Shown: positions 1-64,000 of the stretch, in pieces
Layout of the letters: the number at the start of each line of letters is the position of its first letter
Position numbering within the stretch: position 1 is the first letter of the stretch
NCBI GenBank assembly: GCA_021234155.1
Contig: JAJEKV010000051.1
Span: forward strand, 3,593,370 to 3,657,369
Direction: 5' to 3'
DNA from: Isoetes taiwanensis
Taxonomy: Eukaryota > Streptophyta > Lycopodiopsida > Isoetales > Isoetaceae
DNA: 64,000 bases
Translations under genes and position numbers: made by a program
The notes under the pieces: model-generated
What the model saw: only the letters and a program-made list of their open reading frames with translations
What the model was told of the DNA's origin: nothing
Databases searched by the model: none

Positions 1-699
1 CCCAACAATGACAAGGAAATGCAGTTCTAAAAGAATGTGCTGCTTCGTGGATATGAAGTCACTCATTTTATTGATTACAAGAAATTTACGCGCGCCAAGG
101 CCGCCGGAACGCTTCTTCCAACCCTATCAATCAGACTTATGATATGTTCCGCTATATTATCTAGTTTGGAGATTTGTGATAGTTCAGCTTCCACACAGGG
201 GCATCCCTTTGAATTAGCGCAAACCAATAGATCTCAAAACAAAGGTCGCCACAGTATTTATTCTTTCATTCTTCCTACTACCTATCAACTTGGACAGATA
301 ATCAAGAACGCAAGTGTGAATTCGAACCTGTGTATAGCCATGCATTTTGCCGCTTCTACAAAAAGATCCTCCCAAGACATGTGGTCTGGAAAATGAAACG
401 TACATCCTATCATTCTCATAATATTTTACACTCATGCATCCTATCATTCTCATAATATTTTGCCACTTCATGCACCTGCCTTCCTGTAGGCTATTCCTCG
501 CCTCTGATTTAGTTATAATAGGGCATAACACCCTTGTTCCATGGTGTTATCCCTCTCATAGTGGTGGCTAACACATCATTCATTGATCGGGAATATTTTG
601 TAGAATTGCTTCAAGCAAAAAAGATTGAATGAGCAGATTAAAGAACGGAAAAAGAAATGAATCGAGAGAGGTTGGTGCAAAGAAGCAAAAGAAATATAC
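1..699. other. non-coding stretch, nothing recognised
   Basis: No homology-bearing reading frame, RNA gene or repeat structure is recognised here. The only local structure is a short repeated phrase (CATCCTATCATTCTCATAAT) near 405-455. Open frames of about 100 codons exist on both strands but have no recognisable motifs. Confidence 0.5.
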
Positions 700-1465
700 C
701 ATATCCGCTAGCATAGATCTTAAATTGGGAGGAGACATGAGTTAGAGCAATTTGAGCATTGATGGAGGGAAACCTGATGAAGCATTTGAGGCTATGCCCC
801 GATGAACTCTCCATTCTCTAAAGACCCTACCACCACCTTACTTTAACCTAGAGCTTCTCTGCCACTCTCTCTTTGGGCTCCTCATTAGCTCTTTTGATTG
901 CATTTAATCTCGAACGCTCCACAATCTTCCTTGGGAATAATTTAAATCAGACCAACCTTCCATTTCTCCAAAATATGCTTACGCACTTCTGTTTCATGCC
1001 TAAAGGCCAGCATAGCATGGGTACCCCAAAGCATATGTTTCCATGGTGGAATTCATCCAACATTCAGAACCTCCTACACATGCATGCTTCAAAACTTGCA
1101 GCTGAGGAGCCCAGGTTAAGTGACAAATGCCCTCGTTCTTTATATGAACCCCTTTAGCGATCTAAGAAACCCAGCAAATTCCTTAGGCAAGATCACCAAA
1201 TACCCAAACGAAAAGCGAATGGCTCTGAAGATTGCAATCCTTAGCTAGATTTTTCACTTTAGCTAGATTTTTCACTTGATCCATAGACATGGTCACATGG
1301 TTTCCAAATGAAATGTATATCACTGAATCTGTGAACTTTACAATCTAACCATTGGAAAAGCCCCCTCTGTTTTGGTCTTCATATGCAATAGCAGATCTCA
1401 AAGGCAGCGATGGTCCCTGTGCCAAGTAGTTATTGTGGCGTATAGATCTCATTATTTCAAACGCT
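700..1465 (-). pseudogene. UDP-glycosyltransferase (UGT) C-terminal half, broken
   Basis: Minus-strand translation gives several landmarks of plant family-1 glycosyltransferases, which move sugar from UDP-sugars to small molecules in the cytosol. Near 1329-1300 is SVIYISFGN followed by a T-M-S-x-x-Q-V-K-x-L-A helix. Near 1113-1070 is WAPQLQVLKHACVGG, the start of the PSPG nucleotide-sugar box. Near 1029-987 the frame-shifted remainder reads GVPMLCWPLGMKQ. Further down, around 960-870, are remnants of the segment after the PSPG box. Frames change at least twice, and TAG/TAA codons fall between the blocks (one lies between the linker at about 1430-1350 and the SFG block). The N-terminal acceptor-binding half is not recognised. 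The family assignment is strong; the limits are approximate. Confidence 0.8.
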
Positions 1466-1469
1466 CTCC

Positions 1470-3854
1470 TCAAGCTCCATCTCTTTCATTCTTGATATCA
1501 GGAAGAATTTGCCTCGCAAGCATGTTTTGTGATATTCATTACAAAAATCCTGAAAATAACCTATTTGAATATAATGAAAGTAATGTTTACCTATTTGCCC
1601 AAAGCTATCATTTGTTCCTTATGCTCTGCTCTATAATGTTTCAAGAAATGGGGCCTGCAAGAAAGCTAAAACAATCGTAAACATCTCAAGCAGTCGGCAC
1701 CCGACCATTAAATGCATACAAGAAAAACCTGGAATGGTTCAGCAGATGGTTCAACAAAATGGTTCAGCAGATGGTTTCAGATGCAAAAAAGGTTCAGCAA
1801 GAACCAATACAAGCGGTGATTATACAAGTCGGTGTACCAGTGTGATTTATATGATAAGAAAATTAAAATAAATGCTTACCTTATTCAATCAATGGGCAAA
1901 ATTGTAGCAGAAAAGGTTCGGATGGAGTTTGAACCCACCGGTCTGTGGAGTTCTACCGGTTGAAAAATGAAGAATATAAAAGAAGAATATGAAGCTCTAA
2001 AGAATGAAGACTATAAAAGAAAAGAATATGAAAAATGAAGCTCAAAAAATACAAACCGTGATTCTTTGGAAGAATCCCATGATTTGCTTTCGAGACAACC
2101 TATACCTACCGGCGTCAAGCCAGGATAAAAAATAGGTTCAAAACTCAAAAAACTTCAACATAAACTGGTTTACTTTTCGTCCCTTCTTTCTTTCTTTTCT
2201 TTTTTTCAAAGCCTATCCGCAGGAATGCCAATTGTGATTGCGGACCTGTGACCAACGAAAAATCGGAGAATGCGGGTTATGCAAGAAACACCCTCGTCAG
2301 AGCTTAAACCCATCGGCATCGACCAGCATACTTAGCATAAAAAATAGTAAAAACTTGAGCATAAAAGTAAGTAAAAACCGAAGTTCGGAGTCAAAACTGC
2401 ATAAAACCCAGTCGGACGCCGACCAGCTTCAATCACCGTTGGCCTGCCATTTCGTTTCCTTTCTTGCGTTTTCGCTTCCTTACGCTTTTTTTTCTTCCTT
2501 CATTTCCTTCCCACGCTTTTTTTTTGTTACATTATTTCTTGGTAAATAGTATAAGTCAATCATTCCAAAATGATAAATACCGTTCATACCTATAATATAG
2601 GTATGGTAAATAGAAAAGAACATGTTGCCTATAATCGATCCACATTAAAAATGTAACGTTTAACATTAATAAAAAATGTTAAACATGTATGGTGCCTATG
2701 GTTTGAACAAGGTTAACAATGTTAGCGGTCCATTCTTTCAGTTTGTTCCTTCATGGAAAGTGGCGTCCAAGAAGAGGGTGGGGGAAGAGAACAGAAATGA
2801 CAATGCCTTTATGACAATGCCTTTCGTGGGTGGAATTTGCAATCTAGAGAGCAAAGCTTTGGCATCCTTCTTTCACTTCCCAATAGATGCCTTGTGTGTT
2901 GTTCAAAATGGATATGGTCTACAATGTCTTTCCAATGTGTTGGAAAAAGAATGCAAGAATGATGCAGGCACCATTGTTACAAGATCGGCCGATGGTATGG
3001 TAACACGATGATTGTGTATGGTGGCCCGTTACCGAGATAAGCCCACTAGAATAATAAATTTAGAATCATCTTCTTCATCCATGATTCAATGAAAAGGGTA
3101 CAACTCAACCTTCACAAAGATGTTGCTTAATTAGTAATAAAGCAAGCTAAAAAGAATCTTGCAGATGGAAGTGAAGGAACCTAGGAAGCTTGTTTGTTTG
3201 CCACCACTATGATGGCAGAATTGTGTTTGAATTACCACAGCCAACAAGAAGCGGGGGGTAGTATGAGGGAATGCAAAATCAAAATCCACATCCATATCTT
3301 GAACAACTTACAATCACACTAACACTCACACTTGAAGGTACTTGAAGGAACCGTGAGACTTGCATATTGTGGTGGCTACCTTCAATGTCAATCCGTAATG
3401 TTGTGATTACTTTTTAGTAAAGGTGAGCATAATTCCTTGCATTGGAGTGGTAGTATTCATGTTAGACCGGATGTTGGTCCTATATGCACATGGCTCAGAT
3501 CACTTGTGCATCTTGCCAAAAGAATGGAAACCACATTTATATCATTATGCAATGCTATGATATACTATTGTCTTCCAAAGTGTACCCATGGATACAAGAC
3601 TTGTCATACAATTCCCATCCAATTAGACTATGAGCAAGTTTTGTGTCAATATGAGCAAGTTGTAGTTCTATAATTTGTTTGTCTTTCTTATTAGTATCGA
3701 AATGTGAAAAAAGAACAAAATGCCCAAACAAAGCCTCTAGAAAAATTTGCACCCTCCCGATATAAGGTGTCAAATAGAGTTTTCACAACATTTGAGAAGG
3801 TGGAAATATCTTGAAGATACATATGTTTTAAAGGGCTTGAAGAGCTACCTCAAG
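1470..3854. other. non-coding, with short internal repeats
   Basis: No gene is recognised. Short tandem phrases are visible: GGTTCAGCAGATGG-type units around 1735-1800, and AAGAATATRAAAGAA-type units around 1965-2045. A 111-codon plus-strand frame at 2676-3011 has no motif I can name and is not supported as a gene. Confidence 0.45.

Positions 3855-3884
<30 letters not shown>
3855..3884 (+). repeat. poly(A) tract, 30 A
   Basis: An uninterrupted run of 30 adenines lies just upstream of the copia gag remnant. It could be a slippage tract or the tail of a retroposed sequence. No target-site duplication was found around it. Confidence 0.9.
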
Positions 3885-3885
<1 letters not shown>

Positions 3886-3962
3886 AATTGGACCGAAACC
3901 ATTGAAGTTCGCTTTGGAGCTGCAGATTATCTTCACAGTTAAGAGCCCCAAACAGCAAGTAG

Positions 3963-4428
3963 TTGCAGCAGGAGGAAAAAATGGAGGAAGACGATATGAT
4001 TCTTATTCTGTTATCTGCCATGGAGACCTCCTATTCTCAACAAGTGGTTAGTATTCAAACTCAAAAGGGAGTGGCCAGACCTTCCATGATCTTCAAAAAC
4101 TGTGCTCCTGATGCTGAACTTCAACAATCAAGAAATTCTAAGCAAGTACAAATTAATTATGCTAAAGCCAATCAAGATAAAGGAAAGCTGAATGCAGACA
4201 CCAAATCCAGCTTATCATGGCTGAGAGAAGAGCCAGGTTACTTCTTTGGCATGTGGGATTACAAGGGCACTATAAGTCAAATGCAAAGCCTATAAACAGT
4301 TGAAAGATAGGCCTGCGGCTTCTAGCAGGAGTGAACCTTCTAGTAGGAGTGAACCTTCTAGTAGAGGTGAACCGCTCAGGCATCTCAGGAGTTGCTTTAT
4401 CAGAGCATTCAGTGATTTAATACCTTAA
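3963..4428 (+). pseudogene. gag: copia gag remnant
   Basis: The frame from 3963 has the spacing of a copia gag helix (D-D-M-I-L-I-L-L-S-A-M, then S-V/I-Q-T-Q about 20 residues on). Near 4240-4290 a degraded zinc knuckle is visible, with G-H/T and W-D-Y-K-G around the expected CX2CX4HX4C, but most cysteines are lost. A second frame from about 4310 encodes three copies of a six-residue S/R/E/P unit and then stops at 4426-4428. Gag would package the element RNA in the cytoplasm. Frameshifts exclude a working protein. Confidence 0.65.
4320..4373 (+). repeat. 3 x 18-bp tandem repeat inside gag
   Basis: Three contiguous 18-bp units (TTCTAGYAGGAGTGAACC type) occupy 4320-4337, 4338-4355 and 4356-4373, with one to three differences between units. 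Because 18 is divisible by three, the repeat stays in frame and encodes S-S-R-S-E-P, S-S-R-S-E-P, S-S-R-G-E-P. Confidence 0.9.
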
Positions 4429-4573
4429 TGTGGCTTCAGATCAGCATCTATCTCCTAGTTTGAAATATCTCTCATGGACTCTTTAAGCTTCTCAACATCT
4501 TGCCACATCTCCAGCACTTCTTGTCAATGCTCGATGATACCTCCTTTCGTGTGACAGTTGGAAATGGAGCAGT

Positions 4574-5808
4574 GTGTCAATCAAGCTAAAGGCATTATTC
4601 ATCTTGAACAAGCACATGGAACCTGCCCAATTACAGAAGTATTTCATGTTCCAGATGCAAGGGCAAACTTACTATCGGGTCTCTACTTTTGATAAGCAAG
4701 GTAAGCATGTTATATTTGGTAATGGGCAAATGTATCTTCTGATATTAGTCATGGACGCTAATAAAGCGCCGAGCACCTTGGAGTAAGAATACAGGCCACA
4801 TGAATGCGGGTGGTCTATACACGGTTGATGGCAGACCACAAGTCACTTTACACCTATTTCTCGGCGGCGACTCCAACTTGGAAACCTTATGGCATAACGC
4901 TTTGGACATGTTGGAGGCAGGGCCATTGGTGAATTATCACGCTTTGGGAATGGTGCATGGCTTACCCAAATTGAAGAGTACATCCTTAGCGTGTCATGCA
5001 TGTCATTAGGTAAAGCAACCTCAGCAACCATATCCTCCACAAGCTGAATTTCGAGCTACCAGCCAGTTCTAGAATTACTCCACATGGATCTTTGTTACAT
5101 GCCCACACTTTCTATGGGAGGAGCTCACTGGTTCTTCACTATTGTGGATGACTATAGTAGGTTCACTTGGGTTCTTTGTGTCAAAAAACAAAGGATCAAG
5201 CATTTCTCAAGTTCAAAGAATTTCATGTCTATGTTGAGGCAGAATTTCACACATGCCTTAAGGCTGTCAGGACAGATAATGGAACCGAATTTGTCAATAA
5301 ACAGTTCAATGACTATTTTACTTAGTCATAAGATCAGGAAGAGAGCTAACAGTCCCCTATGCTCATGCCCAAAATGGGGTGGCAGAAAGAAAGAATCACA
5401 GCATTACAAAACCTTGTTAGATCCATGCTCATTCATAAAGAATTACCAGCATATTTTTGGGAGAGGCAGTGGTTACAGCAGCCTATTTGGCTAACAGGGG
5501 TCCTACACTAGCCAACCCTCATGGAACTCCTTATGAACTTCATATGGGAGGGAAACCAAATGTAGATAATCACGGGTTTTTTTGGCAGCTTGGCATATGC
5601 TGCCATTCCACAAGAAAAGCTTCAAAAGCTTGGAAAGTTAGCAAACAGGGCTGTTAAATGCATTTTCATAGGGTATCCTATAAGTCAAAAAGGATGGAAG
5701 TTGTATAATCCAAAAACAAAGCAAGTCTTCATTTCTAGAAGTGTTGACTTTGTCGAAAGTGCCTCCTATTATGATGAGGAACCAATTGGGGAGCTGCCTT
5801 CAATCTGA
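4574..5808 (+). pseudogene. copia GAG-pre-integrase and integrase remnants
   Basis: Pieces in shifting frames match copia integrase. VSTFDKQGKHVIFGNG (near 4678-4725) leads into the GAG-pre-integrase region. T-L-W-H-N-A-L (about 4885) and C-H-A-C-H (about 4995-5008) are remnants of the HHCC zinc-binding site. TIVDDYSRFTWV (near 5138-5173) carries the first catalytic Asp. A frame-shifted R-T-D-N-G-T-E-F (5268-5292) carries the second. A-Y-L-A-N-R-G-P (from about 5484) and the C-F-I-G-Y-P-type C-terminal block (5660-5808) follow. Integrase joins element cDNA to chromosomal DNA. At least four frame changes are needed to connect these parts. Confidence 0.85.
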
Positions 5809-6252
5809 AAAATGCTTCAACACCTCTTTCAACACAGGAATCATTTGGACACAGATCCAACATCAACCATCACAAGTGCTCATGAAGAAACAATGTCTGG
5901 ATACAGATTCTGTTTCAGCTGATGGAGAAAGCAGAATTACAGTCACCCCGTGATCATTCTAATGTGGAGAATGCCTCATTAGATGATGCTTACAGATTAT
6001 GGGGAGACATATGACCTTCATGAACCTGACATTGCATGAAGTTGATGCTAACACCATATTAGAAAGCACTGCTCCCTGCTCCTGTGCTCAGAAGATCAGC
6101 AAGGCTGCAGTCCAAACAAGCACATGTTCGCGAACCAGCCCATTGCAACTATGCTCTCATGACTCAAATTATGGATACCACAGATCCTGCCACATACCAG
6201 GAGGCAGCAGCAAGCCCAGTGTGGCAAAAAGCCATGAAAGACTAAATATGAC

Positions 6253-7050
6253 ATGCTCATTAAACAAGATGCGTGGCAGTTTGTTCCCAAAACAGTACAT
6301 CAACATGTCATTGGGAATAAATGGGTCTTTAGGACCAAATATAACTCTGATGGAAACATAGCCAAGCATAAGGCCAGACTTGTGGCTAAGGGATATGCCC
6401 AAGAATTTGGCATTGACTATACTGATGTCTTTGCTCCTGTGGCAAGAATGCCAACAATCAGGGCCGTTATTGCATTAGCTGCTAGCAGAGGATGGCCCAT
6501 TTATCAGCTAGATTTTAAAAAGTGCTTTCCTCAATGGTGACCTGCAGGAAACCATTTTTATGGAGCAACCACATGGCTTTATCAAACCAGGTGAGCAAAC
6601 ACTTGTTTGTAAACTCCGTAAGAGTTTGTATGGGCTAAGACAAGCACCACGGTGCTGGCATAAGAAAATCAATGGATTTTACTGAAATTAGGCTTCAAAA
6701 GATCTAGGGCAGATCCTAGTCTCTATTATAAGCAAGCTCATGACAAGATATGCATTCTTGTTCTATATGTGGATGATTCCATCATAACAGGGATCAGCTC
6801 ATCTTATTTCTGATTTGAAAGTGCAACTCAACAAGTCGTTTAAAATCACAGACCTAGGACTTTTGCACTACTGCCTAGGAGTTGAGGTATGGCAAAAGAT
6901 ACATCTATCATGATCAGTCAAACCAAATACATTAAGGAAGTCTTGAACAGATTTCATATGGAAGACTCAAGCCAGTTCCTGCTCCCATATGAACCAGGCA
7001 TCAGACTTTACCTTAGATCTTGATGGAGAACCGTGACACCACTTTATTTG
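6253..7050 (+). pseudogene. copia reverse transcriptase remnant
   Basis: The frame 6253-6540 reads through the copia RT start: A-W-x-F-V-P-K, N-K-W-V-F-R-T-K-Y, then H-K-A-R-L-V-A-K-G-Y-A-Q and T-D-V-F-A-P-V-A-R, ending near Y-Q-L-D-F-K-K. After a frameshift it continues with K-S-L-Y-G-L-R-Q-A-P-R-C-W-H (about 6615-6660). The catalytic V-L-Y-V-D-D-S block lies at 6757-6780. An in-frame stop after K-I-N-G-F-Y and another frameshift before 7055 show the gene is dead. Confidence 0.9.
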
Positions 7051-7054
7051 CCAA

Positions 7055-7705
7055 TTGGTTGGTTCTCTCATTTACTCCACTATTACAAGGCCTGATATTG
7101 TATTTGCAGTTGGGCAGGTTAGCAAATACATGCAACATCCTAAGAGGACTCATTGGATGGCAGCCAAGAGGATTCTAGCATACTTGAAAGGTACAATGTT
7201 TGGGGATTTCTTATTTTCGGAAATCAATCTCCCATGCTGTCCTTTTACACAGATGCAGACTTTGCATCTCATGATTATGAGACTAGAAAGTCTACTACAG
7301 GGTTTCTTTCATTTTTGGACAGAGTCAATAATGTGGTCATCGAAAAAAGCAAACCACTGTCAGCCTCAGCACCACAGAAGCAGAATTGAAAGCCATGTGC
7401 ACTGGATTTCAAGAAATTTTATGGATGCTCAATCTCTTTCAAGACTTGGGAGTGTCAATAAAGGCAGCCACACTATTAGTGGATAACTCTGGTGCTATAG
7501 CATTGACAAAGACCAGAAGTATCATCCCTTAACAAAGCATTTGGATACTCAGCTATGTTTCATGAGAGAGCAGCTTGACACTACCATGATCAATCTGCAA
7601 TTTTGTGCTACACGAAAACAATTGGCTGATGGGATCACTAAGCCTTTGGTTGGAATCAAACTCAAGCAGATGAAGCAGGCTCTAAGACTGCAGCTAGGCA
7701 CTTAA
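7055..7705 (+). pseudogene. copia RT connection and RNase H remnant
   Basis: 7055-7190 encodes V-G-S-L-I-Y-S-T-I-T-R-P-D-I-V-F-A-V-G, the canonical segment between copia RT and RNase H. The Y-T-D-A-D-F-A-S block near 7240-7270 carries the first RNase H acidic residues. A-S-T-T-E-A-E-L-K-A (about 7365-7395) and the L-V-D-N-S-G-A-I-A-L block (about 7476-7505) carry the next ones. K-Q-L-A-D-G-I-T-K-P-L (7617-7650) is the usual copia C-terminus, with a stop just after 7700. A frameshift near 7240 and a stop near 7530 interrupt it. Confidence 0.88.
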
Positions 7706-7771
7706 GTGTGCTTTATTTGTTCTCTCTTTACAATTTTTGTTCTGTGTGTTAGGGTTCAGTTTCAGGACGGG

Positions 7772-7975
7772 TATTAGAGTTAGAAACTGACCTAACCCTA
7801 ACCTATGACCTAACCCTAACCTATGACGTGGTGGCCCATCTATGCCATCTACTATATAGCTAGGCTTGTTCTCCTTTTTCGTTACTTCAATAGAGCGTCT
7901 TCTTCTCTTCTTCTTGTTTCACTTTCACACATATGCTGCTGACTCATCCTCATTGCTGACTGTACATAGTCTGAC
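7772..7975 (+). mobile_element. copia 3' LTR (end approximate)
   Basis: The sequence TATTAGAGTTAGAAAC starts right after the purine-rich CAGGACGGG and closely resembles the LTR start of the short element at 9381 and 11342 (TATTAGAAGTTAGAAC). A TATA-like CTATATAGC lies near 7851. The 3' end is uncertain; a CA end near 7975 is only a guess, and no partner LTR is seen. Confidence 0.55.
7791..7826 (+). repeat. 2 x 18-bp telomere-like unit in the LTR
   Basis: CCTAACCCTAACCTATGA occurs twice in perfect tandem (7791-7808, 7809-7826). Each unit contains two overlapping CCTAA motifs, resembling the complement of plant telomere repeats. It lies 19 bp inside the copia 3' LTR. Confidence 0.9.
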
Positions 7976-8469
7976 ATGTCGAATCTTATCTGTCATATGA
8001 TTGTAGTTACTATAAAGGGGCTGCCGCAGCCTCATTACTAGTTAGTTCACTTTCTTCTGCTTGCTCGTTTTTTTGTGTTTCCTTCTAGATCTTTAAGGAC
8101 TTTCATAGCTCTCTTATCACTTTACACCTGGAAATCCGGGTCAGCGATAACTTATAAATTTTAGCATTCTTTGTGGGACTGGCTGTCCCATGCGAGGAAG
8201 TAGTCCTCAGGGCCAAGTTTATAGACAGTTTTGGACTAGCTACTGAAACACATTGTGGAAATTTTCCAGTATATCTGCTTGAACCATTGTTGGCTCTTAA
8301 CAATTGGAAGTCTAATTTAGGCACATCTTTAGGTTGTTTGTACAATAGACTTTTCATTTGTTTTTAGAAATATTGTTTTCGCCATATTGAGCTATTGGAG
8401 CTTTTATGATTCTGTGTAGACTCTAAGTTCTGGACTTGATGACTACCCCCGAGCATCACATCCAAGCAT

Positions 8470-8940
8470 GGATGAACGCCATCTAGATTTGCGCTGCTGA
8501 TGGTTTTAGCTGCTAAATGTATGGATCTGATAGCTCAAATTGTGGAAGCTCCATCTGAAGTAAGCTGGCTTGGTTGATTCCAGTCTAATGAGCTCTTGCA
8601 ACTTGAAATTTATCTCATCAAGCAATGCCTCTTATCAGGTATATCAGAAAAACAGCGGAAATGCTTTCTGATATAAAGCTTCTGAATGAGGTAATTTTAA
8701 TTGCTTTTGTTTTGAATTGTATAGAGTTTTTTTTTTTCCCACTGTTACAGTTTTGAAAAATCCATTTGCCATTTCGTATTATTGTTAATCAATTCTCCTT
8801 ATTTTATCTGATAGTTACACTATGACCATTCGAGGGGGCATTATTATGACTACGGCAATCACACGGAAAAGGTTGGCATTCTATACTTCAGCCCACAATC
8901 CTTTCCGTTTAAAGGTTATGGATCTTTTTTGTAAATAAAG
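8470..8940 (+). other. possible exon fragments of an unidentified gene
   Basis: Three short open stretches have plausible splice borders: one ending ...EAPSE before GTAAGCTGG near 8562, one ending ...DIKLLNE before GTAATTTTA near 8692, and one beginning after TATCTGATAG near 8813 with L-H-Y-D-H-S-R-G and running to a TAA near 8936. Residue composition looks protein-like, but I do not recognise the family and the exons may belong to different sources. Confidence 0.22.
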
Positions 8941-9380
8941 GAAGAAAAATTTCAATTTAAAGTATTACATGGAAGCATAGTGCCCTACCAGTTTTCTCGA
9001 GGAAGGACTAATTTCCTGGCGTGACTAAAAGACCAGGCTTAGCTTTGCATCTTTGGAGGATGAGCTGGACCCTTTTTTGGATGATGGATTAATTTCCTGA
9101 CCTGATAAAGACCAGGCTACCATTTTTTTGATGATGGATTTGGCAGTAAGCCATTACTCAAAATTTCATATGCTGCATAATGTCAAAATTCATATACTTG
9201 CCTGAAGAAAGTGAAAAGACAAAGACGGTTAAGGTGAAAATGTTGGTTGAAATTTACAGTACAAAGGAAGTTACAATCCCATCACAAAATGTATCAACAG
9301 ACTGAAAGACTTCTAGAGAACTGTTCACCTTTCTAGTTAGGCCCAGATTCCACTACAGCAGAAGTCTGGACGCTTGTTGG

Positions 9381-9619
9381 TATTAGAAGTTAGAACCTAC
9401 ATATGTGACGGTCATGTACATACGATGTACATATGCTTACATGTACATTTGTACAGCAGCTAGTCTTCCTTATTCAGCCAGCCTGCTGACATGGCATTGC
9501 ATCCGACCGTTGAATGCTTGTATGGAGGGCTAGTTTTGATGCCTGCGTCACAAGGGGGGCTGAATAAGGAAGGTGTCCCCTTTCCTTGGTCTATCTCTCA
9601 TCGATCATTCATTCTAACA
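9381..9619 (+). mobile_element. 5' LTR of the short element (239 bp)
   Basis: It starts TATTAGAAG and ends ATTCTAACA, so the two ends form a near-perfect short inverted repeat. Its middle differs completely from the 3' LTR and contains a foldback insert (9465-9572). The outer segments match the 3' LTR with few changes. Confidence 0.88.
9465..9572. mobile_element. 108-bp foldback (MITE-like) insert in the 5' LTR
   Basis: CTTCCTTATTCAGCC at 9465-9479 is the exact reverse complement of GGCTGAATAAGGAAG at 9558-9572, enclosing 78 bp. This block is absent from the 3' LTR, which instead has ~65 bp of unrelated sequence at the same place, so the difference is a replacement rather than a clean insertion. 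Confidence 0.75.
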
Positions 9620-9631
9620 TGGTATCAGAGC
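9620..9631 (+). promoter_or_regulatory. primer-binding site (initiator tRNA-Met type)
   Basis: TGGTATCAGAGC directly abuts the CA end of the 5' LTR. This is the well-known plant copia primer-binding site that pairs with the 3' part of initiator tRNA-Met to start minus-strand cDNA synthesis. Confidence 0.92.
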
Positions 9632-9943
9632 TCCAGGATTGAGAGATGGACATTTCAGCTTTAGATGCTGGAGAGTCTGGCCCGAAGTTTTAGGGGTCTT
9701 GTTGTTCTTGGCCAGATGAAAGGGCAGTCTTCAGATCTTGTTAAAAACTGACTGTAAAATCTTGTAACGAAGGCAGATCTGTTGAAGGAGAGCTGTTTCC
9801 CAGTCTAATGTACTTTTAGTTGATATCTTGTCCAGGTTAGTCTGTATTATGGCAGATTCAAGAGGATGTGTCATAAATTTTGCTGCAAAGGGGAAAGCTA
9901 GGGTATAAATCCATGGATTTTAATTGGAACTACTTGCAAAAAT

Positions 9944-10036
9944 CAAGAGGAGGTCTGAATCTAGTGTGCAAGTAGGCCATCAATTGATCTCAAGAGGAGA
10001 TCTGGATTTGGTGTGCAGAGAGCCACTGGTTGATCT
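9944..10036 (+). repeat. tandem duplication of ~47 bp
   Basis: CAAGAGGAGGTCTGAATC... (9944-9990) is followed directly by a diverged copy starting CAAGAGGAGATCTGGATT (9991-10036). Both end TTGATCT. It lies in the interior of the short LTR element. Confidence 0.85.
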
Positions 10037-11341
10037 CAAGGAGCAATGCAAGAGGGCGAAGATTCGTGAAGGATTTTTCAAGTTTACCATCTGCGTGAGG
10101 GGAACAGGGAGTTGGAAGGAAGGATCTGTTGACGTGTTTGAGAATGGGGTAGATCGGACCAGAATCTTTTCGGTCGGATCTGCAATTGCGAGAAGAGCTG
10201 GATAAGACCAAAATTTCAGCTCCATAATTTGAAGACCGAATACTTTTGGTTGAACTATATTGTGCAGCGTGAGACCGGAAATATATGCTCCTTTTGGAGC
10301 TATTTTGGCCGGACGGGCTATTTTGTGGCTTTACTCGACAATATCGAACTGGAGTTTACATGCAATAAGGCATCAGATGGTTTTCTGCTGATGGCTCGAG
10401 AGCAGACCCTTAGATGACCTAGTAGCAGAGAGCCAATCTTGCCGATGTCTTTGCAAGGAGAGCTTACAATGTTTTGACGGTGACTGCTGCACTGGATATT
10501 GGCTGACCATTATAGTATCAGGGAAATATTCTGATTGGTTCAGTAGATCACTGATGCTAGAGTATGAGGGAGCTAGGCTGTAAGGATCTTGGTGCAAGAG
10601 GCAACCATTGACCTTCTCAAGGCAGAAATATTCAGGATCTAGTGATGTAGAGTATGGGTGAGTACTCTACGGAATTCAGTTGCAACAAAATCATCTTATT
10701 GGACGTCTTCCTAGCAGATTTGCAGATGAGTAATGATCTCCTGAGGTTATAGAACCTGGATTGTTTGTTACAGCAGGTTTTATTGGCAGAGTTTATGGCA
10801 AGGGAGAGCTGCCATGTAGTGAGGCATTCATATTCTGTTTTGGCCAGAAACGAATGCATGCAGCAATTTCAAAGCAGAAGGGGGAAAAGCTTAGAAATGC
10901 AACAACACTAGATTTGCTGATGGACCAGAGAATGCTGATGGGCCAGAGATTTAAGGGCATAGTAGCTGTGAGTTTAGAATAGTTCCTCGTTTTAATTGAT
11001 GAATTATGTTCAGAGCACGGGTGGCATTCATACTTTGTTATCAGGAATTCTTTAGGCAGCTCGTTTAGCTTCAAGTTTCTGAGTTGGCAAAATCTTGTTA
11101 AGGAAGTTCTATCATTATGTCAAACATCTGGTGCTACAGCGGGCGAAGAACAGGTGCTGCTTTGAAAAGTTGGAAATGGTTGCTTCAGAATGGTTCAGCA
11201 CGTAATCCCAGGGAGAGTTTGAACTTTAGAAGCATATGAAGTTTCACTCCAGGGAGAGCATATGGCGATATACTTTATGCAAACCTGAATTGAAGATGTA
11301 TATGTGGTGGTGGTAACTCACATATATAGGTTCAGGGAGAG

Positions 11342-11526
11342 TATTAGAAGTTAGAACCTACATATGTGACATGTCATGTACATACGATGTACATATGCTT
11401 ACATGTACATTTGTACAGCTGGCACACATGTGCCTATATATTGTATCACCTCATTTATACATTGAAACAGTTTGTCATATCTCTTTCTCTTTCCGTGGTC
11501 TATCTCATCGATCTTTTATTCTAACA
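11342..11526 (+). mobile_element. 3' LTR of the short element (185 bp)
   Basis: It begins TATTAGAAG after the purine tract TTCAGGGAGAG and ends TCTAACA. A TATA-like CCTATATATTG lies near 11432 in the middle segment that the 5' LTR lacks, so this copy is closer to a complete promoter-bearing LTR. Confidence 0.88.
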
Positions 11527-12299
11527 GTTTGTTGCCAACTGCCATGTTCTTGGCAACAAATCAAAGCCAACTTTGCCGGAAGTGAGATTCCATCGCTCTC
11601 TTGGCATTTCACAGATTGAAGCTATGATAAGCTTATGTGGCGGTTTATGAGCATCTTAGAGCACTCCCCCATGACAAAGAAAAAATTGAATTTTTTGATG
11701 CCATGTCCAAGAACTTGGCCTGTGGAATCTCAAGGACAGGCATAAATGTAGCTTCTTGATTGCCCCGACAAGAACTATTGGGATGGTGGAATGTGGGCCT
11801 TAGTCATGCCCTGATTGACAAGAATACCTTGGAATTCCACCTTCTGCAGTTTTATGAGTTTCCAAAATGAAAATTCTCTATGTTCATAACATCCATAAGA
11901 CCTACAATTTCATACGGCCATAGCTAGACTGCTTAGAATCCGCAATAAGAAAGAATTGGTATCACAGGATGCCGATGTAATTGGCAACTTAGCAAAGAAA
12001 AAGAGGTCTCCTGATCTTGTTTATCATAGTTTTCAGATCATTGATCTATTGACATATTAAGTGAACCTCATGTGGGTTTGCAGGTCACACTCCAATGGGA
12101 AAATTCTTATAACCCTCGGTGGTGAGGTGAGCGGAGAGTCTCACGTCGGGGTTGCTTTGTAACGTCCCAAACTGCATTTGGTGCCGCATTTTGGTTATGT
12201 TAGTCTTTTCCATTTATTATGAAGCTAATTCCATCGGTGAGTATACTTTAGAGCTCTTAAAGTGTGCAACATAATTGTATGAAACCAGATCCTAAATTT

Positions 12300-13251
12300 A
12301 TTATTTGTCTGTTCAGGACTCTTCGGGATTCTCGAGAAGCATTTGCAGTTTATCCGTGATGAAGACCTACCACTGACCCGATTTTTGGGTTGCGTTCTCT
12401 ATCTCGACAAGGTACTAAATGCGATACTAAATTTTGCATATTAGTGGTGGTACATTTCGTTGTGAAGCTCACTAATTCACATTCAACCTTTTAGTTCTCT
12501 TTACATGAAGCATAATACGAGCACGACCCCTTATTGGCGTGGTACAGCTTTGGATCAACTTGAACTATATGGTTCTTTCTAAGACTTCATTTTTACTCGA
12601 GAGGTATATCATCGATTACTTAAGTGTGGGGCCATAAACGCATTACATGCCTCCACTATGCCCCATCATCGGGTTGTTGCTTATATTAGATACATGCATA
12701 TAATTAACTAGTAGAATAATATGAAGATATTCTCATTTATATTTTTCTTTTATTTCAAGTCTATATGACCTACTAATAAAGAGATTTCTCTATTTGAAAT
12801 AGAAACCGGACCCCTATCAAAATTCTTTTCAGCTTTATTGTATGTAGAACTTCGAGGCAACTTGATTAGGTGTGTGGTTTTGTGAATGTTGTTACACTCC
12901 GAATGAGCAGGTGGCTCTTATATTTTGTAAATTCCTTTGGTTGAGATGAGATAACATCTCTTTTTATTACAGGAACATTGTTCAACGCTATGATGAAAGC
13001 GGTTATCTCCGGGAGCAATATGATAACGAACAATGGAGTGGGAAGGTGCACATCCTTTCCCTTTGGTTGGACATCTTTGATATTGTTGATTATTGCAGAA
13101 GCGTACTAAGTTATTGCTTATTTAAGGCCACTCCGCAAAGATTATCATAGCTTTATGAGATATGGTGTCGGAAGCACGCTAATCGCATTGATTTTGGCAA
13201 TGGTACATGTGACTCGACTTCGGGTTCATCATCCAATGTCACGGGGACTTA
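12300..13251 (+). pseudogene. possible exons of an unidentified gene
   Basis: A 31-codon stretch starting L-F-G-I-L-E-K-H and ending Y-L-D-K precedes GTACTAAAT near 12411. A second stretch starts after TTTTTATTACAG near 12973 (N-I-V-Q-R-Y-D-E-S-G-Y-L-R-E-Q-Y...), runs through L-S-L-W-L-D-I-F-D-I-V-D-Y, meets one TAG near 13150, and continues to a TAA near 13250. The splice borders look real, but the two stretches do not join in phase directly, so an exon is missing or the gene is broken. The family is not recognised. Confidence 0.3.
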
Positions 13252-13437
13252 AATTTCTACAGTCCATCATGAGAATGGCAACATGTAATATTCTTTATTC
13301 CCTCCCTTGTCTTGGCTCAAGGTCTTCGTGCCCACACATGCACTCTTGAGAGCCTCCACCCTCTGTATATAATTTGATATAGGGAAAGAGGATTTTTTCA
13401 ATAGTTGGAATGTTTTGATGTTGTAGGCCTATGTGTC

Positions 13438-13669
13438 GGTTGGGGAGAGCAAGGAAAGGAAAATAATTGTCATTTAAATTACATGGTTAATATGGGATTA
13501 TATATTTAGACAATGATTGGATGTTGGCATGCTCCTTAGGAGGGCTCGAAAATAGTGATGTCCTTGACTAGCGAAAATGTGTAGGTTGGGGAGAGCAAGG
13601 AAAGGAAAATAATTGTCATTTAAATTACATGGTTAATATGAGATTATATATTTAGACAATGATTGGATG
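13438..13669 (+). repeat. 86-bp direct duplication with 60-bp spacer
   Basis: 13438-13523 and 13584-13669 are identical except for one base (GGG versus GAG). Both start GGTTGGGGAGAGCAAGG and end ATTGGATG. The near identity implies a recent event. Confidence 0.93.
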
Positions 13670-14087
13670 GTGCCATGAGGATCTTGCCCTCTCTCCAAAT
13701 ACCGGGTGCCTAAGCTCGAAGCCCTTGAGGCCATGCTCATGTAACTCCGCACTGCAGAGTTTAGCATCAAGATCCCGAATCTAAGCCGGTCAAATTAAGA
13801 TTTCCATCCACGACATCGACCCAGGTACCAAGTTTTTGGATTGCTTTGAATTGTTTTGGACTGTTTTGGGTCCCAATTATTGCTTCTGAAGCCCTTCATC
13901 TTGCCTTTGCATAGACCCTTTGATTTGCCCCTTTTGGCTTTCTCTCTTTAGGGTTTACAATCTCTAGCCCCGAAACCCTAAACGCCAAAAGGTGCCGCCT
14001 ACCTTTCTCGAAAGTCCCCAAATTGATTCTAAGCACCGCCAAACGCTTGAGACCGTCTAACCTTGGCACTTTTAACGCGTTGCCTTG

Positions 14088-15038
14088 ATGGTATGGCGTA
14101 AAGATCAAAACGCGTATGGCCCTCGAGACTTCGTAAGTGGAAAAATTTATTCGGCCGCCTCGAGCGGCCCCGTCACGCCCTATGAAACCCCACGATTCGC
14201 CTTACGCCGGACGACCTTATCATTTGGGCATTTGCCGCCCTCTTTTCGCACCACCGGTCCCCCGATGGTTTTTAGTCAGCGACTTTGGACATCCTTGATG
14301 CCAGCTCTGTTGCGCCCAGAGGGTACTTTTTGATGGGATCCACACGGCCCTGTACACAGCGCCACTCTCACCGACGTGCCCCCGGTTGCCACCGGGCAGT
14401 CGGGTCCGGGCGACATTAGAATTGCCGCGCACGATTGCGTGGGGCGCGGCTCGGCGGTTCTATGCAGGGTCACCAAAGAAATGACTCTGTGGGCCTCCCA
14501 TGCACAGCGAGGACCGTGGTCTGCCTATGACCGCTGACACAGCCTTCCATGTTCACGCCTGCCTCCTCCAGGAGGATTTGCCGCCCCTCGCCCGTGCCGG
14601 GCGCCAGGTCCCGCCCCCGATGTCGGTAACGGCCACGCCACTTCACCGCCCTTTTTCAAGATTGTGGCCTTTATGAGACGGGTGATTTGACCCCACGAGC
14701 AGCGGCCTTTTTTGCTCGAGATGCACATCCATGCCGACGGGCATCCTTTCAAGATAAATGGTGGAGTAAAGACGCCCGACCGCCTCGCCATCTCTTGGTT
14801 TTGCTTTCAAAATGCTTTTTCCAGCCGCGACGCCTTTGGCGACATGGCAATCATTTGAAGGAGACCACCTTCTCGCAGAAGATTTGATCCTGCGTACCGC
14901 ATTTTAAAGAGGAATTGTGTCAATCCCGCGAGGCCCGCCCGGCAGCAGAAATGGGCAAAGGTACGAGGCTGCCGAGCTATCATTAGGGATCAATGGTTAA
15001 CCGATCCCCGGGCGCCTTGGTCTAGCCCCGGGTTTTGA
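14088..15038 (+). pseudogene. GC-rich 316-codon frame with four internal TGA stops, unidentified
   Basis: From the ATG at 14088 a single frame runs to a TGA at 15036-15038. It is interrupted only by TGA at 14331, 14535, 14688 and 14856; I see no TAA or TAG in this frame. The block is clearly GC-richer than its surroundings. The translation begins M-V-W-R-K-D-Q-N-A-Y-G, is rich in Pro, Arg and Ala, and includes L-E-M-H-I-H-A-D-G-H-P-F-K-I-N-G-G-V-K near 14720-14770. No family is recognised. Exclusive TGA stops fit decay of CGA arginine codons by methyl-cytosine deamination. The middle third is also open in another frame, so a frameshift there cannot be excluded. High GC alone lowers stop density, which weakens the coding case. 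Confidence 0.35.
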
Positions 15039-15166
15039 GTGATAACGGGCTTTGTCCCCATGTTTTGTTGTAATCCGGCTTCGTTCCCATGTTTTGATTG
15101 GTTTTTGCTTGGCTTCGCCCACTGCTTCGTCCCATAGCCCGATTGGGCTCGCGGACGCTAAAAGTC

Positions 15167-15193
15167 TTCCTTCCTTCCTTCCTTCCTTCCTTT
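15167..15193 (+). repeat. (TTCC)n microsatellite
   Basis: About six and a half units of TTCC, followed by TTTAGCG. Confidence 0.95.
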
Positions 15194-15534
15194 AGCGTGG
15201 CTTGAAAAGTGATGCCCCTTGGCTAGCTTAAAATCTTGTATTTCGTGAATTCTAGGAAAAAATATTGGAAGTGCAATTTTTTGGTGTATTTTTTTGTTTT
15301 TTTTTTTTGTTTTTAAGCCGAAAAACGAAAAAAACATTTTTAGATGGTTGGATATTTTTAGAATGGGCAGATTTTTCGAGGAGAAACCCCCTATTTTCGA
15401 TCCATGCTCCTTAGGGGAGCTATGATCAAGCAATAAGGCTCCCAAAATGTGGATGGGGTATTGGGTACCCTATGGTTTTGTGTGGTTTTGGAGTTGTATT
15501 CGTATACCTATATGTATAAATTTGACGCTGGAAA

Positions 15535-15762
15535 ATGGGGTTCGAGTTTGGAAGCATTTCCGATGGTTTGGAAGGGCTATTCTTTGGAGTGCATGAGGGA
15601 CCCGATGAGCTGGTGGAGATCGTGGATTCAGATGGCGGCCCGGTTGCAAAAGACGAGAAGCCGTGGGCGCAGGTGGTCGGGCATGCATGAGATTTAAGGG
15701 CTGAGGGGGGGTTCCATGTATGCCATAGTTCGCTGGTTTTGCCGGGCCTCCGTTGTTTGTAG
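15535..15762 (+). pseudogene. short 76-codon frame with one TGA, possibly a retroelement ORF start
   Basis: Starting at ATG 15535, the frame is acidic (E-G-P-D-E-L-V-E-I-V-D-S-D-G-G), then reads K-P-W-A-Q-V-V-G-H-A before a TGA at 15688-15690. It reopens immediately (D-L-R-A-E-G-G) and ends with TAG at 15760-15762. K-P-W-A-Q-V-V followed by a basic stretch recalls the start of plant LINE ORF1/gag-like proteins, but this is resemblance from memory. A serine/proline-rich minus-strand frame (15426-15779) overlaps and is less convincing. Confidence 0.3.
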
Positions 15763-15799
15763 CCGCTGTTTGTAGCCAAGTTTGCAAGAGCTTAGATTT

Positions 15800-16316
15800 G
15801 GTGGTACGTGGATCATCTTTTCAACAACAGAAGCACACTTATGAATCAAACAATCTAATCTAGCAGGTCACATGCAATTTCCACAATGAATATTGAGCCT
15901 ACACTTTTCGTTTCACTCGGTATTTTGTGTAATACTTTTTAGTACGCCCTCCGCTAATAATAAATTGTCAAGAATTTGCATTGCACTTTGATGGAATGTT
16001 GGCTACTAATATGATACTGCATGAAGCAAACATATGTTATGAAGTAAAAAAGCAAGCAGATAGCTTCAGGGAGTTCCTAATAGAAGCTCAACTGTGAGAA
16101 AAGTAGTGACACATATTCTTGTTGTCCCATTTCAATTTACCATTACTTCAGGAATATTTCAAGGCATATATGCATTGCATTTTAACGCTTCTTTCTACTT
16201 GCTAGGTAGATTTGGGTGGTTCCGAACGTGCGTAATTTAATAGGGCCGTGTGGTTGGAGGTTTAAGGAGCTCTGCGACCAGAAATTCGCGGCTTTAGCAC
16301 TTGGAAATGTGATCAG
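15800..16316 (+). pseudogene. kinesin motor-domain exon fragments
   Basis: Two pieces of a kinesin motor are visible in order. The first (about 15815-15897) ends with SSRSHAIS (15859-15882), the switch I motif of kinesins, preceded by a degraded G-S-S-F...T-L-M-N. The second is bounded by a polypyrimidine tract plus CTTGCTAG and by GTAAAG (16206-16316). It starts VDLGGSERA, the switch II motif, normally V-D-L-A-G-S-E-R, and after a stop and frameshift ends R-F-K-E...A-L-A-L-G-N-V-I. The spacing and the final L-A-L-G-N-V-I fit kinesin-4-like or related plant motors, which walk on microtubules. The Walker A (P-loop) exon and the rest of the motor are not found. Confidence 0.72.
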
Positions 16317-19300
16317 GTAAAGGGTGGTCTTTTTTAGTTCTATAGTGCTTAGCATCTGTACCTAGGCCATAGACATTTGTAAGTAGTTGGTTCTCAAAGT
16401 GGGTAGAACATAGGTGAAAGAAGCAGCACTAAAAACTCAAACAGTCATTTGGCAAAAGAACCGTCAGCCTGCAAGGAGTTGTCATTAGAGCTTACCTACA
16501 CCCTCACATCATTTTCTTGGAAACAGATGGAATCAATTTGAGTGACTAAGTGGAGCCTCAAACTGTAGATGAAATTGCTTGGTAACCTTGTTTAAGACAT
16601 GTCATGACTATGGAGCAAAATCACATTGTATCCACCACTCCCTTCTTCACAATGTCATTGCAAAATTTAGGGATTCAAGTAGAAAGAAGAAAGTTGCCTA
16701 CATGAGTTTTATTATGTCACACGGTTGTAGTCCAGCAGGACTTTGAGATTGAATTCTTGTATTAACAATCATTTTACTTCTTTATCACCCAGACTTCACT
16801 TAGGGCAAGTTGGATGGCCACAGTGACTTTATTTCTTACTTTAACAGTCTTCAATTACAGCAGGTTCTGAATCCATTATACTGGAAGTAGCATCTGCACA
16901 GAAGTAAGGTCTGTTGTGAATGGGCAGCACGCGAAAATCCAGGGAAAAGGGTAAGGAATCTGTGGCTATGATGTGACATTTGAAATGTTTAAATTGTTTG
17001 CTTGGGCAGTTTCACAACCACATGTTTGGCTTGCTGTCTCATGTTCAGCAGGTTTGCATGCAGAATAAGGTAAGATCGCATGCGATACTCTCGCCACCAT
17101 GATTACGCTTCCAAAGTGCTTATTGGAGGTTCCAATTGAAGTTTAAGGGTTTCTTGCATCTTTGAAATGTTGTGGTCTCATACTCCTCACAAAATTTGTT
17201 GTTCTATGTGAGTTCATTGTACTTTGTGCTGAATTCTCTGGCTACTGGGGTTCAAATCCCCTCACGAGCTGTTTTATGAGATGTTTTTATGTTGACTTGT
17301 ATTTTGACTTATTGCAAAGGTTACAAAATCTTATGCTGAGGTGGAAATGGGGATTTGACCCGATCATGGACTTGGTGGATGGTCTAAAATGTCCATGAGA
17401 ATATTATGTACATCAATGGCCCAAAACAAACAATAAGATAAAACAGACGATAAATAAATTGATGAAACTACGTGTTAAAGAAAAATCTCTTTGTAGGATT
17501 AAAGGATGCATTGTAGCATTCTACAAAGAAAAATGGCATGAACAGGAAAAGTTTAGGGGAAAAAATTTAAATATACCCTTCAAGTTTGCAAATATTTTGT
17601 AACCTTCATGACCCTTACATTATTTTTATATTACTTTTTATGTTATAGGGGTTTTGTTTTTTAAGTAATTTTTGGGTGGAGTTTATATTAAAAAGAGCTT
17701 TTTAAAGATTACAATAGAGTACTCTGATGGCATAGCAACAAGGTCACAAGCAACAAGATTAGAATGCACGGGCTTTAATCGTTTTGGTCGAATCTAGAGA
17801 CCGGAGCAGATTTGCAAAGGTTCCATCAAATTTACGACGCATTTGGGTGTCCTCCAATGGATTTACACGGATTTCATAGGGCTTCAAGAGATTTACTTTG
17901 AACTTAAGGGATTTTTAAGAGATTTACCTTGAATTTATAGGGCTTGAAGAGATTTACGGGTGTTGCAATGTATTTGCAACAGATTTTCTGAGAGATTTGA
18001 GGTATATTGGGGAATGAGGAAGGCCATGTGGGGTAACCTTCACTACCCAAGGCTCCTTGAGGGAACCTGGCCCGGCCAGGCTCCTCGTGGCAACCTCGAG
18101 AAACATGATATTTAGCTAAAATTGCAATAAAATTTTGAGTTTATCAAATACAAAAAGTGTCCTTTTTTATGAAACTCATAGAGGAGAGTTTAGATTTTAC
18201 AGCGATAGTAGTAGAATCGATTAAGGGCGGAGTGAAAGACAACTCAAATGAGCATAACTTGTAAATTTTAACTCCGATTTTAGATGAATTTGACCTTGTT
18301 AGAAAAATCATATCTTAATTTGTAATGTTTATGAAGACAACTTCGATTTGTGGAGCTATGAAAACCGTCTTATCATATTCTCAATAATGCTCTTTATTTG
18401 GAGGCATGTTTGGAATATTTGCAAACTTCGAGGGTATATTTAGAATTTTCTTAAATTTTTATTGTAGAAAAAAAAAAAGATCACTCGCTTCTAAACATTA
18501 TGATACATGAAATTTATCGCGACTTTTCGTTTTATTGACTAGACATGTTTGTTCGATTTTTGACGCCTCAAAGTATATTGAATGATGGATTCTCATTAAG
18601 GTGTTGATTTATTGAACATTTCGAATAGGAACCTTTGAATTTATTTGTTTACTAATTACACCATCCCTTACAATTTCGTTTCCTTCCTTAGGACTTACAT
18701 CATTTGTATATATAGAAAGCTCCTAACTCTTGGCCATGTTGGGTAACCTAAAAGTGATTTTTGACCATTGAGTGTTTTTCTTCATACTTTTTCATGAGTG
18801 TGCAATATCCATCAGGGTGCATGGGCAGAGCATCCGACTCACACCTTGGGGGCGGAGATTGGAACATGCTTGAAGAAAAGGTAGATCACTTAATTGGTGA
18901 ATACTAATAGTAGTCGTGGGCTGCATTTGACAATGCAATTACCTATGGTTGTAGGTGCATTGGCCTAGGGACGGCCGGGGATAAGGTGGATGATAACATG
19001 TTTGAAATAGCCCTAGGTATTATAAGACAACATTAGTGATAGAGACCTCGAGGGCATGGTAAGCCTCTCTAGAACACAAAACAAATAATATGGGTGAGCA
19101 TTTTATAAAAATTATCATAACTAAGCACCTCTAAAATTAGAGGATGTTGCAATCACCTCAAGATGGCTCATTGGTGCGAGAGGTGTAGCCAATTGGAGAA
19201 CAAGAGCCAAGGTGTGAAGAGTCCACGTTTTTAGCGATACTTGAGTCGAGTATAACCCAATTAAAAATTGAAGTTCAACAATCTTATGAATGGCCTGCCA

Positions 19301-20985
19301 ATCTATGACGTTTAATTGTGTCTAAAACCACAAATGAACATACAAAATGTTATAAAAGTATGACAAGGCGGATGTGGCATCTTGATTATGGATATTTCGA
19401 TTATTATCTCCAAAAATTGTATGATATGGCGAGATCAAGTTCAACAATATTGAAATCACACAATCTTAGAAAACCAGGGGATTGGTTTCAAACATGGAGG
19501 TGAAGAAAGATAGAGCGGAGAAGGGTGAAGTTCCCAATAATTTAAGCAAAGTGTCATAAAATGTTCTTTGGACTCTTTTTGTGTAAAGTGAGAGTCCTTG
19601 TTTTTGGTTATCATTATTGGTGCGGCCGATAACTAGTTATAATCTTGGAGGAGCATTAACATCGGTAATATTCCATCCCATATAAGACTGAGATAAAGGT
19701 GGTTGTGGTCTTCTCTCTAAATGATAACAAAATGCATTGCCTCGGTTATGCGTCCTCGATCGGACATTTGGCACGTAAGGCCTTGGCCCAGCCTTTGGCT
19801 CTAGCGGGATTAGCCTTACATGCCAAATATTTGGCCTTAGACATACACCTCCGGTCATACATTTTTGGTTATCAACCCCATTGAAAGATAACCTTACTTT
19901 CACGTTGTACAAAATAAGGTGATATATTGGGGCAAAAGCATTGCAATAGCCACATAAACATGTAGTTACAATCAAGAATACCATACACCTCTCGCATAAT
20001 GAAGATAGGTTAAGCCCTTATATGTTGTGTTTCTACATCCAACAAAAAATATTGAAGATTGAAGGCTGGTTAAGAAAAGACTAAATAGTTCCATAGTGGC
20101 GGGGGCAAAGGTCTAAGCTGCAAAGAAGTAGCAATTCTATGGTAGTTTCTTGCATTGTAGAAAATAGCTTTCTATTAAGGTTCAGAGAATTGAATTATGA
20201 GCTAAGAGCAATAGTTAACAAATAGAAAAAAATATTGGCTTGCAATTAGAGAACCTCGGACAAAACGAAAATAGCGTGGTTTGATCCATGGAATAAATTA
20301 CTACTCCTATATTTTAGTGTAGCGAAATAGGTTTGGCTAAACTACCCTCAAGTTGGAGACTTGAAGTTTCTAGCACTTAGCTAAAACTAGATGTTTTTTT
20401 CCTCACCATTTCTTGGCTTTGGCTAAACTTTCCAAAAAAATGGGAGGGCAAATATTGGCCATCACATTAAAGCTAATTTTAAAGAACATTGAACTTATTG
20501 TTATTACAATGCAATTTATTATGGACAAAGTAAATGACAAGCAATATAATGTGCCGATTGATGAATGCGATCATCATTGTTATAAACGCGGGCCAGCACA
20601 CCAAAGACTAGCACCCTTGGGACTATTTTTTTTCTTCATCAATGATAGCCTAGCCTATTTGGCCCATCACTTCATATAGACTGCACTAATCCATCATCAT
20701 CGCCATTTACAATCGTATGGAATGTGACCCCAAGGCAAACAAAGTTTGAATTTGTAAATAACAACCCGTCATCCCTAACTTTGTTGTCCGACCAAAAGCC
20801 TAAGGGAGAGAAAGCTTGAGAATTTCCACACTAGAGGTCACAGCATTCCAAGAATCAAACCACTATGGTAAAGAAGGTTGTTAATCCGCCATTTCAGCCG
20901 CGAACTCTAATGGATGCCATCGCGCTAGGTAAGCAAAATGCATTGCCAATTTTGATATGGGCTTAGTGTGCCTGTTAATTTATTT
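16317..20985. other. long non-coding stretch
   Basis: No gene is recognised. Small features: a tRNA T-arm-like hairpin at 17247-17261; a degenerate ~30-bp repeat built on GGGCTTSAAGAGATTTAC around 17878-17965; and small A/T-rich runs. Open frames here (for example 17162-17398, 20413-20679) have no recognisable motifs. Confidence 0.45.
17247..17261 (+). other. tRNA T-arm-like hairpin / B box
   Basis: GGGGTTCAAATCCCC forms a 4-bp stem and seven-base loop matching a Pol III B box (GGTTCRAATCC). No acceptor stem or anticodon arm closes around it, so this is a SINE or tRNA-fragment signature at best. Confidence 0.4.
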
Positions 20986-22795
20986 TCTTCAACGCCTTCC
21001 GGCCTTGAAGGAACCCCCGAGACCCGCAGACCGGGCCGATTGCGAACAGAGGAGGACTTTCATGTTTATAGATGGTCTACCAAATGATGGTGTACATCCC
21101 TCTCAATTTCGAGCGGATGTCATTCTCAGCTGCAGAGTATAATGAGGTTTGGGATACCAATGGTGTTATTCCCAACAAAACTTCAATTGACAAGGTAAGG
21201 CGGAGCATGAAGAAGCTTTTAATTGAATTCTTTGAAAGCAAGATATGCCCGATGGGTTGAAGAATAGAGAAGTAAGGAAAATGGTTTCTATCTATTTGCA
21301 TACAACAACTTCTGAGGGTCAGCCAGATCGAGAAAATTTCAAGGTTAACCTGGCGTGATGGACCGCAAAAAGTAGAACCCTATTCGAGCAAAGGTTAGAT
21401 GAACCCAGCGGAGCTCCGGCCCTGAGCATAAGCGAGGCCATCAAATCTCAAAGAAAGTAACGGCATTTTGAAAGCATATACAGAGGCCGTCTCAAAGAAA
21501 AGTAATTGGTGTAAAATTAGAAGGAGGTTGTCCTTCAAGAGTAATGCAATGCGCCCACGTTTTCAGCTTATGGGGAAAACATTGCTTGATGGAAGCATGA
21601 TCAAGGTGTGCGGATGCCCTTAAAATACGATAGAGTGATCTTAGGGTCCAAGAAGGAACTAGTTGCACAATCCTCGTGCTAAGGGCGACAGCAGAAGCTG
21701 CAGGCTGGTGCACATAAAGGGATAATCTTGATATGTCTTCAAGCCCTCTCCATCCTCCCAAGTGCCGCCGAGGTTCAGAAATTTGGAGAGGGAGAAAGAT
21801 ATGGCAGAGTATATGTTGAAGTCCTCCTTGAAATGGGAGGTGGGCCAATAGATGAAACCATGGTACAACGGATGGCTGCTCTAACGGAGATTGCCAATAA
21901 CGAACCCTCCTTGCAAAAGCCCACCAACACTTGAGAATGTCACCAAATGAGGGGAAATGACCAAGAGAAATGATCCGTCAAAGATCACCCAATACCATCG
22001 AGTGCCAATTGGAGATGATGAGAGATGTGCTCCACATGGTCTTGCATTCCAGATGATTACACCCTCAAAGCTACTGGATGAAATGTGGACATCATTATCA
22101 TGTGAGTACCTCCCGGTTGCTCATGGAAAAACATGTCACTGAAGTGTTCGAGAGACTATTCCTACGTGGTTAGTGCATGAATTAGGGGAAGCAGGAAACA
22201 TAAAAGCGTGAAGTGTTATATGTTGAGCATCCCACACAAACTGGGAATGAGATAATTGATGTTGATGAGCATGTAGCCACAACTCCCGTTTGCAAAGAAA
22301 AGGAAACAAGTCAATACAGAAGTAAAGGACCCGGGGATCAACAAAGCACAAGTCTACAAGGTTCAAACTCCACAAATGAAGACATGGAAAAAGGTACATG
22401 CCTATTTTCGGGGTCTCAATTTGAATTGGTAAGAGTAGAAGATCCTATAGACATTGGATAGCAAGCTTCATAGACAGCTCTGCGAAGACATTGCAACACG
22501 GCGACAAAGACAAAGGTCAAGACACCAACCCATGAAATCAAGAGAGATTCAAGTAGTATTGATGATGCCGCCAATTATGTTGTAGTTTCCAAATTCCGCA
22601 TTTGCCTCTACAAAGGCCTCCTAACATGGTTCTTTGCAGGAGGGAAGGAAAAACGATGGCTTAAGATGTCGGCAAAGCGGTGCTTAAAGTGGTTTTCAAG
22701 GTCAACAAAGTTGACAAAGTCAAGGACCAGGAAGGTTGTGGAAGAAGAGAGTGAGGATGAGTCAAGTTGATATTGATGAAGACGCCCTATAGAAG
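20986..22795 (+). pseudogene. broken coding region, unidentified
   Basis: Several plus-strand segments have protein-like composition in shifting frames. 21020-21310 reads G-L-P-N-D-G-V-H-P-S-Q-F-R-A-D-V-I, then after a shift A-A-E-Y-N-E-V-W-D-T-N-G-V-I-P-N-K and a basic helix K-V-R-R-S-M-K-K. Around 21745-21855 another frame has R-F-R-N-L-E-R-E-K-D-M-A-E-Y-M. 22210-22460 is acidic and Ser/Thr-rich. 22490-22770 contains S-K-F-R-I-C-L-Y-K-G-L-L-T-W-F-F and a Lys/Arg-rich tail ending E-E-E-S-E-D-E-S. No catalytic motif is recognised. It may be an old transposon ORF or a host gene fragment. Confidence 0.35.
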
Positions 22796-22799
22796 TAGC

Positions 22800-24150
22800 A
22801 TTTGAAAGGGCGCTTTTTTTTTCTTTGACAAAATCGCCTGTGTTAACTTAATTTCAGGGTTATTTTGCCATTCACGACATACAACCAAGCCCAGTCAGAT
22901 TTCAAAGTCTCTATTTCAATTTTAACGATAAAACACTTGAGTTTTAAGCATGGTCAGTAAAGAGGCTTCGAGGTTTAATAAGTTCTCCTAGACCAATCTT
23001 GAATCTTTTGGACTTGCTGAAGCAAGGTCCTTGAATAGAAGGGGATTCAATGGTGGGATAGGGGAAAATTAGCTCCCGAAGAAGGGGGCATTAGCATACG
23101 GCCTCCTGGGAGGAGAGTCACCGGGGAAAGGCTACCGAGAACTTTTTGGGATCTATCTCACGGGTCTGGCCTCTCCCTCTAGTGAGGGCAGCAAAAGACC
23201 CGATCTTAGTCAACTTGGGGAAACATACCAGCCTCGGTTGCTCAACAATAGGCTGCTTAGATGGGGGATATGTGTTATGGCACCCTCACGTCTCTGATTC
23301 GACAAGGATCTTGCGCCATGTCATGATATAGAGGGAGGGTCTTGACTTGAGGAGAAGGATCCTTGAATCCCCAGAAGCAAATTGCCCAAAAAGTCTTCTC
23401 CCAAAGGTCCCGGCGTTGGAAGGGCAACTCCCCCAAAGTTGCGAATTGGCTTTGTCAATGGACTTAGAATATCAACACCACAGGGGAGCAAGTTTTGTGT
23501 GGGATGAGCACCTCTTCTCTAAGAAGCACCCAAATAGCTCATGCCCAACACACTCGTGTAGTCAAAACGACCTAGGGACCTCTGGAGAATACCCCACCCT
23601 GTGGCGTTGATGTAACCATGTAGCTTGACATTCGAATAGCAGCAAAGTGGGATCATCCTCTCCTTTGAACAAATAGCAAAGCTGATGTAGCAACAATAGA
23701 TGCATGGTTGAAGATTCCACGGGAAGAAGTTTGATTTCAAAAAGTAAGCACCAAGGTCCAAGTAGTCAACATTTCAAGAATGTACACCTTTTCTAGTTCA
23801 AGTTGAAAAATCAAACTAAAATAAAATTGAAATCAAACTCAAGAACATACAAATAATAAGTCAATGACAACTCGAATAAGCACCCTTTTGGTAACAAAAT
23901 TGCTCTAAATTTTAAAGTTGCCTTTGCTAAATTGTTGGGATTTATGAGATCTGAAAAGAACCATTAGGGTAACATTTGTTCATTGAATATTCGATGACCA
24001 AGTGAGGAGCGATCATGATTTTATGGTGTATATGGGTTAATACTTGTAGGCGACCCTAACACATATAGCCTAAATTAAACGATTTGTATGAACTGATGGG
24101 TCAATATCTAAGAAAGTTCTACGGTAGTGAAGCCGATTTGTGTCTCACTG
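22800..24150. other. no recognised gene
   Basis: Plus-strand open frames at 23146-23331 and 23347-23610 lack known motifs. Nothing else is seen. Confidence 0.4.
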
Positions 24151-24153
24151 CGA

Positions 24154-25626
24154 GGTCCCTTCCGAATCGCATCGATCAAGGCCCTCGGATAGCCATTGAG
24201 TAGGGACGAGCCATTATCGATGCATTCCACATTCAAGACCCGATTCTCAGCGTCTTCTCACGGTAGCACTTCCTCCATTCTCATTTACTTCCCCCCTTCA
24301 TACCTTTGTTGGGCAGCCCGCGTCTCCCTTTTCACATGTGTTTTTTGTTCACGCACTCTTTTGTTTCCACCTCGAATTGTTGTTCACAATAATGTTTTTT
24401 TTCTTTTATCTCATTATGCGCATTATTCTCCACTGCGGGAGATCTTTATTTTATTTCCACCTTGGGGTGGCCGCACATTTTTGTTTTTCGCCAATTACGT
24501 TTTTCCACCGCGTTGGGTGGCCTTTTTTCCACCCTATGGGTGATGCTATCTTCTTTTTGCTATTTGTTTTTTCATATGTCCTCATCACTCACATCATTGG
24601 ATGATTTTTTGTTGTCTGACTTGCAGCGTCAACGCCATGCATGATTTGATTCCTTTAACCATTCACGGGTGCTTTTTGGTGTTCTGTTTTTGCTTGCGGG
24701 TTTCGCCATCATGGGGTTCCTTCCATTTTGGGTTTGCCCTTGACCCTCTCCTTAGATTCTCGGGCAACACATTCAAGATTGTTGTGACCATTTCTCATTA
24801 GGGTTTTCCTCGAAAACCGAGAACAGTGTTTTTATCAGATGAGAAGTTGTAGCCATTATCATCTATGCTACACGTGCACATTTTAGTTTTTTCACGGGAT
24901 AGCCCGATATTGTTCCTATGGTGGCTCCCCCTCTCTATTTTTCAAACATTGTATATTGCGGTGATGAATGACAAATATACAATGTTTGAAAAAAATAGAA
25001 GCGGCTCCCGCCTTTAATATCGGCCCCAGCATCTATAAAATATTGCCGAATGAAAATATAGAAAGGTAATAGCGTGGCTTCTCATCGAGATAAACCAGCC
25101 GCTTCCGAGGTTTTGGCTGAAAATGATAGCCAACAACCTGAAATGTTGCTGAAAATAGAAACGGTGGCGAGCAAAATGAAGAAACACGGCGCTGGCTAAA
25201 CGGTGCCAGCTGCAGTGAATAGTTAAAGGAATCAAACGTACATGAGTGATAACAGGCTGTGCAACAAGCATCAATGATATTATTGACTAAAGGGCTAACA
25301 ACGCACCCAGCAGAGATGAAACAAGTCGCCGGTGGCGGCATTTGAAAATAAAATACTCGAAGGTGAAATGCGCTGGCATCACCCGCGGTGGGCGATATCG
25401 CGACAATAACGACAAAAATGAAAACGTGCTGCGAGGTGGCACAACTAAAAGAGTCAGTCCATGGCGAAGAACGCGGCGAAAAGAAGCTGGAATGGAGGAA
25501 GTTATACTATGAAGACACTTAGATAGCGGTCCCGAATGTGGAATGCGTGTATAATGTAATAGCTCGTCCCTACCCGGAATGGCGATCGAGGGCTTTCCCG
25601 GATGTCTGCGATTACAGGAAGGGACT
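24154..25626. mobile_element. 1.47-kb foldback (long inverted repeat) element
   Basis: The left half is an imperfect inverted copy of the right half along nearly the whole length. The outer ends pair GGTCCCTTCC (24154-24163) with GGAAGGGACT (about 25617-25626). TAGGGACGAGC (left, ~24201) pairs with GCTCGTCCCTA (right, ~25562). GCATTCCACATTC (left) pairs with GAATGTGGAATGC (right). TTTGATTCCTTTAAC (24645-24659) pairs with GTTAAAGGAATCAAA near 25222-25236. At the centre TTCAAACATTGTATATT (24941-24957) pairs exactly with AATATACAATGTTTGAA (24974-24990) around a 16-base loop. No transposase is present. It resembles a foldback or long-MITE element; no clear target-site duplication was found. Confidence 0.88.
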
Positions 25627-27170
25627 ATAATTTCCGGCGGCCGACTACCAAGAGAACTTCCTTTGCTAAGCCCGGCCCAGCGGTGGAAACCTCAAGTGTT
25701 GGGTCAAGTCGCCCGAAACGCGTAGCGAGTGGGAAGAGGCTCCAGCGGCCCGGTGAGCATGCCGCGGCATCATGTGGAACTCCCCGCCCCTTGGTACCCG
25801 AGGGGCCGCCCTTGACAAGCGAATGTGTACCATGTGGGATGGATCAAGCCCGTTAGCAAAGACAATCCCCTCCACCATAAGCGGGCCCATCCCGGATAGG
25901 ATAAAGTGCGTGCGAGGATGGAGAATATAAGCCCGAAGGCGAGGAGTAGGGCGAAAAACATGGACAAGGTTGAGTTAAGTCATGTTATGAAATGTCTACG
26001 GATATAACCACATTGAGATGGTGTTGTTACCTTGAGTTCTCATGCACCTAAATCAGACAGAGCAACGAATGGAAAGAGCCACAACCTGACAGGCATTAAG
26101 CTCTTGAACGAAAAAAAGAAACCTGGCATGTAAACATCCAAAAGGATTGCGGCACAGAAAAATCTGTGCAATAAAAACAGAAAATAGAAATAGGAAACTG
26201 CAATATATATGTGTAGAAAATGTCATTAGAACCAAGTGTAACTCTAACTCAATGAGAAAAGAACTTTAAAAAAAGGGGAAGAAACAATCAAAATCCTTGT
26301 AAAAGATGCAATTTGGAAGCACCAATCCGGATCCTTTGTAGATGTTTGAAAGCACCAGATCCCCAAGTCTTCTGGGGTAATGCATTCATTTCGTAATCCT
26401 TTTGCTGCATGAAAGAAGCTTTGGTACAATATTTGTGGGCTTGTTTAAGAGTGGGATTGGCCTTAAAACTCGGACAATGCCATTAGTTCTTTAAAAAACA
26501 GTGTCATCATTTCAACCTTCTAGTGCTGGAAAACGAGGTTATCTGCATCTTGCAGTTAATGGGGCCCGAACATAAGTGAATTCAGCTTAGAATTGGAGAT
26601 TTTAGACATTCAATTTCTTTTGCATCAAGATAATTCATCTCAAATAACATGTATCCTCAAGCGCAAGTGCCCAGGACAAGAGCCCAAGGACAAGAGAAAC
26701 TAACGATAGGATATATGCAGGAAGTATGCCAATATGTGATAAAGATTATCACAATGGGCGATTTCTGGAAAATGCATGAATGTAAATTGGCCATCTTTAA
26801 ATCCCAGCTTTAGCGAGGCATATAATGTTCAATGCGGTCACAAGTCTGAGACAAATACTAAAGAAGGATTTGCTTTCGAGTTTTATATCATTTGAAATTT
26901 TCACCTTAAAAGGACTTAAAAATGGCAAAATAAAAGTCCACAAACCATATACAAGCTGGAAAGCTTGACCTTCAACAAGGATGATGCGAGAAGAAAAGAA
27001 CACAGGTGCGACAAAACTAATAAATGATAATAAACAATTCTTGCTGTGGAACCAATACCAAACAGTAATTCTGGGTAGGAAGTCCACAAATTTGAATAGC
27101 TAGACTTTCAAACTTGCAATAGAGTAGCACATTCATGCTTGTGATCTGCTGTTATATTCACGCGCTCTTG
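25627..27170. other. no recognised gene; GC-rich block at 25640-25880
   Basis: 25640-25880 is GC-rich with open frames on both strands and no recognised product. A phrase GCGAGGAGTAGGGCGAAAAAC (25938-25958, then ATGGACAAGGTT) recurs in diverged form near 29368-29395, marking a shared dispersed repeat. The remainder is AT-rich and featureless. Confidence 0.4.
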
Positions 27171-27175
27171 CAATA

Positions 27176-28141
27176 TTAGGCTTTTGTAACTCTGCTACCA
27201 GGCAGTAGGTGCAATGGATTAGATCCTAATTCTTTCCTGCAAGCTCCCTGTAAGTGAGGCCATTTATGACCTTCCCCCAAATACTTGCAGCTCAAACTCC
27301 ACAAAGCATCACCTTCCTCAACCCTCCTCCAAATTTCCTCGTTTTCCAAGTAAAACTGACCTCCCTCATTAGAAGCCCCATTTTGTAATAACCACATCTA
27401 TTATTTTTTCTGCATTATCAAGGAACTTGTCTAGCAGATATTAAGATCAGATGCACGAAAAAACACATGGCAAAATCACAAGCATACCATAAAAATATCT
27501 CGAGCATGCAAAATATCAAATGCATGCCTTATAACACCATAATACTGTGTAAGCAAGGCTCACTTTTTTAGGTACACCAATTTATGGATGAAAGTGTCAC
27601 AGAAAAATGCACAAAAGAAGCATTAACATTTCTGATCCAGACCCCAGCATTGTGATTATGTTTCAGTAAATCAAACATGACATTAGAAGCTCAGAACATT
27701 TTATCGCACCAAGAATAAACCATATTTTCAAAAAGGTCAAAGCATGCTGCAACACAAATATAGAAAGCCGCGATTCTTGATCGGACCAAAAGCAGTTTAA
27801 TGGACATTTTCGGCAAACCAGGGCATTGTGATCATGTTCCAAAGGATCAAGATGCCAAACGAAGCATTACAAATTCTGATCCAACGGGCATTTATTAGAA
27901 TCAAGATTAAACCATGCGTTCAAAGTAAAGATTGACCTAAAACGAAAGATCCAAAAAAAACAAAGGGGAAAGAGGCAAGAAGAGGCTTACCTGCAGTATC
28001 TGAAGCAACATTAGTTGCAGCCTTGACAACATGAAGGGTGGAATCGATGATACTGGGTTCCGGAAAGGGCTCGTTGGGAGCCTCAGGGGCAGGGGGATTA
28101 GGGTTCCGCTCGTCCTTCCACCATGGCGATCGAGGAGACAA
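27176..28141 (-). CDS. LysM-domain protein, two-exon candidate
   Basis: The downstream exon (27397-27176, minus) encodes a complete LysM-like fold: R-R-V-E-E-G-D-A-L-W-S-L-S, then K-Y-L-G-E-G-H-K-W-P-H-L-Q, and L-L-P-G-S-R-V before a TAA. The D-x-L-W-x-L-S...Y-L-G...W...L-P-G pattern is that of LysM modules that bind N-acetylglucosamine polymers, and here looks like the W-P-type seen in bacterial LysM proteins. An upstream open stretch (about 28141-27990) is Pro/Glu-rich and ends S-D-T-A-G before GTAAGCC, a good donor. The two exons do not join in phase through the obvious acceptor (TAATAG before ATGTGG), and exon 1 has no ATG in its frame. So either an exon is missing from this model or the gene is damaged. 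Domain call fairly sure, gene model weak. Confidence 0.5.
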
Positions 28142-28163
28142 TAGCGGAGTTTTAAATCATGTC

Positions 28164-28236
28164 GAGTTTGTTTTAAGAAAGCACAAATTCCAGAAACCCA
28201 GCCAGAGTTTGTTTTGAGAAAGCACAAATCCCAGAG
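28164..28236. repeat. two direct repeats (~31 bp) 5' of the LysM candidate
   Basis: GAGTTTGTTTTAAGAAAGCAC and GAGTTTGTTTTGAGAAAGCAC (each continuing AAATYCCAGA) lie 40 bp apart, between the LysM candidate and the divergent plus-strand frame. Confidence 0.85.
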
Positions 28237-28269
28237 TTTCAACTCTCTGCATACCTCACAACCCTTCTT

Positions 28270-28464
28270 TTGGATCCGGCGTCGGAATTCGTGCAGTGGG
28301 AAGAAATAGAGATGGAGGGCTCCATCGGATCATCCAGCTATGGCGGATCTGGCGATGTGTTGCAAATGCACGAATCCAACGACTATTACGTTTTACATTT
28401 GGCGGATCCGCGATGTCGATGTTGCCATGACCTCCAAAAATTGGCAGAGGCGGAGATTACTTAG
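28270..28464 (+). CDS. small divergent reading frame, unidentified (64 codons)
   Basis: The frame opens with M-D-P-A-S-E-F or, more likely, at the second methionine near 28312 (M-E-G-S-I-G-S-S-S-Y-G-G-S-G). It ends A-E-A-E-I-T before TAG, with C-R-C-C-H near the end. Acidic and Gly/Ser-rich, it looks like a plausible first exon. It points away from the LysM candidate across ~130 bp, which would make a shared bidirectional promoter possible. No family is recognised. Confidence 0.25.
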   Translation: MDPASEFVQWEEIEMEGSIGSSSYGGSGDVLQMHESNDYYVLHLADPRCRCCHDLQKLAEAEIT

Positions 28465-28499
28465 AGAGCAACAAATGGAAATTGTAGCTTGTCACTGCC

Positions 28500-29848
28500 A
28501 GACGTCCATTTAGATTTGTCCCAAAACACGTGGCGTCAAAACATAAACATAGATTGCGGCCCAGAAGAATTCCATATGGGCGAACAGAAATAAAAAATTA
28601 CATTCTCGATTATATATGTCTAGATAAGCAGCATTTATAGAAACGAGGGATGAGGTAAAGTTAGCGGAGGGATGAGGTAAAGTTAGAGGTGGCAGACATA
28701 TTAGCGCAAAGTCAAAAGTCATGAGGAAGGTCAAGAAGCAAAATGAGGTTGGCATCAAATAGAAGTACCTAGCAAAGAGGTGCATAAGGTCTGCGAAATG
28801 GTCTGGAACAAGAATAGGAGAGTGAAGGTGAATATTAAGAGAGCCAAAGGTCGGTCAGGCTAGTAGAGTTAGATTCACCGCATATTCTAAAACAATATAC
28901 ATGTGCAAAAACATACCCTATGGAAAACCCTCTAATGATCAATTTAAAACCATGGGAATGCACCCATAAGTTAAAAAGGCAAATGCTCGCGCATCATCCT
29001 AAAGAAATTTCAAACCAACTGAACGACACACATTAGAACAACCTCATAGAAAAACACTTGCATAAGTAACTTAGGACCATGCAAAAATGCCTGAAAAGTT
29101 AGGAATAAATGCCCCCCCAATCATCGAAATTCCAAAGCCACAAAAATTCCCGGTAGTTCTAATAATATAGAAAAAACTCAATAGAATTTAGATCTGAGAG
29201 AAAGCCAAGTAGCAAACCGCATAAAAAAATAGATAACATGATGGCGCACCCGACTTCAATTCCCACAAATAGAGCGAGGGGCGAGGGTGAGGTTGAGGTA
29301 GAAGTCGCTTGAACACGGGAGCACAAAATCAAAGGAAGGTTAAGGACCACGAACATAAGCCGAGAGCGAGGAGTATGGCGAAAACAATGGACAAGGTTAG
29401 TCGAGGTTAGCAAATGAAAAATTGGGACATTGACATGCCCTTCGGTCACAAGGGTCAAATAAAGAGAGTCTTGGGATAGAAAGAGATCAACCTAACAATA
29501 AGACATGTCAACCAATTCCGTCAAGGTAAAAGATCTCGGGCAAGTTAACTAAGTAAGTGGGAGCAAACTAGAAAGGTTAACTATCGATGAGTCGATATAG
29601 ATGCAAAATGATCTCAATAGCCCGCTAGAAATCAATTCCCCAAGACAACTAGAATTAGGCAGAACTAGCACAATGCACAAAATTAGAATGCACCCAAGAT
29701 AATACCTCGTGCACAACAACTCAATATACTCCACATCTAGATAAAGATAAGCATCAAAAATAAACAAGGTCTTTGCGCTTGCGGAGGGTTTGCCCTCAGA
29801 GACCGAGAGTGAAATGGCTTAAATCACACTTCAAAGTCATGTTTTTGA
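28500..29848. other. non-coding, with a small duplication
   Basis: GAGGGATGAGGTAAAGTTAG occurs twice within 28645-28690. No gene is seen. Minus-strand frames here are low-complexity hydrophobic translations of A/T-rich DNA. Confidence 0.4.
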
Positions 29849-29928
29849 GCATATCTTGACATATACTTGGAATATGCCACAAACACACATGGATGAGGTT
29901 TTTCCCCTTAGGGGCAACCCAAAAAACT
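29849..29928. repeat. dispersed repeat, copy 1
   Basis: Shares GCATAT..TTG(G/A)CATATAC, AATATGCCACAAAC and CCCCTTAGGGGCAA with 39375-39460. Each copy contains a short palindromic segment (CATATAC) and the palindrome CCCCTTAGGGG. Confidence 0.7.
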
Positions 29929-30418
29929 GGACTCAAACATATCAGTGGAATGCTATTTCCATGCCCAATTCATAATTCATAAGGCAAGGCATTCAAATAC
30001 GCTAATAACTCACAAATTAAATGTTGCAAATAGGAAAAAGAAACACAATCCATTGGTTCCATTCAAACCTTGAACATATCGAAGGCGAGAAGCAAGAATG
30101 ATGATTTCGTTGGTGTTTTAGTTTTTCTTTATCGAGGGGCTCAACACATGCATTGTGTGTGAGTTCTCCAAGATTCAAGGAATTCGATTTTTTATTGCTA
30201 TTTTTGTTTTCTAAATTTGAAATTGCCTCAATATTTCCAACCACCTTTATTGATTTTAGTTCTAAATTGGGGACAAAGGAACATAAAAATGAGACACCCG
30301 GTGTGCTGGACATTTGTTTGGTTCTAAAACTACAAGGTTGAATCTATTATTAATGTTGACATTTTATGGTAGAGTATATCTCTCAATTTTGAATGGCGTG
30401 GAAGGCGATCTTGAATAT

Positions 30419-30435
30419 GTGGGATTTGAACCCAC
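30419..30435 (-). other. tRNA T-arm-like hairpin (SINE or tRNA fragment)
   Basis: On the minus strand GTGGGTTCAAATCCCAC is a perfect 5-bp stem with the seven-base TTCAAAT loop of a tRNA T arm. The same 17 bases occur at 38989-39005. No acceptor stem is found. Confidence 0.5.
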
Positions 30436-30522
30436 ATTATGCCCAAAATCTAAGCATACCAAAGTGTAATTATAATGGCTAAGAGATAGCCATGGAAGCA
30501 ACCACCATCCATGGTATTCATA

Positions 30523-30830
30523 TTCACAATGAATATATTACATCAAGAGGCCCTTACAATCTATAAGGTACTCTAATTATTAGCCGGATAACTTTATTTA
30601 TACTTATTACTCCATATATCATAACCATCATAACTTATCATAAGTGTATTTGCAGTGGCTCGATACCATGTTCACAATAAATATATTACATCAAGAGGCC
30701 CTTACAATCTATAAAGGTACTCTAATTATTAGCTTGACTAACTTTATTTATACTTACTCCATATATCATAACCATCATAACTTATCATAAGCGTATTTGT
30801 ATTTAAAAAGGCAAGTGGCTCGATACCATG
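30523..30830. repeat. tandem duplication of ~148-160 bp
   Basis: 30523-30670 and 30671-30830 are near-identical, from TTCACAATRAATATATTACA to CGATACCATG. The second copy has a ~12-bp insertion near its end. Confidence 0.92.
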
Positions 30831-30965
30831 TTGGAGCTACTTACATTTGCATGTTGATGTTACATATATATGATATATATGTTGTGTATCATACACGTTG
30901 GACCCATGTGACCTATCGTCCACATGGGGTTAACAATGTTGTTCAACATCCTTAACCTCCAACTA
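30819..30965 (-). mobile_element. candidate LTR end with primer-binding site, minus strand
   Basis: On the minus strand CTCCAACA is followed by TGGTATCGAGCCAC (30832-30819), which resembles the copia TGGTATC-AGAGC primer-binding site. The putative LTR would run 30965-30831, with end motifs TTGGAG and CTCCAA. It contains TATATATGATATATATG. No partner LTR was found on the left, where the tandem duplication sits. Speculative. Confidence 0.35.
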
Positions 30966-31070
30966 AAGCATGCTTACCTTCACCATATCAGCTGGTTGGA
31001 TCACACAATTGGCTCCCATGCTAGAAAGGCCACCATTTACAAACAGACTTTATAGAGCTCAAACATCTTT

Positions 31071-31146
31071 AACAAAGTTTAAAATGAAGCACTTATTTCT
31101 TTGGGCGCACTTCAAAAGGAATCTTTGAAAGATTCTCTAAAATTCC
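31071..31146 (+). repeat. left terminal inverted repeat
   Basis: Reads AACAAAGTTTAAAATGAA, then GCACTTATTT, an 8-9 base spacer, GCGCACTTC, and TTTGAAAGATTCTCTAAAA. It is the inverted partner of 36262-36327. Confidence 0.75.
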
Positions 31147-31610
31147 TTAAAAAGTCCATTTTTAAGATTTTTTTTGTGACAGGTGTGACAATTTAGTTAA
31201 TTTAGGTACCTTTTTGAGGGGTTGATTGAACATAACTTCAGGTGCAAAAATTTCAAATAGCAATTTTTATCCTCCTATTTTAGAACAAAAATAGTTACTT
31301 ATGTAAAGTGTAGCAAAAAGGGCAAAAAAAAAAAATAGCAAGGGTAGTAGAGTGACAAAAAGTGATATATTCAAGGTTGTGAAAATTGTACAAAATTATG
31401 AACAAAATTGTCAAAATATAGGACATTTTGACGAGACAATCATCACTGCACTTTACGTTCTTTACATGTTTCGAGTCATCGAACAAACTTACATTTTGAC
31501 AAGATCGGGATGCATCTCATCCTCGACTCATTTATTCCACGATCACTTGAGCCTTCATCCTCGACTTCACTCTCAAAACTAGATGTGCGAGCGATCTTCT
31601 TCCTCTTTGT

Positions 31611-32882
31611 CTACAAGTGAGTCTTCATCATCATCTTTTTGGCCACCTTTTTGGCTTGTTTGTCTAATCCACATGCCAGAGCCTTATTAAAGTTTGAGTG
31701 ACCATCGTAACTTATTAGCGGCGGTCGAACAAAGTCATATGCAAGAACCTTTACTTGATTAGATCTATGGCAGCGATTGCTTGCTTTGGACTTAGCTCTC
31801 TTTCCCACTCTGTTTTTACCATCTCAAAGTATAACTCCCCTTTGAAAGCATTGGCGACAATCGTTCTCATCGATTGCACTTTTAATTGGTGGGAATTCCA
31901 TCTTCTCTTATTTACCTCGATTACTTTAGCTAGCCAAAATGGCCTCCCGGTTCATCATTATCATTTGGGAACAGCTATGAGCATTCCTTTTACGAATCTC
32001 GAGGCGAGAACCGGATACTCGAGCAACTTGTTGTCTTTGTGCGTCAGGGGCGGTGTACATGACTCTGTCATCTTCATCGAGCTAGCCAATATCTCTACAT
32101 GTTCCTCTTGATTCTCAACTTGCCGGGGAGAGTTTGCCTAGATGGCGAGTTGAATATGGCGGTCTTGACCTTGTAATGAAGCTTGCAACATGTCACGTTA
32201 GAGAAAAAATTGAGGCCACCATAAAGCATCTGCCTCCCCAAAGTGGTTAGGCGGGACTGAATACTTGTCTCAATATAATCCAATGATTTGTTTGAGTCAA
32301 ATGCTCTTCCCTCCTTTTTACTCTTTGTGATTTCTTTCAAGCTTTTTAGAGGCATTTGCTCTGCGAGAGAGAGCATGGAACTAGTATTGGGGATGGATGC
32401 GAATGAATTGAATATACCTTTGGCTGCTTACTTTGCAAAAGGATGTGGCATACTTCTTTCCTTGTAAGATGGCCTTGCCATCTACAAAGTGAAATTTTGA
32501 TCGATCTTTGCTGAAATGTAATGTTTCTCAAGGGCTCAATAGCACAGTGACCCAGTTGATCTCTCCGAAAAATCCATTCTTTGAAATCATAAGTTTCTTC
32601 CAATAACTCGATGTCTGGACGAGGATTGTAGAAATCTTGGATAACCTCAATCATTGCTGGTAGGCTGAGAGCTTTTTTTCGAGCAAGACGTTTAGAGAAC
32701 CTACTGAACATCTGATCAATTTGATCGTGTGTGTGACCAACAAGCAGGAAACCAATCTTCACCTTCTTGAAGATTTGTTTCTCTACTAGCATAGCACAGT
32801 AAGCAAACAACGCCTGATTCTTATTTTCCCTTGTCGTGTTGTCTAGCTGAAGATCTCCCACCAAAAAAAAGACTAGAACCAC
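31611..32882 (-). pseudogene. DUF7869-like (putative transposon-associated) protein, damaged
   Basis: The main open frame (32882-32346, 178 codons) contains L-Q-L-D-N-T-T-R-E-N-K-N, then F-A-Y-C-A-M-L-V-E, then F-L-L-V-G-H-T-H-D-Q-I-D-Q-M-F-S-R and L-P-A-M-I-E-V-I-Q, with Y-D-F-K-E-W after it. I remember this pattern from repetitive plant and oomycete proteins labelled DUF7869, whose D-N and H-T-H-D-D-I-D residues suggest a nuclease-like fold; that function is not established. Coding-like sequence continues to ~31611 after frame changes (M-P-L-K-S-L-K-E-I-T-K; N-K-R-R-W-N-S-H-Q-L-K; a basic C-terminus). The N-terminus is missing: the conserved part begins right at the boundary with the divergent plus-strand gene. 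Confidence 0.65.
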
Positions 32883-33708
32883 AAAGGCATTGACTATAGA
32901 GGAGTCAGCAGAAGCTCTTCAGAAGGCTCCGGGTGCAGATATTGTTGTGAAGCCCGTTGACAAGTCAAGTGCTATTCTAAAAAAGGTTAATGACACTAAA
33001 CTGCTTAAGCAAACAATTTCCTTGACATTAAGAGGCCGCCTAAAAATGAAGATGGGGTCAGAGTTCTTCAGGTACGAAAGCTGTACGCGGCACATGTGGC
33101 TATACTCAAGCAAAGAATGAGAAGGAATCCTCATGCCCATGTGTCGCCACTTGTTGTAATGGTTGGCGAAGTCGGTGCAACCAACTAAAAGATTATAAAA
33201 AGGCTAACTTTGAGGATTACACATATATTTTGTACTTGGAGGCACACATAGTTACAAAGCAAGGAAGGAACTTTCAAAGAAGAATCCGTACTTGAAGTTT
33301 GGAAGGCGTGAAGCACATATCTACGTTGGAGTCCGCAGACGAGGAAGCAAAGGTCATTCCGTGAGTCATAATCTCGACAATGACTTGAGACTAAAAATGA
33401 GTCTTATAGACAAGATCCGCTTCATGCAGGGAATACGTAGAGTTCAAGCAAGTGCATGGGGAGGACTTCAAAAACAAAAGAACAAGCTCCAAGAACCCGA
33501 GGAAGCTTGTGTCACAATCTTTGCCTCATTTCACGATTAGGATAAAAGCCCATAATGGTACGTGAAGCGGTACGACAATTACTTCGGCTTGCTTTCGGGA
33601 GATGGTCAAGTAAGTAAAAGCTTTAATTTGGTTATCTGTAGTATTCTTAGCATAGGCTGAGTTTGTATATTAACATCGAACTTTGTAAATCGTACCAAGG
33701 AAGACCGA

Positions 33709-33945
33709 CCACGGTATAAATTTATACCGTCGGTCCGCGATATAAATTTATCGTGATCGGACTACGGTATGGTATAAATTTATCACCGATCACCGAACGC
33801 GGTATAAATTTATCACGTGCACGGTCCGCAGATATAAAGTCATCACCGTTGCGGACGCGGTATAAAGTCATGGATTACCGGGAGCCGCGGTATAAATTTA
33901 TCACCGTGCACGGTCTGATATAAATTTATCTGTGCACGGTATTCC
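33709..33945 (+). repeat. array of eight TATAAATTTATC palindromes, ~30-bp period
   Basis: Eight units centred on GGTATAAATTTATCACC recur every 27-31 bp. The first is the perfect palindrome GGTATAAATTTATACC. Two units (near 33831 and 33859) have TATAAAGTCAT instead. The linkers are GC-rich (CGGTCCGCG, GTGCACGGT). The array lies after the GTAAGT donor at 33605 and before the next coding piece, so it is intronic in the gene model. Confidence 0.92.
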
Positions 33946-35024
33946 GATGTGCAATAATATAGTAACCTTGAGTAACCAGCGGCATTAGCGCCATTCAAAA
34001 CTAAAATACTTGTGTTCGATCGTCAGCGGTGTGGGATCTTCAAGAAAGAATATTTTTGTATGTTCGAAGATGGTGAAATTTGAAAAGAACAATCTAGCTC
34101 TATCGGAAAAAAACAAAAAAAAAGGTGGTGAGGCAAAACAAAAAACATGAGCATTGTACCACGGGCCTTGACTCTACGGGGTTTGAAAAACAAAGAAATT
34201 TTTGTAAGACTTCTAGAAAAAGTTGTGGCCAAAAGAATTTACTCTCTGCGTGAAATGGCCAAAAGAAGCTAAGGCGTAAGCCACCCTTTTATGTTGTGTT
34301 CTTTTTTTCTTAATTTTATCGATCCACAATTTTCCCTCTGCGATCGGAAAGACATTGTCACTGCCCGCGGAGAATTAATGAAACAACTTAACACGGAGAT
34401 TTGGGAGGAGTGCAAGACTTTATATCAACCTCTACTACGGATACTATTATCGAGAGAAACCTTGTTGTTAACCCGATTATTTGGGTAAGTTGTCTGAGAA
34501 AATACTTTTTGTTTTAGTGCCTTTGTCTCTGATTTTTTCTTGAGAATAAGAAGAAAAGGCCTACCAAGCGGGATTTTTAAACACTGGTTCGTAGGGCCAA
34601 GGAGGGAAGCGGTAGAAAGCAATTGAGCAAGGAAAGGCGGTCGACACTAGCGGCTTTGACACTACTTACGAGAGATTTACTACATTTGGTGGGGCGTCCG
34701 GTCTGGGGTTGTTGAGTTGCTGCCTGCGGTGGGGACTCTTTTAGACAAACAAAGCTTTCACGTTATGCATTGCGGATATTCCTTATGGCTTCAAAATCAA
34801 GGATAGCACTTTTTGGCGAGGCTTTTACTCACGTGCAAGTCCGTTCTTTTTTGGATGGCCTAAAAGAAGTCCGCGACATCGAAAGCGGAGGGTCATCATT
34901 TTTCATTCCGACTGGGGCGATGTCGGGTGCTAAAGCCATTGGGAGGCTATGCATGCATATAGCGGGCCCAGCTAGCGTATGGTAAGCTTTGAATTTCTTG
35001 CTTTTCTATTTACTTTAACACCAC

Positions 35025-35100
35025 GGTATAAATTTATACCTCTGCTGACCTCGTGGTATAAATTTATCTGACAAAAGGCAATGGTGGTATAAATTTATCG
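35025..35100 (+). repeat. second array of the same palindrome, three units
   Basis: GGTATAAATTTATACC (35025), GGTATAAATTTATCTG (35055) and GGTATAAATTTATCG (35086) lie about 30 bp apart. They again sit just after a GTAAGC donor (34982) in the split gene. Confidence 0.92.
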
Positions 35101-35837
35101 CCCAGCCACACCATAACTAACTTATTTTGTTCGTTTTCTTTACGCCAATGTTTAATTGCTTTTTTGTTTGGCGGGCTAAAAACAAATGTCAAAGGACATG
35201 GTGGTGGTCAGCGCTTAGTAAAATTTGCTTTGAACATTTCCATATTGGTTTTCTGGTAGCGGACACCAAAAAACCATGGTTCATTTCAACCACCTTGAGA
35301 ATGAAAAAGACTCCACCACTAGCGCTTTTCGGTTTCAGTTTGTTCTACAAAAATTGAGAGACCCACAGCGACAAGGGTATCGTATCTCATTATCGAAGCC
35401 CCAGTGGCTAATTAATAATTTAATTGATGGTTTTCGCCCGATTTGGATTCTAGATGCATTTTCGGGCTCGGGCACCCACGGCGGTTTGCGCCCTTAAGCA
35501 AAAAGGCGCAATGTTATCTCCGTCGACATACCCCGGGACAAAATAAGTTTCATCGGGGCGAGGATAAGCTCTTGTGAATCCTTTCACGATGAAAGCAGCC
35601 AGGAGCAAAAAGCGGTCTTTGGCGATGTGAAAGGCACATATCTGAAATCCGGCCTCCACTTACGGGAAGAAGAGATGAGGAGGTGGAGTTTGTCGATCTG
35701 GAACTGTGGTGCACGAGGCGAGAATCGGCGTACTGTACCATTGGAATCGGAAGGGGCGTCTACGCTATTATAACCTCGCCAAAAAGCCGGATCCTAAGGG
35801 GCACGAGAGTCACGTGAATTTGGGAAGAGCCACCTCT

Positions 35838-35851
35838 CGTATAAATTTATC
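35838..35851 (+). repeat. single outlying palindrome unit
   Basis: CGTATAAATTTATCTG lies ~20 bp after the last coding-like sequence of the split gene, separated from the other two arrays. Confidence 0.85.
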
Positions 35852-36261
35852 TGAGACCGGTATTTTAAATTAACTTTCATTGTAATCTATGTGCTAAGAA
35901 TTTTTATATATATTTTGATGAAGGTTTTCAAGCTGAAAACTTTGTCTCTTTAACAATGCTTAATTAGAACAATTCTTTTTTTTTGATTTATGATTTCACA
36001 CTCTTTCTCTTTTTCTATGTTTGATTTTCTTAGTACTTATATTAAGCTTGCAAAAAAAGACAAACTATATTTCCTTCTATTTTCAACAACAAATACTTAA
36101 TGAGTTTTTAAATTTAATGTCTCTCCTCAAAGCAAGCTTTCTTTTTTTTTTTTTTTTTAAAATGAAAAGGCTTCAAAAATGTTGCTTTTTGGGGTATTTT
36201 TGAATGCTATTTGCTCAACATTCTATTTTGCTCCCTATTTTGTCCATTTTTTTCAAGTTTC

Positions 36262-36327
36262 CAATTTTTAGAAAGGAATCTTTCAAACGCACTTCTTAAA
36301 TAAGTGCGTTTCATTTTAAACTCTGTT
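36262..36327 (-). repeat. right terminal inverted repeat
   Basis: Contains AACGCACTTCTTAAATAAG and the reverse complement of AACAGAGTTTAAAATGAAA. It is the inverted partner of 31071-31146, and also forms its own small hairpin (AACGCACTT with AAGTGCGTT). Confidence 0.75.
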
Positions 36328-36839
36328 CTTTTAAACCACGTTTGCCGGACATTCTGAGGGGGCCGACATTATTCACTTTGGTCCTCTTAAGCTGTGGAAA
36401 ACAAGCAAGAATGAGACAAAGAAAAAAAAAACCTAAAATGCTGGAAACAATTATATAAATGAAAGTGAAACGAACTTTGATCATCCCATCAATCCCTTTT
36501 CTTTTGTTCGCTATGTGCACCAGCAATCTCTCTTTTATAAAAACACAGATAACCTATGTCAAAACAGTCTGATAAACCTCATGGTTGGAATCTATTCAAC
36601 TATGTTGCTAAAATTCCTCCCTTACTTGCCCAACGTTGGCAGCCTTAAGATATATTGCCGGGAATAAGAAAGTGGGGAGTAACTTGTGGCATGTACCTGT
36701 GATCCTGCTTCCTGAATGTTAAAGCATCATTCACGGTGGCAATTCAAGAAATGCATCCACTACTTACATGGCAAAAATAAAGGTATCTTTGTTCCATCTC
36801 CCGCCTACTACTTCCAATGTATCATCGATTTTCGCCAAA
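36328..36839. other. non-coding spacer
   Basis: Spacer between the TIR element and the PPR pseudogene. Around 36840-36700 on the minus strand there may be decayed remnants of the PPR gene's last residues; nothing else is seen. Confidence 0.4.
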
Positions 36840-38657
36840 TCAATTTATCTTGACATCTGCCAAGTATAGCATAAGCGGTTGACAGCAATATAATAGCTGC
36901 ATCATTATAAGGATCAAGTTGAGTGCTTGTTCTGCAGCATGTTCTGCTATATTCACATTTACATGGAGTTTACATGCACCAAGAAGAGCTAACCATATCA
37001 TGCTACCAGGTTGAAATGGCATTGACATTATAAAATCTTCTGCTTCATCAAGCCAGCCTGCATTGCCCAAAACATCTACAATGCAAACATAATGGTGCTG
37101 TGGTGCTAGTGCAGTTCCAGAATTATGACTAAGCATAGTAAAATAGTGGCAGCCTTCCGTCATGCGGCCCACATGACTGCATACAGAAAGAACAGATACA
37201 AAGGTGACACTGTCTAGATTGAACCCACTTTGGTGCATTACGGGAAGGATACCAAACACTTCCATACCATCTCCATGCTGGGCATATCCAGCAATTAGTA
37301 TGTTCCACATGATGTCATTCTTTCTAGCAAACAGTTCAAAAACTTGGCACGCCGCTTCCATGTTACCACATTTGGCATACATATCAACAGTTGCACTTCC
37401 AACACTAATATCATTTCTGTAATTACTGTTTAGAATATATGAGTGAATTCTTCTTCCATCTTCCAAAGCTGCAGGTTTTGTACAAGCACCAAGAGCAGCC
37501 AAAAGAGTGACCTCATTTGGTAACTTTCCTTCACCACACATTGTCCAAAATAGCTTCACAGCTTCTTTACCATTACCATCACCAGCATATCCTGCAATCA
37601 TTGCACTCCATGGGACCACATCCAGCATCCTCATCCTGTCAAAGACATAAGCAGCATCCTTTATTTTATCACATTTTCACGTACATATCGACAAGGCACT
37701 GCCCACAAAGATGTCTTTATCTAAACCAAATTCTGCAGCAAGAGGTGAAAATATTTTCACTTTTCAAGCGATGTTGTCCTGGCACAGGCAGTTAGGCAAC
37801 TAATGAAGGTCACCTTGTCTGGTTTCATATGCTCCTCCTGGGATTGCTTAAAAGCCAAAGTGCTCCTTCATCATCACCATGTAGAACATGTCAGAAATAA
37901 ATGCATTCCATGTTGCAACATTTCTCCCCGAGCTTCTCTTAAAAACCTGAGAAGCTGCTTCTAGATTCCCACATTTGGCATACATGTCAATGAGCGTGCA
38001 CTCCCAGGGAATTATTTAAGCACTTGGATATAATTATACATCCATGTACCCATTTCCCATAATCCAGAAACGTCATTTTAGTAGATGCAGCAAGGATGCT
38101 AAAAAAGGTGACCACATCTGGCGTTATATGCCCCTGCTGCATGTGCATAAAAATTTGAAAGGCCTTCTTTCCATCGCCAAGTTGAGCATACCCTGCAATC
38201 ATTGTTGTCCATGAGACTTCATTGAGAACATGCATTATATTAAAAACCTTGCAACCATCTTCCAGCGATCCACATTTGATGTTGAGATCAATAAGCTTAC
38301 TGGCAATAAATGCATCCGAACTATATTGTGTCTTCATTATACATGCATGAACCTGCTTGTCCTGTGCAAGAATTCCTAGATCTGTAGAGGCATTGAGTAT
38401 GCAAATGAGAGTGACCTTATCTGGCCTTATTCCTTCCAGCTGCATTAGCCAAAATAGGCACAAATCTGGACACTATTGTTGCTAGGATTTCTACGTGGAT
38501 GATCAAACTGACCTTTGATTTTAGCAGAGCTGCGTGGTTTCGTATTTGAAATTGAATCCTCCAGGACTCCATCCCACCAACACCACCTATTTAATTCTGC
38601 TAAGCCTCCATTTACATATACCATACGTGCCCTTCTCAAGCATATGGTTGAAAACAC
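36840..38657 (-). pseudogene. PLS-class pentatricopeptide repeat (PPR-E) gene, broken
   Basis: Three minus-strand frames line up as one gene. 38657-38445 is a leader ending near N-S-V-Q-I-C-A. 38463-37987 has repeats including V-S-W-T-T-M-I-A-G-Y-A-Q-L-G and P-D-V-V-T-F. 37634-36840 has, in order: a P repeat (V-V-P-W-S-A-M-I-A-G-Y-A), an L repeat, an S repeat (M-Y-A-K-C-G-N-M-E-A-A), a P repeat (W-N-I-L-I-A-G-Y-A-Q-H-G), L2, S2 (G-W-L-D-E-A-E-D-F-I) and E1 (W-L-A-L-L-G-A-C-K). Between 37986 and 37635 PPR sequence is readable only in changing frames with stops. Such proteins bind organellar RNA, usually for C-to-U editing. No DYW domain is seen. Upstream starts and breaks mean no intact product. 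Confidence 0.9.
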
Positions 38658-38988
38658 TACCAGATTATCTACATCACGTATTCACAACACATGTCCCAAA
38701 AAACTTGATTTTACACATAGAGCTTCACATAACACTATTGATACTCTTCTAACGTCAAACAAGAGCTTCTCCAGGTTGAAACAAAAACCCTGCTAACTTG
38801 CATAGCTTCGGCTCCATAAAAACAAGGAAACTCTCAATCCCGGCATTCACCACTAACACCAGTTTTTGCATCAACATTTAGAGACTAGAATATCAAACTG
38901 CATACCAGAAGCGAAGCCATGAAGCCATGAAAGAGATCAACGAAGATCTTGAGCCCTATATTCCTCACCCTCGCTGCGGAGTTACAAT

Positions 38989-39005
38989 GTGGGATTTGAA
39001 CCCAC
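38989..39005 (-). other. tRNA T-arm-like hairpin, second copy
   Basis: The minus-strand GTGGGTTCAAATCCCAC is identical to 30419-30435. Upstream on the minus strand (39312-39010) is a non-repetitive segment that could be a SINE body or part of a transcript leader, but no A box is certain. Confidence 0.5.
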
Positions 39006-39374
39006 AGGCACTAAAGCCTCAAATTAAAATAACAGAGAGAGGAAGCAGTCTATATCTGCATAAACAACACAAAATCAGACGAAACACAACATCCCGAGGC
39101 CTCCTCGATACTGCGCATGAGACTCCATGCAATCTGTTGCCGGAATCCAGATCCCTATACCAAAATGGACATAGGGACAAAATAGACTTGGTCGTAGGAA
39201 GCCATGGTCGGAAGCCCTGTGTTGAAGCCCGTCTCACCACAACCCTCGCTGGAATATGTCGCCGCCCCTGCCCAAGAAAAAAAGCAGTGTGCACCGGTTT
39301 CCCGGTGAACACAATTCCTCTCCATCAACAGGGGCAACCGAGCATTTACAGCCTATGATGGGTTTTTAGCAGTC

Positions 39375-39460
39375 ATGGCATATTCTAGGTATATATTGGC
39401 ATATACCTAGCATATGCCACAAACCCACCTCAACAAGGGCTTGCCCCCTTAGGGGCAATC
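39375..39460. repeat. dispersed repeat, copy 2
   Basis: Matches 29849-29928 in the CATATGCCACAAAC and CCCCTTAGGGGCAA segments. It contains TAGGTATATA..GGCATATACCTA as a local inverted repeat. Confidence 0.7.
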
Positions 39461-41440
39461 AAAAATGATCAATAGAAACCCATGTCCTGAAATTGCAATG
39501 GGTGCCAAAAGCAATATTTGGCACATCGGATACAACTAAATAGCAAATATACAAATGATGTATAATGATAGTCTTTGGAAGAACCTAAAGCGTAAAGAAT
39601 GACTTCAAGAACACGGCAAAGCGCAACTTGCCAAATAAGACATGTGTGCGTCAAATAATGCGATACAGCGCATTTTGAAAACAATATGGGGAATAAAAAG
39701 AAGCGTCGGTGTTAAATGAGAGGTTAGAAGGAAAGAAATACCACATGCCCATGAATAGATGTCATAATAGGAATAGTACGGTTAAAAATAAGGGAGGAGG
39801 TTGAGGGGAAGGGGCGGATATGTCGGCGCAATCTAGAGGAAGGGCAAATTGGATCATATCGTGGATCAAACAAAAAGGAATTTGAAGTCGGAAGAAAAGT
39901 ATGATGGTTATGCACAAGCAGTTTAGGTCGAATGTGAGGCCGAAGTCAAAGGTGAGGTTATGGCCAAGGAAAAAAGAAATAAAAGGTCAATAGAAATTTG
40001 AGATCGGTTGAGTGCCAAGAGGTTAGTCATATGGTAGAATGAGAAAAGAAAAGGACAAGTGAAAATATAATCCTATATTATAAAACCGTGGCGTCGATTA
40101 AATGCTTGCCCGTCGGCCGGTAGAGATCGCGCCAATGTCCTTGCCCTACATTTGGAATGGCCCAGTTGTCGCTTATATCAATGGCCCATATTGTGCCCCG
40201 TGACATTAAAATTGTCAATGAAAGGGTTTTTAAATGTAACATTTCAACATTCATTTCGTGACCATCTTTGGCATTCGTTGGATGCAAAAGTTACCTGATG
40301 GGAAAGAAAGAAATCTTTGGCATATTATCCCTAAATGCTCCGTCGTAGGTAATCCGCTGGGCATCCCGGATCCCCGAAGGTATGAATCCCAAATAGCCTG
40401 TCCGTCTGCCTCCTCTTCCTCGATCGATCTGCCCGTCAAATACATCCTGCGTTCCTCAGGGATTCAAGCGATTTTTTTCAATAAAATCTAAGACCTTCGG
40501 TCGATTTGCTTGGTTCTAAAGGTTAACCAATTTCTTAACGGTTCCCGGCCGGATAAAAGCGAACCCAATGAAGAATTAGATGCGGCCAGTTGGGCTGTGG
40601 CAATAGGCGGAGACAACGAGTATTTTTCACATCACGAAGATCATATCTATTACGGCAAGCTTCACCACTTCCAAGGGCAATGGGGTTTTGCCTCAAAGGA
40701 AATCTTGAATCAGCGAATTTTCTGAGGCGATGGCGGGCGTTTGAAAGTTACGGCTAAAATATGATTAGAGATAGTCGTTTTAAGGAGATTAGTTTCTGTT
40801 TTTCTAGAACATCACGATCTGAAATTTCTAGAGCTCAATCTACTATTGCAAATGCATTATATCTCATAAGCCGAGGGGACAAAGCGATTATATTACGAAC
40901 TATTATATGGATCCATTTAGCAAGACTCAGAGACCTTCATACTTTTCGAGAATCATCTTATACGCGTTGTGGCTAATATTGAGGTAAATACTCCTTGAAT
41001 TAGGTTAGATATAGCTGTAGTGTAATTTTTGTAAACTTACAGGGATTATATAAGAAAGGGGCTCGAAATATTGCCGTAGTTTCTTCATCAGAAGACAATG
41101 CGCCTGTGTATCTTTGGTGTTGCTAAAGCATGTTAGGAAATTTTTTTGTTCATTTTGTAGCACTTTAAATTTTGTAGCCCGGTGCATTTCATTCGGAAGT
41201 GTAGTTTTTCACACTGCCCCTTCTTATTACCTACGACCAGATAGATGCATATTGGCGGGGGCTGGCATATGGATGTAGCTGAAGCAACCATAGGAAGACT
41301 GAGAGCTGTGCGCTTTGGATTCATATAATGTCATCTGTTTTGTGCAGCAAAGCTTTCCCTTTATTTGTTGTTTCATGGGGTACCAAGAAGAACTGTTATA
41401 CTTTACAGTTCAGCCTTACTTATCCTTCAGCAAATTATTA
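39461..41440. other. no recognised gene
   Basis: Open frames on both strands around 40078-40980 have some protein-like character (for example plus-strand 40510-40725 with Y-F-S-H-H-E-D-H-I-Y-Y-G), but I recognise no family and cannot support a gene. Confidence 0.35.
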
Positions 41441-41443
41441 TAC

Positions 41444-41549
41444 AAAGCATTGCACAACTGCCATTTTCAAAGTCATGTAGCAGGCAATGAAATGTCAAAG
41501 CATTGCACGACTGCCATTTTCAAAGTCATGTAGCAGGCAATGAAATGTA
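41444..41549 (+). repeat. 53-bp tandem duplication
   Basis: 41444-41496 and 41497-41549 are adjacent copies differing at one position (CACAACTG versus CACGACTG) apart from the final base. Confidence 0.95.
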
Positions 41550-41615
41550 TTGTGGAGATGTTTGCACCTATAGAAGCTATGTGTATCAGTTGATTCTTGA
41601 TATAACACGGAGGAG

Positions 41616-42191
41616 CTATTTGTTGATTGTAATGCAGGTGTAATAATTACTGGAATTTAGCTTTTGTCCTATTCTTCTGGGGTGAGGCTGCAATACTATT
41701 TTATCATTTATGCCACTGTTTCCACTTCTGAAAGCGCCTATGGGAAGGAAGTTGACATTTTTTAATTTTGACCCGGTGAAACCCCTATCACCCGGTTCTT
41801 CCATGCCAAGGTAGAATGGCACTTGGGAGAACCAAACATACTGTGGCGGTGTCGAATTTGCAGTGCCAGAAGAAGATGTCAAAAGAAGAATCCTTTTCAT
41901 TAAAATGTGAGGGGGACTTTCTTCATCGTATGTGTTACCTGCCCTTTCTCTCTCTATAACCCTTTTCTCAGCTCTGCCATTGCAGGTAAAAACTGCTTGG
42001 AACGATTCTAGCTTGGTATCTCTCAGCTCCTTCATTGCAGGGAAGAAAATGCTTGGTTTGGACAAAGGATTTTTTCTTTCGGCTCTGATAGGAAGCTCGA
42101 CTCCATCAAAGAGTCTTGATTTAAATGTCTTTGGGGCGTTTTGCATTTTAAAACTCATTCGTAACTGTATTTTAACTAAGTTAGGAGACAA
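41616..42191 (-). CDS. hypothetical frame of 191 codons, unidentified
   Basis: This is one of the longest uninterrupted frames in the window and lies in otherwise AT-rich DNA. The N-terminal part (about 60 residues, K-M-Q-N-A-P-K-T-F-K-S-R-L-F-D-G-V-E-L-P-I-R) is basic and Ser/Thr-poor near the start, then K-P-S-I-F-F-P-A-M-K-E-L-R-D-T-K. A possible splice donor (GGGCAGGTAACAC) lies inside near 41940, so the second half may be intron read-through. No family is recognised. Confidence 0.3.
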   Translation of the reverse strand: MSPNLVKIQLRMSFKMQNAPKTFKSRLFDGVELPIRAERKNPLSKPSIFFPAMKELRDTKLESFQAVFTCNGRAEKRVIERERAGNTYDEESPPHILMKRILLLTSSSGTANSTPPQYVWFSQVPFYLGMEEPGDRGFTGSKLKNVNFLPIGAFRSGNSGINDKIVLQPHPRRIGQKLNSSNYYTCITINK

Positions 42192-44104
42192 ACATAATCA
42201 ACTACTAATGTTTTTCATGCTTGAACTGCCTTGGTATAATCACATAAAAAGCCCACCAACAGTGGGCAATTTTCTAGTAACTATATAAAATGACATATTG
42301 CTAGTAAAGCTAGTCCCGTACAGATGATCTGCAATAAAAAAGCAAAAAGAGATAATGTACATGTGAAATGAAAGGAAAACAAATGATTCGGTAGAGTGAC
42401 ATATTGTAAGGAAAGCATGAAACAAATGCAACAAGAAAATAACCATGTACAAGGTGCCAAAAATATATATGAGCCAAAAAATACCTGTTGGAAATTGTAT
42501 GGCTTCACCTAAAAATGAAGAAGGGAGCTGTCTAAGTGTCGTCCCCAGTGGGGGCCCGGGGTGATAGGCTTAGAGTGAAATACGACAATGGTCAAAGTGC
42601 AGAAATTGATCATCCAACTAACAAAATGCAGTTGATGAATGTAAAACTCGAAGCCAAGTCAAGTTCAAAGAAAGGCGGGGTCGAGGTGAAGGCTGAGGTC
42701 GGATCCAAGTGTGTGGTTTCAACATTGAGAAAGAAGGAAAAAGAAGAGGAATGTTAGATATAGAAGACCTAATAGAAGCCAAATAATAGAAGCCAGATGA
42801 TATAAAACATGGAGAATGCATAATTTTAAAAAAGGTGGAGTTTAAAAGGCATAATTCAGAATGAGCATCCCAAGATTCTCCTACAAGTATACAAGACGGG
42901 GTTATACCAAAAGTACAATGCAAATCAGAATTGACCTAATATAGTGTCCATTCCACAAAAAACTCAATGTAGTGCCCATGTCGGTGAAAAAACTCAATGT
43001 CTTTGCTATCTGAGATAAAACTGCATAATAATATGAGTCCAACTGTTGAAAATCAAGATTCATTACTGCATAGTAATATGAGTGCAACTGTAGAGGCATG
43101 AATGAATTGAATAAATGAATGGAGCACCACAAGAGTTAGAAATTTGCAACATTGGCAAACCAAAGCGTTTGTAGTTAGTGGAGGATAAGACAACACAAGC
43201 TGTACATTAGGAAATAAAAATTCCTGTTAAAAAAATACCACAAGAACACTAGAATCACAAACGCAAAGCTGGGGATTGAGAAACACAGGGAATGATGGCA
43301 AAGGGCTCAGTGAAAGAAAAGGTTCTAATGCATACTTCCACCGCTAAGGAATTGATAGATGGGATGGGAAGAGTGGATGAAGCTCCCCATAAAAACCAAT
43401 GACAATGGAAGAAACCTATGGATGAAAGAATCTTAACTCGAAATACAAAAATCCACTAGATGAAGTCCAAAATCAAGATAAATCTGGAAAATTAAATAAA
43501 CAAGTGCTGCAGGAATTGGAAAGGAGGAAGGGAAAATCGAATGTCCTTGAAATTAGAAGAATAATGGCAATATATAGCTGAACAAAATGTAGCAGCATAT
43601 CAAAAAAACATGGCAAGAAAAGCAAGACCAAAATACGCATCAACAAACGTAGCATGCATGGAAAATAAAATGTCGAGCAATGCAACACCAATATAGCTCA
43701 CCCGCCCTCTGAGAAGAACATAAGATGAAAAATGCACCATACAAGCATCAAAAGGAAAAAGTGATGGATGTTAATGAAGTGCAGCGAGATAGAAGTCCAA
43801 CAAAATGTAAATCTAAGCACAAGTTTAGATGCAAAAAATGCCAAATGCATAACGGCAAGGAGATGTATTAGGCACAAATGCAAAGCCAAATGCAAGTCTA
43901 CAGGCAAAAACGGTAACTCGTGACATGTATGTAGGCAATTTGGTCTTTCAAGGGAGCCAGATAACCAAGTGAAGAAAATTAGCAAATTAAAAACACAATG
44001 ACCCGAAACGTAACATATTGTTTGCGTGGTACATATGGTTTGCGATAATAAAGGAAAAGAGGTAAGGTATAGGCTAAATGAAAAATGAAAATACAGTGAG
44101 AAAT
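42192..44104. other. AT-rich, no recognised gene
   Basis: Only short internal echoes are seen (for example two ATAATATGAGT/ATAGTAATATGAGT phrases around 43026-43085). Long hydrophobic minus-strand frames are typical artefacts of A-rich plus-strand DNA. Confidence 0.4.
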
Positions 44105-44338
44105 CCATCAACAAAGCCAAATGCAAATAGAAAACTGCAACATACGTATAAGAAAATTAGCTAGAAAGACAGAAATGATGTCAACCGAGTTGAGCAAATG
44201 GAGCAGTTTTCAAGGACATATTGTTAGTATATAAACCATCAACAAAGCCAAATGCAAATAGAAAACTGCAACATACGTATAAGAAAATTAGCCAGAAAGA
44301 CAGAAATGATGGCAACCGAGTTGAGCAAATGGAGCACT
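44105..44338 (+). repeat. 103-bp direct duplication, 131-bp offset
   Basis: 44105-44207 and 44236-44338 start CCATCAACAAAGCCAAATGC and end at AAATGGAGCA, with three differences, separated by 28 bp. Confidence 0.93.
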
Positions 44339-45443
44339 CTAGAAAAATAGGTGTAAAAGTTGTATGTCCAAGTATGCAAAAGGAACCTATCACCGCGAGC
44401 TGAAAAAATATCATAAAAATCCTTTCATTGTAAAAATCAAAAGCCAAAAAGAAATGCCCAAAAATAGGTACTACTCTGACATAGAATTTAAAAATTAATT
44501 ACGAGGCCGCGTAGAAAAACAAAGGAATACATCAATACGGTGGTCAATGGGTTGAAGACAAAAAAAAGAAAACTACATGAACATCTTCCATAAACAATTG
44601 ATAAAGAGATCAAACTGACGAGAGAGAGAAATGAGAAAATTAAGCCAAATTGATGCGGATAACCCTTGGTCTTAGTCAGAAACAAAAACCAAAGTAGTTG
44701 CTCCAGCCATGTGGTAATAGCATAATTCGCCTTCTAAGGTATCTAAACAAGCTTATAACAACATTTTGCAACCCTTCAAAAATGATGAACTTCACAAGTA
44801 AAGATCATATTGCTGCTCCTAACGATGTGGGTCTTAATAATAAAAACTAAATAACAAAACTGCAGAAATGGAAAACCCCAGCATAAGGCCAAAACTCTGT
44901 AACCAAATTGTAAAAACCATGTTATAAGATAATGTTCCAACATGATTAATAACAATTCCAAGAAAACCTTGGGTTAGAAATGATGAATGCACAACAAAAA
45001 TGAAGCCATAAAAGGCCCAAACAATATCAAAGGGGTCATCAAGCTGCTAAAATGACATGGTGAATTATACTTTCTTAAATGCATCAATTTTACAAGACCT
45101 TTGTGAGGAGTAACCAAACTAGAAATACTAAGGAAATGATAGCATAGGAAGCTATTTAAGTACAAAAACACGAGCGTTATCGAGGGAAATTGGTAGGAGC
45201 GGATGAGTATGATATCATAGCGAGCAGTCTAAGCAGAAAATCACGTCCCAAGAAGTGCTAATGGCCAAGCAAGTCCATTCTGAAATGCGACGTCCTAAGG
45301 ATTGCAAGTGGCTAAGCAAGTTAATTTCAAACAATGCAGTGAATTACATGGTTACAATATGAGTACAAATCATATCTACTAGACCTTTGGCACAAGAAGG
45401 CCATTTACATTATCACAAGAAGGGACATTATTAGCAGATAGGT
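44339..45443. other. AT-rich, no recognised gene
   Basis: No coding or RNA feature is supported. Confidence 0.4.
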
Positions 45444-45584
45444 ATGGGGCCAGCAAGCAAAGTACAAAGGGACTTTCTTGAAATAATTGGTAAGCAAAGG
45501 ACAATCGATTGGCGAGAGAGAGGTATGAGGCCAGGAAGCAAAGTACAATGGAAATAATTGGTAAGCAAAGGACAATCGATTGGT
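45444..45584 (+). repeat. direct duplication of ~60-69 bp
   Basis: 45444-45512 and 45525-45584 share GCAAAGTACAA and GAAATAATTGGTAAGCAAAG followed by GACAATCGATTGG. The second copy lacks a short internal segment (GGGACTTTCTT). Confidence 0.9.
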
Positions 45585-45599
45585 TAGAAATAAGTGTCA

Positions 45600-47166
45600 T
45601 CCAGTATTAGAAATTAATATTGTGTGAGGACATGGCATATTGTGAACAAAATCTGTGGTATTTTATTTTGAATGAAGAGAAATCACGGGCATATATCACG
45701 AAGAAGGAAAAAAGGAAGCACATAAAAAGCACATCGGTGAATCGATTTTTGAAAGTGTCTGAGATCAGTTAGGGGTAGGACTTTGGATTGATGGAAGAGA
45801 GATGTGCAGCCAAGGGCAGGTGAATCTGACAACGTAACCTTAGGGACCTGGAAATTTCCGTGGATTTCAGTGTCGTTTTTTTCCAGGTAACTTTTGGGTC
45901 TATTTTTTGGTGGCGATCTGGTGGCGCCGCCAAACAAGGTTTTGAGCCAGGAAGCTTTCCCAAGAACGGTGAACGAGTTTCTCTGCAGGAGCGAGCTTTG
46001 CCATGAGGGGGCTTCCGCAACAAGGCTTTGCATAGCAGGGGCTTTGTTCATTTCGGCTCTTTTGGCGTTGCTAGCGATGATGGGGCTGCTACTCCCGATT
46101 TATCTCTTTTTGCCATGCAAATCTACATTATTGATCCCATTTCGCCCGGATCTTGGAGCAAAGCTCTTGTGTAGAGTATTAGACACTGGATTTGCCACTG
46201 TTTGAGTTTGTTCTTAGATTACATTACCTTTGCCCGGGCGTTTCGTGTCCTAAGCTTGCTTGATTCTTTCTCTGATTTCCAGCGGATCAGCTTGATTTGT
46301 TCTACAAATCTCAGCGAGAAAAACTGAGATCAAACGGGAATCACAAATATGAACATGGAAAACGAGTTAAAAGGAAATTTCTAGGTCCCTAAAGGTTCTG
46401 TGGGAAACTTTTCGGCGAGGAAGTTTGAGGGAAGAAACTTTCTTTGGCGTGGCGCCCTTCGCTTGACAGCGCTTCGCCCTTCCGCCGCCCGACAAGTTTC
46501 TTCTGAAACTTCACTGCTCGAAGAGTTTCCCCTTCAAAAGCACAATTGTGAGCCATATTGCGGGTTGTGGCGGTCTTTGAAACTTTCTGATATTGGCACC
46601 AAGCTTTGATTCGGGGAAGGGAAGATAAGCGTGGATAGATGAGAGTGCATCACGAGTTCTTGAGCCCAAGGTGGAGAGTAGAAGATTAGTCATTTGTTAA
46701 TGAGGGACAAGAAATAGTAGAAAGCGAACTTGGTACTACACAAATCTGCAAAAATAAAACCGATTACAAAGCTCCGGCCAAAATTTGAACCGGGTTGGAG
46801 CGCCATGGAAGGAGAAAGACCCCGGAATGCCGGAAGAGAAGCAACGAAATCGTGCAAATTTGGAAAATAAGGCTACCATCGACAAAAGAAGCTGGTAGAA
46901 ATTTTTTTTAGGAAATCCTTTTGCCAAGATGGCGCAAACAACTGGGCCGATCTCAATCTGCCCATCAAAACAAGGAAATTTGACATGAAGGAGGATCGAC
47001 ATCTGAAGCATGCAAAACCGACTTGCAATTTCTGGAGACCTCAATCGTTTCATTTGTTGAAGAACAGGCTAAGATGAAATTGCTAGGGCAAACCATGTGA
47101 GGATGAGATTGGCATAAAAAGCTAAAGGCCGAACCAACCGAAGAACACAGAGGCGGAACTATGGTA
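45600..47166. other. no recognised gene
   Basis: Plus-strand 45894-46205 encodes a hydrophobic stretch (A-L-F-I-S-A-L-L-A-L-L-A-M-M-G-L-L-L) that could be a membrane segment, but it overlaps a comparable minus-strand frame (46051-45683) and neither has a motif. Confidence 0.35.
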
Positions 47167-47277
47167 GAGTGCATTATGCAGCCCCCCTCCCCTACGTGGC
47201 TGATATCTGGCGGTCCATGTTTGAAATGAAGGGCTAGGATAGCGCCACGTAGGGGAGGGGGGTTGTATAATGCACTC
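47167..47277. mobile_element. 111-bp MITE-like inverted-repeat element
   Basis: GAGTGCATTATGCAGCCCCC continuing CTCCCCTACGTGGC (47167-47200) is matched in inverse at 47242-47277 with two differences. The ~41-bp centre is unrelated. Termini GAGTGCATTA...TAATGCACTC are perfect. No clear target-site duplication is seen. Confidence 0.85.
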
Positions 47278-48114
47278 GTCCCCAGTTTAGAAAGAATAGG
47301 CCAGAGGAAATAAGGAGATCCCATGTCCTACTGAAATTTCTTCTCTGTGGCAAAAACACCGATGCTACATGCAAAGGAAACCATGACATAAAGACCAAAA
47401 CCCGCGAGAACCTTAAATCAAGCTTGTAATCAAATCAACCCATCAATCGATAAGCTCGCAATGTCAACATGAAATCAACCAAATCTAGTATATAACATGA
47501 TGATCCTCCAAAGCATCTTGAACTTGTCCTCCTAGCATGCGAGATACTCAAGCGTATAGAAAGCGCAATCGGAATTTGCAAGCATAAAGAAGGCTGCGAG
47601 TAGAATTTGCAAACATAGAAAGCATTGGTAGAATTTGTGTTGCTTCGGAGGAGTGCGTAGAGAAAATTGGTCTTAAAGATCACCATGATGATGATGTCCA
47701 TATAAGAGATGGCGAAGAAGCCAACCCGATCTGGAAAGCATGAATCTAAATCTAACATCGAAATCTAGCAACGACGGAATGCATGCATGTAATACGGCAA
47801 GAATCAAAATATAAGAATAGATGAATGCATGATTCTAAATCCAATAACAGAGGTATCTGATGCTCCTAGAGTCTACTCCTATAATAAGAAGTTAAAATAA
47901 GAAGTTAAAACATAACGGACATGCATGAAGCCAACAAAAGTTACCCGATGCTCCGGTAGTCGATTCCCTATTGATGCTTTGCCAAAGTGCATAGAAAATC
48001 ATACCTGTCGATGCTACCCATGAATAGGAGCTCCTACAAGACTGGAATCGAGATGATGAATGAGGAAGAGAATCTGGCATATGATTGCAAAAAAAAGCGG
48101 ATAAAGGCTAGCAA
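47278..48114. other. no recognised gene
   Basis: No gene, RNA or repeat feature is supported. Confidence 0.4.
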
Positions 48115-48156
48115 GAAAAGCATCGTTAGTAGCAGGAAAGGCATCGTTAGTAGCAG
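48115..48156 (+). repeat. 2 x 21-bp tandem repeat
   Basis: GAAAAGCATCGTTAGTAGCAG and its neighbour GAAAGGCATCGTTAGTAGCAG, one difference. Confidence 0.93.
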
Positions 48157-48239
48157 GAAAAAAATTTGAATCGAGAAAAGGGCTGCATGAAAGGTATGGA
48201 AAGAAACGAGAGAAGCAATAACGGTTTGGAAAGGAAGGG

Positions 48240-48378
48240 TGGGAAGCAATGAGAATGGAGGAAGTGCTGCTGTGAGAAGATGCCGATAACCGGTCCCGAA
48301 TGTGGAATGCACTTATATAATGGCTCGTCCCTACCCAGAATGGCGATCCGAGGGCTCGGATCAATGCGATTTTGAAAT
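48240..48378 (-). mobile_element. one end of the foldback family seen at 24.2-25.6 kb
   Basis: GAATGGAGGAAGTGCTGCTG, GGTCCCGAATGTGGAATGCA, GGCTCGTCCCTACCCAGAAT and GGCGATCCGAGGGCTCGGAT match the right arm and the inverted left arm of the 24154-25626 element in order. The distal end (GATCAATGCGATT) stops before the expected GGAAGGGAC terminus, and no opposite arm is recognised, so this is a truncated relative. Confidence 0.75.
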
Positions 48379-48418
48379 ATGAAATACGGGAGTTCGATCC
48401 TCTACCAAAATAACCTTT

Positions 48419-49121
48419 ATACGTCTTTGGCTAAGATTTTAGAATATGAAATACGGGGGTTCGATCCTCTACCAAAATAACTCAATGTCCTAATAAGACT
48501 ACTTTAACCAATGTACCCAGTGAGCTAATGTGATTATTTTTTATCTTGAATCTATGTTTTTTTTTATGACAACCTATTCAATTGTTTTAGGGATATATAG
48601 TCTATGGTTTCAGGAATTGTTCTTTTTACATCCATATCAAATCCCCTTGGAGCCCCCTGTTATTTTTCTACATATTCTAAACGAGGTGCACCCTGACTAC
48701 CACAATCATCGGATTCGTCGATCTTACGACCCAGATCGTATGTTGGGGCTCTGGGCACCTCTCGTTCGCTTATAGTTATTTATGATTGGAGGCGCCTATG
48801 ATTTTGAAATATGAAATACGATTTTGTCTAAGGTTTTGAGGAGATATCCAACCTCTATACGTCTTTGGCTAAGATTTTTAGAATATGAAATATGAAGGTT
48901 CGATCCTCTACCAAAATAACTCAATGTTCTAATAAAACTACTTTAACCAATGTACCCAGTGAGCTAATGTGATTATTTTTTATCTTGAACTATGTTTTTT
49001 TTTTTTTTTATAACAACCTATTCAATTGTTTTAGGGATATATAGTCTATGGTTTTAGGAATTGTTCTTTTTACATCCATATCAAATCCCCTTAGAACCCC
49101 CTGTTATTTTTCTACATATTC
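48419..49121 (+). repeat. two ~260-bp direct copies plus a partial third
   Basis: 48419-48677 and 48857-49121 match from ATACGTCTTTGGCTAAGATT to TTCTACATATTC with scattered changes. A shorter piece (TTCGATCCTCTACCAAAATAAC, 48392-48413) precedes the first. The second copy is directly followed by the MITE-like element at 49126. Confidence 0.92.
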
Positions 49122-49125
49122 ACAG

Positions 49126-49506
49126 ACAAACCATTACATCCAACACTTTAAAATTAAATCCCCCTTGAAACCCCCTTTGGTTTGGGTGCATATTCACACG
49201 GGGGGTGACTTCGGGCATTGAGAGCCGTTGGATAGGCATATTCACCCTTTATTTCTTAATCTACACCGTACGTAAAGTTCCTCGTTTGTGGGGTATGCAT
49301 GTACAAAATTTGCTATACTATATAACAAGTTTTGCAAAATACTATAAGATTTTTGGTAATATACTACATGGTGTTGATTTTGTACATATGAACATAATTT
49401 TAGGGGCTCTCGCTGCCCTACGTCACCCCCCGTGTGAATATGCACCCAAACCAAAGGGGGTTTCAAGGGGGGATTTAATTTTAAAGTGTTGGATGTAATG
49501 GTTTGT
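49126..49506. mobile_element. 381-bp MITE with ~84-bp terminal inverted repeats
   Basis: 49126-49209 and 49422-49506 are nearly perfect inverted copies, from ACAAACCATTACATCC at one end to GGATGTAATGGTTTGT at the other. They include CCCCCTTTGGTTTGGGTGCA and TATTCACACGGGGGGTGAC. The 212-bp centre has no coding motif. Flanks show no obvious target-site duplication, so the superfamily is not assigned. Confidence 0.9.
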
Positions 49507-49559
49507 GTTTTAACCCAAAAAATTTTTGGCCCCTTGGGGGCCTCAAGAATTGACGAACG

Positions 49560-49660
49560 AACTAGAAAAAATTTGTAATGATATTATATGTGTCATATGT
49601 GTTATTATTATATGTGTTATTATATGTGTTATATTGATAAAAGGACAAATGTGATGAGGA
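49560..49660 (+). repeat. TATATGTGTTAT-rich microsatellite-like tract
   Basis: Degenerate repeats of ATATGTGTTATTATATGTG occur around 49585-49635. Confidence 0.7.
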
Positions 49661-50028
49661 TAGAAAAGAAAAGCCTGTCATAATGATGTTGCCATATTGA
49701 TGTAATATGGATCCAACCGTCAATGTAGACCAAGACAAGATAAAATATCATCCTTGTCATTGGAGCTGGGAGAATCTTAGAATCTCTTTAAAGACCTATT
49801 CGAAAATCCATCTGGCAAAAAGCCATAATAATTCATATTCAAACTCTAACCAGAACCACAAAACAAGCATCATACCATGCTTATAGCCCAAGGGTTTCTT
49901 TGGAACACTAGATTCTCGTTATTAGAATATACATTAAGAATAATGAGTGGACATATAATTTAATTTAATAATATCAAGCCATTTTAGGCCCCCAGGCCTC
50001 TATGGCAAATATGTACAGAGTTAAGCGC

Positions 50029-50714
50029 TCATTCTAGAACGTTACAGGTTTCAAAGTCTGTCATAATTTCAAATAACATCATTATATCCTTTCGTTCTTT
50101 CCAGATGTCCTTCAGGTAGGAACTCAACTTATGAGTTGGCATACTTAGAAGTTCCTTCAATGTAGAAGCATGAACCTCATGTTGCTCCCTTAAGTGCACA
50201 TATGATCGCATTCAAAAAGCATGCTTACGTTTCTATCTCAATTCTAGACAACGGGGCAATACCTATTATGGCGTGGAGTGCCATTCCATCTACCGGTTTC
50301 TATATGAAGGGTATCGATGACAATCTCAATTGGGAGATAGTCTTAGATTATTCTGTCAATATGTGTAAGGAGATATGCTTGCTCTTTATATTCATGTAAA
50401 TCATTGATCTCATTGAGATAGAACTGCTTTTTGGTGTCCCCGTCAGCACCTACTTGCCACATTTTCCTCAATACTATCTCGGCAACCTGCTCATACACTT
50501 CTTTGCATTTGATTGATTCCGGCCATATACCCTGTCCCAAGCATTTGGCTGACCATTTCAAAATATCAAAGTACCACCCTTTCTCCCTTGATTGTTCTAG
50601 TGCAAGACGTGGAAGTCTATCTGAATCCATAGCAAAAACTCTGTTAACATAACTAATTGTCTGACATAAAGCCTCTACCTCAAGTGGCAAAAAACCAGCC
50701 TCTGCCAAAAGCAT
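50029..50714 (-). pseudogene. LINE (non-LTR retrotransposon) 3'-terminal region
   Basis: On the minus strand, 50714-50343 encodes L-P-L-E-V-E-A...Y-V-N-R-V-F-A-M, then D-R-L-P-R-L-A-L-E-Q-S, then W-Y-F-D-I-L-K-W, matching the region after the RT of LINEs that end in a cysteine-rich domain. Next, near 50306-50270, is HIETGRWNGTPR followed by R-Y-C-P, then L-F-E-C-D-H with frame changes. Finally 50211-50029 reads Y-V-H-L-R-E-Q-H...L-L-S-M-P-T-H-K-L-S-S-Y-L-K-D-I-W-K-E-R-K. The H-I-E-T-G-R-W, C-P and F-E-C-D-H elements form a zinc-binding end domain. RT and endonuclease are not present in the window, so the copy is 5'-truncated, as is typical of target-primed insertion. Confidence 0.8.
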
Positions 50715-50768
50715 GCAATACGGATTAAACCAATAGTTTAATTAAAACAAATAGCTTTGAAAGTGCCC

Positions 50769-50787
50769 CCTAGGATTTGAACCTAGG
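50769..50787 (-). other. tRNA T-arm-like hairpin
   Basis: The minus-strand CCTAGGTTCAAATCCTAGG has a B-box core GGTTCAAATCC in a short perfect stem. No full tRNA is closed around it. Confidence 0.4.
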
Positions 50788-50994
50788 CATGGCCACCAAC
50801 AAAAAAGAAAATAACCTAACTGTATTTGTGGTTTCCATGTGAAGTCTATAACCCAACATCTGGAGCCGAGCTAATGAATAGATCGTGGCACCAGCTCAAA
50901 ATTTATAGATTTCTTCCATTTAGCAATCAAATAAATTTAATAATGCAATAATGCGTGAGCTCATTGCAATAGTTCGGAACTTTATTTGGGCAGG

Positions 50995-51473
50995 TGTTAG
51001 TCCTGTGCCTCACAGTGCAGGACTATTCATCATCTGACGGACCAAGTCAAGTCAAGGATCCCTGACCCGACGCGGTCGGTCGTCAAAGGCCCGACAAAGA
51101 CCAAGCGGCGGACCACGTAGTCAAAGCCCAAGGCGGCTTCGGACAAGTAACGACCCGTCACACTTGCCAGCGTCGGCGTGATTCGAGCACTTCAAGAACG
51201 CCCGGCGTTCACCGCAAATCGAGAATCGGACAGAAATCGGTCGAGGAGTGTCTATATTGGGCCAAAGGCCATTGTACTATATATATGAGTAGAGCTAGCG
51301 CTCTAGTTTTTAGATGAGTTTTGAGTCTTGTCTCACATTGGTTTTCTCTCGATTGCGAGAGCTCATGTATCTTCATTGACATCAAGGAAGTTATTCTAAT
51401 TATTGTGATCTCAGTGTTCTCTTTTTGTCCCGTTCTCTTTTCCTTGTTCTTTTCTTGCAAATCCCGCGTGACA
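50995..51473 (+). mobile_element. Ty3/gypsy LTR, copy a (479 bp)
   Basis: It starts TGTTAGTCCTGTGCCTCACA and ends GCGTGACA. It is homologous along its length to 55793-56288. A TATA box candidate (TACTATATATATGAG) lies near 51274, with the leader and coding sequence downstream, so this is the 5' LTR of gypsy copy A. The exact 3' border is inferred from the TG...CA rule because the following leader is also shared. Confidence 0.82.
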
Positions 51474-51587
51474 CAGCTACCGGATCCTCCTGTTTGATCC
51501 ACGGGTCCTCACAGAGGGCTGTCTTGCAGGAGTTCGAACCGGACCCCAAACAACATGTCGCCCGTTCGGGTCTGATTCAAATTTCCT

Positions 51588-53530
51588 TTGATACATAGCC
51601 GCCATGCGCCGCGAAACTTCACTCGGAAGAACTTCTTTCCCGGGCGGCGTCTGCGGCAGGCGCCACCAGCGGCCGGGAAGTTGTTCGCGACATGTATGGA
51701 TCTGCTTATGACATTGAGGGAGGCCACATTCGGTCTAGGGCTCAGTCGGCGCCACCCATCCCTCGTGTCCTGTCTCGTCCCAGTTCCCCGCCTCAAGCGT
51801 GCAAACATTGCTCACAGCCTCAGTCACCTCATCACTATCAGAAGCTCTATCAGGCTCCGCCTTCTCAACCTTACTTTCATACCCCAGAGCATGCCTACAT
51901 CCATCATTCTTCTGGCCATACACCTCTGCCTTCACAACCATCATCTCCTCCGGGCGGACAAGGATATCCACATGTCTCTTTTGCTCCTCCCCAGGAATTT
52001 CCATTCCCTACATTTCCAACCGCAACCTTACCGACCTCAAAACCAATGATCAGGCACCTCCAGTACCTCCCCCTCAGGCACCCCTTCATCAGGGTCTTTC
52101 AGGCACCATGCCACCTCCCACTCCGCCTCAATATAATCCTTATCCAATTCCTGTACAACCAAGCACTTTCACCTCTACCTTTCAGACCCTTAAGGTGACT
52201 TATCAACCTTTGGCAACCACGAAGGCAAACCTTTAGACCAAAGTGCTCGGGCCCACATGGAAGAATTTGAGGCTCTGGCTGCCTGAATGGTCATGCACAA
52301 CCTCAACTGAAATTTCACATCTTTTCCACCACCTTTGCATGGCTCTCCTCATCAATGGCTCATGTCCAACAAAAGCCACTTTGGAAACAAGATTGGTCGA
52401 GGAAATGGCTGCTTTTCTTTCTCACTATGGAACCCACGGATGATGATCAACTTCATCTCAAGCAACTCAATGACCTTCAACAAGAGCCCACAGTCCGCCG
52501 GGGATTTTTTGAGACCGACTTCACATCTTGCTTTCGGCAAACTAAAGGAGTACCGAGCCGCAGGCGGATCTTGGTGCGGTTTCTCCAAGGACTTCCTCGG
52601 CTATCAGACTCATGGTGAATACTGGCCCGAAGACTTTGGGCGGGCTATCGACCTGTCAATCACTTTCGGTCAATGTTTCCTCCGTGGCGTGGCTCTTGGG
52701 GCTCCCTTTCATTCCACCGGTCATGGTTCCCGCAGGCTGGCTGTACAACCTCAACACACCAATCAGCGGTAGCGGTCGGATGCGGTGCCATATCGTAAAT
52801 ACCAAGGCCACTTGGCAAATGAGTGCAACTCCACCAGCGGCCCACCTCATTGTAAGCGATGCAACATGTGCAATCATGCCGCGGAAGAGTGCACTTTCGC
52901 ACTCACCCTACACCTTTCCCAACAAGATGGTTTATCAAGTGCAAACCACACCTCGGCAACAATCGACATATCGGCCGCAACAAGCTGCGGGCTCAACCCC
53001 ACTCAACCCTATCGGCAACCTCGGCAACAGCGGGGACCAAGCACTTTCGCCCCCTTTTTATCCTTCTAAAGCTCGGTGTTATCGCGTCGAGAATGGGGTC
53101 ATACCACCACCGCGGCATGTCCTTAACTTCCCACAAGTTCGGTGCGGCTTCACGGCACCAATCGGACCACATCGGTCCGCCTCACGACTTACCAACTACG
53201 GATTGCCAATGGCAAACAAGGCCAGCGTCCGGTTCCGGAAACCACCCGCGTGCCTCGGCAATCACGCTATCAACCAGCTCCTGCCAATCAACCTCGGATG
53301 GATCAACAAAACACGGAAAAAATTTTTCGGGCTCTTAATCCTCGATCACGGCCGATCAAATTGGGTTGGTTTGGTTTCCGCGCCCGGACCGGGGCGTCCG
53401 CCCCTTGACCATTATTCCTCATAGCCGCAACCTGCTTTTGCGGTCGACCACGATCCCTCATGAAGAGGAAAAAAGGTGCACTTGACTTGGAGAAACTCAT
53501 GCCTCATGTCATGCCTAAAAATGCGCCAAA
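51588..53530 (+). pseudogene. gag: gypsy gag, copy A
   Basis: The N-terminal part (51692-52236) is Pro/Ser/His-rich. The middle (52240-52780) has the gag-like E-E-F-E-A-L, then D-D-D-Q-L-H-L-K-Q-L-N-D-L in changing frames. Near 52845-52900 a perfect CX2CX4HX4C knuckle is readable (C-K-R-C-N-M-C-N-H-A-A-E-E-C), preceded by a degraded second knuckle (Y-Q-G-H-L-A-N-E-C). A long Gln/Pro/Arg-rich tail follows. Zinc knuckles bind the element RNA during packaging. At least five frame changes are needed. Confidence 0.8.
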
Positions 53531-53557
53531 GCATTACGAACCTCATGCAAGGCTGCT

Positions 53558-54380
53558 TTGAAGGCCACCCGTTTGGCTAATGTCCATGCCACCACCCGAG
53601 CTCAAGCGGCGTCAAGGCGCACCCTCCATCTCAACCTCCGCGGCTCTCGGACATATCCGAATATTCTTTGCGGAGGTGGAGCTCCTCAAAAAGTTCTTTG
53701 CTTCATTACCACGCCTCCGGCTCCGTGGATCGGCCAGATCCCTTTTCTCATGTGCCTCACGGAACTCCAAGGAGGGCTGGCAAAAATCAAAATTCCTTTA
53801 AGTTTGGCAACAATTTTGAAGCGTGTCCTGCTCTCAGGACCGGTTACCACTCAAACAGTTTTGGTTGGGGCCGTCGCTACCTCTACACCCGCGGTACATG
53901 CCACGGTGGGCAATCAACAAGTCAATCATGTTCAAATTGGCGGAGGTAAGCGGTATCAATCTCATCGGATAAACTCCAAGCAAATGGGCATCAAACAACT
54001 CTATGGTGCCCCATATGACATCAAATTGGTTAATGGCCATATCACCACGACCTCAAGGCGTCGCGCCTCTTCTTCACATCAACATTGGTGATCTCGATTT
54101 CCCTTAGAATTTGGTGTTTGGAATGTTGGTGGCCGGACCTTTTCTCTCAAACCGGGCCAAAAGTATCCATTCTTGGGCCCGCGGATCAGTTAGTCATCAC
54201 CGATGGTCACCTCAATGCCACTATAGACTTGGAAACCCGGCAAGATCATTTTGATTCGACCATCTTGAACCCTCTCTCTCCGACACCAAGATTACGGGGC
54301 CTTGAATATATCTATCATGTTCGGGGCTCCACTGCGGAGTGCGCCTCTGTCATCCTACCCGAATATCTTTGATCCTTGGG
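53558..54380 (+). pseudogene. gypsy protease region, copy A
   Basis: 53558-54091 is open and reads A-K-I-K-I-P-L-S-L-A-T-I-L-K, then A-V-A-T-S-T-P-A-V-H-A-T-V-G-N and V-N-H-V-Q-I-G-G-G. In copy B the last block reads V-Q-I-D-G-G-S-A-V-N-L-I, the aspartic protease active-site pattern; in copy A the aspartate and following residues are lost. The rest (54085-54380) is a decayed linker. Confidence 0.65.
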
Positions 54381-54840
54381 AGAAATGACTCTTGATCAAG
54401 ACCGGGCTGTGGTTGCTTTGCTTGACCCCTACGGCTCCTTGCAATCGCATCCAGCGTGTTGATCACTTTTCGGATCGCGGAACTTCCTCGATCTGTTGAT
54501 GTACCGCGTAATGAAGCAACCTGCAGCGATGACAATCGGCAACCTCTCTTCTTCACCCGCAGAGGCGCCACTCATCTGTCATGCTTCAACCTCCTGCTCA
54601 TATTGTTCAAGACGGAAGTTATCCCACATATTCGGACTCACGAGTAGAGATTGTGGGCGTTGGCAACAATCGGCCCGTCGCATTGCGCCAATCTTCCGAC
54701 ACCCTATCGTAAAAAGGCGATCCGCATTTGTTCAAAAGTTCAAACACATTTTTGCACGGAGCTCTGAGACCGCCGGGGATCAACAAAAACTTGGAGGGAA
54801 CTCACCATTCCTACCAAATCGGATGCGTCGTCTGTTTTTT

Positions 54841-55792
54841 TAGCGCCCGATGCAGAGCTCAACCCCAATTTACGTGATCAGCGTCAAGGCGAAATTGACA
54901 AACTCCTTGCTGCGGGTTTGATCTATGAGGTCAAACATGCGAATGGGTGAGCCCCATCGTCATTGCTCTCAAACACAATGGTAAGATCGGCGTTTGCGTG
55001 GACTACGAGGAAACTCAATCGGGCCGCGGGCGTGATCATTTTCCACTTCCCTTCACGGACTAGGTTACGGAAAGTCATTTGGACATGAGATGTACTCCTT
55101 CATGGATGGTTTTACGGCTACAATCGGATCTCAATCAAAGAATCTGATCAACTCAAGACTACTTTCACCACCCAGGTGGGGTACTTTTTGCCTACAAGGT
55201 GGTTCCTTTTGGATTATCAAACTCTCCCTCAACGTTTCAGCGCATCATGCTCTCGGTTTTTCATGATTTTATGAAGGAAAATCCCTTCCTACAAATTTTT
55301 CAAGATGACTTCTCGCCTCACGGTTCCATGGCTGACCATTTGGATAAATTGGAACTTCGTCTTTCGAGAAATGTGATGAGTCAGGCATTAGTCTCAATCG
55401 AGAAATGCACCTTCTGCGTCACCTCCGGTGTTGTTAGGACATGTTGTCGACAAAGCGGTATCACCCGCGGATCTGCCAAAATCGGTTATTGTGCTCAAAG
55501 CTCGCGCACCGGCCAATATCAAGGAGACCGCGCTCTTTCTGGGTAAGGTAAATTATTACTCCACCTTCATTTCTGGACTAGCGCCATTGCGGATCCCATC
55601 CATAAACTCGCGGGTGATGAATCCACGGGCTTGGAATTCCGGAATTTGCTTTCAACGGTTGAAGCTTTTGCTTACTTTCGGGCCGGTTCTTGTTCCTTCT
55701 CAATGGGACAAGCCCTTTCATGTACATGTTGATGTGTCGGCGTTTGCTATTGGGCTGTTCTTTCTCAAGAATATGATGCGCTGCCCGACAAA
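54841..55792 (+). pseudogene. gypsy RT and RNase H start, copy A
   Basis: Readable blocks: E-I-D-K-L-L-A-A-G-L-I-Y-E-V (about 54889-54935), F-Y-G-Y-N-R-I-S-I-K near 55105-55140, T-T-F-T-T, then V-P-F-G-L-S-N-S-P-S-T-F-Q-R (55200-55240), and the catalytic I-F-Q-D-D-F near 55295-55312. After a stop and frameshifts comes P-F-H-V-H-V-D-V-S-A-F-A-I-G (RNase H start, about 55710-55750). The sequence ends at 55792 against the next LTR. Confidence 0.85.
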
Positions 55793-56288
55793 TGTTAGTC
55801 TGTGCCTCACAGTACGGGGACTATTCATCATCGTCGGACCAGGTCAAGCTCAAAGATCCTCGATCAACCCGCGGGTCAGACATCAAGCCTCCCGCGAAGA
55901 CTAAGCGGCGAGCCCTTGATCAAAGCCTTTGGCGTCAAAAGCGCCCGCTCGGACAAGTAATGACCCGTCACCGCCAGCGTCGGCGTCGGCGTGATTCTAG
56001 AGCACTTCAAGAGCACCGCCAACATTCACCAAATCAGGCCTCCTTCGAGTCGACGCGAGAATCGGTCGGAGTGTCTATATTGGGCCCAAGGCCATTGTAC
56101 TATATATATGAGTAGAGTTAGCTCATAAGTTTTTAGATGAGTTTTTGAGTCTTGTCTCTTTTCGGTTTTCTCTCTATTGTGAGAGCTCATGTATTTTCAT
56201 CATTGATATCAAGGAAGCTTATCATCTTTCTCTCATTTGTTACGTTTCTCTTCTTTTCCTTCTCTTTTCAGCCAAATCCGGCGTGACA
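55793..56288 (+). mobile_element. Ty3/gypsy LTR, copy b (496 bp)
   Basis: It starts TGTTAGTCTGTGCCTCACAG and ends GCGTGACA. It matches LTR a with many small differences, so the two are not a freshly inserted identical pair. TATA candidate at 56098-56109. It is followed by a leader and gag matching those of copy A. Confidence 0.82.
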
Positions 56289-56399
56289 TAGTCCCCGGAC
56301 TCTCTGTTAGATCCACGGGTCCTCGGAGGAGCTGTCTTCGGGAGTTCGAACCCGGACCCCAAACAACGCGCGCTGCGGGTGCGATTTTCTCCTACTTTC

Positions 56400-58330
56400 T
56401 TACATGCGCCATAATGCGTAAAGTAATTTCCGCCCGAGGAAGAACTCCTTTCTCAGGCGGCATCTGCGGCTTGGGCGCCATCGGCGTCGGAAGCCCTGTT
56501 AGCGACATGTATGGATGCGCTTATGACATAGGGGAGGCCATCTTCGGTCTAGGGCTCGGTCAGCGCCACCCACCCCTCGTGTCGGTCTCGTCCGGTTCCG
56601 CCCCAAAGCGTGCAAACATTGCTCACAACCTCGGTCCCCTCATCACTATCGGGGCCTTATCGGCTCAACCTTCTCAACCGTACTTTCATACCCACGAACA
56701 TGCCTACATCCATCATTCTTGAGGGCCATACGCCTCTTCTTCGCCCAACCATCATCTCCCCAGGGTGGGCATGGCTATCCACATGTCTCCGCTGCGCCTG
56801 CCGGGAATATCCTTTCCCTCGTTTCCCCCTTTGCTCTTCTGTTTACAACCTTACGGATCTCAAAACCAATGCTCGGCTGCCGGTTTCTCACCCGCCCGTC
56901 ACCCCTTCATCGGTCCGTCGGGCACAATGCCAAATCCATCTCAACCTCAATATCCTCACTATCACGTTTCTGTCGGTGACACTTTCACATCTACCTTTCG
57001 GACTTTGAGGCCGACTTATCCCACCTTTGGCAACCACGAAGGCAAGAATTTCGACCAAAGTGCTCAGGCCCACATGGAAGAATTTGAGGCTCTAGCTGTC
57101 CTAAATGGGCGCAGCGCAACCTCAAGCGAAATTTCACATCTTTTCCACCACAACTGCGTGGCTCTCACCGTCAATGGCTCATGTCAACAAAAGCCATTGG
57201 AAACAAGGCTGGTGGAAATGAAATGCGCCTTTGCTTTTTCTCTCTCATTCTGGGACCCCGGATGATGATCAACTTCATCTCAAGCAACTCAATGAACTTC
57301 AACAAGAGCCCGCAGTGCAGGGATTTTTCGCGGATCGACTTTCACGATACGCTAAGCAAGCTCAAAGGGTACCCTACCGAGCCAGTTTTTGGTGCGGTTT
57401 CTCCAAGGACTTCCTCACGCTATTCGACTCATGGTGAATACTGCGTCCAAAAACTTTTGGAGCGGGCTATCGTTCTGTCAATCACTTTCGTCAATGTTTC
57501 CTCGGCGTGGCTCTTCAAGAACTCCGTTCATTCCACCCGTCATGGTTCCACAAGCGGTACATTGACCTCAACAAGCTAATCCCAGTAGCGATCAAATCGG
57601 TGCCATATTTGCAAATATCAAGGCCATTTGGCCAATGGTGCAACTCCACCAATGGCCGCCTCATTGCAGCGATGCAACATGTGCAATCATGCCGCGGAAG
57701 AGTGCACTTTCGCACTCATCCCCCACCGTTCGCCAACAAAATGGTTTATCAGGGTGCAAACCACACCTCGACCACAATGCGCTTTCTCGGTGACCACCTC
57801 TTGGTGCGGCCCGCGCAACTCTATCGACCGCGGGACCAACCACGGGGATCCAACCAGCGTCCTCCTTTTGATCCTTCTAAAGCTCGGTGCTATCAGCTGT
57901 CAGAATGGGGTCATACCACCCGCGGCGTGTCCTCAACTTCCACAAGTTGAGGTCCGCTTCACGGCACAAATCGGACCACATCGGTCCGCCTCACGGCTTA
58001 CCAACTCGGCTTGCTAATGGCAAACAAGGCCGCGACCAGTTCTCAAAGAAGCCCCAAGGCGCCTCGGCAATCCGCGCTATCAACCAGCTCCGACCAAATC
58101 AACCTCGAAATTTGGATCAACAAGCCCAAGAGGAAATTTTTCGGGCACTTAATCCTCCGTCACGGTAGTCAAATTGGGTTGGTCTAGTTTCACGCCCGGA
58201 CCAAGGCATCCGTCCCTTGACTATTATTGGAAGGACCGCCTTTGCGCTTTGCGGTTGACACCCTTCCTCATGAGGGGCGAAAAAAGGTTCACTTTGCACG
58301 ACTTAGAAAAGCTCATGCCAAATGTCATGC
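56400..58330 (+). pseudogene. gag: gypsy gag, copy B
   Basis: It parallels copy A: start M-Y-G-x-A-Y-D-I near 56508, Pro/Ser-rich region to 57005, E-E-F-E-A-L (57076-57095), D-D-D-Q-L-H-L-K-Q-L-N-E-L near 57263-57300, then the zinc knuckle remnant C-N-M-C-N-H-A-A-E-E-C near 57671-57704, and a Gln/Arg-rich tail. Numerous frameshifts. Confidence 0.78.
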
Positions 58331-58391
58331 CCAAAGTTAGCCAAAGCATTTTGAATCTCATGCAAGGCTGGCGAAGGCCGCACATTGGCAA

Positions 58392-58960
58392 ATGTTCATC
58401 ACCACCACTAGAGCTCAACAAAGACAAGATACACCTTCCACATCTCAACCTCCGCGCTCTCGGACATATCCCAATATTGCGGTAGGGTTGACTTACTCAA
58501 AAAAGTTCTTTGCTTCCACCCCGCGCACTCAGCACCAGTGGAACCGGCCGAGATCCTTTTTCTCATGTACCTCTCGAACTCCAAGAGGAGCTTGCCAAGA
58601 TCAAAATTCCTTTAAGCTTGGCTACCATTTTAAAACTTCGTCACGCTCTCAAGGACCGGTTACCACTCCCAAGCTGTTTTAGTTGGGGGTGGCTACCTCT
58701 ACACCCACGGTCCATACAGCGGTGGGAAATCGACAAGTCAACCATGTTCAAATCGATGGAGGTAGTGCGGTCAATCTCATCGCGGATAAACTCCGCCAAA
58801 CAAATGGGCATCACACAACTCTTTCGGTGCCCCATATGACATCAAATTGGCAAATGGCCATATCCACGAGACCTCAAAGGCGTCACACCTATTCTTCACA
58901 TCAACATTGGTGATCTCTGCTTTCCCATGGAATTTGGAGTTTGGAAAGCTGGCGAAGATC
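58392..58960 (+). pseudogene. gypsy aspartic protease region, copy B
   Basis: A-K-I-K-I-P-L-S-L-A-T-I-L (58593-58631) leads to G-V-A-T-S-T-P-T-V-H-T-A-V-G-N and then V-Q-I-D-G-G-S-A-V-N-L-I-A-D-K-L (from about 58749), the retropepsin active-site turn (D-G/S-G-type). Retropepsin would process the polyprotein. The frame breaks after K-L-R-Q, then continues Y-D-I-K-L-A-N-G-H. Confidence 0.72.
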
Positions 58961-59714
58961 CGGTGACTATGAAATCTTTGGTGGGAAGACCCTTTCTCCG
59001 CCGGGGCAAAAGTATCCACTCTTGGGCCACGGACCCGGTTAGTCATCCACCGAGACGGTCATCTCAATGCCACCATGGACTTGCAAGCGAGGCGGGATCA
59101 TTTACGTTGACAATCACGGAACCCTCTCTCGGACGATTCTGAAGGCGCGGAGAATATTTATCGCGTTGAGGGCTCCCCCTGGCGTGCGCCTCTGTCATCC
59201 TACCCAGAATATCGCGATCTTGGGAGAAATGACTCTTGTCCGGGGACCGGTGTGGCTGCCTTGCTTGACCCTACGGCTCCTTGCAATCGAATCAATCGTA
59301 GATCACTTTTGGGATGACACTTACGCAACTCTGTTGATGTACCGCGCCGTCATGAAGCAACCAGCGCTAGATGACAGCGAGCAACCTCTCTTTTTCACTT
59401 CGCGCGATTACCCGCGCATCGGTTATGCTCAACCTCACGCACACATTGTCAGGGATCTTTTGAAGTCATACCTCATATTCGGACTCGAAGTCGAGAAATG
59501 CGTGGATGTTGGCAACAATCAACTGTCGCCTTAGCTGCGGACCTTCCGGCTCCTTATCGTCCACGGGGCCGTCCATGGCTGTTCAAAAAATTCAAACACA
59601 TTTTCGCTGGAGTTACAAAGATCTTGGGGGGAATCAACAAAAGCTTGGGGGAACTCACCATTCCTACCAAATCGATGCCGCGACCCGGTATAGCAGCGGC
59701 GATGCGGGCTCAAC

Positions 59715-60560
59715 CCTAATTACGTGATCGGCGTCAAGGCAGAAATTGACAAACTCCTTGCTGCGGGGTTTGATCTATGAGGTCAAACATTACGAATGGG
59801 TGAGCCCTATCGTCATTGCCCTTAAGCACAATGGTAAGATCGGCGTGCGTGTAGACTATCCGGAAACTCAATGGGGCCCGGGCGTGATCATTTTCCACTT
59901 CCCTTCACGGACCAAGTTACGGAAGAAGTGGTGGACATGAGATGTACTCCTTTATGGATGGTTTCTCGGCTACAATCGGATCTCCATCAAAGAATCTGAT
60001 CAACTCAAGACCACTTTCACCACCAGGTGGGAATCACTTTTTGCCTACAAGGTGGTTCCTTTTGGATTATCAACTCTCCTTCAACATTTCAGCGCATCAT
60101 GCTCGGTTTTTCATGATTTCATGAAGGAAAATCCCTTCTTGCAAATTTTTCAAGATGACTTCTCGCCTCTGTTCCATGGCTGACCATTTGGATAAATTGG
60201 AACTTCGTCTTCGAAATGTGATGAGTCAGGCATTAGTCTCAATCGAGAAATGCACCTTTTGCGTCACCGGTGTTGTTGTTAGGCCATGTTAGCCCAAAGC
60301 GGGAATCACCGCGGATCTGCCAAAATCGGTTGTGTGCTCAAAGCTCAACCACCAGCCAATATCAAAGAGACACGCTCTTTCTGGGAAAGGTCAATTATTA
60401 CTCCACCTTCATACGGGTGGCGACCATTGCGGATCCATTCATAAACTCACGGGTGCGAATCCACGGGCTTGGAATTCCCGGTAATTTGCTCCAACGGTGA
60501 AGCTTTTGCTTACTCGGGCACCGGTTCTTGTTCCTCCTCAATGGGACAAGCCCTTTCCGC
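59715..60560 (+). pseudogene. gypsy reverse transcriptase, copy B
   Basis: Same blocks as copy A: D-K-L-L-A-A near 59749, H-Y-E-W-V-S-P-I-V-I-A-L-K-H-N-G-K near 59789-59841, M-Y-S-F-M-D-G-F (59942-59965), T-T-F-T-T, N-I/P-S-T-F-Q-R near 60075-60100, and F-Q-D-D-F near 60148-60165. Stops and frameshifts throughout. Confidence 0.85.
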
Positions 60561-61010
60561 GTTCATGTCGATGTCACCGGCGTTTGCTATTGGGCTGTTC
60601 TCTCTCAAGAATATGATCGCGCTGCTTGATAAACCAAATCATTTCGCCCGGTAGAAAACTCAATTCTGGCGGCGCAACTATTACGCCGCGGGCGTGAAGC
60701 TTTGGGTCTCATTTTACGTGTCCAGCGCTTCCGTCATTACCTTTTGGGCAGTCAAATCAAGTTCTTTGTGGACCACCAAGCACTTCTCTATTTGATCAAC
60801 AAATCCCCACGGGCGCATTGCTTTCGTTGGGTCCTTCTTCTCAAATTTGCTCCTTTTGAAATCGTTCATAAAGGCGGGCACATCTCATGTTGTTGGGATT
60901 ATCTTTCCATCCACAGCGATGATCACGCAGCGGGGGTCTCGAGATGCCTTTCGGATGCTCAACTCTTTTTTAGTCGCGGCAACACCACATTGGTTCCATG
61001 ATTTTCGGCG
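60560..61010 (+). pseudogene. gypsy RNase H, copy B
   Basis: The block around 60560-60600 is the RNase H start (V-H-V-D, then F-A-I-G-L-F-S-L-K-N-M). 60702-60930 reads G-L-I-L-R-V-Q-R-F-R-H-Y-L-L-G, then I-K-F-F-V-D-H-Q-A-L-L-Y-L-I-N-K and F-E-I-V-H-K-G-G-H, the gypsy RNase H C-terminal half. RNase H removes the RNA template during cDNA synthesis. Confidence 0.85.
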
Positions 61011-61019
61011 GTACCCTCC

Positions 61020-62285
61020 TCACGGGTGCTCTTCCACGGAGAGATGAGGCGGCTCTCTCATGCCCAGCGACAATCCGTCGCCATCAATTTCAGAGAGGTC
61101 GTGACTACACCATGGTTTGCGGACATCTCTACAAAAAGGGTAAGGACACCATCCGGTATTTGTGTTCTACCTCATGAAGTTCAGACATTGTTAGAAGCTC
61201 ATCAGGGGCTCGGTGGTGGTCATTTTCATGGTGACACCCGGACGCGCCAAAATTCTCCTTCTTAGGGTATTATTGGCCCACGCTCTTCAAAGATGCTCGC
61301 GCCCGCCCTTGCGTGTGGCGCTTGCCCGGGTGGGGCGCCCGGCGACCCGTGGCGCTCTTCCCTTGGCGCCGGTCGCCGCGCCACTTCCCCCGGCAAATGG
61401 GAATGGACTTTGTGGGACCTATAGACCCTCTGCGCGGCACACTTTCGTGCCCGATACATTCTGGTTCTCGCGACTTCACGCCACCAAATGGGCGGAAGCT
61501 TGTGCACTTCGGGACAACAACTTTGCAAAAGCACGGCCCGAGTCCTCTATCAACACATCATCGCAGCGATTAACGGTGCCCCGCGGGCTGGTCGGTGGCC
61601 GTGGTGTTCATTTCATCAATCATACTATCAAAAGGCGGCCGGATTATCTCTCGATACATCATCACAAGAGCACACCTTACTATCCTCAAGGCAATGGGTT
61701 GGCGAAAGCACCAACAAAACTCGGTCACCATTCTCAAGAAAATTTGTGGCAGCTTCCGCTTGCAGTTGGCGGACAAAACTTCCCTCTTGTTCTTTGGGCC
61801 TACAATACTTGTTTCAAGATTGCTTTCACGGGTCACCTCCTTTTAAATTGGTTTATGGTCGGGGAAGCTCTCATGCCCTTTGAATTCATCCTTCCAACAC
61901 TCCGTTTTCAACTAGCTCTTTGCTCATAATCCACCGGTTGCTCTCAAAGAGCGGGTCTATCAATTAGAAACGGTTGGATGAACTTAGCGGGGATGCTTAT
62001 ATTACGTGTTCTTCATGGACAACGGTTGCAAAAATCTTTACATGATAAGCGTTTGAAGACAAAACATTCAAACAAGGAGATTTGGTTCTTCTTTATGATT
62101 CGGTACAAAAATTTTTCGGGTAAACTCAAGTTTAGTTGGCTTGGCCCTTATCAAATTGTTCAAGTGGTTAGACCAAGTGTTTTTCCAACTTCGCTGAATT
62201 AGGCGGCACTCCATTACCTACATTAGTTAATGGTTTTCGTCTCAAAGCATTTCATCACAGAAAGTGAACATCAAAACAGAGAGGC
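61020..62285 (+). pseudogene. gypsy integrase, copy B
   Basis: Zinc-binding start near 61169-61245 (C-V-L-P-H-E-V, then A-H-Q-G-L-G-G-G-H-F-H-G-D). Catalytic core: Q-M-G-M-D-F-V-G-P-I (61397-61426), T-K-W-A-E-A near 61485, a block around 61596-61625 with G-V-H-F-I-N-H, and Y-Y-P-Q-G-N-G-L-A near 61679-61708 with the final acidic residue expected just after. C-terminal W-L-G-P-Y-Q-I-V-Q-V (62140-62168) and R-L-K-A-F-H-H follow. Frame changes between most blocks. Confidence 0.85.
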
Positions 62286-62364
62286 AGTTCAAGAATCAAA
62301 CACCACGAGAAAGTGACTAGAAAGGCGGTGGAATTATATTATAGTGGAGATTTTTTTTACAAAA

Positions 62365-62629
62365 TGTGGGCTGACCCGGCTATTTCGCTATGGGCTTTGC
62401 CCTATATACAAAAAGCGGACTCGAGCCCTATCTACTAAGTCCTAAGAGAAAAACCCTCTACTCGGGTTCGGGGCGAGAGGTGATGATGAGAGGAGATGGT
62501 AGAGGTTACGCTCCGGATCGGCGAAGATGAGAACCACCTCCATCCGTTGGTCTTGGTCGGGATGTTGAGCCATCGGCACACCGGCCGTCCATGCGAATGC
62601 CGCGGTTGTGGCGGCGCCCGAGATCGAAC
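62365..62629 (+). mobile_element. candidate LTR end and primer-binding site of a further element
   Basis: TGGCGGCGCCCGAGATCGAA (62609-62628) looks like the reverse complement of a tRNA 3' end (T-loop complement plus acceptor, beginning TGG), as expected of a primer-binding site. Upstream are a TATA-like CCCTATATACAAAAAG (62400-62415) and a TG candidate at 62365. No second LTR is in the window, so limits are guesses. Confidence 0.35.
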
Positions 62630-63245
62630 AATTCATCTTACAAGTGATCCACTCTCGGCGGTTAAATCGGCATGGTGCAATCTTCGTTCAAACCCGGCGG
62701 CCATTTGGCGCCATCGGATGCCTTCGTTTCTCTCGGTTCGTCTTATATAATAGCGAGGACCTCCTTGTCGGCGTGGACCAATCACACAAATCGCCAGCGT
62801 GTTTTGCAATGCAAAATTTGTTTCTAAAAAGGAGAATCTGTTCTCCGCGCATATCTAGCCATGGTACAAGCCGACACATTCCTTTTAATGATATCCCACC
62901 GAGTTACCCGGCATTGAATGCCCTTCCTTCTTTCCGCCCGTCGAACATTAATGGGTGTCCTTTGCCATCTGTCACATCGATCTTTCTTTCCGTCTCATCC
63001 TCACCGTTCATTGCTTCTCCCTTACGTTTTTGGGGACTTAGCCAAATTTTTGTCTCTCAATCCCTTTCTTAGCATCTTTTGATTTTGGCATCATCAGCGG
63101 TTCTGTTTCACACTCTTCATACCTCTTAGCCTCGGTTATTAAGCCCTAAAACAAACCTTTTTCGTTCCTCTGCGCCTTCATCCTCAGGTGCTCGACTTTT
63201 TCGTCTTCGCCTTTGGCATCTCTCTCGGATTCGCAAATCATTCCC
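62630..63245. other. leader-like sequence, no recognised gene
   Basis: Sequence between the putative primer-binding site and the next reading frame. Open frames here have no motifs. Confidence 0.35.
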
Positions 63246-64000
63246 ATGGCTGCCCCAAGATTTTCTACACTTCAAGCTACAACTCCCAAGGATCCGGCTC
63301 TTTTTGCATCTGTATCCTTCTTGGCCCACTTTTCAGGTGAAGCCCTTGTTGGCCCCAATAAAAGTATTTGAGCGACACCGGCTTTACGAATTTTCTCAAA
63401 TGGAACTTAGGCTCCAAATCACGCCCGATTCGCAGCAATTCATCGCCAATATTGTTAACAGCCGCAAAGGAATTACACCGCGTGGTCGATGGCACCACTA
63501 TTTCATTGACTCAACACTTGATTTTACGAGGGTATTTCATATTCCCTTGCACACTCCTTGTGTATCATGAAGTGCGCTATCACGGGGATATTGATGTCCG
63601 CGAGTTTGGCGCACACGCTTATCCGCCAATGTCCATCGTCGACCAATATCGACAAAGCCTCATGAGACCTTTGTGAAATTTTGTGGCGCAAATTCACGGG
63701 GTATTCTATCAAGAACACCCATATCAATAAGCCTTTCTATAACACGGTCCTTCTTTGCTACACACTCCACGCACCACATAGATTGGCCCCAAATGATGTT
63801 CTATCGTCTTCTCCAAGAAATGGACCGCCTTGGGTACCACTTCCATTTACGAAGTTTTACGTGGGAGGGCACTTTCAAGCCCTCATCCGTCATTACTTCC
63901 CTCCCACACCACCAAATTCTCATACTTCCACTCGGCGGCTCCCTTCGGTCAATCACCAAGTTGGCACATCCGCCCATCTTCCCCTGGTCATGACCACAGT
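63246..64000 (+). pseudogene. unidentified coding region, broken and running off the window
   Basis: An ATG at 63246 opens M-A-A-P-R-F-S-T-L-Q-A-T-T-P-K. After a shift, the frame 63304-63570 reads K-V-F-E-R-H-R-L-Y-E-F-S-Q-M-E-L-R-L-Q and G-R-W-H-H-Y-F-I-D-S-T-L-D-F. After another shift comes Y-H-G-D-I-D-V-R-E-F-G-A-H-A-Y to about 63676, then F-Y-R-L-L-Q-E-M-D-R-L-G-Y-H-F. Composition is protein-like. The position after a possible primer-binding site suggests a gag or an extra ORF of an LTR element, but no knuckle or enzyme motif is seen. Confidence 0.35.

What the first reader, a model, noticed from the sequence alone, without database searches (positions are those of the whole stretch)
31071..36327. 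TIR-bounded element pairing a DUF7869-like gene with a beta-class methyltransferase-like gene
Matching imperfect terminal inverted repeats of about 70 bp (seen) enclose two divergent genes: a minus-strand frame with L-Q-L-D-N-T-T-R-E-N-K-N and V-G-H-T-H-D-Q-I-D, and a plus-strand split gene with D-I-P-Y-G then D-A-F-S-G-S-G-T then V-D (seen). The motif order IV, I, II fits amino-methyltransferases of the beta class (established). A DNA transposon that carries its own adenine or cytosine amino-methyltransferase next to a possible novel transposase is an inference, and I know of no description of it. A methyltransferase could mark the element or modulate excision.
Basis: partly seen in the sequence, partly recalled or inferred. 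Interest (0 to 1): 0.85.

Follow-up and report, generated by a model that had tools for sequence, protein, structure and literature searches.

The report
Transposon carrying its own DNA methyltransferase
In a plant genome, probably a quillwort, a jumping DNA element carries beside its probable transposase gene a bacterial-type DNA-marking enzyme kept by selection, and a similar gene pair sits in what looks like water-fern DNA, so mobile elements of plants may write chemical marks on DNA for their own benefit.

Summary
Window 31071-36327 is a decayed, internally deleted copy of a repeated DNA transposon. The host is probably Isoetes taiwanensis (assembly size fits). I examined 25 copies (24 fetched of the 39 other scored hits, plus the window). 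All 25 have the left end, 24 a DUF7869 core, 16 both methyltransferase motif regions. The 12 with both ends found all carry both, and 11 of 12 have perfect 4-bp target duplications. A less decayed copy gives Pfam N6_N4_Mtase E 2e-15. Between the most divergent copies the methyltransferase exons have dN/dS about 0.13 (0.39 by a cruder alignment), so the gene was maintained. The same divergent gene pair lies on 3 contigs of a probable Azolla contaminant. Eight full-length copies hold 200 copies of a palindrome, consensus CGGTATAAATTTATACCG, none in coding matches or in the left 3.4 kb. My reading: the element marks its own DNA to escape silencing or to control transposition, in layout like VANC systems, which remove methylation instead. 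Mark, target and effect are untested.

The parts
31071..36327 (.). DNA transposon copy, internally deleted (5257 bp; eight full-length relatives 8490-8772 bp)
   Evidence: same ends in 12 of 25 copies examined; colinear blocks with relatives; lengths
31067..31070 (.). left copy of 4-bp target-site duplication, CTTT
   Evidence: perfect 4-bp duplications in 11 of 12 copies with both ends
36328..36331 (.). right copy of 4-bp target-site duplication, CTTT
31071..31098 (+). left terminal inverted repeat core
   Evidence: 90% over 30 columns
36298..36327 (-). right terminal inverted repeat core
31688..32852 (-). remnant of the DUF7869 gene (probable transposase): core 32511-32852, C-terminal part about 31688-31987; N-terminal half missing
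   Evidence: Pfam DUF7869 E 1.7e-37; tblastn with an intact 914-aa relative
32854..32855 (.). junction of a deletion of about 3.4 kb relative to full-length copies
32935..33609 (+). remnant of the methyltransferase gene's middle exon, ParB-like by eye (name recalled; Pfam DUF6551 only sub-threshold); approximate ends, donor-like GTAAGT at 33610
   Evidence: relatives in the probable fern loci
34646..34981 (+). remnant of methyltransferase exon with motif IV (ADIPYGF), followed by a donor-like GTAAG at 34982; approximate start
35234..35660 (+). remnant of methyltransferase exon with KP..L, motif I (DAFSGSGT) and following strand; frameshifted; approximate ends
   Evidence: less decayed relative N6_N4_Mtase E 2e-15
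33713..33930 (.). palindrome array, family consensus CGGTATAAATTTATACCG (noncoding)
35025..35099 (.). palindrome array in the inferred intron between the motif IV and motif I exons
35838..35851 (.). single palindrome copy 3' of the methyltransferase gene

Best explanation
SHOWN: this is a multi-copy DNA transposon with about 30-bp inverted repeats (AACARRGTTTAAAATGAAAC) and 4-bp target duplications. It has two divergent genes. One is a minus-strand DUF7869 gene. The other is a plus-strand gene whose last exons are a beta-class amino-methyltransferase, with two conserved upstream domains. Between divergent copies the methyltransferase gene changes mostly at silent sites. The noncoding DNA of the methyltransferase half holds 19-34 copies of one palindrome per full-length element. 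INFERRED: the second gene has introns; DUF7869 is the DDD/E-type transposase that cuts and pastes the element; the second protein, guided by its upstream domain, binds the palindrome arrays and methylates adenine (less likely cytosine N4) on element DNA; that mark helps the element persist, most likely by keeping it active against host silencing. The window copy cannot work as it stands: the transposase gene has lost its N-terminal half and its methyltransferase frames are broken by stops and frameshifts.
For: Ends, duplications and gene content in 25 copies. N6_N4_Mtase E 2e-15. Solved-structure matches: MboIIA 3.5e-8, CcrM 8.7e-8, RsrI 1.4e-6, cytosine-N4 enzymes 0.028-0.061. dN/dS in the most divergent third of pairs: motif-I exon 0.13, motif-IV exon 0.13, middle domain 0.04, N-terminal domain 0.14, DUF7869 core 0.22; in the closest third 0.29-0.89, as expected for decay after insertion. 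Divergent pairing on 3 contigs of a probable second plant, among 7 contigs with the methyltransferase and 8 with DUF7869, with ParB-like, motif IV and motif I matches in 5 of 5 loci. Palindromes: 200 in 8 full-length copies, 0 in the left 3.4 kb, 0 in the seven coding-match segments, shuffle means at most 0.03. In VANDAL21, VANC binds a short motif arrayed in noncoding regions of its own element.
Against: No activity, methylation, expression or binding data. A cruder dN/dS comparison gave 0.39 for both methyltransferase exons in its divergent half. The palindrome was absent from six of six probable fern loci scanned, and no repeated 10-bp palindrome was found in 6135-10300 of the longest one; either the motif turns over or it is unrelated to the enzyme. 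The middle domain is not a significant match to any Pfam family (DUF6551 E 0.02 and 0.076). DUF7869 had no significant match to a solved structure and its fold was not predicted. The palindrome contains TATAAA-type sequence and could be promoter-like. The minus-strand frames of 130 aa or more listed in 12 Isoetes copies reach at most 428 aa, so no working copy was seen there.
Confidence: 0.55

Rival explanations
1. The methyltransferase controls transposition itself and not silencing: methylation of the ends or internal sites gates transposase binding or times excision to replication.
For: The enzyme lies in the same element as the probable transposase and is conserved with it. Dam control of Tn10 and IS10 is a bacterial precedent (recalled).
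Against: The palindromes, the only obvious candidate target, are not at the ends: none in the left 3.4 kb of 8 full copies, and the last one lies about half a kilobase from the right end in L041 and L045.
Confidence: 0.25
2. The palindrome arrays are promoter, enhancer or transposase-binding sites, or neutral intron minisatellites, with no link to the methyltransferase. (This can be true together with the other readings; the odds are for this sub-question.)
For: They resemble TATA boxes; they were not found in the probable fern loci.
Against: They occur in the same noncoding places in copies whose methyltransferase halves are down to 66% identical, both between the genes and in the inferred introns. 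The transposase half has none.
Confidence: 0.4
3. Passive cargo: a host or bacterial methyltransferase gene was swept up by chance and is decaying.
For: The window copy is broken, and several fetched copies match the methyltransferase queries only at 40-60% identity, as decayed copies would.
Against: dN/dS about 0.13 between the most divergent copies; same divergent pairing in a probable second plant.
Confidence: 0.04
4. Two unrelated inverted-repeat insertions happen to flank old gene fragments.
For: The window copy taken alone is fragmentary.
Against: 12 of 12 copies with both ends have both genes; 11 of 12 have perfect 4-bp duplications.
Confidence: 0.01

Closest known systems
VANDAL21 (Hiun) elements with VANC anti-silencing proteins, Arabidopsis (PMC5735166; abstract and passages seen)
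   Same: A plant DNA transposon encodes a second protein; a short motif is arrayed in noncoding regions and introns of the same element and is rare in other elements; arrays are tandem and vary between copies.
   Different: VANC causes loss of DNA methylation; here the second protein is a beta-class methyltransferase, the motif is palindromic, and the probable transposase is DUF7869. Binding is shown for VANC and unknown here.
DNA transposons with TET/JBP dioxygenases in fungi (PMC12730594; abstract and passages seen)
   Same: DNA transposons that carry a DNA-modification enzyme gene beside the transposase, proposed to counter silencing.
   Different: TET/JBP oxidises 5-methylcytosine; here an amino-methyltransferase would add a mark. 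Whether any superfamily named in that abstract has a DUF7869 transposase was not tested.
Retrotransposons with C5 cytosine methyltransferases in dinoflagellates and charophytes (PMC5890265; search listing with start of abstract seen)
   Same: A eukaryotic mobile element encodes its own DNA methyltransferase.
   Different: Those are retrotransposons with 5-methylcytosine enzymes; this is a DNA transposon with an N6/N4-type amino-methyltransferase.
Beta-class bacterial methyltransferases (MboIIA, CcrM, RsrI)
   Same: Motif order IV then I; KP..L and D.F.GSGT block.
   Different: Probable eukaryotic exons, D-I-P-Y in motif IV, two upstream domains, and carried by a transposon.

Membership tests
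Beta-class N6/N4 amino-methyltransferase (PF01555) | significant match to the family profile | tested here: met
   L041 8027-8890: E 2e-15, 57.8 bits against a cut-off of 26.7; the window's own frames do not pass
Beta-class N6/N4 amino-methyltransferase (PF01555) | motif IV upstream of motif I | tested here: met
   ADIPYGF then DAFSGSGTT read directly in L031, L040, L041 and L045; motif IV before motif I in 15 of 15 copies whose positions were printed
Beta-class N6/N4 amino-methyltransferase (PF01555) | methylates adenine N6 or cytosine N4 in DNA | not testable with these tools
   needs protein or native reads
[quoted passage not shown]
   12 of 25 copies with both ends; 11 of 12 perfect 4-bp duplications, two of them one insertion seen twice
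[quoted passage not shown]
   DUF7869 gene present; seven open frames of 873-924 aa in the probable fern bin; no fold evidence
Sola superfamily (4-bp duplications recalled) | 4-bp target-site duplications | tested here: met
   the Sola rule itself is from memory
Sola superfamily (4-bp duplications recalled) | transposase related to Sola1-3 | not tested
   no Sola sequences were at hand
VANC-type anti-silencing system | VANC-family protein | not tested
   no VANC sequence was compared; the second protein is a methyltransferase
VANC-type anti-silencing system | short motif arrayed in noncoding DNA of its own element | tested here: met
   200 palindromes in 8 copies, 0 in the seven coding-match segments; binding untested
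ParB-like domain | significant profile match | tested here: not met
   no ParB family hit; DUF6551 only E 0.02 and 0.076

The most novel reading that the evidence does not exclude
A family of plant DNA transposons, present in a lycophyte and a fern, encodes a sequence-guided N6-adenine methyltransferase that writes a bacterial-type mark on palindrome arrays of its own DNA, either to hold off host silencing or to tell its own copies from host DNA. It would be a transposon-borne writer of a second DNA mark in land plants, with the target motif co-evolving with the enzyme.
Probability: 0.35. Interest if true: 0.93.

Novelty: new variant of a known kind. Interest (0 to 1): 0.82.

Why it matters
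Mobile elements that carry DNA-modifying enzymes are known for 5-methylcytosine writers in retrotransposons and for 5-methylcytosine erasers in fungal DNA transposons. A conserved, selected amino-methyltransferase inside a plant DNA transposon would add a different mark and a candidate target motif. It offers a concrete possible source of N6-methyladenine in seed-free plants, which can be read directly from native long reads. It also gives DUF7869, a domain named for having no known function, a probable role as a transposase.

Tried and rejected
Viral and phage sources: DUF7869 queries gave no relative in IMG/VR or in phage records. The read-through window methyltransferase piece gave none in IMG/VR, and the conserved exon only two distant viral relatives (37% and 28% identity). 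The conserved exon has matches in 1891 phage records, the best-ranked row 48% over 62 residues. So no recent phage origin is seen. The middle domain gave no phage match.

hAT-like ends: 8-bp duplications with CARAG ends fit the window with 2 mismatches, but the other copies show exact 4-bp duplications two bases further out, so this was dropped.

First dN/dS attempt used protein-guided matches that run across frameshifts and gave all-pair medians of 0.34-0.63. It was replaced by a nucleotide-guided codon comparison that drops codons with gaps and stops. may lean low, because unalignable stretches drop out.

The motif-IV profile from phage-type enzymes did not find the DIPYG exon. A local inverted-repeat alignment on the probable fern contig gave only a diffuse alignment across AT-rich DNA, so its ends are unknown. 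Structure prediction was off, so DUF7869 was never compared by fold. Fern was my first guess for the host; the assembly size points to Isoetes.

Papers: DUF7869 gave 0 papers. In six other searches the rows I saw held no paper on an amino-methyltransferase inside a eukaryotic DNA transposon: 20 of 28, 20 of 34, 10 of 14, 12 of 1860, 0, 10 of 19. The library holds open-licence papers only. One paper looked up by DOI is not held.
Full report
WHAT IS THERE. The window stretch 31071-36327 was reported as an element with matching ends, a DUF7869-like gene and a methyltransferase-like gene. The ends match over 30 columns at 90% and, with an inner block, beat 4797 of 4797 composition-matched random pairs. 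The minus strand holds DUF7869 (E 1.7e-37). The plus strand holds a motif-I block that is the window's best match to a profile built here from ten beta-class methyltransferases (E 5.7e-4); a frameshift-tolerant score is 24.95 against a maximum of 18.5 in 100 shuffles. The two starting sequences of that profile were weak hits to the window frame itself, so these numbers lean in its favour. Pfam, PHROGs and NCBIfam gave nothing significant for the decayed methyltransferase frames; NCBIfam's best were CcrM at 0.033 and a second adenine enzyme at 0.12. A read-through with frames chosen by eye gave N6_N4_Mtase at E 1.4e-5, just below the curated score; that is biased by the choice of frames and I do not rest on it.

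THE FAMILY. The genome holding the window has 1,658,258,908 bases in 1110 contigs. The published Isoetes taiwanensis assembly is 1658.30 Mb in 204 scaffolds and 909 contigs (passages seen), so I take the host to be that quillwort; this is an inference. The left 130 bases gave 948 first-look candidates; the 40 scored are 90-100% identical. I fetched 24 of the 39 other scored hits. With the window that makes 25 copies. The left end is in 25 of 25. A DUF7869 core is in 24 of 25 (not L051). Both methyltransferase motif regions are in 16 of 25. Both ends are found in 12 of 25, and 12 of 12 carry a DUF7869 core and both motif regions, in the same order; 11 of 12 have perfect 4-bp duplications (the exception is L031). 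The window and L034 look like one insertion seen twice, by a segmental duplication that includes both flanks. Some two-ended copies lack the first or the middle domain of the methyltransferase gene (L028, L034, L043, window). The query proteins for gene content came from L031, L036 and L041, which match by construction. Nine copies show no methyltransferase; in none of the nine was a right end found in the fetched stretch. L048 has one DUF7869 part on the opposite strand. Eight copies are full length, 8490-8772 bp; the other four with both ends are 5257-7187 bp. Against full-length copies the window lacks about 3.4 kb at 32854|32855, which removes the N-terminal half of the DUF7869 gene.

THE METHYLTRANSFERASE. 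In less decayed copies the exons read like GDCTRLGTLLDKQNFTLCIADIPYGF and, downstream, HYQKPQRLINNLIQWFSRPGDWILDAFSGSGTTAVCALKQGRNVVSVDID. L041 8027-8890 matches N6_N4_Mtase at E 2e-15. The best solved structures are MboIIA, CcrM, two further methyltransferases and RsrI; cytosine-N4 enzymes come far lower (0.028-0.061), which favours adenine without proving it. 1891 phage records match the conserved exon; the best-ranked row is 48% identical over 62 residues (E 2e-9). Donor-like GTAAG or GTGAG sites follow the first and middle exons in 4 of 4 copies printed and the motif-IV exon in 2 of 2, so the gene probably has introns. Two further domains lie upstream. I name the second ParB-like from memory of its pattern (GG.H....A, DEEA, HN); no ParB family was hit and only DUF6551 appeared, below its cut-off. 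The first, labelled BAH-like in my scripts from memory, had only a weak hSH3 hit (E 0.0078).

SELECTION. Nucleotide-guided codon comparison gave, for the most divergent third of pairs, dN/dS of 0.13 for both methyltransferase exons, 0.04 for the middle domain, 0.14 for the first domain, 0.22 for the DUF7869 core, 0.28 and 0.34 for its other parts. In the closest third, values are 0.29-0.89, the pattern of selection between active lineages followed by decay of copies. An earlier version with cruder alignment gave all-pair medians of 0.34-0.63 and 0.39 for the methyltransferase exons in its divergent half. Pairs share copies and are not independent.

A SECOND PLANT. The bacterial-genome scan found one DUF7869 relative, an intact 914-residue frame in a contig binned with an uncultured Trichormus MAG. 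Trichormus azollae is the symbiont of the water fern Azolla (recalled), so I take the contig for fern DNA; this was not tested. The same bin holds DUF7869 on 8 contigs and the methyltransferase on 7. Three contigs hold both (C142, C204, C433), each time divergent. The contigs are short, so absence elsewhere says little. Five of five loci show ParB-like, motif IV and motif I matches in order. L057 has an 888-residue DUF7869 frame and a 566-residue plus-strand frame. Its ends were not found.

THE PALINDROMES. Eight full-length copies hold 200 copies of ATAAATTTAT (19-34 each), where shuffles give at most 0.03 on average; consensus CGGTATAAATTTATACCG. None lies in the left 3.4 kb and none in the seven segments matched by my coding queries. 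They sit between the two genes, in the inferred introns and 3' of the methyltransferase gene. In the window all 12 matches (up to 2 mismatches) lie inside the element. Six of six probable fern loci lack this motif; L001 has instead a 51-bp tandem unit with a different palindrome at the contig edge.

MODULES. In 28 of 28 pairs of the eight full copies the left 3 kb is more alike than the right half (means 91.8% and 78.7%). The copies were chosen by their left 130 bases, which favours alike left halves, but 3 kb of likeness beside a divergent right half suggests exchange between subfamilies.

HOW IT MAY WORK. Shown: a mobile element with two genes under purifying selection, one a beta-class methyltransferase, and a dense palindrome in its noncoding DNA. 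Inferred: DUF7869 as transposase (acidic motifs DG.D, LDN and H..ID in L001; my reading by eye), and the second protein as a targeted methyltransferase that marks the element's own DNA. The closest working model is VANC of VANDAL elements, which binds short motifs arrayed in noncoding DNA of its own element; VANC removes methylation, so the resemblance is in layout and targeting and not in family.

NOVELTY. Elements that carry 5-methylcytosine writers (PMC5890265, listing seen) or erasers (PMC12730594, abstract and passages seen) are known. In the rows I saw I found no paper on an amino-methyltransferase in a eukaryotic DNA transposon, within an open-licence library. I recall reports of amino-methyltransferases in eukaryotes but could not check them here. 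I rate it a new variant of a known kind.

Noticed in passing
window 50995-60633: Two head-to-tail blocks of about 4.8 kb, 78% identical; by frame content they look retrotransposon-like, which was not tested.
   Followed up: no
window 30519-30832: A 147-bp tandem repeat (1.9 copies) lies just left of the element.
   Followed up: no
L034 (G000:C915:847600-857300): Segmental duplicate of window 30613-36827, both flanks included, 87% identical, with the same deletion and the same CTTT duplication.
   Followed up: partly
window 36840-38463: Minus-strand frames that look like a decayed pentatricopeptide-repeat gene beside the element (by eye).
   Followed up: no
L001 1-157: Three identical 51-bp tandem units, each with a palindrome around CCGATGCA-G-TGCATCGG, upstream of an intact DUF7869 gene.
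   Followed up: partly
G001 contigs C142, C204, C433 and others: A cyanobacterial MAG in the species genome set holds what look like plant transposon contigs, probably Azolla host DNA.
   Followed up: partly
L027, L029, L031, L036, L039, L040, L041, L045: Left halves nearly uniform and right halves divergent among full-length copies, which suggests exchange of the methyltransferase half between subfamilies.
   Followed up: partly
L048 (G000:C1018:20481000-20490700): One DUF7869 N-terminal match lies on the opposite strand to the rest of the gene, a rearranged copy.
   Followed up: no
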